From a virus, in IMG/VR virus record IMGVR_UViG_3300023110_000121, positions 1-31,550 of that record: 31,550 nucleotides of DNA; one strand, 5' to 3'. Positions within the stretch are counted from its first letter, which is position 1; every line of letters begins with the position of its first letter. The notes below the pieces were generated by a model. It made no database searches. It had not been told where the DNA came from and saw nothing but the letters and a program-made list of their open reading frames with translations. Made by a program: the position numbers and the translations under genes. Below, piece after piece: positions 1 through 31,550 of the stretch.

Positions 1-2901
1 ACTTTCCCAAGGTGCAGCAACTAGAGCATAATTACCATCACCACTTATATCTAAATCATATCCAAATCTATCGTTAGTTGCTGCATCAGATGCTGTTAAC
101 TTTTGTTGTTGTGAACTACTTGCCCAGTTTGCAATTCCTTCATCAGAATCTGCTACAACATCACCTTGACCAGAAATTGATATTTTTGTAAATGATGGAA
201 CAGGTGTAACTTGTCTTGCTCGTACATAGTCTGAATCAATGAGCGCGATTGTTGTTGCAGAATCGTTTCCACCACCACTTGAAGTCTGTCTTGCTTGAAC
301 ATAAGCTGAATCAATTAAAGCAATTGCTGCAGAAGAATCCAGATCTGATTTTGCATTAATTAACCCAACAAGCGTTGAATAAGCAGAATCATCATCATTC
401 AATGCTGCAGCAATTTCATTAAGTGTATCTAATGTTCCAGGTGCTCCATCAATTAAATTATTAATTTGTGCTGTTACAAAAGCAGAATCGGCAAAGTCCG
501 CATTTGTGTATGTAGTCTGTCTTGCCTGTACATAAGAAGAATCTACAAGTGCAGTTACTCCGGCAGAATCCAAGCCTGAACTACTTGCCGCAATAGTAAC
601 TGTGTCGGTTGTAGCATTAGTTGTGATAGTTATGTTTGAACCAGCTTCTAGTGTGAGTCTATCGCTGAGAGATGCTCCTGTTGCTGCAGTGTATACATAT
701 ACAGCACCAGCTGTTGATGACTGTTCATGAGCACCAACAGCTAAATAAGCTGCATCTTTTGTAACTGCAACAGATTGATTTTTACTTGCAAATCTGTTAT
801 TTTGACTTGAAGTTGTATCACTGCTAGTTACTGTTGATTCGAGAGCCCATGTGCCTCCAGTGTTTTTCCAAATTTGAACTTCACCTTCAGTTGTAGTAGC
901 TGCATCTTGTCTTGAAACACCTATGTAAACTCGAGTTCCATCTCCACTTAAATTTAATGCATGTCCAAAGAAATCACCAGCAGCTTGAGTTGCAGAATAT
1001 AACCTTTGTTGTTGACTCCAAGTTGAACCTGATCTTGTAAAGATATAAACATTTCCTGCTTTAGTTTCTGAACTTTCTCCATCTGCTCCTGGATCTGATA
1101 CTGCAGCAACAGTACCATCTGCATTTATACTAACTGCATAACCGTATGAATCATTTTGTGATGAAGCTGAATTGCTTGGTGTAAGTTCTGATTCGCGTGC
1201 CCATCCGCCGCTGTTGACCCAAACCCAAGCCGATTTATCAGTATAAGCTCCAAAAATAATTCTGTCTTTATCTTCAGAAGCTAATTCGTTACTCCATCCT
1301 ATCTTAGCATCAGTAGGAAAATCACTAGTGCTTTCTTCAATAGTTTCTGCTCTTGTCCAAGTAGAACCAGATCTAGTGAAAATTTCTACAGTACCCATTC
1401 TTCTAGTAGTGCCATTAGCAGATCTTCCCTCTTGATGACCTACTGTTATCATATTTCCGTCTTCTGATATATCTACAGAAATACCAAAATAACCTCCAGA
1501 AGAAGACACACTAGTATCAGGTGATAAAGTAGCTTGAAGCGACCATGTAGTACTAGATCTCGTATAAACATAAACTCTTCCATTAGTATTAGAATTTCTC
1601 GCTGCAACTGCGGCTGTATCACCATCAGCGTCTATGGCTACAGCCCATCCGTAGTTTAAATACGCTACAACATCAGCACCTGGTGGATCTAATCTTTGTT
1701 GTACTGACCAAGTACTTCCATTATAATAATGAATAAACGCTCTACCAGCTTGTGTAGCACCCGGGCCAGTATTATAGTGAGCGCCAGCTACAACATAAAG
1801 ACCGTCGTCAGAAATATCTGTACTCCAACCCATGTGTTGGGCAGACACACTATCATTAGGTTCTAAATCTCCAGTTTCAGTAGAAGTAGACCAATTCGCT
1901 CCACCTTCGCTATTATCGGCTACGAGATCATCTTGACCGCTAACTGATACAATAGTGAAAGCTGAAACAGGATCAACTTGTCTTGCTTGTACATAATCAG
2001 AATCAATTAAAGCAATCGTGGCTGCTGAATCATTTCCACCACCACCTGAAGTCTGTCTTGCTTGTACATATGAAGAATCTATAAGAGCAATTGCTGCAGA
2101 AGAATCCAGATCTGATTTTGCATTAATTAAACCGACAAGGGTTGAATAAGCAGAATCATCGTCGTTTAACGCAGCTGCAATTTCGTTAAGGGTGTTTAAT
2201 GTACCAGGCGCGCCGTCAATCAAGCTATTAATTTCAGATGTTACAAACGCTGAATCAGCAAAGTCTGCATTTGTATACTTAATTTGTCTTGCTTGAACAT
2301 AAGAAGAATCGATAAGAGCTGTTGTTGTTGCAGAATCTAATCCGCCTCCACCACCTGATGTTTGTCTAGCTTGTACGTATGAACTATCGACAGTAGCTTC
2401 AATTCTAGCATCTGCTCGAGCATTTGTAAAATATAAGTTAGAACCTTCTGATATGTTATCAGTGGTTCTAGTTGCTAATCTAACATCAAAATCAGAATCA
2501 GATCTTGTAGTTGTATAATATAAATTATTTCCTTCTGCTAGGTCAGAGGTTGTATTAGCAGCTAGAGAAATATTAATTACTGTATCAGAAGAATCTGTTG
2601 CTTTAAATGTTCCACCATCATTACGAAGTATTAAGTTATCACCCAAATAAATCGAATTACCACTTAAGTATAAATCTCTAAATTTTTTGGAACTATCACC
2701 TAAGTCATAGGTACTATCGGTTGCTGGAACTATATGACCTGTTACACTTCCTAGTGCTTCTGTAACAATGTCCTTTCCACCGGCGGATGTGCCGTCGCCT
2801 ATGAATAATTTGTTTGTATCAGTTACAAATACCGGTTCACCCGCTAAAGGTGTAATGGTACCTCTATCTGAATCTAATCCTCGTCTAAATTGTAATGCCA
2901 T
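1..2901 (-). CDS. Giant tail fibre/adhesin with Mtd-like N-terminus and FG-GAP beta-propeller (C-terminus beyond window)
   Basis: The frame is open from an ATG at 2901 to the left edge, giving 967 residues with no stop, so the 3' end is missing. AGAGGA about 12 bases upstream serves as ribosome binding site. Residues 1-45 (MALQFRRG, then GEPVFVTDTNKLFIGDG) resemble the N-terminal domain of phage major tropism determinant (Mtd) and many fibre proteins. Residues about 57-88 form the fibre block 'P.TDSTYDLG..SKKFRDLYLSG'. Residues 115-165 hold two 'EG.NLYYT/FT' motifs. Seven copies of the DSAYVQARQ-type motif are present. Residues about 350-735 contain seven repeats of the type FG.sVdIs.DG...vvGA (near 355, 416, 471, 533, 585, 644 and 703), with VYVYTRS...W strands between them, as in FG-GAP_2 beta-propellers. 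After a duplicated linker a further repeat (FGYDLDISGDGNYALV) starts near residue 944. Probable role: receptor-binding fibre. The propeller call is from pattern recognition, not a database search. Confidence 0.85.
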   Translation of the reverse strand, partial: MALQFRRGLDSDRGTITPLAGEPVFVTDTNKLFIGDGTSAGGKDIVTEALGSVTGHIVPATDSTYDLGDSSKKFRDLYLSGNSIYLGDNLILRNDGGTFKATDSSDTVINISLAANTTSDLAEGNNLYYTTTRSDSDFDVRLATRTTDNISEGSNLYFTNARADARIEATVDSSYVQARQTSGGGGGLDSATTTALIDSSYVQARQIKYTNADFADSAFVTSEINSLIDGAPGTLNTLNEIAAALNDDDSAYSTLVGLINAKSDLDSSAAIALIDSSYVQARQTSGGGGNDSAATIALIDSDYVQARQVDPVSAFTIVSVSGQDDLVADNSEGGANWSTSTETGDLEPNDSVSAQHMGWSTDISDDGLYVVAGAHYNTGPGATQAGRAFIHYYNGSTWSVQQRLDPPGADVVAYLNYGWAVAIDADGDTAAVAARNSNTNGRVYVYTRSSTTWSLQATLSPDTSVSSSGGYFGISVDISEDGNMITVGHQEGRSANGTTRRMGTVEIFTRSGSTWTRAETIEESTSDFPTDAKIGWSNELASEDKDRIIFGAYTDKSAWVWVNSGGWARESELTPSNSASSQNDSYGYAVSINADGTVAAVSDPGADGESSETKAGNVYIFTRSGSTWSQQQRLYSATQAAGDFFGHALNLSGDGTRVYIGVSRQDAATTTEGEVQIWKNTGGTWALESTVTSSDTTSSQNNRFASKNQSVAVTKDAAYLAVGAHEQSSTAGAVYVYTAATGASLSDRLTLEAGSNITITTNATTDTVTIAASSSGLDSAGVTALVDSSYVQARQTTYTNADFADSAFVTAQINNLIDGAPGTLDTLNEIAAALNDDDSAYSTLVGLINAKSDLDSSAAIALIDSAYVQARQTSSGGGNDSATTIALIDSDYVRARQVTPVPSFTKISISGQGDVVADSDEGIANWASSSQQQKLTASDAATNDRFGYDLDISGDGNYALVAAPWES
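296..560 (-). repeat. Fibre linker module, copy A (duplicated at 2054-2316)
   Basis: Encodes DSSYVQARQ, then DFADSAFVTAQINNLIDGAP, a TLNEIAAALNDDDSAY segment and a second DSAYVQAR. A second copy lies upstream in the same gene and a diverged third in the 800-residue fibre (3968-4205). A 44-base stretch (320-363) is identical to 2087-2130. It probably forms a helical/coiled trimer segment between globular domains. Confidence 0.85.
680..1890 (-). repeat. Seven-repeat FG-GAP-like beta-propeller region inside the fibre gene
   Basis: Seven protein repeats spaced 52-62 residues apart share an aromatic-Gly start, a D/N-x-D-G or similar acidic loop and a hydrophobic strand ending near Gly-Ala. Examples are YGWAVAIDADGDTAAV, FGISVDISEDGNMITVG and FGHALNLSGDGTRVYIG. 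Intervening strands read VYVYTRSSTTW, VEIFTRSGSTW and VYIFTRSGSTW. Integrin-type propellers have seven blades with calcium-binding acidic loops; the count here matches. Repeats 4 and 7 have degenerate acidic loops. Confidence 0.75.
2054..2316 (-). repeat. Fibre linker module, copy B (duplicate of 296-560)
   Basis: Same module as 296-560, placed before the first propeller; copy A follows that propeller and precedes the next one. The DNA is near-identical in places (2087-2130 equals 320-363 exactly) and diverged elsewhere mainly at third codon positions, pointing to an internal duplication of linker plus following domain. Confidence 0.85.
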
Positions 2902-2923
2902 ATTATTCTATTATCCTCTAACC

Positions 2924-2931
2924 TATTTATA
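2924..2931 (-). promoter_or_regulatory. T4-type late promoter for the propeller fibre gene
   Basis: On the minus strand this reads TATAAATA followed by G, a full match to the T4 late promoter core recognised by gp55-directed RNA polymerase. It overlaps the stop region of the upstream 800-residue fibre gene and ends 23 bases before the ATG at 2901, leaving a short leader containing the AGAGGA ribosome binding site. Confidence 0.8.
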
Positions 2932-5329
2932 TTGTTCCATAATTAGATTTCAAACTTGCAGGAGATGTTAGTGTTCCATAGTTAACATTTATAGATGTTA
3001 AAAGCAATTCAACAATAGTAGTTGCATCAATGCCTCCATAATCTGCTCCTAATGTACTATTTATATATGCTTGATTAGCTGTATTGTTAATCAACTCAAT
3101 TCCAGTAGATGAATCTAATGTACTTGTTACAGTAATTGTTTTTGTGCTTCCTAGTCCGGACGCTGTTATAGCTGATCCAACAAAATTTAATGTGGATCCT
3201 GAAGTTTGAAGTGAATTACCTTCATCTTGTACAGTAACCCCTGTTTGTCTTTCTTGTACATATGCAGAATCAATTAAATTAGTAGCGCTAGTAGAATCAA
3301 ATGTACTATAATTAAATGCTGCTAATTCAGTCTCTGATACAAATGATTGTAATCTAGCTTCTAAAAATGCTGAGTCAACAATATCAGAAACACCAGCAGA
3401 ATCAACAGTTGCAACCACACCTATAACATTTACAACACCTGCACTGTCAAGTTCACCAATACTAATTGTTCGTGTTGCTGAATCTGCAGATAAAGCAAGA
3501 TTATCAATAAAGACCGTGCCGCCTGATAAATGTATATCTTTGAATTTTTTATCTGAAGTACCAAGGCTGAATGAACTATCAGTAGATGGTATAATATTAC
3601 CAGATACTATTAATGTGTTGTCACTTTCTCTAAGAGTATTAAACTTAGATTGTACATGACTACTATCTATTAAAGCAAGAGTTGCAGCAGAATCTACCCC
3701 AGATGGACTAGTTGTTTGTCTCGCTTGTACATATGCCGAATCTATTAACGATATTGCTTCATTCGAATCTAATCCGCTTCCATCACTTGAAATTTGTCTT
3801 GCTTGTACGTAAGCCGAATCAATTAAGGCAATGGTAGCAGCAGAATCAACACCGGTTGGATTGTTTATTTGTCTTGCTTGTATGTAAGCCGAGTCAACCT
3901 GAAAAGATATTGATGAATCTATCATCGCTTGCGTGGCTGACGAATCAGTACCTGCCACTGTTCTTGCTTGCACATAAGCAGAATCAATTAAAGCAATTGC
4001 ATCTGTAGAATCCAAATCTGATTTTGCGTTTATAAGTCCAATTAAAGTATTGTAAGCAGAATCATCATCATTTAATGCAGCCGCTATTTCATTAAGAGTA
4101 TCTAACGTGCCAGGTGCACCATCAATAAGATTGTTAATTTGTGTTGTAACAAAGGCAGAATCAGCAAAGTCTGCATTTGTATATTTTATTTGACGATTTT
4201 GTATATATGAAGAACCTACTATATTAGTAACGAAAGCTGAATCTCTTTGAAGATCAACCTGCCTTGCTTGTACATAAGCCGAATCTACAATGTCAACAAC
4301 GGCATTTGAATCAGTTATAGTTGTAGTTGTTTGTCTAGCTTGAACATATGCTGAATCAACTTGACTCACTATTCTTGCTTCGGTATAGTATTGATTACTA
4401 CCTTCAGTTAAATCTGAAGTTGTAAATCCAGTTAAGTTACGTGTACCAATTACAAGAGCATGCCCCATATACCCATGAGCTGAACACTGATAATGTAATA
4501 CTGGTGGTGTAGATTCTGTTATTTCAATTTCAGCGTATGTAGATGTAGTTGTTACATTAGTGGTATATTGTGTATTTCTTGCTGCGTCATAATAGAATCT
4601 AAATGGGTGACTAGACATATCACTTGAACTAAGAGTAAAACGATATGTTCTTCCTATTTGTAGTTGTACTATTGGAGATTGAGTTCCATCAATAACATAA
4701 CCGCTTCCGCTACCCGAACCATTGTAAACATGATCAGCTGTTTTTGAAGCAACTGTTACAGAAAAGTTTTTAGTAGTTGCATCATGTTTATTTCTTTCAA
4801 CTGCCGTATTTGCAGAATCTTTTGCTAATATATAATCACTATCAAAATTATCTGCAGTGTATACTGATTCTACATCAAAACTAAATTGACCAGTATTAGA
4901 ATCATATGTTAAATCACCACCTGCAGAAAAGTGTGATCTTACTTCAGACGCACTTGGACCAGTATACGTTAGTACACCAGTTGTTGAATTATAAGTTAAT
5001 GATCCATCACCACCAGTATCAGTAACACTTATTGCATTTTTAGCGTCACTGTCAGCGCGTGCTGAAGTGTAATAAAGATTGGTGCCTTCTGTAATATTTG
5101 ATGTGCTACCAACTCTGGCTTCAATATATGCGGAATCGATAATGGAAAAGGTTGCAGTGGAATCAACACCTATTGCTCGAGCATTGATGCTGCCAATTTG
5201 ATTACTAGAATTTTTGAAATATAATATACCATCTGCATAGTTAATGGCTAATTCGCCATAATCAAGATCATTTGTAGCTGGTATACGTCCAGCAATACTG
5301 GACTTTTTTAGCTTAATGCTAGTAGACAT
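2927..5329 (-). CDS. Tail fibre protein with a cupredoxin-like domain (800 aa)
   Basis: The ATG at 5329 has AAGGAA five bases or so upstream. Residues 1-50 (IKLKKSS, IPATNDLDYGELAINYADG) are the conserved N-terminal attachment-type segment of T4-like marine phage fibres. Residues 77-150 ([20 protein letters not shown] onward) are homologous to a segment of the neighbouring 892-residue fibre. Residues about 187-296 look like a cupredoxin fold: SHPFRF (His241), then YAEIEIT and YQCSAHGYMGHALVI (Cys282, His285, Met288). About eleven DSAYVQARQ-type motifs follow, between residues 65 and 720, plus the DGAPGTLDTLNEIAAALNDD linker near 410-440. Near 610-640 sits an 'IPSTDSSFSLG...KFKDIHLSGGT' block shared with other fibres here. 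Likely a trimeric fibre or adhesin; whether the cupredoxin domain binds copper is unknown. Confidence 0.85.
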   Translation of the reverse strand: MSTSIKLKKSSIAGRIPATNDLDYGELAINYADGILYFKNSSNQIGSINARAIGVDSTATFSIIDSAYIEARVGSTSNITEGTNLYYTSARADSDAKNAISVTDTGGDGSLTYNSTTGVLTYTGPSASEVRSHFSAGGDLTYDSNTGQFSFDVESVYTADNFDSDYILAKDSANTAVERNKHDATTKNFSVTVASKTADHVYNGSGSGSGYVIDGTQSPIVQLQIGRTYRFTLSSSDMSSHPFRFYYDAARNTQYTTNVTTTSTYAEIEITESTPPVLHYQCSAHGYMGHALVIGTRNLTGFTTSDLTEGSNQYYTEARIVSQVDSAYVQARQTTTTITDSNAVVDIVDSAYVQARQVDLQRDSAFVTNIVGSSYIQNRQIKYTNADFADSAFVTTQINNLIDGAPGTLDTLNEIAAALNDDDSAYNTLIGLINAKSDLDSTDAIALIDSAYVQARTVAGTDSSATQAMIDSSISFQVDSAYIQARQINNPTGVDSAATIALIDSAYVQARQISSDGSGLDSNEAISLIDSAYVQARQTTSPSGVDSAATLALIDSSHVQSKFNTLRESDNTLIVSGNIIPSTDSSFSLGTSDKKFKDIHLSGGTVFIDNLALSADSATRTISIGELDSAGVVNVIGVVATVDSAGVSDIVDSAFLEARLQSFVSETELAAFNYSTFDSTSATNLIDSAYVQERQTGVTVQDEGNSLQTSGSTLNFVGSAITASGLGSTKTITVTSTLDSSTGIELINNTANQAYINSTLGADYGGIDATTIVELLLTSINVNYGTLTSPASLKSNYGTI
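3058..3065 (-). promoter_or_regulatory. Possible intragenic late promoter
   Basis: An exact TATAAATA followed by G on the minus strand, inside the last part of the 800-residue fibre gene and about 155 bases upstream of the next start codon. It also encodes YINS in frame, so it may be chance; the better-placed copy at 2924-2931 makes it redundant. Confidence 0.3.
3968..4205 (-). repeat. Fibre linker module, diverged third copy
   Basis: Encodes the same ordered elements as 296-560 and 2054-2316: DSAFVTTQINNLIDGAPGTL, TLNEIAAALNDDDSAY, LINAKSDLDS and a DSAYVQAR motif. DNA identity is visible but lower than between the other two copies. Confidence 0.8.
4442..4771 (-). other. Cupredoxin-like domain within the 800-aa fibre
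   Basis: Residues 187-296 contain the ligand pattern of a type 1 copper site: His241 in SSHPFRF and Cys282/His285/Met288 in CSAHGYMG, on strands VQLQIGRTYRFTL, YAEIEIT and HALVIG. Plastocyanin uses C-x2-H-x4-M; here it is C-x2-H-x2-M, so the Met may not be placed identically. Domains ending 'C..H..M.G' are known in phage and bacterial surface proteins. Confidence 0.65.
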
Positions 5330-5358
5330 TCCGATTCCTTAAAAAAGGTTTTGTTTTA

Positions 5359-5384
5359 AGTCAAGAGTTAAAAAACTCTTGACT
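5359..5384 (-). terminator. Perfect 11-bp hairpin between two fibre genes
   Basis: An inverted repeat AGTCAAGAGTT with a four-base loop lies between the end of the 892-residue gene (5390) and the start of the 800-residue gene (5329). It is not followed by a clean U-run on either strand, so a factor-independent terminator is uncertain. It could instead stabilise or delimit mRNA ends. It directly abuts and partly overlaps the late promoter at 5384-5391. Confidence 0.45.
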
Positions 5385-5391
5385 ATTTATT
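5384..5391 (-). promoter_or_regulatory. Near-consensus late promoter for the 800-aa fibre gene
   Basis: Minus-strand AATAAATA followed by G, one mismatch from the T4 late core TATAAATA, 54 bases upstream of the ATG at 5329. It overlaps the stop codon of the preceding gene, in the same arrangement as 2924-2931 and 27082-27089. Confidence 0.55.
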
Positions 5392-8068
5392 AATAAGTTC
5401 CACCGTCAAGGGTTGTAACTGTTACCGCTCCTGCTGTTACTGTAAATTGGTCTGAATCAAATGATGCCACACCCTTTGTAGTTACAGTGGCATTTCTACC
5501 AGTTACTACAAGATTACCACTTGCAATAGTTGTTTGAATACCTTGGTCAAAATCACCATAGATATTAAAAGATTCACCGATAGTTGCAGCAATTCCTGTT
5601 CCTTGGCCATTTACATCATCACCACTATAAAGAGTAATATCATTTGCTGAAATTGCGCCAGAAGCATCTGAGAAGTGTGTTGAATTAAATGTTGCAACAC
5701 CTTTTGTTGATCCATCAGCAACTGCATTAGCAGCAGTAATTGTTACTGTTGTGCCGGTTGCACTTGTTGAAATACCTTGTGCACTGGCACCAGTGATTGT
5801 AAGTGTTTCGCCAAGAGTAGCGGCCGCGCTACCAGATCCGCCAGCAAGAGTAATGTCGTTTGTAGAAACTGCACCAGATGATACCGTAAAGTTTGTTGAA
5901 CTGAATGATGCGACACCTTTATTAGATGTTGTAGCATCTTCAGCAGCAACTGTAATAATACCAGCGCCTTCAGTGATATCAATACCTTCACCTGCTGTAA
6001 GTATTTGTCCTAAATCTGAATCAACTCTTGCAGTTGTATAGTAAAGATTTGTTCCTTCACTAAGATCACTCGTTGAATGATTTGATATATCACTTACTGT
6101 ACCAGTTATATTACCTGATACGTTACCGGTAAGAGTACCGACTCTTAAATCAGCGTATGTAAACCCTGTTCCACTGATATCAACTACGTTTGTAGCACTA
6201 TCAAGTGTTCCACTATCGTTATATAAACCTGTGAAAAGTTTATATTGACCATCTGACGCATCTCTAAAAAGACCTGTGCGTTCTATACGTGTTTGTGCAG
6301 TATCATAATACTTACCAATAAAACCAATATCTAATGCATCAGCTGTAGTATTTGAATCTGCTAAATTAAATAAAGGATCGTTAGTTGTTACTGTAGCTGA
6401 GTTAATTGTGGTTGTTGTGCCATGAACTGTAAGGTCACCATCAATAATAGCGTTTCCATCAACTTGAAGATCATTAAATGTAACGTCTGAAGTAGTTGCA
6501 ACCGCTTGACCTATAGCAACTTCGCCGTTTGTTATTGTTACGCCAGTTCCGCCTGAAAAGTGAGCTCTTGTTTCGGCTGCACTTGGACCGGTGATTGAAA
6601 TAACACCAGTTGATGCTGTATATGATGCTGCGCCATCACCACCAGTAAATGTTAAAGATATAGCATTCTTTGCATCACTATCTGCTCGAGCAGTAGTGTA
6701 ATAAAGATTTGTAGAACCTTCAGTAATATCATCGGTATCAATTGAACCGCTACCACCAAGAGATATTGCTGTTCCATTAATTGTTATTGAAGAATTTGCA
6801 AGTTCTGAATTGCTGATCTCGCCTGTTGCAAGTGTTACAGTTTTACCAGAAAGATCAAGAGTACCTGCTAATTCATCAGCATTAACACCACCATTTTTAA
6901 TAGTAACTGCACCAGAACTAACTGAAAAGTTATCGCTACTAAATGATGCGATACCTTTATTACTTGTTGTAGCGTCTTCACCTGCGATAGTAACAGTTCC
7001 ACCAGATTGCGTAGCGTCAATTCCTTCGCCTGAAGTAAATGTTAATGTTCCACCAAGAGAGATGTCTGATGATGTTGATCCGTCAGTAACTGAAATTGTG
7101 CTATTAGCTAATTTACTATTTGCAATTGATCCTTCTAACTGTGTGTTTGAAACACCACCCGTTGCAATTGTTACAGCGCCGGATGTTACAGTAAAATCCG
7201 CAGAAGCAAATGATGCAACACCTTTATTAGTATCTGTAGCTTCTTCAGCTTCAATTGTAACTACATTATTAGTTACTGCTGTGTTAATACCTTCTCCACC
7301 AGTGAACGTAAGATCAGAATCTAGGAGGTTAACTGTATCTGTTCCTGTGTCACCTGCTACTGAAAGAGTAGTTGAGATGTTAACGTTAGCGGCAGCTGTT
7401 AAACGTCCTTGAGCATCAACAGTAAAAGTTGGTATTTGGGAAACTGAACCATATGAACCAGCAGTAACTGCAGTATTGTCTAAAGTGATAGTAAGCGCAT
7501 TATCAGCAGTTCTTGTGGTACTAATAGGCGCACCACCTAATATTGATAAAGTATCAGTATCTAGGTCAATAGTATCTGTTCCGGCAGAATCAGTTGTAAA
7601 TGTGAGTGTTGTAGCACCTGCAACACCATCAACATATTCTTTTGTAGCAAGAGAGTTAGTACCAAATCCAGATCGATCTTTATAGCCTGCTGGAACATTT
7701 ACTACTCCTGTGCCATTAGGCGAGATAGTAAGAGAACCATTGGAGTTAGTAGTCGATATCGTATTACCGTCTATAGTAACGTTATCAACATTTAATACAT
7801 CAATTTTACTTGATGCATCAACTATGATTGCACTTGATGCTGTGAGTGTTCCAGGTGTATGATCTAATTTGTCGGTAAAATAGACACCACCGACGACTTC
7901 GATTTCATTGGCATTACCTGCCGAATCTACGCCACCAGTACCGATATATAATCGATCACCGCCGTTTCCTTCCGTGCCTGCGAGATAGGAGTACGCTAAT
8001 TCACCTAGTTTTAAACTACTAGGAGCACCTCCGGTTCCCGATCTTTTGATCTTAATTATTGCTGCCAT
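5390..8068 (-). CDS. Long repetitive tail fibre protein (892 aa)
   Basis: The ATG at 8068 shares its A with the TAA of the 102-residue gene (TAATG), implying translational coupling. The N-terminus ([20 protein letters not shown], then GELAYSY) is the usual fibre-type start, followed by ATKEYVDG near 141-148. Five repeats of the type 'ATTSNKG(V/I)ASFSS..F.V.SGAV' occur near residues 280, 370, 716, 788 and 864. Residues 527-645 contain the widespread fibre block with [25 protein letters not shown] and [14 protein letters not shown]. Two 'EG.(T)[11 protein letters not shown]' motifs lie near 450 and 671. The C-terminus ends LDGGTY, echoing DGGFY at the end of the 102-residue protein. Likely an elongated trimeric beta-rich fibre. 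No chaperone or peptidase domain was recognised. Confidence 0.85.
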
Positions 8069-8376
8069 TAGTAAAAGCCCCCGTCTGAAGTAATATCCGC
8101 ACCCACTATTTCATTTCGAGCTTGGAATGTGTTAGTAGCTGAATCAAAAATCAAAAGTCCTTCTTCTTGAAGGGTGCTTAAATCTACATCACTTAAATCA
8201 CGAATTCTCAAAGTTCCAAAACTCAAAGAGCCACTACCATTTGTTTTAATAACCTCGTTGTTATTTCCGTCTGCTGTAGGATATTGCAAGCCTGAAGCCT
8301 TGAAAACTCCTCCGACTGTTGCGGAATCTGCTACTTCAAGACCAGACTTAACTACAAAATTTTGTTTAACAGCCAT
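8068..8376 (-). CDS. Small fibre-associated virion protein (102 aa)
   Basis: The ATG at 8376 has AGGAAT about seven bases upstream and a late promoter at 8407-8414. The N-terminus ([20 protein letters not shown]) and the middle ([11 protein letters not shown]) are of the type found in short virion proteins encoded beside fibre genes in marine T4-like phages. The protein ends SDGGFY, close to the DGGTY end of the 892-residue fibre whose start codon overlaps this stop. No specific function was recognised. It could be a fibre hinge, a tip attachment protein, or a cofactor of the downstream fibre. Confidence 0.75.
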
Positions 8377-8406
8377 GATCTATTCCTACAGTAAAATTAT
8401 TAATAC

Positions 8407-8414
8407 TATTTATA
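8407..8414 (-). promoter_or_regulatory. T4-type late promoter for the 102-aa and 892-aa genes
   Basis: Minus-strand TATAAATA followed by G, exact late-promoter core, in the 41-base gap upstream of the ATG at 8376. The two downstream genes are coupled by a TAATG overlap and should be co-transcribed. Confidence 0.8.
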
Positions 8415-8417
8415 ACA

Positions 8418-9269
8418 TTACGCATCTACACTGATCCTTTTTGCTTTAATACTCGTATTAGTGTATGATGGCGATAATGTAAATTTTACATCACCGCTTA
8501 CAATTGAAGCATCAAATGTACCTAGTGATGAATCAGTTTTAACTTCTGCGTATTCTGTTAAAAATACATTAGTTCCATTATGTGTTAAAAGAATTTCAGT
8601 AGAATGATACTTACTATCTGAATCATGCTCTAACTGAACTATATACTTACATGTTCTAAATTCCGAAGCTTGAAAAGTATCAACTATTTGTCCTGTGCCA
8701 GCTGAATCCAAATCATTATTAACTGCATTGTCTATATTATCAGCTCTGCTGCTTCCTATAGAGCCAGTGTACTTGGCACCAGTCACAAATATAACATTTG
8801 ATCCGTCCATTGCTGAAGGTAAATTTGTTCCAATAAAATGTAAAACACCAGATTGATAATCAAAAAACCATTCATCATTGTTACCACTACCGGCAGCAAA
8901 CAATTGTGTTCCTGTGCTAGTTGGATCTGAAGCACCAGTTGTATCTGCATACACAACAAGCTGATATGTTGATCCAAATTCAGGTGGAATCCAATCTGTA
9001 TGTCCAGTTTTCCATGTTCTATTTGCCGTAGCTGTAGTGTCTTCTGTTGTTTCTAAATTTGTATAAATGGTAACAACACCTGAACTTGATCCAGGTTTTG
9101 TTGAAGGAATAGATCCAGCTTGACTCCATATCTTGTCACCTCTTAGTAGAAGAGGACTAGCAATAGCTTCGTTTGTTGCACCTTTTACAGAATTAACATC
9201 TGTTTTAGTTGCGCCAAATCCAACTTTCTTAAAAAGATAATCAACTTTTTGAGTATCAGTAATAGCCAC
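8418..9269 (-). CDS. Virion structural protein (283 aa)
   Basis: The start is GTG at 9269 with AGGAG seven bases upstream; the nearby upstream ATG is followed at once by a stop and is excluded. The N-terminus, TDTQKVDYLFKKVGFG then NEAIASPLLLRGD, and the NRTWKTGHTDWIPPEFGSTY segment near residues 83-102 resemble a conserved virion protein of T4-like cyanophages and pelagiphages with no assigned role. No signal peptide or membrane segment is evident. It lies 9 bases after the 1038-residue gene and shares its promoter at 12812-12819. Placement among fibre genes suggests a fibre or baseplate-periphery part. Confidence 0.8.
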   Translation of the reverse strand: MAITDTQKVDYLFKKVGFGATKTDVNSVKGATNEAIASPLLLRGDKIWSQAGSIPSTKPGSSSGVVTIYTNLETTEDTTATANRTWKTGHTDWIPPEFGSTYQLVVYADTTGASDPTSTGTQLFAAGSGNNDEWFFDYQSGVLHFIGTNLPSAMDGSNVIFVTGAKYTGSIGSSRADNIDNAVNNDLDSAGTGQIVDTFQASEFRTCKYIVQLEHDSDSKYHSTEILLTHNGTNVFLTEYAEVKTDSSLGTFDASIVSGDVKFTLSPSYTNTSIKAKRISVDA

Positions 9270-9278
9270 TACATTCTC

Positions 9279-12200
9279 CTATGTAATACTCAAGCTAGTT
9301 ATGCTTTGCCCTGAAGATAAAGCAATTCTAACTAAAGCTACGTTATTAGTAGCATTTGTTAAACTTTCAGTTCCAAGAGTCATTGTAAAAGAACCACTGA
9401 GAGATGTGTTAGATGCAACAATATCGCTTCCTGTCGATGCACATCCGTTTGAACCATTACCACCATTTCCGGTATCGGCTCCTGGGACACCAGCACCTGC
9501 GTATTGTGTACTACAATCTAACCAACCGTTTGATGTTGATGTATCGTCAATAGTTGTGCCAGGTGCCGCAATAAAGAGTCCTGCAATTCCGGAAGATGTA
9601 ATATTGATGTTGAAATTTGATACTGCTGTTCTTCTAAAAGCAAATGTAAAATATTGTGTACCGGTATCACCGCTTCTGTTTGGTCCAGCTGGTAAAAATC
9701 CACTGCTATAATTTGTTACATCGTGTTTTAGTATACCAAGTCTAACTGTGGCTTCTTTTGTTCCAGCAACTCCTGGGTCTGCAGATTCTGAATAAAGACT
9801 ATTTGTATAAAAATTTGTAGAACTTGTATATGAAGGAGTATCGGCTGAATCACCGTTAAAATCAAAAATTCTAACTCCATCATCATCATATGTTCCACCT
9901 AAAGCATCTGCTACTGCAATTGCAATTTCACTAATTCCAGATTGTGAAGCTGTGTGCACTTGAATTTTTTCTGTTAAGTTACCAGAAGAACCTACACCAT
10001 TAGTGTTTCTTGCTCTAACACTTAATGCTTCAACTGTTCTTACGCTTGATGTTGTAATAGGTACTGTTAAATTTCCGATGGCATATGCTGAACTAACCCC
10101 AACGTCTGTAGTCGGTATTCCACCAGATAACATTGTTGACGCACCGTCAATATTTGCATATGTATAACTTTGAGTTGAAATTGCTGAGCTAGTTGTACTT
10201 TCATAATTTGTGCCGGATAATACCTCAACCACATTACTTACATCACTATATGTTTGTCCAGTTAAGTTGCTTATTTGTGTACCTGATAGAGTTAACGACG
10301 GTGAACCTGAATTGTAATAAGGAATTCCAGAAACATATCTAAAAGTGCCTGCAGCATTTTGTGCCAATGTACCTGTGGCAGAAATAGATGGAGTTGAAGT
10401 TATATCGTCTCTTACAAATTCTAATGTATTTGTTGCACTTCCACTATGATCCATTTTCCAACTGTTTACTCCAACTGAAGCAGCTTTGTTTATTTTTGCT
10501 TTATAGCCTTTATACAAATCAGGGTGATAAATTGAATTATTAAACGAAATGGTTGATCCAGAAGCGTTAAGAAGATTATAGTCTTGCTCATCCGTTATTT
10601 GGATAGCACTATTTGATCCAGTGTTATCAGCACTAGTGAGACTAATAGAGCCATCAGTTGAACCATTAATAATTGCGGATAATGTACCAGAATCTGCATT
10701 ATAAGCAAAGGTTGATAACGTGTTTGTAGATAATGTTGAAGATGACGTTGTCCTAGTTACAGTATCTCCAGCAGATAAACTTGAACCTCCAGATACGTTA
10801 TCTGTAAAGCCTGAAGTAAGTTTAGGACTTGTGCCTGATGAAGAAAATCCAAGTGATATAGTTTTAGTACTTAAAAGATTCGGTGCAGCAATATCTGGAT
10901 CATACACTTTTAAACTTAATGTGCCGTTAGTTGGAATAACTGAAGGGTCTGCAGTTGAATGACTATCTAGCGTAAGCGTCAATGTATCACGGCCTGTGCC
11001 AGTAGTTGTTCCGTCTGCCCATGTGTGGCTTAATCTGCTTCCTAATACTCCACCAGCAGCACTATCACTATCAATATCATCGTTTGTAGAACCATCTCCC
11101 CAATTCATCGTATATGACACGTCTGCCATTGTTGTATTAGTGGTATTATTTTTAAGATATAAACTATTTCCTTCTACGACATATAGATTATTACCACTTA
11201 ATGCGGTACCACCACTAGAATCTCTATATAAAGCAAATGCTACAGCTGGATCGGCTGTGTAAATAATAATATAATCGTCTCTAGTTTGAGAAGCTTCACT
11301 ACCGCTTCCAGCAGCTTGAGTATTAAAAGCTCTTACCTGTACAGTGTACGGTGATCCAGTATTTGATGTATAAGTATGAGATGGAGTGGTATCTGTTGTT
11401 GCGCTGTCTACACTGCCATCGCCCCAATATACATCATAACGATTAGGATTACCAACTGTTGTTAAAGTTAAAGTTACAGTAGTTCCTTCTCCGCCAGCTA
11501 AAGGTGAACCAGTAAAGCTTACACTTTGTACAAAATTGTCTTGTGCGATATTTTTAATAGCTTCATTTAATTGATCAATACCATCTGCAATCGTAGTCGT
11601 ATTATTTAAGGAAAGAAAGCCGTCTCCATAAGAACCATCTGTAGGTGCACCAATATTGGCATCAGCTACACGTGCTTGAACGTAAGCAGAATCAATAAGT
11701 TGTATTGCTTCGGCAGAATCTAGTTTAGAGTTGGCAAGATCTGTTAGTGTTGAAAATGCATTACTATCGTCATTCAACGCTGCGGCTAATTCGTTTAAAG
11801 TATTAAGTTGTTCAGGTGCAGCATCAATTAAAGCATTAATGGCAGAATCAATTTTAGGTTGAGTAATAGATATAATTTCAGCTGAATCTATATCTGTTGA
11901 AATTTCTTTTTGAGTTCCAGAAATAATATTTCCGTCATTATCAACTGAACTAATTGTTAATTTGCCAGCAGAATCTGTTATAGCAAGTGCACCTACAAAT
12001 AGCGTACCTCCAGAAAAATAACCATGTCTAAATCTATATTCATTTGATCCAAGATCTATTGTGCCATCTGAATCTGGTATAATACTATCAGTTACTTTAA
12101 CTGGCCCGAGTATTGATACACCCGATCCGCTATCTATAATATTTTCTAAATCTTGAGTTTCTACAAGAGCTAATACGTCTCCAGAATCAAGTATATTTGG

Positions 12201-12395
12201 AATGTTTGTAAAATTATTATAATCTAAATAGTAACCGCCAGATTCACCACCAAGAGTTCCAGCATTAAATCCTGTGGCGCTACTAACACGACGTACCGGT
12301 GTTCCCGTTACAATCTTTTTGACAATGGTTTGTGCTTCAGAAACCTTTAATTCGGCGTTCTTAGCGACCTTTACTAGGATTTTATCTGTGGCCAT
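9279..12395 (-). CDS. Fibre-like virion protein with two PKD domains (1038 aa)
   Basis: The N-terminus (residues 1-70: ILVKVAKNAELKVSEAQ, GGYYLDYNNFTNIP) is a fibre-type attachment region. It is followed by 'IIPDSDGTIDLGS...FSGGTLFVG' (105-135) and the linker TLNELAAALNDD with one DSAYVQAR motif (195-242). Residues about 295-500 hold two PKD-type beta-sandwich domains, each with WGDGS (YWGDGS 323-328, NWGDGS 431-436) and a downstream SHT(Y/W). The C-terminal 150 residues are Gly/Ser/Thr-rich, with GLFIAAPG, NGWLDCS and GVPGADTGNGGNGSNGC, a pattern also seen in marine T4-like phage structural proteins. PKD domains usually mediate carbohydrate or protein contacts, so a host-surface or capsid-surface role is plausible. 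The ribosome binding site is weak; the gene lies 9 bases after the 117-residue gene and is probably coupled to it. Confidence 0.85.
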   Translation of the reverse strand: MATDKILVKVAKNAELKVSEAQTIVKKIVTGTPVRRVSSATGFNAGTLGGESGGYYLDYNNFTNIPNILDSGDVLALVETQDLENIIDSGSGVSILGPVKVTDSIIPDSDGTIDLGSNEYRFRHGYFSGGTLFVGALAITDSAGKLTISSVDNDGNIISGTQKEISTDIDSAEIISITQPKIDSAINALIDAAPEQLNTLNELAAALNDDSNAFSTLTDLANSKLDSAEAIQLIDSAYVQARVADANIGAPTDGSYGDGFLSLNNTTTIADGIDQLNEAIKNIAQDNFVQSVSFTGSPLAGGEGTTVTLTLTTVGNPNRYDVYWGDGSVDSATTDTTPSHTYTSNTGSPYTVQVRAFNTQAAGSGSEASQTRDDYIIIYTADPAVAFALYRDSSGGTALSGNNLYVVEGNSLYLKNNTTNTTMADVSYTMNWGDGSTNDDIDSDSAAGGVLGSRLSHTWADGTTTGTGRDTLTLTLDSHSTADPSVIPTNGTLSLKVYDPDIAAPNLLSTKTISLGFSSSGTSPKLTSGFTDNVSGGSSLSAGDTVTRTTSSSTLSTNTLSTFAYNADSGTLSAIINGSTDGSISLTSADNTGSNSAIQITDEQDYNLLNASGSTISFNNSIYHPDLYKGYKAKINKAASVGVNSWKMDHSGSATNTLEFVRDDITSTPSISATGTLAQNAAGTFRYVSGIPYYNSGSPSLTLSGTQISNLTGQTYSDVSNVVEVLSGTNYESTTSSAISTQSYTYANIDGASTMLSGGIPTTDVGVSSAYAIGNLTVPITTSSVRTVEALSVRARNTNGVGSSGNLTEKIQVHTASQSGISEIAIAVADALGGTYDDDGVRIFDFNGDSADTPSYTSSTNFYTNSLYSESADPGVAGTKEATVRLGILKHDVTNYSSGFLPAGPNRSGDTGTQYFTFAFRRTAVSNFNINITSSGIAGLFIAAPGTTIDDTSTSNGWLDCSTQYAGAGVPGADTGNGGNGSNGCASTGSDIVASNTSLSGSFTMTLGTESLTNATNNVALVRIALSSGQSITSLSIT

Positions 12396-12404
12396 TTATA
12401 ATAC

Positions 12405-12758
12405 TCATTTTGTCACCGATGGAGTTACTTGAATTCTTCCTTCTAAAATTCTTTCGACAACAGTATTTGCATCACTATCGACAAAAGAAATTTCTACGTC
12501 ATAAACGTATCTTCCTGCTTTAAGAGCATCGGTTTGAGTATTATTTAATGATATTGTTACGACTCCATCGGTTGCGGGACTTGCTATGAGCGTAGTAAAG
12601 TCATGCGTATCAGCGCTATCGCTATTGTAATTCTTTTTCATCTTTGCAGCTACAGAATAATCTGTTAGATTCTTTGCCGCTCCAGTATTATCTGTGAGAT
12701 GAAGTTCAAATGCTACGTCAGCACCTTGATCGATGGTAAATTCTTCGTATTGGGCCAT
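12405..12758 (-). CDS. Small Ig-like virion protein (117 aa)
   Basis: The ATG at 12758 has GGAG about seven bases upstream. The sequence has the pattern of a small beta-sandwich family common next to tail-fibre genes: FTIDQGADVAFELHLTD, NLTDYSVAAKM, a GVVTISL strand, LKAGRYVYDVEI and RILEGRIQVTPSVT. It is the first gene of a unit with the 1038- and 283-residue genes under the late promoter at 12812-12819. The role is structural by context; no enzyme motif is present. Confidence 0.8.
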   Translation of the reverse strand: MAQYEEFTIDQGADVAFELHLTDNTGAAKNLTDYSVAAKMKKNYNSDSADTHDFTTLIASPATDGVVTISLNNTQTDALKAGRYVYDVEISFVDSDANTVVERILEGRIQVTPSVTK

Positions 12759-12782
12759 GAAATACTCCAGTTGATTTCTTTG

Positions 12783-12804
12783 TCGGACGCGCGCGCCCCT
12801 GCCG
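12783..12804 (-). other. GC-rich 5' leader element with a predicted small hairpin
   Basis: A nearly all G/C stretch in an otherwise AT-rich phage. On the minus strand it reads GGCAGGGGCGCGCGCGTCCG and can fold into a five-pair stem with a CGCG loop. It lies immediately downstream of the late promoter at 12812-12819, so it would form the first bases of that transcript. A role in mRNA stability or early elongation is inference. Confidence 0.5.
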
Positions 12805-12811
12805 TTTAATC

Positions 12812-12819
12812 TATTTATA
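12812..12819 (-). promoter_or_regulatory. T4-type late promoter for the 117/1038/283-aa fibre unit
   Basis: Exact TATAAATA followed by G on the minus strand, just after the stop of the 247-residue glycosyltransferase gene and 53 bases before the ATG at 12758. It separates the accessory cassette from the fibre genes transcriptionally. Confidence 0.8.
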
Positions 12820-12830
12820 CAAAAATAAAT

Positions 12831-13574
12831 TTACATCCAATACTTTTTTATCCATGAATCTTTATAATTTTCTATCATATTATTTGAGTTTGAAAAATGT
12901 ATCATTTTAATTGAATCTGAAAATTCATTGTCTATATAATATGGATCTTCATTATTAATTTCATTATGCCAATTACTTTGTATTTTTCTATATTCATCAG
13001 GCGAGTATTTTGCAAACCATTTCATTGGAAACCAATGCCTATTATTATCAATATGCATATCAATAAAATTTTGTTCTCCATTAACTGGACCTTCAGCTTG
13101 TCCGTTATTAATAAAATATTCCTGCCAATAGTCTGGCTTTTCTGTAAATATATCGTATAAATGCTGAGTATCTCCCATATTATACATTTGAAATCCACCG
13201 TTAATTTTACAAAAATTTCTTCTATTAGACCACCATCTTTCGAAACAACCAAATTGTTTCATAGATAATTTATGATTGAGGATATCATTCATATCATTAA
13301 TAATAATCCAATCAATATCTAAAATCAAACATGTTTCACCATTTTCAATATTTCCAAATCCGCTATTATGAAATTCTAATTTATGCCACTGTAACTTATA
13401 TTTTTCTACATCAACAATAGGAACAATAATTATATTTTCATTTAAATTTTTATCATCATCAGTGTAACAATAAAAATTAAAATCAATTGTACTATTCGCT
13501 TTCAATCCTTCATATAAATTATTTACATATCGATAGTTATACTTAGTTCCAACTTTTAAAGTTAGTATGTTCAT
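12831..13574 (-). CDS. Probable GT-A-type glycosyltransferase (247 aa)
   Basis: Residues 82-90 contain CLILDIDWI, a D-x-D motif (Asp86/Asp88) after a hydrophobic strand, as in metal-dependent nucleotide-sugar transferases. FYCYTDD near 34-40 and NGGFQMYN near 125-132 fit GT8-like or related folds. The N-terminal 60 residues closely parallel those of the plus-strand gene at 14816-15565 (shared FYCYTDD, N..L and NII), so the two are paralogues. The start overlaps the end of the PP-loop gene by four bases (ATGA). DNA is more AT-rich than the flanking structural genes. Acceptor and sugar cannot be told from sequence. Confidence 0.75.
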   Translation of the reverse strand: MNILTLKVGTKYNYRYVNNLYEGLKANSTIDFNFYCYTDDDKNLNENIIIVPIVDVEKYKLQWHKLEFHNSGFGNIENGETCLILDIDWIIINDMNDILNHKLSMKQFGCFERWWSNRRNFCKINGGFQMYNMGDTQHLYDIFTEKPDYWQEYFINNGQAEGPVNGEQNFIDMHIDNNRHWFPMKWFAKYSPDEYRKIQSNWHNEINNEDPYYIDNEFSDSIKMIHFSNSNNMIENYKDSWIKKYWM

Positions 13575-14239
13575 AAGGATTCACCGTCATAATGTCCAAA
13601 TGCCCAATATTTTTCATGGCACCACCAACAACTTTTACACGGTCCATTTGGTTCATCACCAATACAAGATACAGTATGTTGAAATATTTCTTTTAAACCT
13701 TTTTCTTCATACATGAGTCTCACCCATCTTTTATCATAAGAGCTTATTATATTAGAGTCTTCATACTTAATACCTTTATCATTTTTTTCACCTACATTAC
13801 GATTAGAGCTTCCGGGATCTTTGTATTTAAATGATTGATCTTGTGGTGATAGAGTACTTCCTGAAAATACCATATCATTGTCACACATACCTTCTTTCCT
13901 TAAAAGCGCGTACACAGGACGATGATATTTAGGTTTGTCTTCTCCAGCAAGCTTATTGTATGCAAATAAATAGAGATCGTTTATTTTTACAGTAGGGAAT
14001 TTATTTTTTATATATGAATATACTTTTTTAGCCGCATCGGGCGAATAAGCGTTCACTCTTCTCATATCCCAACCGTGAACAGGTGTTATTTGAAATTCTT
14101 GTATATTGTTTTCAATTACATATTCGCATATTAAATAAAAAACTAAAGTTGAATCTGTACCGCCTGATAAGTTTAATACTGCGTTTTTATAATTAAGCTC
14201 GATTAATCTTTTATGTAAATATTTTTCGTATTCTTCCAT
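13571..14239 (-). CDS. QueC-like PP-loop ATPase family protein (222 aa)
   Basis: The ATG at 14239 is chosen over the in-frame GTG one codon earlier because AAAGG lies upstream and its A is shared with the TGA of the preceding gene. Residues 22-31 (LNLSGGTDST) are the PP-loop that binds ATP pyrophosphate. The C-terminus carries Cys192, Cys201, Cys204 and Cys207 in a C-x8-C-x2-C-x2-C pattern (GPCKSCWWC), the spacing of the zinc site in QueC, 7-cyano-7-deazaguanine synthase, and the length also matches. The middle of the protein does not obviously match QueC, and no queD, queE or folE partner is in the window. A sugar amidotransferase-type or other PP-loop enzyme therefore remains possible given the glycosyltransferase neighbours. 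Confidence 0.75.
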   Translation of the reverse strand: MEEYEKYLHKRLIELNYKNAVLNLSGGTDSTLVFYLICEYVIENNIQEFQITPVHGWDMRRVNAYSPDAAKKVYSYIKNKFPTVKINDLYLFAYNKLAGEDKPKYHRPVYALLRKEGMCDNDMVFSGSTLSPQDQSFKYKDPGSSNRNVGEKNDKGIKYEDSNIISSYDKRWVRLMYEEKGLKEIFQHTVSCIGDEPNGPCKSCWWCHEKYWAFGHYDGESL

Positions 14240-14805
14240 CACACCTTTCCTATTATCATATATCTTGTATATTTTTCGAAATTAAGTTCTCCACTATAAT
14301 ATTCATCAATTACACCATATTGCTCTGCTAATTCATCACAGCTATCAACACAATTAACGTGATCTTTAATTTCTCTATAGTTATTACTTTGAAGAACAAC
14401 TGTTGTTCCTTTCTCTATCTTAAGAGGTTTCATATGTTCGCAAGACGTATTTATCACCATACCATCATATAAAAAATTATTACAGTTTATCTCGTCGACT
14501 TTAACTTTTTCTATGTCATTAAAAAATATATTCCTAGCTATATTTACAACCTCAGCATCTATGTCATGCAACAGTATTCTTTGCACTTTTGGATATATCT
14601 TTAAAAGTCTTGGAACTATAATATTACCAAACCAACTACCAGCAACATAAATTTTTTCTGGTAAAATGTTAATCTTCTCTAATTCAGCTGCTAACCAAGA
14701 TTTACATTTTATTTGCTTTTCATCGTAAGACTGAACTATATCTTTTGCTAAATGAGGATGTTTTTTAATAGCTCTTTGTGTTTTAGTGTCTATAAAAAAG
14801 TGCAT
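14239..14805 (-). CDS. SAM-dependent methyltransferase-fold protein (188 aa)
   Basis: Residues 51-62 (KIYVAGSWFGNI) followed by an acidic strand end (ILLHDIDAEVVNIA, 77-90) form a class I Rossmann methyltransferase pattern, though motif I is not the usual GxGxG. INTSCEHM at 118-125 occupies the motif IV position and is a signature of a small methyltransferase-like family in marine phages. The start has AGAGG about five bases upstream. It is transcribed divergently from the glycosyltransferase at 14816 with only ten bases between them, and its end is coupled to the PP-loop gene by TGATG. The substrate is unknown; the lack of a canonical glycine motif leaves catalysis unproven. Confidence 0.65.
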   Translation of the reverse strand: MHFFIDTKTQRAIKKHPHLAKDIVQSYDEKQIKCKSWLAAELEKINILPEKIYVAGSWFGNIIVPRLLKIYPKVQRILLHDIDAEVVNIARNIFFNDIEKVKVDEINCNNFLYDGMVINTSCEHMKPLKIEKGTTVVLQSNNYREIKDHVNCVDSCDELAEQYGVIDEYYSGELNFEKYTRYMIIGKV

Positions 14806-14810
14806 AAATA
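14791..14810 (+). promoter_or_regulatory. Candidate plus-strand late promoter(s) for the reversed glycosyltransferase
   Basis: TATAAAAA (14791-14798) and CATAAATA (14803-14810) each match the late core at seven of eight positions on the plus strand. With T4 late-promoter geometry the second would start transcription at or within a few bases of the ATG at 14816, predicting a leaderless message. The evidence is weak, but the gene is otherwise without a promoter. Confidence 0.3.
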
Positions 14811-14815
14811 CCTCT

Positions 14816-15565
14816 ATGATAAATGTAATTTGTGTGAAATGGGGTGATAAGTATAGTTATGAGAATGTCAATAGACTTCATACTATGGTTAAAAAATATT
14901 TGAATATACCGTTCACTTTCTATTGTTATACTGACGATCCTACTAATGTGGATGCCAACATTATTAAAATAAAATCAAATTATTTAGAAACTTATTGGAA
15001 TAAATTGGCTATGTTTCAAAATAATTTTGTACCAACTGGTCCTTGTCTTTACTTTGACTTAGATATCGTAATACAAAATCCCATTGATACTCTATTAGAC
15101 TATTTATCTGACAATTTAACTATGATAAAATGCCATTGGAAAGGAAACATTGTTACAGATGGAAGTTCGCGCCGTGAAAAAGATAGATGGGACATGAACG
15201 TTAATTCCAGTGTGTTACTTTGGAAATCTAATAGTCTTACTAAAATATGGAAACATTTTTATGAAAACGCTGATTATTTCATGGTTCAATACAAAGGAAT
15301 AGACAGATTTTTATTTCATGAAAAATTTGAATTAAATTATTTTCCAGAAGGATTATTCTATTCTAGAATGAATGGAGAAAAAGAAGAAGATTATACGCAT
15401 GCTAAATTGTACGATGTGAATCTTTTTAAAAATATTGAAACAAGAGTAAGAATGAAAGATTTCAAAGAAATATATTTACATCATATACCTGAAAGAATGA
15501 TATGTCTCTTTAACGGGCCTACTGAAGATTGGACTTACGAAGGATTTGAAAACTATTGGTCTTGA
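14816..15565 (+). CDS. Probable GT-A-type glycosyltransferase on the opposite strand (249 aa)
   Basis: The ATG at 14816 is preferred; an in-frame GTG at 14786 would overlap the divergent methyltransferase gene and add residues not shared with the paralogue. Neither start has a Shine-Dalgarno sequence. Residues 76-84 (PCLYFDLDI) give the D-x-D metal/nucleotide-sugar motif (Asp81/Asp83). FTFYCYTDD (33-41) and the surrounding N-terminal region match the 247-residue gene at 12831. DMNVNSSVLLW further on resembles the acceptor-side strand of such enzymes. It is the only plus-strand gene seen. It is divergent from the methyltransferase gene and overlaps the oxygenase gene's end by 13 bases convergently. 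The acceptor is unknown. Confidence 0.75.
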   Translation: MINVICVKWGDKYSYENVNRLHTMVKKYLNIPFTFYCYTDDPTNVDANIIKIKSNYLETYWNKLAMFQNNFVPTGPCLYFDLDIVIQNPIDTLLDYLSDNLTMIKCHWKGNIVTDGSSRREKDRWDMNVNSSVLLWKSNSLTKIWKHFYENADYFMVQYKGIDRFLFHEKFELNYFPEGLFYSRMNGEKEEDYTHAKLYDVNLFKNIETRVRMKDFKEIYLHHIPERMICLFNGPTEDWTYEGFENYWS

Positions 15566-16167
15566 ATATCTTCAATCATCATTTCCCAAAAATTTTTGTC
15601 AGGTATAATAAATCCTAAAGTCAACCTAGGCTCATAAGCTCGGGCACAATGCCAATATATTTTATCTTTTTCTTTTAAATTTCCATAATAACCAACTTTA
15701 GCTGTCCACCCAGGTGTGTCATGCATTGTTATTGTTTTTAAAGTTATAGGATCTTTATATCTAAAATATCCATTTCCATTTTTAGTATATGAAAAAAGTA
15801 TGTTATATCCACTGGCATTATGATTATTATGCCACCCCATGTATCCTCCTTCAGGATAATACATTTTAACAGCACAATGTTTGGCACTTAATATATCATT
15901 AAAGTCTGAATCGACTTGTCTTATTCTTTCTCTTAAATTTAATGTTGTCGTGTGTGTATAAGCTATGTCTGTACCATAACTTACTTCTGGCCACCCAATA
16001 TGATTTTCTTGATCTATAGTTTTAAAATATTCTTCTTCAGTATAATAGTCATTTTTGTCTGCCTTTCCTTCCAATTTAAATACTGATTTATCTAAACTTT
16101 CGATCCATGTGGAGTAATCATTTAATAAATTAATTATTTCTTTATTTTGAATTTTAATATTAATCAT
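15553..16167 (-). CDS. 2OG-Fe(II) oxygenase-like protein (204 aa)
   Basis: Residues 103-125 (YYPEGGYMGWHNNHN then YNILFSY), GNGYFRY (131-137) and WHCARAYEPRLTLGF (172-186) follow the double-stranded beta-helix layout of 2-oxoglutarate/iron dioxygenases common in T4-like marine phages. Candidate ligands are His113, His173 and the 2OG-binding Arg181. The position of the usual Asp in HxD is Asn115, which is atypical. The start overlaps the upstream glycosyltransferase gene by eight bases, with GAGAG as a weak ribosome binding site. Plausible targets are a protein side chain, a sugar or a nucleobase; nothing in the sequence decides. Confidence 0.7.
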   Translation of the reverse strand: MINIKIQNKEIINLLNDYSTWIESLDKSVFKLEGKADKNDYYTEEEYFKTIDQENHIGWPEVSYGTDIAYTHTTTLNLRERIRQVDSDFNDILSAKHCAVKMYYPEGGYMGWHNNHNASGYNILFSYTKNGNGYFRYKDPITLKTITMHDTPGWTAKVGYYGNLKEKDKIYWHCARAYEPRLTLGFIIPDKNFWEMMIEDIQDQ

Positions 16168-16858
16168 TTGCTCTCGGTAAAGGTTGGTGTGATATTACTT
16201 TATTATGACCCTTTAATTCTTCTTTTTTATAAATGTAAATAAAATTCCATTTAGCATCAGGATCTGGAAAATAAGATCTCTTTATTTTGTGTTCTGTTTT
16301 ATTTTGTAACCACCAATAAGTCCACATATCCCATGGTCTTAAATATTCTGGGTATAATTTTGTGTCCCATTTCCAAATGCCTTCATCTTGCTTGCAATAT
16401 AAAAGCCACCATTGCTTCATAAAATTTAATGTGTGTTTCTTATTATTATATATGAATAATCCGCAGTGATCAGTAAGTTCACCACCTTTAAACTTAGAAT
16501 CAATAGCAGCAGCATATCTTCTAGTTTTTGTTATAGTTATATCAGAATCATTATTATGCTGATTAAATATAAATTTAATATCATCGTGCTCTATGCAAGT
16601 ATCACAGTCTATATAGCATGTTAGATCATACGGAGTTTTATCTAAAGCCCACAGTTTTGCTCTTTTGTGATTAGGAATTTCTTTTGTTATGATATTATCA
16701 AATAAAGAATAGTCACTTTCATTTAACCATTCTTCATGAGTAAACAAAGTTATGTTTGCTGAAGGCCAATGATCTCTTAAACTGTTAGCTGAATATCTTG
16801 CTGCTGATATAAATTTTTTAAATTTACTTGCAACATAAACAAATCCATTATTCATCAT
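16160..16858 (-). CDS. Probable GT-A-type glycosyltransferase (232 aa)
   Basis: Residues 80-88 (TCYIDCDTC) carry a D-x-D motif (Asp84/Asp86) after an extended strand. FVYVASKFKKFISAARYSA at the N-terminus and HKRAKLWALDKTPYD before the motif fit nucleotide-diphospho-sugar transferase folds. GLFIYNNKKH near 133-142 is the usual post-catalytic strand. It is distinct from the two paralogous transferases in this cassette. The start codon (two ATGs in a row at 16858 and 16855) lies inside the end of the preceding gene with no clear Shine-Dalgarno sequence, so translation is probably coupled. Confidence 0.7.
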   Translation of the reverse strand: MMNNGFVYVASKFKKFISAARYSANSLRDHWPSANITLFTHEEWLNESDYSLFDNIITKEIPNHKRAKLWALDKTPYDLTCYIDCDTCIEHDDIKFIFNQHNNDSDITITKTRRYAAAIDSKFKGGELTDHCGLFIYNNKKHTLNFMKQWWLLYCKQDEGIWKWDTKLYPEYLRPWDMWTYWWLQNKTEHKIKRSYFPDPDAKWNFIYIYKKEELKGHNKVISHQPLPRAND

Positions 16859-17267
16859 TTTCAGATATAAGTAAAGCGGCAGTAAATGCTGTTACTTCCA
16901 TAATGCTTTTGGCTTTTCGTATACGGGATTTAAGTTTTCTATTTTTTGAATTTTTAATTTCTTCTATTTCAAAGGCTTCAAGTTTTGCACTAAATAATGC
17001 ATCACTTTTCATTCTTTCTATTTCATCTTTTTCAAATTCTACTTGTTTCTTACGTTTTTCAGATTCTTCAGCTTTATAGGTTTCTGTAATTTCGTCTATT
17101 TCTTCAATAGTAAATTTTTCAAATATTTCTTTCCAATCTGGATTACCTTCTTCAGTTTCTGTAATAGCAGCAGTTTGTATAGGTTTGCCTTCGCCGTAAT
17201 GAAACTCGCATATAACTTGTGTCTTAGTGTTATTTCCCCAATAGGGGTTTTTGATAGTTCTTTCCAT
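16848..17267 (-). CDS. Acidic, helix-rich protein of unknown function (139 aa)
   Basis: The ATG at 17267 is chosen because TTGGAG sits eight or so bases upstream; an alternative TTG four codons earlier would use the ribosome binding site itself as codons. After a short beta-like start (RTIKNPYWGNNTKTQVIC), residues 40-125 are dense in Glu and Lys with long helical stretches (IEEIDEITETYKAEESEKRK), suggesting a coiled coil. Short proteins with a '.NP.WG' start occur near fibre genes in marine phages, so a tail-associated or assembly role is possible. No family is recognised with confidence. Confidence 0.7.
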   Translation of the reverse strand: MERTIKNPYWGNNTKTQVICEFHYGEGKPIQTAAITETEEGNPDWKEIFEKFTIEEIDEITETYKAEESEKRKKQVEFEKDEIERMKSDALFSAKLEAFEIEEIKNSKNRKLKSRIRKAKSIMEVTAFTAALLISENDE

Positions 17268-17285
17268 AATAAACTCCAATAATAA

Positions 17286-18299
17286 TTAAGCTGTTCTTAC
17301 CCACAATTTTAATGTAGTCACATTTTCAGTTGAACTTTGTACTGTTAATCCTGTAAAAAATCCTGTGAAAGTTCCTGTAAAAAATCCTGTAAAAAATCCT
17401 GTAAAAAATTTAGTTCTACTACCTGAAAAACTTCCGTAAAAATTACCATTAAAAAATCTATTATAAGTTGCGCTAAAAAAACCTGCGAATGTGTTGCTAA
17501 ACGTGTTTGAAAATGTATTACTAAAAAATCCAGTATAATTTTGATTAGCTACTTGATGTCGTGTATCAACAATATCGGATCCTACTTGAACCCATGTGCC
17601 GCCACTAGTAGGCGCAGTGGCTTGTAATTTATATTGGCCAATGCCGTTTCCAACAATTCTATTTCTTAATCTAGGTGTAAACTTTTTAATTTCTGTATCT
17701 GTCATTTCTCTTAATGAACCGGAACTAGATACAAATTTTAATGGTCTTACTGTTGTAGGAGTAGATGCAGGTGCTGACTTTCTCCAAAGTTTTGTGGTAT
17801 TTGAACCGCTTACTAATGAATTTGTAATAGTTGCTTTTTCTATCCATGTCCCGCTTGAAGGTGCAGCAGGTTGTAGTGCATAACTACCTACTCCACTTGC
17901 TACTAAATTTTCTTGTGTAGAAAGAACAAAATCATTATTTGTTTCTGTATCAGACATTCGTTGAATATCTGCTGAACCATCAAGCGCAACTGGTCTTGTT
18001 GCATCTGTTATGCTTTCACTTGCTGATCCTAAATCTTGATAAAAGTTATATGTATTTGCTGTTACCGGAGTAGAACTAACTGGATGTGAGCCTACAGCGG
18101 AAGGTCTTGTCGTATCAACAAATGTACCTATCAACGTTAATCCTGTTGTATCAGATGGATTTACGCTTATTGTGCCAACGCCTGTATCTGCTGAGTTAAA
18201 ATCTGTAAGAAGAACATGTTCTATATATTCTTTATCAGAAGTACTCATTTCTTGAATAACACTACCAGAGGTAGTTTGTTTGACAACAACGTCAGCCAT
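17286..18299 (-). CDS. Virion protein with a C-terminal Phe/Gly/Thr repeat (337 aa)
   Basis: The ATG at 18299 is preceded by GGAG that lies in the last codons of the upstream gene. The N-terminal half contains two related units of the type 'G.G.Y.LQ..AP.SG.TW' (near 136-152 and 217-236) and NTTKLWRKSA near 167-175, which recurs as TTLKLWVRTA at the extreme C-terminus. Residues about 254-318 are a dense aromatic repeat: NYTGFFSNTFSNTF, then RFFNGNFYGSF and FFTGFFTGFFTGTFTGFFTG. No enzyme motif is visible. Position at the end of the baseplate/fibre operon suggests a structural role. The function of the repeat is unknown. Confidence 0.8.
   Translation of the reverse strand: MADVVVKQTTSGSVIQEMSTSDKEYIEHVLLTDFNSADTGVGTISVNPSDTTGLTLIGTFVDTTRPSAVGSHPVSSTPVTANTYNFYQDLGSASESITDATRPVALDGSADIQRMSDTETNNDFVLSTQENLVASGVGSYALQPAAPSSGTWIEKATITNSLVSGSNTTKLWRKSAPASTPTTVRPLKFVSSSGSLREMTDTEIKKFTPRLRNRIVGNGIGQYKLQATAPTSGGTWVQVGSDIVDTRHQVANQNYTGFFSNTFSNTFSNTFAGFFSATYNRFFNGNFYGSFSGSRTKFFTGFFTGFFTGTFTGFFTGLTVQSSTENVTTLKLWVRTA
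17346..17540 (-). repeat. DNA and protein repeat encoding FFTG-type units
   Basis: The plus strand shows tandem 'cctgtaaaaaat' units and variants, encoding repeats of F-(F/Y)-x-G and NTFS. About two dozen aromatic residues occur in 65 positions. Near-identical DNA units at 17350-17410 suggest recent slippage expansion. Confidence 0.85.
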
Positions 18300-18302
18300 A
18301 AT

Positions 18303-18929
18303 TTAAGCTCCAGCGCCGTGGATAGTTTTTAATGTTGTTCCATTAACATCTTTAATTAATAAAGTTGATAGTGATTTTAATTCTGCTGATCCTACTGCGT
18401 CATTTGCCATTTTTGCTTCTGTGACACAGCTGTCTGCTAATTTTAATGTTGTTACTTGACCATCAGCAATGTGTGCAGTATCAATTGAACCATCAACATA
18501 ATGCTGACTATTAATTTGATCATCTGCAATCTTTGATGAGGTTACGGCATCACCTGCTAGTTTCTCTGCTGTAATAGCTGAATTTTCTATCATGCTTGTA
18601 TTAACAGTATTTGGTGCAATAAAGAATCGACCTTCAGAAGAATCTAAACCAATTCCATTTGCGCTATCTTTTATGAAAAATGGTAATACGGTAGCTCTTG
18701 AAGTTGCAGGACTTTGCCTATCTTGTACGTATGCAGAGTCTACAATAGAAACAATAACAGCTGAATCTGTACTATTGTTGAATACATGATTTATTGCTTG
18801 TACTAAATCAGAATCTGCACTAGCTGGTACATTTAACTGAGTTATATCTCCAACATGATCCGATATCGTATTAGTTTTACTAACAAGTGTTGATACTGGA
18901 TCTGATAAGTTTATAATTGTTTTAGCCAT
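18303..18929 (-). CDS. Fibre-like structural protein (208 aa)
   Basis: The ATG at 18929 overlaps the end of the 69-residue gene by eight bases. The protein holds one DSAYVQDRQ motif near residue 63, shared with the large fibres. A C-terminal series of about ten-residue units of the type 'ITAEKLAGDAVTSSKIADDQ' (roughly residues 118-190) follows, as often found in phage fibre and base proteins forming beta-helical or coiled stalks. It ends with TLLIKDVNGTTLKTIHGAGA. It probably works with the downstream 337-residue protein, whose ribosome binding site lies in this gene's end. No enzymatic domain is seen. Confidence 0.75.
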   Translation of the reverse strand: MAKTIINLSDPVSTLVSKTNTISDHVGDITQLNVPASADSDLVQAINHVFNNSTDSAVIVSIVDSAYVQDRQSPATSRATVLPFFIKDSANGIGLDSSEGRFFIAPNTVNTSMIENSAITAEKLAGDAVTSSKIADDQINSQHYVDGSIDTAHIADGQVTTLKLADSCVTEAKMANDAVGSAELKSLSTLLIKDVNGTTLKTIHGAGA

Positions 18930-19131
18930 CGAGCTTCTCTACTATTTTAGTTAACATTTTCTTTATATCACTTACTTCATCTTTTAAATCATTAAGTTCT
19001 TTATCTTTATTCAGTTTTTCAGCTTTACGCTTTTTTGCTGCTTCTATTTCTTCTCTATTAGTATTTATAATAGCACCACTTCTTCTATCCCTAACGAAAT
19101 TTTTGTGGCCTTCAACTTTAACATAACTCAT
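18922..19131 (-). CDS. Small charged coiled-coil protein (69 aa)
   Basis: The ATG at 19131 overlaps the TAA of the 523-residue gene (TAATG). MSYVKVEGHKNFVRDRRSG and INTN near residues 22-25 are followed by a Lys/Glu helix with heptad spacing to the C-terminus (LNDLKDEVSDIKKMLTKIVE). Short proteins with this layout recur beside virion genes of T4-like marine phages. The role is unknown; an assembly factor or minor virion part is possible. Confidence 0.75.
   Translation of the reverse strand: MSYVKVEGHKNFVRDRRSGAIINTNREEIEAAKKRKAEKLNKDKELNDLKDEVSDIKKMLTKIVEKLDG
19072..19079 (-). promoter_or_regulatory. Possible internal late promoter for the 208/337-aa genes and cassette
   Basis: Exact TATAAATA on the minus strand but followed by C, not the G seen at the intergenic sites, inside the 69-residue gene and about 143 bases before the ATG at 18929. 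It would be the only late promoter between 27082 and 12819 reading toward the cassette, which makes it worth testing, but chance is possible. Confidence 0.4.
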
Positions 19132-20702
19132 TATACACTCAGTGCGATTATCCTTAAATCTCTAATTCTTGGAACCCTAGCAGAGTTTGTGCTTCTAAAC
19201 ACAATTTTAACTTGAAACTTAGTAAACGCTGGTAAAACTCCATTTTGTCCACCTATTAAGTATCTATACTCTCTAAAAACTGTTATAGATTCATCAGTAG
19301 GAAGTGTAGTTTCTGAAGCTTGTAAAGTAAACGATTTGTCAGTAATTACTTCATCGGCCGTTGCTGTTCTGAAATATAATTGAAAATCTGTTCCATTAGG
19401 TCTATTAGCCGTTAATAATATTTTCAATCCTACTGCATCATCTGCAAGAGTTACTATTTTTGTTAAGTGTTTTGCAGCAGCACTACCGTCAGTAGCTGCA
19501 GTTTCATCAACATAGTTTAAAGGTACATTAAATCCAGATGATGAAGATGAATCTTGTTTATCAATTATATTATCAATTAATGATATTGAAGTTCTTTGTA
19601 AGTCTATCATAGGAGATATATCAGAATCTAAAGTATTCATCTTTATTTGCATATCGAAAGACTTAACACCAGCGCCTAACTCTGCAGTTTCTGCACTGTC
19701 AAAAGCTACAACATATGGCTCAAGTGCTTGATTGTTTTCATTAAATTTTATAGTTTGGAATTCTGATTGTTTTTGAAATGATGTCTCAGTACCAGCAAAT
19801 GATTTTCCAGTAGTGGCTTTTATTGAACCTGCTACAAAGGTGTTAGTAGGTGCTAGCATCTGTGTTGTAGGATAAATTAAACTATAAGGAATATTTTTTG
19901 TAGTAAGCACGTTTGCTCCACCAGCTACAGCATCAGAGTCTGCAGAACTGTCTGCTTCAAATGTATATCCGGTCCAGTCGACAGCTGTTATTACTCTTCT
20001 ACCATTAATACTGGATGCTTCCATACCACCAACAGATGTTGCACCACTTATATCAATTGCATTACCTACTTGCATTCCATGGCCTATATGCCTTGTAGTT
20101 ACTGTTGCATCACCAGAAGAAACAGTAAAAGGATTATTTAATAGTTTTTTCTTAGGTACAGATGCGTTGTGTAATATGGCAGTTGCAGATGTGTGTTTAA
20201 ATCTTGCTTGATGAATAGTAAACGTTAAGTCTTGGTTTTGTGATGGAGTCCATGTGACACCGTTTTGTGAATAAAATAAACTTCCTAAATCTGGTTGTTT
20301 ATTTGCTCTCTTTTCAGTGGATCCAAACTGAAATTCATTAATTTCTGCTATATAAATTTCGTAGTCTTTTGAGTCGGCTATCACAACTAATGCGTAATCT
20401 TCTTGGCCTTTTAAAAAGACTGGTTCGTCAAATTCAAAAGATGTTGGTGTTAACTCAGGTCCAGTAGTGTCTACATTAACACTTCCAGCTGGTAGCATTT
20501 TAATGGTTCCTGGAATAATTCTGCTTGCTGACGGAAACCCTTGAACCATTGGTCTTATTTGTACTTGAACTGGCAAAGATGCATCTTTTTTGCTAAAAAA
20601 TAAATCAACTTTGGTGCAGTATATTCCAGTTTGAGCGCTTATGTAAAACGACTGCGCAATTGGTTGTTTATTTAATTGATAACCTAGTGATGTTACTGCC
20701 AT
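19131..20702 (-). CDS. Virion structural protein, baseplate/fibre region (523 aa)
   Basis: The ATG at 20702 lies ten bases inside the end of the preceding 1334-residue gene, with AAGGA upstream. The N-terminus, QPIAQSFYISAQTGIYCTKV then DLFFSKKDASLPVQVQIRP, together with FDEPVFLKGQEDYALVVIAD near 91-110, is typical of a conserved structural protein found after the DUF4815-type protein in T4-like marine phages. The rest is beta-rich with no catalytic motif. It is probably a baseplate-periphery or fibre-connector protein in the position where T4 carries gp9-gp11; equivalence is not shown. Confidence 0.8.
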   Translation of the reverse strand: MAVTSLGYQLNKQPIAQSFYISAQTGIYCTKVDLFFSKKDASLPVQVQIRPMVQGFPSASRIIPGTIKMLPAGSVNVDTTGPELTPTSFEFDEPVFLKGQEDYALVVIADSKDYEIYIAEINEFQFGSTEKRANKQPDLGSLFYSQNGVTWTPSQNQDLTFTIHQARFKHTSATAILHNASVPKKKLLNNPFTVSSGDATVTTRHIGHGMQVGNAIDISGATSVGGMEASSINGRRVITAVDWTGYTFEADSSADSDAVAGGANVLTTKNIPYSLIYPTTQMLAPTNTFVAGSIKATTGKSFAGTETSFQKQSEFQTIKFNENNQALEPYVVAFDSAETAELGAGVKSFDMQIKMNTLDSDISPMIDLQRTSISLIDNIIDKQDSSSSSGFNVPLNYVDETAATDGSAAAKHLTKIVTLADDAVGLKILLTANRPNGTDFQLYFRTATADEVITDKSFTLQASETTLPTDESITVFREYRYLIGGQNGVLPAFTKFQVKIVFRSTNSARVPRIRDLRIIALSV

Positions 20703-23700
20703 TTTCTTATGTCCTTTAATTCAAATTTCTTTTTAATCACTTTATATGTTCCTATTATCATTGAAATTGGTGTTATAACGATGTCGGCATATAATGAACC
20801 AATTGATTTCTTTCCATATATTTTATTATTATAAAAGTCTCTAACTCTATCAGACTGCCATTTTGACTTAGCAACTAGATTATCTGCAATAATTTTACCC
20901 CAGATGTCATATCCTTCTTGCCAAATCTCTGATTGATTTCTGTGCCAAGCTCTTAACTTTTTAACTTCGGTAAAGGTCATATCACCACGTTTTTGCGCTG
21001 CTGTACAGCAGTGTGTACCATCACCGGAGCCGCTGTTATCATCACCAGATCCTCCAAATGCGTCTAAGCCTACATCAATAGATGCATTTGCATCATCTAA
21101 ACCACCAGTCATACTATTAGAATGACCATTACTAAATGATCCACCGCCTTGATGAGTATCTTCAGATATTGTAGTTCCTGGACCATATGTGCTTTCATTA
21201 TCACCTGCTGCAGTATAAACAGCTTGATCTCTTAATCTTACACCTTGAACATTAAGAACTCTTGTGGAAGAATATGTTCTATCAATATTATCAATATAAC
21301 CTGTAGCTGAATAATTTGTTTTTGCTATTACTGCAGCTTCAGCTTCATTATCGACACTTAAATCTAAAATTTTAAATTCTTTTACACCTGTTCTTATTTT
21401 AAGAGTATCATTATTAGGTATTATAAAAGAACCAGAGATTGAACCATTAGCGTCTGTAGTTAAATTGCTGCTTCCATCTGGATGAGCAGTTGCTCCTTTT
21501 AAGGTATTACCAAAATCTGAATCATAGTCAGAATAAAACTGAAATGTTTCTGACTTTGTAAAATCTGAAATTTCATTACCATCAAAGAATGGAAATACTC
21601 TACTATTCGGTCTTAAACCTTCAGCTTTAAAAAATACTTTTCTAGGTCTCATAAAAGGTATCAATGCAGATTGCACCACTCTATCTTCTAGAAGATCTAT
21701 TACTGTTTCTTCACTTACAACTCTATTTACAGTTCCATTAAGAGTATTTGTTTGAGAGCCGATTCCTAAGTTTTCTGCTGGTATTCCGCCCCAGTTCCAT
21801 GACCAGTTATTCCAATTATAAGCTTGAGTTGGACTTAAACGAGTTCCACCTTGTATTGTTCTTTCTGCAATAACATTAACATCTCTCCACTCGTCTGACG
21901 CCGGTGATAATGTAGTGACACCTTCATATATGACAACTGAAAATGGATTTATTGCAATCGCCTTTGTCGCTAAATCTTGATCAATATACGGTGTTTCATC
22001 ATAAGCGATGTAAATGTTATCACCTTTTCTTATAGTATTAGTAGAAGATGCTGAGTCATAAATTAATCTAATATTATCTTCAGTAAATGCAGGTCTTATA
22101 ACATTTTCTATGGGATCAAGTGCTGCTCTGTAGTTAGTTCCGCTTAACTGTGAAAATGTATGATCAACAAAATTATCAACGAAGAATCCAGATTTTGTTC
22201 TATCATTTCCAGCAGAATCCAATACCTGAAAGTGTTTTGTATCAAGTTCTAATGCACTTAAAGAGGTTACTTCTTCTAACTTATCGATTCTTTTTTCTAA
22301 TAAACCAATGTCTTTCATAGTAAAACGTTTGTGCTCAATCTTTCTTGTCGCGACATCAGAATCGTTCAATGTGTTTGCATTAAGTCTAATGTCATACAAA
22401 CCAAGAGTGCCATCAGGTTTTATCGGTGTATTTGGATTAAAAGCTGGAGCTCCTACAACAAATCTTATAATTCCGTCTCTATCAATAACCAATTTACCAG
22501 CTCTTGCTTGGTAGTATGTTATATCAGCAGTTACAAGATTAGTTGGTTGTGGTAATTCAATAACTCTTGCTCCTAAGCCTGAGTTACTAAATTCACCGGC
22601 AGAATCCATGACAGATCTAAAATCGAGGTAGTCGTATAATCTTACTCTTTGACCATTACTAAATCTGTACTTAGGAATTTGATCATATGTAACTTGACCA
22701 GTGTAAGAATTAACAGCAAAAAAATCTCCAGAAACACCATGCTCAAAATGTCTAAAGTTTACAAATACGCTACCTGAAGGAGCAGATTGCCCACCCTTAA
22801 GTAACAATCTTCCTAAGTCATAGTGATTGTCTCTTTGTCCATCATCTAATCTAAATCTATCGAAGTAACTTATATTACTATCACCGCCTTTTAGAACATC
22901 TTGAACATCAAAGATATCTGCCTTATTTAATGGTAAGAATTGTTGACCATTTCCATCAGAATCTATACTTACAGTAATCGCCCTTTGAGTTAAAGTTTTT
23001 GTTTTTATTGATGCTTGACTTTTGTTGACGTATCCTAATATCTCAACTGCTTGACTCGCTGGTAATCCCGTTAAAGTTGCTGATGTGCTACCAGCACCTG
23101 ATATACTAGCGTTTAAATATACGTCACTATCTGTTCCAACTATCCAATCATCTGTATTTGTGAAAGTTTCGCCTGATGCTGATAGAGATATTGACGCTTG
23201 ACCTGAACCATTCGCTGTTGCAGTGAATCTTCTCTGTGCAGCAAATGATATATCAGTTAAAGATTGAGGCCTATTTCTACCTAATTTAAATAAAGAAGTA
23301 TTGTTGTTTGTTTCTTTTAAAACTGCTTTTCCATTTTCTAGCGTTGGCCTGAAATAACTCGACGTACTAGTTCCAATACTTTTAACATTTCTAAAAGCTT
23401 GACCGCTGTTCATTTTTACATCGAACAAATGATATCTTAATTTAATACCATCTTCGTTTATGGCTTTAACTCTTGCTGTACCAATAGTAGTACCTGTATA
23501 ATCAAGACCGTCTTTTAAATCTAACTTTTCGAAAACATTAATATTTGGCATGCCAAATGCAGCTGAATCGCCAAAGGTTCCATTGTCAACAAACACATAG
23601 TTACCAAAATCTGTACCAACAACATCATTTTCTATAGTAGTAGTTGATGTTGATCTTGCCACTCTTAAAGTTGTAGGAAAGTCTCTTGAAGCTCTAAAGC

Positions 23701-24697
23701 CGTCAACTACAGCAGTTCCGGGACTTACATTTAATTGCAAGTGTGTATTTTCAGAATCAAGAGTAAAGTTTATAGTAAAGGGCTTAACAAAGTAATCACC
23801 GGAGTTTTCAAATATTCTTTTAGCAACAACTTTGTTTGGTACGTTATATGCATCATTTTGACTTACAGCACTATATATCACACCATCTTTAACAGTCACA
23901 ACGTGTATAAAATTTTCGTCTGAGTCAACTTCTGTTTTTTCTGCTATTGTTAATTCAATTTTATATCTATCAGCACCAGGCGCTGTGAGATTAGGCACAG
24001 CTCCTTGATTATCAAATAAACTATCATCATCTATAGACGATATAATAGATTCAACCGCTTTAAAACCTACATCTGTATTAGCTACATCAGTATACTTAGA
24101 AAGAATTTTTGATTGATCTTCAGTAAATACAAAATGTCCACGAGCGTAGTATATTCCTGATAGTAAAGTAATTAATATTCCAACACCTGTTGCAGGATTT
24201 GTTGCAGTGTTTGTAGTTTGAACTGTTAATGTAACCGATCCATTGTTTATATCTTCACCTGCTGTCATACGTATTGTAGAAGCTCCTGCTGATCCAGAAC
24301 TTGTATTTGTGTATTGAACGTAAAGAGTATCAGGATCTGATCCAGTTGCAGCAACAACCTGTAAGACTTTAACTATGATGCCTGAAGTTTGACCTGTGAA
24401 TGACGTACCAACGAGGGAAGACGCATCTGCTGGAAGAGTATTAACTGAAGTGTTTAATTTTATAAACTCATATTTTTGATTTATACTTGCGCCACCAGGC
24501 TTAACTACAGCTCCTTCTTTAAATATATTGTCACCGAATCTTTGTATTTGGGTTTGAAGTATAGTTTGTAATTGAGTTAACTCACGAGCTTGAAGCGCTT
24601 TTCCTGAGTTAAAAAGTATCTTATGAAATCCAGCACTGTCAGTAAAATCATCTTTATAAGTACTTGGAAAAGTGGTTTCAGTTAAATTAGTTGCCAT
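20693..24697 (-). CDS. DUF4815-like giant baseplate/fibre protein (1334 aa)
   Basis: The ATG at 24697 has AAGGAAT seven bases or so upstream. Residues 20-70 (FHKILFNSGKALQARELTQL, QTQIQRFGDNIFKEGAVVKPGG) match the conserved start of DUF4815-type phage structural proteins. The body is long, beta-rich and without recognised enzyme motifs. A Gly/Ser/Asn/Asp-rich flexible stretch near 1150-1225 leads to a Cys-Cys pair (THCCTAAQKRGD) and a helical, basic C-terminus of about 100 residues. It lies between gp8 and the 523-residue protein. By size and position it may take over roles of T4 gp7 and gp10 in joining wedge and fibres, but that is inference. Confidence 0.8.
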   Translation of the reverse strand: MATNLTETTFPSTYKDDFTDSAGFHKILFNSGKALQARELTQLQTILQTQIQRFGDNIFKEGAVVKPGGASINQKYEFIKLNTSVNTLPADASSLVGTSFTGQTSGIIVKVLQVVAATGSDPDTLYVQYTNTSSGSAGASTIRMTAGEDINNGSVTLTVQTTNTATNPATGVGILITLLSGIYYARGHFVFTEDQSKILSKYTDVANTDVGFKAVESIISSIDDDSLFDNQGAVPNLTAPGADRYKIELTIAEKTEVDSDENFIHVVTVKDGVIYSAVSQNDAYNVPNKVVAKRIFENSGDYFVKPFTINFTLDSENTHLQLNVSPGTAVVDGFRASRDFPTTLRVARSTSTTTIENDVVGTDFGNYVFVDNGTFGDSAAFGMPNINVFEKLDLKDGLDYTGTTIGTARVKAINEDGIKLRYHLFDVKMNSGQAFRNVKSIGTSTSSYFRPTLENGKAVLKETNNNTSLFKLGRNRPQSLTDISFAAQRRFTATANGSGQASISLSASGETFTNTDDWIVGTDSDVYLNASISGAGSTSATLTGLPASQAVEILGYVNKSQASIKTKTLTQRAITVSIDSDGNGQQFLPLNKADIFDVQDVLKGGDSNISYFDRFRLDDGQRDNHYDLGRLLLKGGQSAPSGSVFVNFRHFEHGVSGDFFAVNSYTGQVTYDQIPKYRFSNGQRVRLYDYLDFRSVMDSAGEFSNSGLGARVIELPQPTNLVTADITYYQARAGKLVIDRDGIIRFVVGAPAFNPNTPIKPDGTLGLYDIRLNANTLNDSDVATRKIEHKRFTMKDIGLLEKRIDKLEEVTSLSALELDTKHFQVLDSAGNDRTKSGFFVDNFVDHTFSQLSGTNYRAALDPIENVIRPAFTEDNIRLIYDSASSTNTIRKGDNIYIAYDETPYIDQDLATKAIAINPFSVVIYEGVTTLSPASDEWRDVNVIAERTIQGGTRLSPTQAYNWNNWSWNWGGIPAENLGIGSQTNTLNGTVNRVVSEETVIDLLEDRVVQSALIPFMRPRKVFFKAEGLRPNSRVFPFFDGNEISDFTKSETFQFYSDYDSDFGNTLKGATAHPDGSSNLTTDANGSISGSFIIPNNDTLKIRTGVKEFKILDLSVDNEAEAAVIAKTNYSATGYIDNIDRTYSSTRVLNVQGVRLRDQAVYTAAGDNESTYGPGTTISEDTHQGGGSFSNGHSNSMTGGLDDANASIDVGLDAFGGSGDDNSGSGDGTHCCTAAQKRGDMTFTEVKKLRAWHRNQSEIWQEGYDIWGKIIADNLVAKSKWQSDRVRDFYNNKIYGKKSIGSLYADIVITPISMIIGTYKVIKKKFELKDIRKWQ

Positions 24698-24707
24698 AGT
24701 TTATTCC

Positions 24708-26111
24708 TTACAGTGATATTACAACTTTAATGTCTTCTTGTTGATTTGCTGCTCTTGTGACCGGTGCTCTGTTTTCTATATATAAAATGCTTCCAGAAAG
24801 TTTATCTACATCATCTCTAGTGAAAGCATCGCTGTCAGCATCTACACCTTCAGCTACAAGTGTTCCTGATGTACCACCACCAGTTATTGCTTCACCTTCA
24901 GCGAATGGTTTAAATCCAGTATCTTCTGTTTGATGAAAATATAATCTATCGCTATCAACTTCATCAACTAAAGCTTTAGCTCCTGATGTTCCACCTGTTA
25001 TTGTTGCATCTAAAAACCCCGTATTAGCAGCTGCAGTAAGCTTTAAGAATCTTAAAACTTTACCGCTTGATGTAGTAAAAGGAGGACCATCATTTGCACT
25101 ATCTGAAGTATGTCTTGGATCTCTTATCAAAGCTACTTGTCTGAAATCTTGACCTACTATAAAATTACTATCTTCTATTCCATTTGGTTTTGCATTAAAC
25201 ATTAATGAATTAGACTTGAGATCATCTCTTGCATCTGCACCTAATCCAGCTTGAGGACCTAATATTGGTCTTGCTTTTGCACCGCTTCCTCCACCGCCGT
25301 TTATTGCGACACTAGCAAACCTATATCCTTGTCCCATAGTTATAGCACTGTCAGCGCTTGAATCAAGTTCAATTTTTGTAACAGCTCCGCCTGAAACTGT
25401 AGCAGTAGCTGCAGCTCTTACACCATCGCCATTGATAGTTATTGTTGGAGCAGAAGTATATCCACTTCCACCATCAGTGACTTTAATATTTACTATTTGT
25501 CCAGGAACTGCAGAATCTTGAACCTCAGCTTGTTGAATTTCAAGTACAGATAAAGTAGTTGTGCCAGTAAATTCATTGACTCTTGCAGAGTCTAGAATTT
25601 TTTCAACTGGTAAAAAGTTTGCTGATAAAAAAGCACTTGCTCTTCCAGCCGATAAAGAATATAAAAACTTCCAAACGTATCCATCAGAAGTTTTAAAAGG
25701 TTTTGTGCTAGTTCCGGTTGGCTTTATCGTAGAAGTTGTTGCAGTGCCTGCATCATTCTTAGCTTGTCTTAAAACAATATAAACTTGGTTATCTTCTGTC
25801 ATAACTGCATAAGGATTTGTGTCTGGTATACCAGTAAAATTATCGTCATAAGCCTGATATATAGACCCAGATGACCAGTTATATCTCGGTATGACATATG
25901 ATACATCACTTGCAGATTTTATTGATTGCAAACCTGCTCTTAAATTTCTAACAGTTCTAGTACTATTTGTAGGAGTGGGCACTGTTTCTGAGCTGTCCCA
26001 AGGTTCTGACCTTCCAATTCCTATATAGTACCTATTAGTATTGTTCGTAACTTCATCAAAGATATTTTGAGTTAGTAGTTTTTTAAACGGGTCTGTAATT
26101 ATTGCTGACAT
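24708..26111 (-). CDS. 8: Baseplate wedge protein gp8, enlarged (467 aa)
   Basis: The N-terminus NRYYIGIGRSEPWDSSETVP (residues 26-45), YNWSSGSIYQAYDD (77-90), YAVMTEDNQVY and SDGYVWKFLYSL (142-153) are the conserved landmarks of T4 gp8, a wedge component that binds gp6/gp7/gp10 in the baseplate. T4 gp8 is 334 residues; here the C-terminal half contains an inserted Gly-rich beta unit (DGGSGYTSAPTITINGDG, residues 213-230, and NGGGGSGAKARPILGP, 271-286) and a second TGGTSGAKALV/TGGGTSGTLVA pair. The start has AAGGAAT upstream. It is co-transcribed with the 313-residue gene ten bases before it. Confidence 0.9.
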   Translation of the reverse strand: MSAIITDPFKKLLTQNIFDEVTNNTNRYYIGIGRSEPWDSSETVPTPTNSTRTVRNLRAGLQSIKSASDVSYVIPRYNWSSGSIYQAYDDNFTGIPDTNPYAVMTEDNQVYIVLRQAKNDAGTATTSTIKPTGTSTKPFKTSDGYVWKFLYSLSAGRASAFLSANFLPVEKILDSARVNEFTGTTTLSVLEIQQAEVQDSAVPGQIVNIKVTDGGSGYTSAPTITINGDGVRAAATATVSGGAVTKIELDSSADSAITMGQGYRFASVAINGGGGSGAKARPILGPQAGLGADARDDLKSNSLMFNAKPNGIEDSNFIVGQDFRQVALIRDPRHTSDSANDGPPFTTSSGKVLRFLKLTAAANTGFLDATITGGTSGAKALVDEVDSDRLYFHQTEDTGFKPFAEGEAITGGGTSGTLVAEGVDADSDAFTRDDVDKLSGSILYIENRAPVTRAANQQEDIKVVISL

Positions 26112-26121
26112 ATTCTATTCC

Positions 26122-27063
26122 TTATGATACCGTTACTTCGCCTTGATTTCCTATTAAGAACCAGTTTGATCCGTCCCATATACAAGTACAACCATCATTT
26201 TGCGCTAATGCAAAATCTGTACCTTGTGCAAAATTAGAAGGTGTTACTGTCATAGCGCCTGCACCTTTATTTGTAAAAATCTTATACTCACCTACAGTAG
26301 TTCCATCTGCTAAACTAACCGCCAAAGCAGAGCCTTTGTTACCTATGATTAATGTAGCCGAAGTGCTTGCAGCACCATCTGCTGTTATAGTAGAAGAAGT
26401 AAAAGCTGCTTTATTTAATTCAATAGAACCAGTTCCTTTTGGTGTTAATATTATATTTAAATTAGTTGCTGTTCCTGTTGCTGAAAGAGTTGGTCCTGTA
26501 GTTGAAGCACCGTTTGCTATTGTTAGTTCATTGACAGCGCTACTAGTAGTTGTAAATTTTATAAATTCGTTTCCATTGGCATCATTTAAAGACGTACCGA
26601 TAACAGGTGTATTAATAGTTGGCGATGTCAAAGTTTTATTGGTTAGTGTTTGTGTTGCTGCTATTGTTGTGATAGTACCAGCTCCACTTGGTATAGTAAT
26701 CGTTCCACCGTTTGTAATTGATGCTATAGTTGGAGTTGTTAATGTCTTATTAGTTAATGTTTGAGTTGCAGTATCCAATACAACATTGCCACCAGCATCT
26801 GGTAAAGTGATAGTTCTATCTGCTGTAGGGTCAGTAGCGATTAATTTAGTTTCATGTGAATCTGTACTAGATCCTTCAAATATAATGGTGCCTTCGTTAT
26901 CAGAATCTTTTATTATAACTCTTGTACTTAGCGTTGAACTATCGCCTCCAAGTTGTGTATACAATTCTTGAAAGTTTTGATTAATTTTTGTACCAGCTGT
27001 GCGTAAGGTATCTCCTGTACCGTCGTTTGCTGATGAACCTACATTTATATTTTGTCTTGTCAT
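26122..27063 (-). CDS. Fibre/whisker-like virion protein (313 aa)
   Basis: The ATG at 27063 has AGGAT six bases upstream and a late promoter at 27082-27089. The N-terminus NINVGSSANDGTGDTLRTAG then KINQNFQELYTQLGG is widespread in T4-like phage structural proteins. Three or so 'TQTLTNKTLTSPTI' units (residues about 97-153) are typical of fibre shafts. The C-terminus includes DGCTCIWDGSNWFLIGNQG, a fibre-end type motif (WDGS.W). Probably a short fibre or collar/baseplate appendage; the exact T4 counterpart is not recognised. Confidence 0.8.
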   Translation of the reverse strand: MTRQNINVGSSANDGTGDTLRTAGTKINQNFQELYTQLGGDSSTLSTRVIIKDSDNEGTIIFEGSSTDSHETKLIATDPTADRTITLPDAGGNVVLDTATQTLTNKTLTTPTIASITNGGTITIPSGAGTITTIAATQTLTNKTLTSPTINTPVIGTSLNDANGNEFIKFTTTSSAVNELTIANGASTTGPTLSATGTATNLNIILTPKGTGSIELNKAAFTSSTITADGAASTSATLIIGNKGSALAVSLADGTTVGEYKIFTNKGAGAMTVTPSNFAQGTDFALAQNDGCTCIWDGSNWFLIGNQGEVTVS

Positions 27064-27081
27064 TTTAAATCCTAATAAGTC

Positions 27082-27089
27082 TATTTATA
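27082..27089 (-). promoter_or_regulatory. T4-type late promoter for the 313-aa/gp8/DUF4815 unit
   Basis: Exact TATAAATA followed by G on the minus strand, directly adjoining the stop of the 320-residue gene at 27090 and 19 bases before the ATG at 27063. It can drive a long run of tightly packed genes down to at least 18922. Confidence 0.8.
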
Positions 27090-28052
27090 CTAGAAAGATG
27101 AGTCAGTTACTCTTCTAGTAAATATTTCGTTATCCATTGTTTCTAATACCATTGAGAAGTCTGGTGTTGCATTTTCATCACTGTCTCTAATTGAGCTATC
27201 ATCAAAAGTAAATGAGTTTGGTGTTATTATTTGACGTAATGTGTGATAAGTTGTATCGAGTTGTGATAGAGTAATGTCTTCGTACTCTTCTACTAATTCG
27301 TTTAAATTAGATCTGACGTTACCACCGCCAGAGTCTATCAACACTGTTGTCTGAACAAAAGGAAATGAAAATGCTGCAGTTACTTCAGAAACAAGTGTTG
27401 GTCCAGGTGATGAATCTTCGAGTGCTAAAGGCGCCGTGATATTAAGAGAACCTACTGTGTCAGAAACTACTTGACCTTTATAATAAAATCCTGCAGGATG
27501 AACAAACTTTTTATACAGCTCTGACCATTTAGTTATATCAATTCCAGTTTTCACTAATAAACCAAATGTTTGAAAAAGTTCATTATCTTGTAGATATTTT
27601 AATGAGTCAACACCTATTTGACTTGCTGAATCTCCAATGTTAAATATTGATTCTTTGCCATATTCAACATCAGCCACTTGCTGAAAGAATAATCTAAAAA
27701 ATTCTTGAAATCCAAATTTAGTACCTTTGTTTCTTGCTAACTCAGCTAATCTTGTTATTGCGTATCTTGTATCAGTAAAATTTTCACCTGTTTCTAATCC
27801 ACCAGCAATTTCACTTACCATATTATTTAGCAAATCGCTTTGCATTTCTCTTGCATCTTTTTTAGAAAAAAGTTGTCTTATATCATCACCAAAGGCGTGT
27901 GTTCCATTGTCTGAATCTAAAAAGTCATAATACTTTTCTAAAAAAGTTACGAGAGTCGGATACTCACTTGTATAATATTCAGGTAAAGCTTCACGCACTT
28001 TTCGTACTTGAAAGTTTTTGAGCCTTCTTTTACTGTGATGATTAATAGACAT
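27090..28052 (-). CDS. Baseplate-associated virion protein following gp6 (320 aa)
   Basis: The ATG at 28052 shares its A with the TAA of gene 6. The N-terminus is basic (HHSKRRLKNFQVRKVREALP), then EYYTSEYPTLVTFLEKYYDF, a segment conserved in structural proteins located after gp6 in marine T4-like phages. Residues 105-130 (LAELARNKGTKFGFQEFFRL) and KKFVHPAGFYYKGQVV near 184-199 are further landmarks. T4 has the 1032-residue gp7 at this place; this protein is far smaller and not clearly related. A wedge role is inferred from position only. Confidence 0.8.
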   Translation of the reverse strand: MSINHHSKRRLKNFQVRKVREALPEYYTSEYPTLVTFLEKYYDFLDSDNGTHAFGDDIRQLFSKKDAREMQSDLLNNMVSEIAGGLETGENFTDTRYAITRLAELARNKGTKFGFQEFFRLFFQQVADVEYGKESIFNIGDSASQIGVDSLKYLQDNELFQTFGLLVKTGIDITKWSELYKKFVHPAGFYYKGQVVSDTVGSLNITAPLALEDSSPGPTLVSEVTAAFSFPFVQTTVLIDSGGGNVRSNLNELVEEYEDITLSQLDTTYHTLRQIITPNSFTFDDSSIRDSDENATPDFSMVLETMDNEIFTRRVTDSSF

Positions 28053-29881
28053 TAAATGCTAACCTGTGTATTTTGAAAATCAAGTAAAGCTCTAGATGTT
28101 GAAGTCGATGTGTCAATACCGAGAACATAGTTACGTAATGGTCTTATAGTATTTTGATTTGCTGGTGTAACTGTTATAGATATGAAACTTCCATCTATTG
28201 AACTTGGTTTAAATCCGACTAAACTTACAACACCTGTTTCTTGATTGTATGTTCCTACATTATCATTTTCAACAGTTCCATCTATTGAAACAATTTGTAT
28301 TTTTGCGCTGTTTAATTTATTTTGTAAAAAACATTGTTGACTATTAAAAGTAAATCCTGATGAACTTAAAACCGGTAAATCCGCAGCAGGAAGCGCAAGC
28401 TTCGCGGGATAATTTATATCGTAACTAAGAGAAATATTATTGGTTGGTACAAAGGTTTGAACCATCTTAACATCTATCTTAGAGTTTAAAATTGCAGGAT
28501 CCAATGCGTCTATAATGGTAAGTAAATTTGATCTTCTAAAAACTTCATTAAATCTTTCCAAATTGGTTGAAAAGAAAGTATTTATTCTTGTTTGTACTAA
28601 ATTTTCCATTGATTGCGCAGTAGCACTTGTTAAATCCGGATCTAAATTAAAAGTAGTTGTAAGTTGTAAGTTTGTTGTTATAGGATCAACAAACTCTGTT
28701 GTAATTGACATTACTGACATATTGTCAGTTAAATCAGTTTTTATTTGATCTTTTACGCTTTGTTGTGTGCTGTCAGTTATTCCAGATTTAAATTTTAAGC
28801 CAACATAAACACGGCCATAAACTGCTGGAACGTTATCAGCGCCGCCAAAGGATGTCACATCATCTAAATATGCATTAAAATTTGATAATATTTGTCCTTT
28901 ATAGTCTTCAGCTGTAACTAATCTTCTTTGCGAAGTAAAGGCTATAGGAGCATTTTGTCTTATAGATTCTATACTTTCTTTAAATGCACCACCAGCAGCA
29001 TTTGATTCTGTCACCGTTGTTATATTATAAGCTACTGAATTAACGGTTATTGTTGAAGATGGAGTAAATGTACTAGAGGTGTTCGCTGCAGCACCTTGAG
29101 TTGATAAGTAATCAACTATTATTTTATTACCAGCAACTGGTGCTTTTCCAGTAGTAGTACCATCACCAAATATTAATTCATAATACCCATTAGGAACTTC
29201 TTTAATTTGATAATACGTTGAGTCACTTTCTATTCTTACTGCTTTCTTAATATCGGTGTAAGTATCAAATGTAGTAGATGATGCAGTAGGAAAGACACGA
29301 ACTCTGATGGTTGTAGTATCAATTGTGATATCAGGTATGACATATATTTGTGTATCTGATGTGTCACCTACAAAAAATGTTTTTGTTTTTTCTGTTCCTT
29401 CAAAAACTGGTATTCCAGTTCCATTCGTGCTATTTAAAAATTGGTAAACGCCAGATCCATTATCATTTGCAGTGAAAGCTTCTCTAGTTTGAAATGTATA
29501 TGATGTTCCATCAACATCAGTTGTGAACTGTGTATTTCGCGGCAACACTATTGCATTAGGTCTTGGTGTTGTAGTAATGTTTATTGATAAATTTAAAGAA
29601 GCCTCAGGTGATACATAAGATCTTGGAACGTAACCAAGATTTTCTGCAAGTGCGGCAACAGAACTTCTTAATTGTGCTGTGTTTATAAAAGATTCATTTA
29701 ATGCAAAGTTAGCATTTAAACCTGTAAAATGCGTGTTGTAAGCTAACACATCTAATATATTACTTAGTCCTGATGCTTCAAAGTCATAATCAGCAAATTC
29801 TGTTTGTTGCTTTAAATAATCTTTTAACTTACTTTTTATAGTATCAAAGTCGAGTTGAGTTGATTTAATTGTTGTTGCCAT
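28052..29881 (-). CDS. 6: Baseplate wedge protein gp6 (609 aa)
   Basis: The N-terminus (LDFDTIKSKLKDYLKQQTEF, FEASGLSNILDVLAYNTHF, NESFINTAQLRSSVAALAEN) is the hallmark of T4 gp6/baseplate J-like wedge proteins, which dimerise to form the continuous ring of the baseplate. AENLGYVPRSYVSPEA and RRLVTAEDYKGQILSNF near 330 also fit. Length is close to T4 gp6 (660). The start overlaps the end of gene 25 by one base (TAATG) with AAGG upstream, so gp25 and gp6, which form adjacent wedge parts, are translated together. Confidence 0.93.
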   Translation of the reverse strand: MATTIKSTQLDFDTIKSKLKDYLKQQTEFADYDFEASGLSNILDVLAYNTHFTGLNANFALNESFINTAQLRSSVAALAENLGYVPRSYVSPEASLNLSINITTTPRPNAIVLPRNTQFTTDVDGTSYTFQTREAFTANDNGSGVYQFLNSTNGTGIPVFEGTEKTKTFFVGDTSDTQIYVIPDITIDTTTIRVRVFPTASSTTFDTYTDIKKAVRIESDSTYYQIKEVPNGYYELIFGDGTTTGKAPVAGNKIIVDYLSTQGAAANTSSTFTPSSTITVNSVAYNITTVTESNAAGGAFKESIESIRQNAPIAFTSQRRLVTAEDYKGQILSNFNAYLDDVTSFGGADNVPAVYGRVYVGLKFKSGITDSTQQSVKDQIKTDLTDNMSVMSITTEFVDPITTNLQLTTTFNLDPDLTSATAQSMENLVQTRINTFFSTNLERFNEVFRRSNLLTIIDALDPAILNSKIDVKMVQTFVPTNNISLSYDINYPAKLALPAADLPVLSSSGFTFNSQQCFLQNKLNSAKIQIVSIDGTVENDNVGTYNQETGVVSLVGFKPSSIDGSFISITVTPANQNTIRPLRNYVLGIDTSTSTSRALLDFQNTQVSI

Positions 29882-30324
29882 TATCTTAACCTTGTTAAAT
29901 CTATATTTGTAGTTACAGTTTCATTTGTGTTAATTATTTTGAAAGTCACTGTAACTTTTATTTGATGATCATCATCACTTAAGTTACTGCTTATATTAGT
30001 AACTCGTGCACGAGGCTCATATATTTCTATAGCGTTAATTATTTGTTCTTCTAAATCTTCATCATCTATGTCTGTGTTAAGTGCAAATAATAATGAGTTT
30101 AAGTTTCCACCGAATCTTGGAAGAAAAGGCTTCTCACTAAAATTTGTAAGTAATAAATTTTTAACTGCTTGTTTTACAGCAGCTGCATCTGTTTTTTTAA
30201 ATATGTCACCAGATGGCTTTTTAGCGAATGATAAGTCAATGTCTTGAGATGACTTTGTACGAGAAGTAAGTATAGTCTTACTTCCTAGGTTTCCATCCTC
30301 TATTGAAAAAGCTCTTGTCGGCAT
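29881..30324 (-). CDS. 25: Baseplate wedge protein gp25 (147 aa)
   Basis: A GPW/gp25-type protein: AVKQAVKNLLLTNFSEKPFL then PRFGGNLNSLLF (residues about 49-80) and IINAIEIYEPRARV (95-108) are the conserved core of the sheath-initiating wedge protein. It is slightly longer than T4 gp25 (132). The start has AGGAAA upstream and lies 16 bases after the late promoter at 30341-30348. It is the first gene of a unit with gp6 and the 320-residue protein. Confidence 0.93.
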   Translation of the reverse strand: MPTRAFSIEDGNLGSKTILTSRTKSSQDIDLSFAKKPSGDIFKKTDAAAVKQAVKNLLLTNFSEKPFLPRFGGNLNSLLFALNTDIDDEDLEEQIINAIEIYEPRARVTNISSNLSDDDHQIKVTVTFKIINTNETVTTNIDLTRLR

Positions 30325-30340
30325 ATTATTTCCTTTTTTC

Positions 30341-30348
30341 TATTTATA
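30341..30348 (-). promoter_or_regulatory. T4-type late promoter for gene 25-6 unit
   Basis: Exact TATAAATA followed by G on the minus strand, in the 27-base gap between the upstream gene's stop (30352) and the ATG of gene 25. It is followed by an A-run and AGGAAA. Confidence 0.8.
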
Positions 30349-30351
30349 TAG

Positions 30352-31550
30352 TTATGTAGTAGGTAACGCTTCCATAAGCTCATTTGTTACTTGTGAAAAG
30401 TTATTATATCTAGTTTCAACTTCATTTTGATATGTCACTGTCCATGGCGGTGTTATCTCAGGCATTATTATTATGATTTGAGCATTTAAAGATCCATCTG
30501 GATTATAGTTATCATAATCTAAAATAAGCTTTTCAAAATTTAGAGTATCTTTTAAGTATACTGCCAAATCAAATGTTTTTTCTATAGCAATTTCACCTCT
30601 CATATTGATTAACTCGTATACAACAGCTCTTCCTCTTGACATTAAATAGTTTAGTCCATCACTCACATCAAGTTCTTCACCTTCTTCAGCTCTGTATAAT
30701 CCTTCAACTACTTGTAACCTAAAATCTTTAAATTCTTTAACTGCATTATATGAGTTAACAGCTCTTAAGACTCGAGCATGTAACGTATATTGCTTTGCAA
30801 GTTTCAATCTTACATTATCATCAAGTATATGAGTTAAAGTAACAGGATCACCAGATCCACCTAAGAAAGTGGCCATAGTAATACCTGGCGCTAATCTAGT
30901 TCTGCTCGTAATCTCATCTTGAAACACAGGATTGAAGTTTGGTTCAGGTAAAGCTTCCGTTGTTTTTACACTTATTGGTGCACCTTTAAATCTTTCCATA
31001 GGTTTATCTGGATTGCCTATAATAGTACTTGGTATTTTTAAACTCTTCTTTCCAGAAACAATTCTGTCGGTTGTAAGTATAGCTTGTCTTGTAAAGAATG
31101 GTGACAATATACCTTCTGCTTGACATGCGTTTGTAAACTTTTCATTGTTAAGTGTATTAGGATCTCTTAACTTAGATCTTACTTGACGTGTAGTTAAATC
31201 TGTAGTTGATAATCCACCGTAATGAGTTTTTCTATTAAGTCTATCAAATAATCCACCGAATGTGTCGATAGCAACTCTTTTTATAGCAACAGTTGATTGT
31301 TCTAATAATTCATTTAAGATAGAAGTTGTAGGCTCTAATGTATCTGAATCAGCTGCAGGAGTAATAGTCACTGTAGATTGTGCACTACCAGCACCAGCAC
31401 CTAAAGCTGTAGCTACAGCAGATTTTCCTGCAGTGCTAGCATTACCTGATAGGTTACCGTTAAAAGTTGGTGCAGTCATCCCGACATCAGCAATTACGCC
31501 TTGTGAAGCATGAACAGAAGTTGCATTAATTCTTGGTATATGAGCTGTAT
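30352..31550 (-). CDS. C-terminal part of a probable baseplate hub protein (gp5-like), cut by window edge
   Basis: The frame stays open through the right edge, so 398 residues of the C-terminus are present and the internal ATG at 31479 is probably not the true start. The first residues in view (VHASQGVIADVGMTAPTFNG then NLSGNASTAGKSAVATALG) look like the Gly/Ala/Asn-rich linker after the OB-type domain of marine T4-like gp5 proteins. Next come ILNELLEQSTVAIKRVAIDT (GGLFDRLN), EGILSPFFTRQAI and a C-terminal part with YELINMRGEIAIEKTFDLAV. No lysozyme motif is visible here. Position just before gp25-gp6 supports a baseplate hub or spike part, but the N-terminal evidence lies outside the window. 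Confidence 0.6.
   Translation of the reverse strand, partial: TAHIPRINATSVHASQGVIADVGMTAPTFNGNLSGNASTAGKSAVATALGAGAGSAQSTVTITPAADSDTLEPTTSILNELLEQSTVAIKRVAIDTFGGLFDRLNRKTHYGGLSTTDLTTRQVRSKLRDPNTLNNEKFTNACQAEGILSPFFTRQAILTTDRIVSGKKSLKIPSTIIGNPDKPMERFKGAPISVKTTEALPEPNFNPVFQDEITSRTRLAPGITMATFLGGSGDPVTLTHILDDNVRLKLAKQYTLHARVLRAVNSYNAVKEFKDFRLQVVEGLYRAEEGEELDVSDGLNYLMSRGRAVVYELINMRGEIAIEKTFDLAVYLKDTLNFEKLILDYDNYNPDGSLNAQIIIIMPEITPPWTVTYQNEVETRYNNFSQVTNELMEALPTT

Follow-up and report, generated by a model that had tools for sequence, protein, structure and literature searches.

Tandem FG-GAP propellers of predicted integrin-alpha lineage in the tail fibre of a probable T4-like myovirus

The tail fibre gene at one end of the DNA analysed here (the window, a whole IMG/VR record of 31,550 bases) encodes a predicted complete seven-bladed FG-GAP_2 propeller (propeller A) and, beyond a linker, the start of a second (propeller B). 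We favor, with a probability of roughly 0.65, the explanation that this is the tail fibre of a T4-like myovirus whose tandem, calcium-free propellers of integrin-alpha lineage serve as exchangeable receptor-binding heads. Receptor binding by the propellers is plausible in view of their apparent exchange, their pattern of variation, and the analogy with the receptor-binding protein of phage phi11. The features on which the argument draws are as follows.

1..2901, minus strand: tail fibre gene (open frame; Mtd_N and FG-GAP_2; PHROG tail fibre families)
2785..2892, minus strand: Mtd_N domain, residues 4-39 (PF18454, E 7.8e-10)
1957..2574, minus strand: linker modules before propeller A, residues 110-315 (tail fibre PHROGs; 282-300 nt repeats; 92% identity to the second linker over 96 aa)
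679..1899, minus strand: propeller A, complete, seven blades, residues 335-741 (Pfam, blade model, AlphaFold, Foldseek, PDB profile search)
1711..1881, minus strand: blade unit 1 of propeller A (FG-GAP_2 match 1732-1881; blade model)
1546..1710, minus strand: blade unit 2 of propeller A (FG-GAP_2 match 1564-1710)
1375..1545, minus strand: blade unit 3 of propeller A (FG-GAP_2 match 1429-1545)
1204..1374, minus strand: blade unit 4 of propeller A, divergent and missed by Pfam (blade model; four predicted strands)
1021..1203, minus strand: blade unit 5 of propeller A (FG-GAP_2 match 1039-1203)
850..1020, minus strand: blade unit 6 of propeller A (FG-GAP_2 match 871-1020)
682..849, minus strand: blade unit 7 of propeller A, probably completed by the N-terminal strand at 1864-1899 (FG-GAP_2 match 691-849; strand order)
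217..504, minus strand: second linker, residues 800-895 (92% identity to residues 211-306; repeats)
1..216, minus strand: start of propeller B, cut by the contig end (FG-GAP_2 match 4-114, E 5.8e-13; 94% identity to the start of a propeller in the related locus L008)
8418..9269, minus strand: fibre or connector gene with an uninterrupted gp9/10-C-like end (phrog_967, E 1.1e-11; alignment)

The fibre location of the propeller is well supported. Genes for a T4-like baseplate wedge (phrog_261, phrog_219, phrog_438) lie on the minus strand of the window and are followed by a cluster of tail fibre genes, the last of which runs from 2901 to 1. The contig end cuts this gene after 967 residues, and the fibre tip therefore lies outside the contig. 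Its N-terminus matches PF18454 (Mtd_N) with 39 bits against a cut-off of 26.3, and propeller A is flanked by repeated fibre linkers, so that the placement proposed in an initial annotation, between linker modules of an Mtd_N-type fibre, proved correct. The linker DNA repeats are 282-300 nt long and 78-82% identical, and one repeat family is also present in the next gene. The gp9/10-C-like domain type that ends gene 8418..9269 also ends the propeller fibres of two related loci, L008 and L009, in alignments. No match to PF00078 (reverse transcriptase, the sign of a DGR-diversified Mtd-type fibre) occurs in the window and ten related records, all of them fragments. Elsewhere in the fibre cluster, a 1038-aa gene (9279-12395) matches phrog_8578 across most of its length and PKD weakly, below the cut-off. 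Between fibre genes lies a block of small genes (12831-17279; about 29% GC versus 32-40% elsewhere), one of which has weak NAD-synthase/QueC-like matches and most of which have no Pfam match. Finally, a 337-aa protein (17286-18299) carries C-terminal repeated FFTG/NTF-like motifs and has no Pfam or PHROG match.

The FG-GAP_2 family (PF14312) matches the whole fibre protein with an E-value of 2.4e-35 and 120.9 bits, against a curated cut-off of 23, which places the repeats far beyond chance. Six of the seven matching stretches lie within 691-1881; the seventh (4-114) belongs to the second propeller. A blade model derived from the repeats of the window itself, and thus including repeats that it later found, detects seven consecutive blades at residues 341-744, spaced by about 57 aa, and an eighth at 929-966. 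AlphaFold, a test independent of the blade model, was run on propeller A as a monomer, together with nine homologous propellers as aligned input. For propeller A (mean pLDDT 78.6, pTM 0.83) it predicts 28 strands, or seven times four, between fibre residues 335 and 741. These are ordered as one strand (model residues 24-35), six four-strand blades, and three strands preceding the linker, an order in which blade seven would be completed by the first strand. Propellers are usually closed in this manner, by an N-terminal strand that completes the last blade. Closure of the ring is read here from the strand order and the fold matches rather than from inspected coordinates.

Both fold and sequence comparisons lead to integrins. 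In a Foldseek search of the PDB, integrin alphaX, alphaM, and alpha4 stand near the top, with E-values down to 3.1e-13, and WD40 and other propellers fall mostly below them; the seven-bladed fold is thus found at the level of prediction. A single-sequence search of the PDB with the propeller gave no match, but an HMM made from the alignment, searched against all PDB sequences, gave 14 matches, every one an integrin alpha chain (best 4.1e-12). As sequence profile and predicted fold both match integrins, the ring is thus of integrin-alpha lineage, and the predicted assignment of propeller A as a closed seven-bladed ring of that lineage is solid. The complete seven-bladed FG-GAP-type propeller claimed in the initial annotation is hence borne out by Pfam, by the AlphaFold model, by Foldseek, and by the PDB profile search. 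Its seven evenly spaced repeats with FG or YG starts are also present; the D-x-D-G-like loops it described are instead short S/D/N-x-D-G turns, distinct from the calcium motif.

Integrin blades 5-7, and blade 4 as well in certain integrins, bind calcium through a DxDxDG-type loop (PMC3192720). This loop is absent from every blade in the window and from all 385 unique phage blades. The same pattern is present in 21 blades of three bacterial FG-GAP loci, which served as a positive control, so the motif test can fire. In alignments, the A-B loop is also several residues shorter in the phage propeller than in integrin. Calcium dependence through integrin-type sites, which had been proposed for the propeller, is therefore not supported, and we reject it on these motif counts; the conclusion applies to integrin-type sites, and metal sites of other kinds are possible. 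The strict Cage motif with proline has no match in the fibre, propeller A included, and the FG...AP pattern occurs in the fibre only in the first blade of propeller B.

Comparison with related loci indicates that propellers and linkers have different histories. The linker between the propellers is 92% identical to the one preceding propeller A. The first 110 residues of the fibre are 91% identical to the fibre of L009, otherwise a close mosaic relative of the window, whereas propeller A is only 35% identical to the L009 propeller. Propeller B, conversely, shows 94% identity to L008 and 43% identity to propeller A over its first 72 residues. A further locus, L010, represents the same population as the window over 3891-14088. 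That linkers and propellers have different closest relatives points to module exchange, and heads swapped at homologous linkers would produce just such identities. The suggestion that the fibre is built from whole propellers thus stands insofar as more than one is present; the second is cut by the contig end, and only its start is seen.

Variation within the propellers is unevenly distributed. Among 211 pairs of homologous propellers, the fraction of substituted sites is 0.54 in the D-A loops and 0.60 in the B-C loops, as compared with 0.11 in the C-D loops, 0.35 in the A-B loops, and 0.22-0.34 in the strands; because the pairs are not independent, this contrast describes a pattern rather than testing for selection. 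One face of a propeller bears both the D-A and the B-C loops, and the variability of this face suggests that it is a putative binding face.

Related propellers occur elsewhere among viruses. Viral contigs were scanned with single propellers as queries, since the alignment contains no conserved stretches for an alignment-based scan, and the open frames of the resulting loci were searched with a blade model. Clustering at 70% identity left 34 complete viral proteins with five or more blades, 27 of which have 7, 14, or 21. Counts of 5, 6, or 8 in the others may reflect weak blades that escaped detection, much as blade 4 of propeller A escapes Pfam. Bacterial and archaeal FG-GAP_2 relatives, too, mostly have 7, 14, or 21 blades. 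A single 1284-aa protein at L008:10111-13962 lacks Mtd_N and carries three consecutive propellers, with 21 blades altogether; L108 contains four propeller genes in a row. The domain is found in a Vibrio phage nt-1 protein annotated 'FG-GAP repeat protein', within a 21-kb virion structural gene of S-MbCM6, and in an annotated virion structural protein of S-TIM5. In S-SCSM2R it lies a short distance beyond genes labelled as L-shaped tail fibre, tail adaptor, and tail fibre rope proteins; BFVD contains many similar folds from giant viruses. These data show the integrin-type ring recurring as an exchangeable module of fibres across many viral contigs, and it is also present in proteins of some isolated cyanophages.

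Two relatives suggest that propellers can also be nested. L112 (2-3871) has a 4+3-blade FG-GAP set within its gp9/10-C-like domain, and five lactonase-like repeats split that set in turn; in L008, L009, and window gene 8418-9269, the gp9/10-C-like domain is continuous. In L009, a seven-bladed 1+2+4 set is split by two five-repeat inserts, in a protein that also matches the lactonase family PF10282 (E 1.5e-11); in both loci, the sets of five repeats were counted by eye. The end of the L112 gene is supported by L114, a locus from another metagenome that matches it at 205 of 206 residues; the upstream junction is seen in one contig. For the nested part of L112, AlphaFold gave a poor model (pTM 0.45), which was not used. 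L112 shares no DNA overlap with the window, so we do not claim it as a continuation of the window fibre. We tentatively propose, at somewhat less than even odds, that calcium-free propellers of integrin lineage are a shared, exchangeable receptor-binding unit in this group of phages, both in tandem (7, 14, and 21 blades) and nested. If so, the fibre tip would enclose one propeller inside another, an architecture that the sequence supports and that would be new.

A model that accommodates these observations is as follows. A stalk of repeated linker modules would carry two or more FG-GAP_2 propellers one after another, each presumably a closed seven-bladed ring of integrin-alpha lineage without calcium sites, and the Mtd_N end would be attached to the virion. 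The fibre is probably a homotrimer, so that three copies would stand at every propeller position, as in the phi11 receptor-binding protein. The face bearing the long B-C and D-A loops would bind a host surface molecule, and the tight A-B and C-D turns would face away. Such a fibre would change its host range in two ways: whole propellers would be swapped at homologous linkers, and the B-C and D-A loops would vary.

Other roles for the propellers must be weighed against this model. In L008 and L009 a gp9/10-C-like domain stands beyond the propeller, which counts against the propeller as the tip, and propellers could be spacers or docking platforms within or between fibres, with another domain binding the receptor. 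Their fibre-internal position ahead of such an end in relatives, the several genes or copies per genome (7, 14, or 21 blades; the four consecutive genes of L108), and the presence of the domain in the giant structural protein of S-MbCM6 would all accord with such a role. The exchange of whole propellers and the variation of one face, however, are easier to reconcile with a changing partner than with a constant one, and we regard a spacer role as unlikely. Multiple copies per fibre and per genome would likewise suit propellers that attach the virion to mucus, particles, or polysaccharide generally rather than to a specific receptor, and related propeller groups are often carbohydrate binders (PMC9218822). 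Although sequence cannot separate general adhesion from receptor binding, the large divergence of heads between close relatives favors specificity, which makes general attachment rather improbable.

Some phage tail propellers are enzymes, and the propeller might degrade a surface polysaccharide, as propeller-type endosialidases do; enzyme propellers do appear in the Foldseek results, with weaker scores. The nearest structures, however, are integrins, which are non-enzymes, and only FG-GAP_2 and Mtd_N exceed Pfam cut-offs in the fibre. Lacking family support in Pfam, the enzyme was rejected as a candidate and is highly improbable. We therefore retain exchangeable receptor-binding heads as the preferred explanation.

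By both sequence and fold, the nearest solved relative of the phage propeller is the N-terminal propeller of integrin alpha (FG-GAP, PF01839; PMC3192720), with which it shares seven blades and FG and GA motifs; it differs in lacking the calcium loop, in the lack of a strict Cage motif in propeller A, and in its phage fibre setting. Bacterial and archaeal FG-GAP_2 proteins belong to the same Pfam family (PF14312) and share its multiples of seven blades. The proteins of nt-1, S-MbCM6, S-TIM5, and S-SCSM2R contain the same domain in phages and are partly annotated as virion structural, but their identity is low (27-43%), and no fibre combining Mtd_N with tandem propellers was seen in them. The prasinovirus MntV1 has FG-GAP genes with a proposed attachment role and has been called possibly the first virus confirmed with FG-GAP repeats (PMC11467894), a claim contradicted by phage records with the domain; like the window fibre it places FG-GAP domains in a virus, but it is a eukaryotic giant virus. 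The literature search returned no text joining FG-GAP, phage, and tail fibre, which its limits explain as well as novelty does.

Few phage receptor-binding proteins are known to contain propellers. The receptor-binding protein of Staphylococcus phage phi11 bears propeller heads on a trimeric stalk at the tail (PMC4901313), an arrangement resembling that proposed for the window fibre; the phi11 propeller, in contrast, has five blades, and its nearest relative by that paper's DALI comparison is glutamine cyclotransferase, not integrin (PMC4901313). PhiKZ gp131, as cited there, has a C-terminal seven-bladed propeller at a myophage baseplate, with an unproven role, and resembles propeller A in blade number and setting. 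If the propellers of the window fibre do bind receptors, integrin-type rings would serve adhesion in bacterial viruses as well, and the swapping of entire rings would offer a testable way for host range to change.

Follow-up and report, generated by a model that had tools for sequence, protein, structure and literature searches.

A probable cupredoxin module with a predicted copper site in the tail fibre of a T4-like marine phage

As one tail-fibre protein of a marine phage carries a histidine in an SHPF context followed by a Cys-His-Met cluster in CSAHGYMG, we were interested whether the surrounding domain is a genuine cupredoxin and what such a domain might do on a phage tail. The window analysed here is the whole 31,550-base virus record. 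The fibre ORF (2927-5329, minus strand) encodes 800 aa and matches the tail fiber profile phrog_30742 at E 3.2e-40 over residues 180-297, i.e. through the cupredoxin-like domain, and it lies among fibre and baseplate genes. The domain itself, supported by the AlphaFold2 model, matches to solved structures and profile matches, was taken as residues 187-297 (4439-4771, minus strand, close to the 4442-4771 first assigned) and gives E 5.7e-43 with phrog_30742 and E 6.7e-8 with phrog_677, a baseplate wedge tail fiber protein connector. The full His-Cys-His-Met set named in the preliminary description was confirmed by the computed positions, all on the minus strand: His241, predicted metal ligand 1, at 4607-4609, Cys282, ligand 2, at 4484-4486, His285, ligand 3, at 4475-4477 and Met288, the predicted axial ligand, at 4466-4468. 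Cys282 is the only cysteine of the fibre, the domain is present in a single copy in the window, and the pattern CX2HX2M occurs there once (stop-to-stop frames of at least 50 aa). The same fibre also contains a DSAYVQAR-type unit in imperfect repeats (3242-5190, minus strand).

The surroundings of the fibre ORF are the tail genes of a T4-like marine phage, with baseplate wedge subunits at 28052-29881 (gp6 in S-PM2) and 24708-26111, an ORF at 26122-27063 that partly matches connector as well as fibre profiles, and several further fibre ORFs. The nearest relatives of the window gp6 are those of Phage C48C1 (42.8% identity) and then Methylophilales phage Melnitz-3 (36.6%). The ORF adjoining the fibre (1-2901, minus strand), which is truncated by the window boundary, begins with an Mtd_N domain and contains seven FG-GAP_2 stretches, and glycosyltransferase-like (phrog_1962) and weakly QueC-like (phrog_1550) ORFs lie between the tail genes at 12831-14242 (minus strand).

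AlphaFold2 modelling of residues 183-300 from an alignment of 47 domains (A1) led to a model with a pLDDT of 93.9, a pTM of 0.86 and nine strand segments. His241 (His59 of the model) stands just ahead of strand 61-64, Cys282 (Cys100) closes strand 95-100, the next-to-last one, and His285 and Met288 (His103 and Met106) lie in the loop preceding the last strand, 108-113. A histidine before a strand, a cysteine ending the next-to-last strand and a His/Met pair in the following loop are the arrangement of cupredoxins; all four residues are thus predicted to be placed as in that fold, in agreement with the preliminary description. At the level of strands and loops, the model gives no sign of a lacking Greek-key barrel or of separated ligand residues, either of which was to speak against a cupredoxin. 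The best VIA-align matches were 2dv6, 6tfo and 6tfd, tied at Z 8.8-9.4 and all belonging to the three-domain copper nitrite reductase of Hyphomicrobium denitrificans (rmsd 3.0 over 97 aligned residues for 2dv6), and the titles of all 50 matches listed name copper nitrite reductase, laccase or rusticyanin, with many of the two-domain laccases being near-duplicates. Together, the strand segments and these best matches suggest the Greek-key beta-sandwich of the cupredoxin superfamily. Foldseek against the PDB gave no match at E <=0.001, its best being rusticyanin at E 1.7e-3 and TM 0.47. Some immunoglobulin domains also appear in the Foldseek list; a purely Ig-like reading was rejected, as these are few and the sequence profiles indicate copper proteins. 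At the level of the fold only, the model also resembles the 'Beta-sandwich protein' of Pithovirus LCPAC and Marseillevirus LCMAC genomes (BFVD A0A481Z6J5, A0A481Z7Q7 and A0A481YY19; TM 0.67-0.84 by query length, E 1.8e-9 to 1.7e-6).

Pfam gave no family for the window domain at E <=1, and weak matches scattered over eight families for its 47 relatives. Cu-oxidase was touched by three of the 47 (E 0.0011), and as many touched SpaA_3 (E 0.00056) or CBM_4_9. PF25489 (At5g54830-like; cut-off 27 bits) was weakly matched by eight of 47 (best E 0.0024), with no match for the window domain and 20.3 bits for a copy in P-SSM5. In a PDB profile search with A1, all three matches at E <=1 were copper proteins (E 0.0027, 0.0084 and 0.15), and the pseudoazurin match lines up Cys, His and Met. 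A wider profile built from 16 diverse phage domains (A5) gave ten matches, nine of them copper proteins, and hhalign of A5 against 13 cellular Copper-bind proteins gave 96.3% (E 1.9e-9). When a phage-like Prochlorococcus protein was removed as a control, A5 still reached 94.5% (E 8.3e-8), and the His, Cys, His and Met columns stayed aligned. The same comparison gave 58.7% for A1, the window subfamily, and 6.6% (E 0.0055) after the removal, with the Cys-His-Met columns still aligned. Profile comparison, of the kind proposed in the preliminary description as a check, supports the cupredoxin assignment for the diverse phage profile, whereas the direct signal between the window subfamily alone and cellular proteins appears weak. 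Likewise, an unfiltered HMM of the distant phage branch recovered 14 ORF entries at E <=0.05 from 619 ORFs of cellular loci, of which 13 are the Copper-bind ORFs as judged by ORF length (some of them present in a pair of overlapping loci) and the remaining entry, L359, is probably another, while the A1 HMM recovered two at that threshold: besides the Prochlorococcus protein, an ORF other than the Copper-bind one at its locus.

Judged by sequence, the homology link to cellular cupredoxins therefore runs via the distant phage branch and the wider phage profile, and it can be followed stepwise. The window domain is 49.6% identical to that in the fibre of Melnitz, and Melnitz leads to a distant copy in locus L179 (34.5%, E 7e-5), this to a hypothetical protein of P-SSM5 (38.5%, E 2e-10), this to the C-terminal domain of an S-CAM4 protein (48%), and this to a secreted-looking Prochlorococcus protein (46.5% over 98%). 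The last one passes the PF00127 Copper-bind cut-off of 21.2 bits with 33.8 bits; phage relatives stay below it with 20.8 and 19.7 bits, and the window domain has no match. In L179, two adjacent ORFs (631-2238 and 2252-5716) carry one copy each, one from each family branch. The S-CAM4 protein (L362, 788-2836), a phage protein annotated as hypothetical, ends in the same kind of domain, and its relatives are annotated subtilisin-like or Peptidase S8. The Prochlorococcus protein is a 134-aa Copper-bind protein from a single-cell genome (L334, 1351-1755). Among 41 genomes of its family, a close copy was found only in its own genome, and 12 others have weak ones (33-38% identity); because of this confinement, acquisition of the domain from the host was not adopted as an explanation. 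The relationship to bona fide cupredoxins appears to be carried by the diverse phage profile and the stepwise identities, and from the model, the profile matches to copper proteins and this identity chain, the domain is very probably a cupredoxin homologue.

To sample relatives irrespective of the ligands, IMG/VR was searched with the N-terminal half only (A2; patterns without the ligand motif), and the best 80 of 483 loci were taken, i.e. the closest relatives and not a random sample. They yielded 71 distinct domains, two of which are incomplete and were left out of the four-ligand count; His241, Cys282, His285 and Met288 are all kept in the 69 complete ones (69/69). His241 alone is kept in 71/71, and a further histidine, His200 (4730-4732, minus strand), in 70/70 sequences with a letter at that column. 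Only 16 of 115 columns are invariant (gaps ignored), including the four ligands and His200, with the median column being 74% conserved. A chance motif was rejected, as relatives collected without reference to the four residues keep them without exception, and no second CX2HX2M pattern was found in the window. In the predicted model and the alignments, the ligands occupy the canonical places of a type 1 copper site.

Similar domains are widespread in marine phages. Using tblastn, the window domain found 17 of 50,697 phage records and a distant copy found 356 (E 0.01). In an even sample of 45 of these 356, the match lay in a gene named baseplate wedge tail fiber connector in 30 cases and in 'gp9' in one. 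Overall, the domain occurs in fibres, gp9/gp10-like connectors, gp7 and other virion proteins, and tail-fibre carriers include the Pelagibacter phages Mosig and Baldr, Methylophilales phage Melnitz and the Prochlorococcus phages P-TIM68 and P-SSM2. The laboratory isolates Syn9 and P-SSM4 likewise carry the domain. A search with A5 gave one to five matches in each of ten out of ten phage records, some of them pieces of one split copy. In IMG/VR, 163 of 169 candidate stretches and, in a second search, at least 557 of 600 were positive, both counts coming from searches that included the ligand motifs. The fibre-embedded context, originally regarded as unusual, is hence a recurrent one in the tail proteins of many marine phages. 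No match was found among 72,556 plasmid records at E 0.01, and six loci with the domain were found on contigs assigned to genomes, some or all of which may be phage contigs. Two contigs, from Planctomycetaceae (L082) and Euryarchaeota (L083) assemblies, carry a phage-type domain and may be misplaced phage contigs.

From the homology via profiles and intermediates, the predicted fold, the invariance of the ligands, the joint loss of three of them in a sister clade (see below) and the spread among tail proteins, we infer that the domain probably binds a metal, that this metal is probably copper, that it would be in place in the virion, and what the domain might touch. On balance, we are inclined to regard the domain as a copper-site cupredoxin module that provides the tail with an exposed contact surface locked by the metal. 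Such a module, related by descent to plastocyanin- and azurin-like proteins, would be carried as a module in the tail fibre of a T4-like marine phage and would bind one copper ion via His241, Cys282, His285 and the axial Met288. The metal would lock the loops at one pole of the beta-sandwich, having a structural role by stiffening the pole that faces the partner, and this pole, by topology also including His200, would contact a component of the host envelope or a neighbouring tail protein. An electron-transfer role would not be needed. His200 lies in the loop between the first two strands of the AlphaFold2 model and is without counterpart in the alignment of the distant phage branch. By cupredoxin topology, this loop presumably belongs to the copper pole, and His200 may be a fifth ligand, a second-shell residue or a shield of the site in the window subfamily.

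Phage proteins acquire their fold in the cytoplasm, where free copper is almost absent; this counts against the copper reading, as does the existence of a whole clade without ligands. The bound ion might instead be zinc or another soft metal with a purely structural role, acquired in this copper-poor cytoplasm at assembly, and the invariant His200, by topology at the same pole, could provide a zinc-friendly His3-Cys set. An axial methionine is of little use to zinc; Met288 is invariant nevertheless, and the CX2HX2M spacing is that of pseudoazurin, a copper pattern, so that this alternative seems rather unlikely.

The domain could also be redox-active, either exchanging electrons at the host surface or mimicking a periplasmic copper protein of the host and docking on its partner. 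This would fit the 46.5% identity between the secreted-looking Prochlorococcus cupredoxin and a phage relative as well as the cyanobacterial names of most carriers in the phage collection (by the first word of the name, 264 of the 356 are Synechococcus, 55 cyanophage, 25 Prochlorococcus and 12 other). However, Pelagibacter and Methylophilales are also among the hosts of the carriers, and the Prochlorococcus protein has its close copy in one of the 41 genomes only, next to 12 weak ones. In searches not aimed at such a centre, no second redox centre came to light in the fibre. A redox function seems distinctly unlikely.

A wider census bears on the question whether a metal is bound at all. It covered 333 loci, without the cellular Copper-bind loci and L364, and gave 239 distinct segments passing E 1e-5, six of which were dropped for a gap at a ligand column. 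Among the 233 with letters at all four columns, 183 have H-C-H-M, 49 have F-[A/S]-[V/T/I]-M, one has H-C-N-M and none has two ligands. As distinct segments may be boundary variants of one domain, contained ones were merged, leaving 230, and the 225 complete ones among them comprise 181 with H-C-H-M, 43 ligandless and one with a single loss. The sole single-loss copy, with His285 replaced by Asn, is found in locus L117 (ORF from 1988, residues 499-598). Another weak stretch without the motif, in gp7 of P-HM1 (L253, 381-459), lies outside the E 1e-3 table and hence outside the census. Both cases speak against a strictly all-or-none site.

The ligandless domains are of the S-B43 tail-fibre type and form a sister clade in which His, Cys and His are jointly replaced by F, by A or S, and by V, T or I. 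In a set gathered with a query from this clade, and representing one related group, the ligands are absent from 44 of 46 distinct rows; of the other two, one is incomplete and one (L329) retains H-C-H-M. Their model has a similar fold at lower confidence (pLDDT 76.4), with a best VIA-align Z of 7.5, in the middling range of this tool. Copper proteins by title account for its 20 best matches and for 40 of the 50 rows overall, while the remaining ten include dystroglycan, factor VIII and a phage neck. Since three ligands were lost together while the fold was kept, the ligands act as one site that is dispensable for folding, and the partner of the ligandless fibres may have changed. As the clade possibly reflects a single event, it counts as one observation and not as 44. 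Folding without metal, as indicated by the similar predicted fold of this clade, would be compatible with no metal in the window copy either, the four residues being kept for packing or a hydrogen-bond network, or the cysteine for an interchain disulfide. We give this explanation little credence, as the joint loss of His, Cys and His, with a single loss in one of 233, is the signature of one site, albeit possibly from a single event. The suggestion that the domain might be a structural relic was likewise rejected for the window copy, because its site shows no variation in this subfamily and, where relatives lack it, has disappeared as a unit.

Copper in a buried type 1 site is bound firmly rather than presented to the outside. 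With this firm binding and with no HxH pair in the fibre, whose nine histidines all lie at least five residues apart, it is very improbable that the fibre offers copper as bait to a copper-uptake receptor of the host in the style of a Ferrojan horse, although a metal in marine phage tails has already been proposed for iron at HxH motifs (PMC11705849).

If copper is indeed bound, the virions of common T4-like marine phages might each contain several centres of the blue-copper type, in fibres, connectors and baseplate, and infection might depend on copper, which we put forward only tentatively and would sooner doubt than expect. Ocean phages would then use copper as a cofactor for structure and adhesion, and part of the marine colloidal copper would be phage-bound. 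With the site loaded, the host-contacting part of common ocean viruses would include copper proteins, something stated in none of the annotations examined. The assignment also carries the idea of iron in phage tails over to a second metal, makes a copper dependence of adsorption testable and provides a domain name for records now labelled 'tail fiber', 'connector' or 'hypothetical protein'. No description of a cupredoxin in a phage tail was found in the open-access literature as judged from titles and the beginnings of abstracts, and the passages mentioning 'copper' that were examined in cyanophage papers all concern microscopy grids; as far as searched, the domain is undescribed in phage tails.

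Among known systems, the plastocyanin/azurin family (PF00127), and pseudoazurin in particular, is most similar in predicted fold, in the set and order of ligands and in the CX2HX2M spacing. The window domain differs in being a module of a large fibre, in its loop with the invariant His200 and in falling below any Pfam threshold; unlike the plastocyanin-type soluble carriers, which are small free proteins, it is located inside an 800-aa fibre. The N-terminal part of the copper nitrite reductase of Hyphomicrobium denitrificans is the best structural match, but shares 13-16% identity and is part of an enzyme. Rusticyanin, which provides the top Foldseek matches, has Cys138, His143 and Met148 among its ligands, and the end of its VIA-align alignment (model residue 113 with residue 155) would align Met288 with Met148, provided that no gap occurs in the final stretch; its ligand loop is longer, however, and it is a free protein. 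The profiles phrog_30742 and phrog_677 match the domain, and their descriptions give its place in the tail only, with no cupredoxin named. Iron-binding HxH sites of tail fibres, of the T4 gp37 type and in Alteromonas phage R22Y (PMC11705849), are alike in placing a metal site in a phage tail, whereas the site predicted for the fibre described here is a lone His-Cys-His-Met set within a globular domain.
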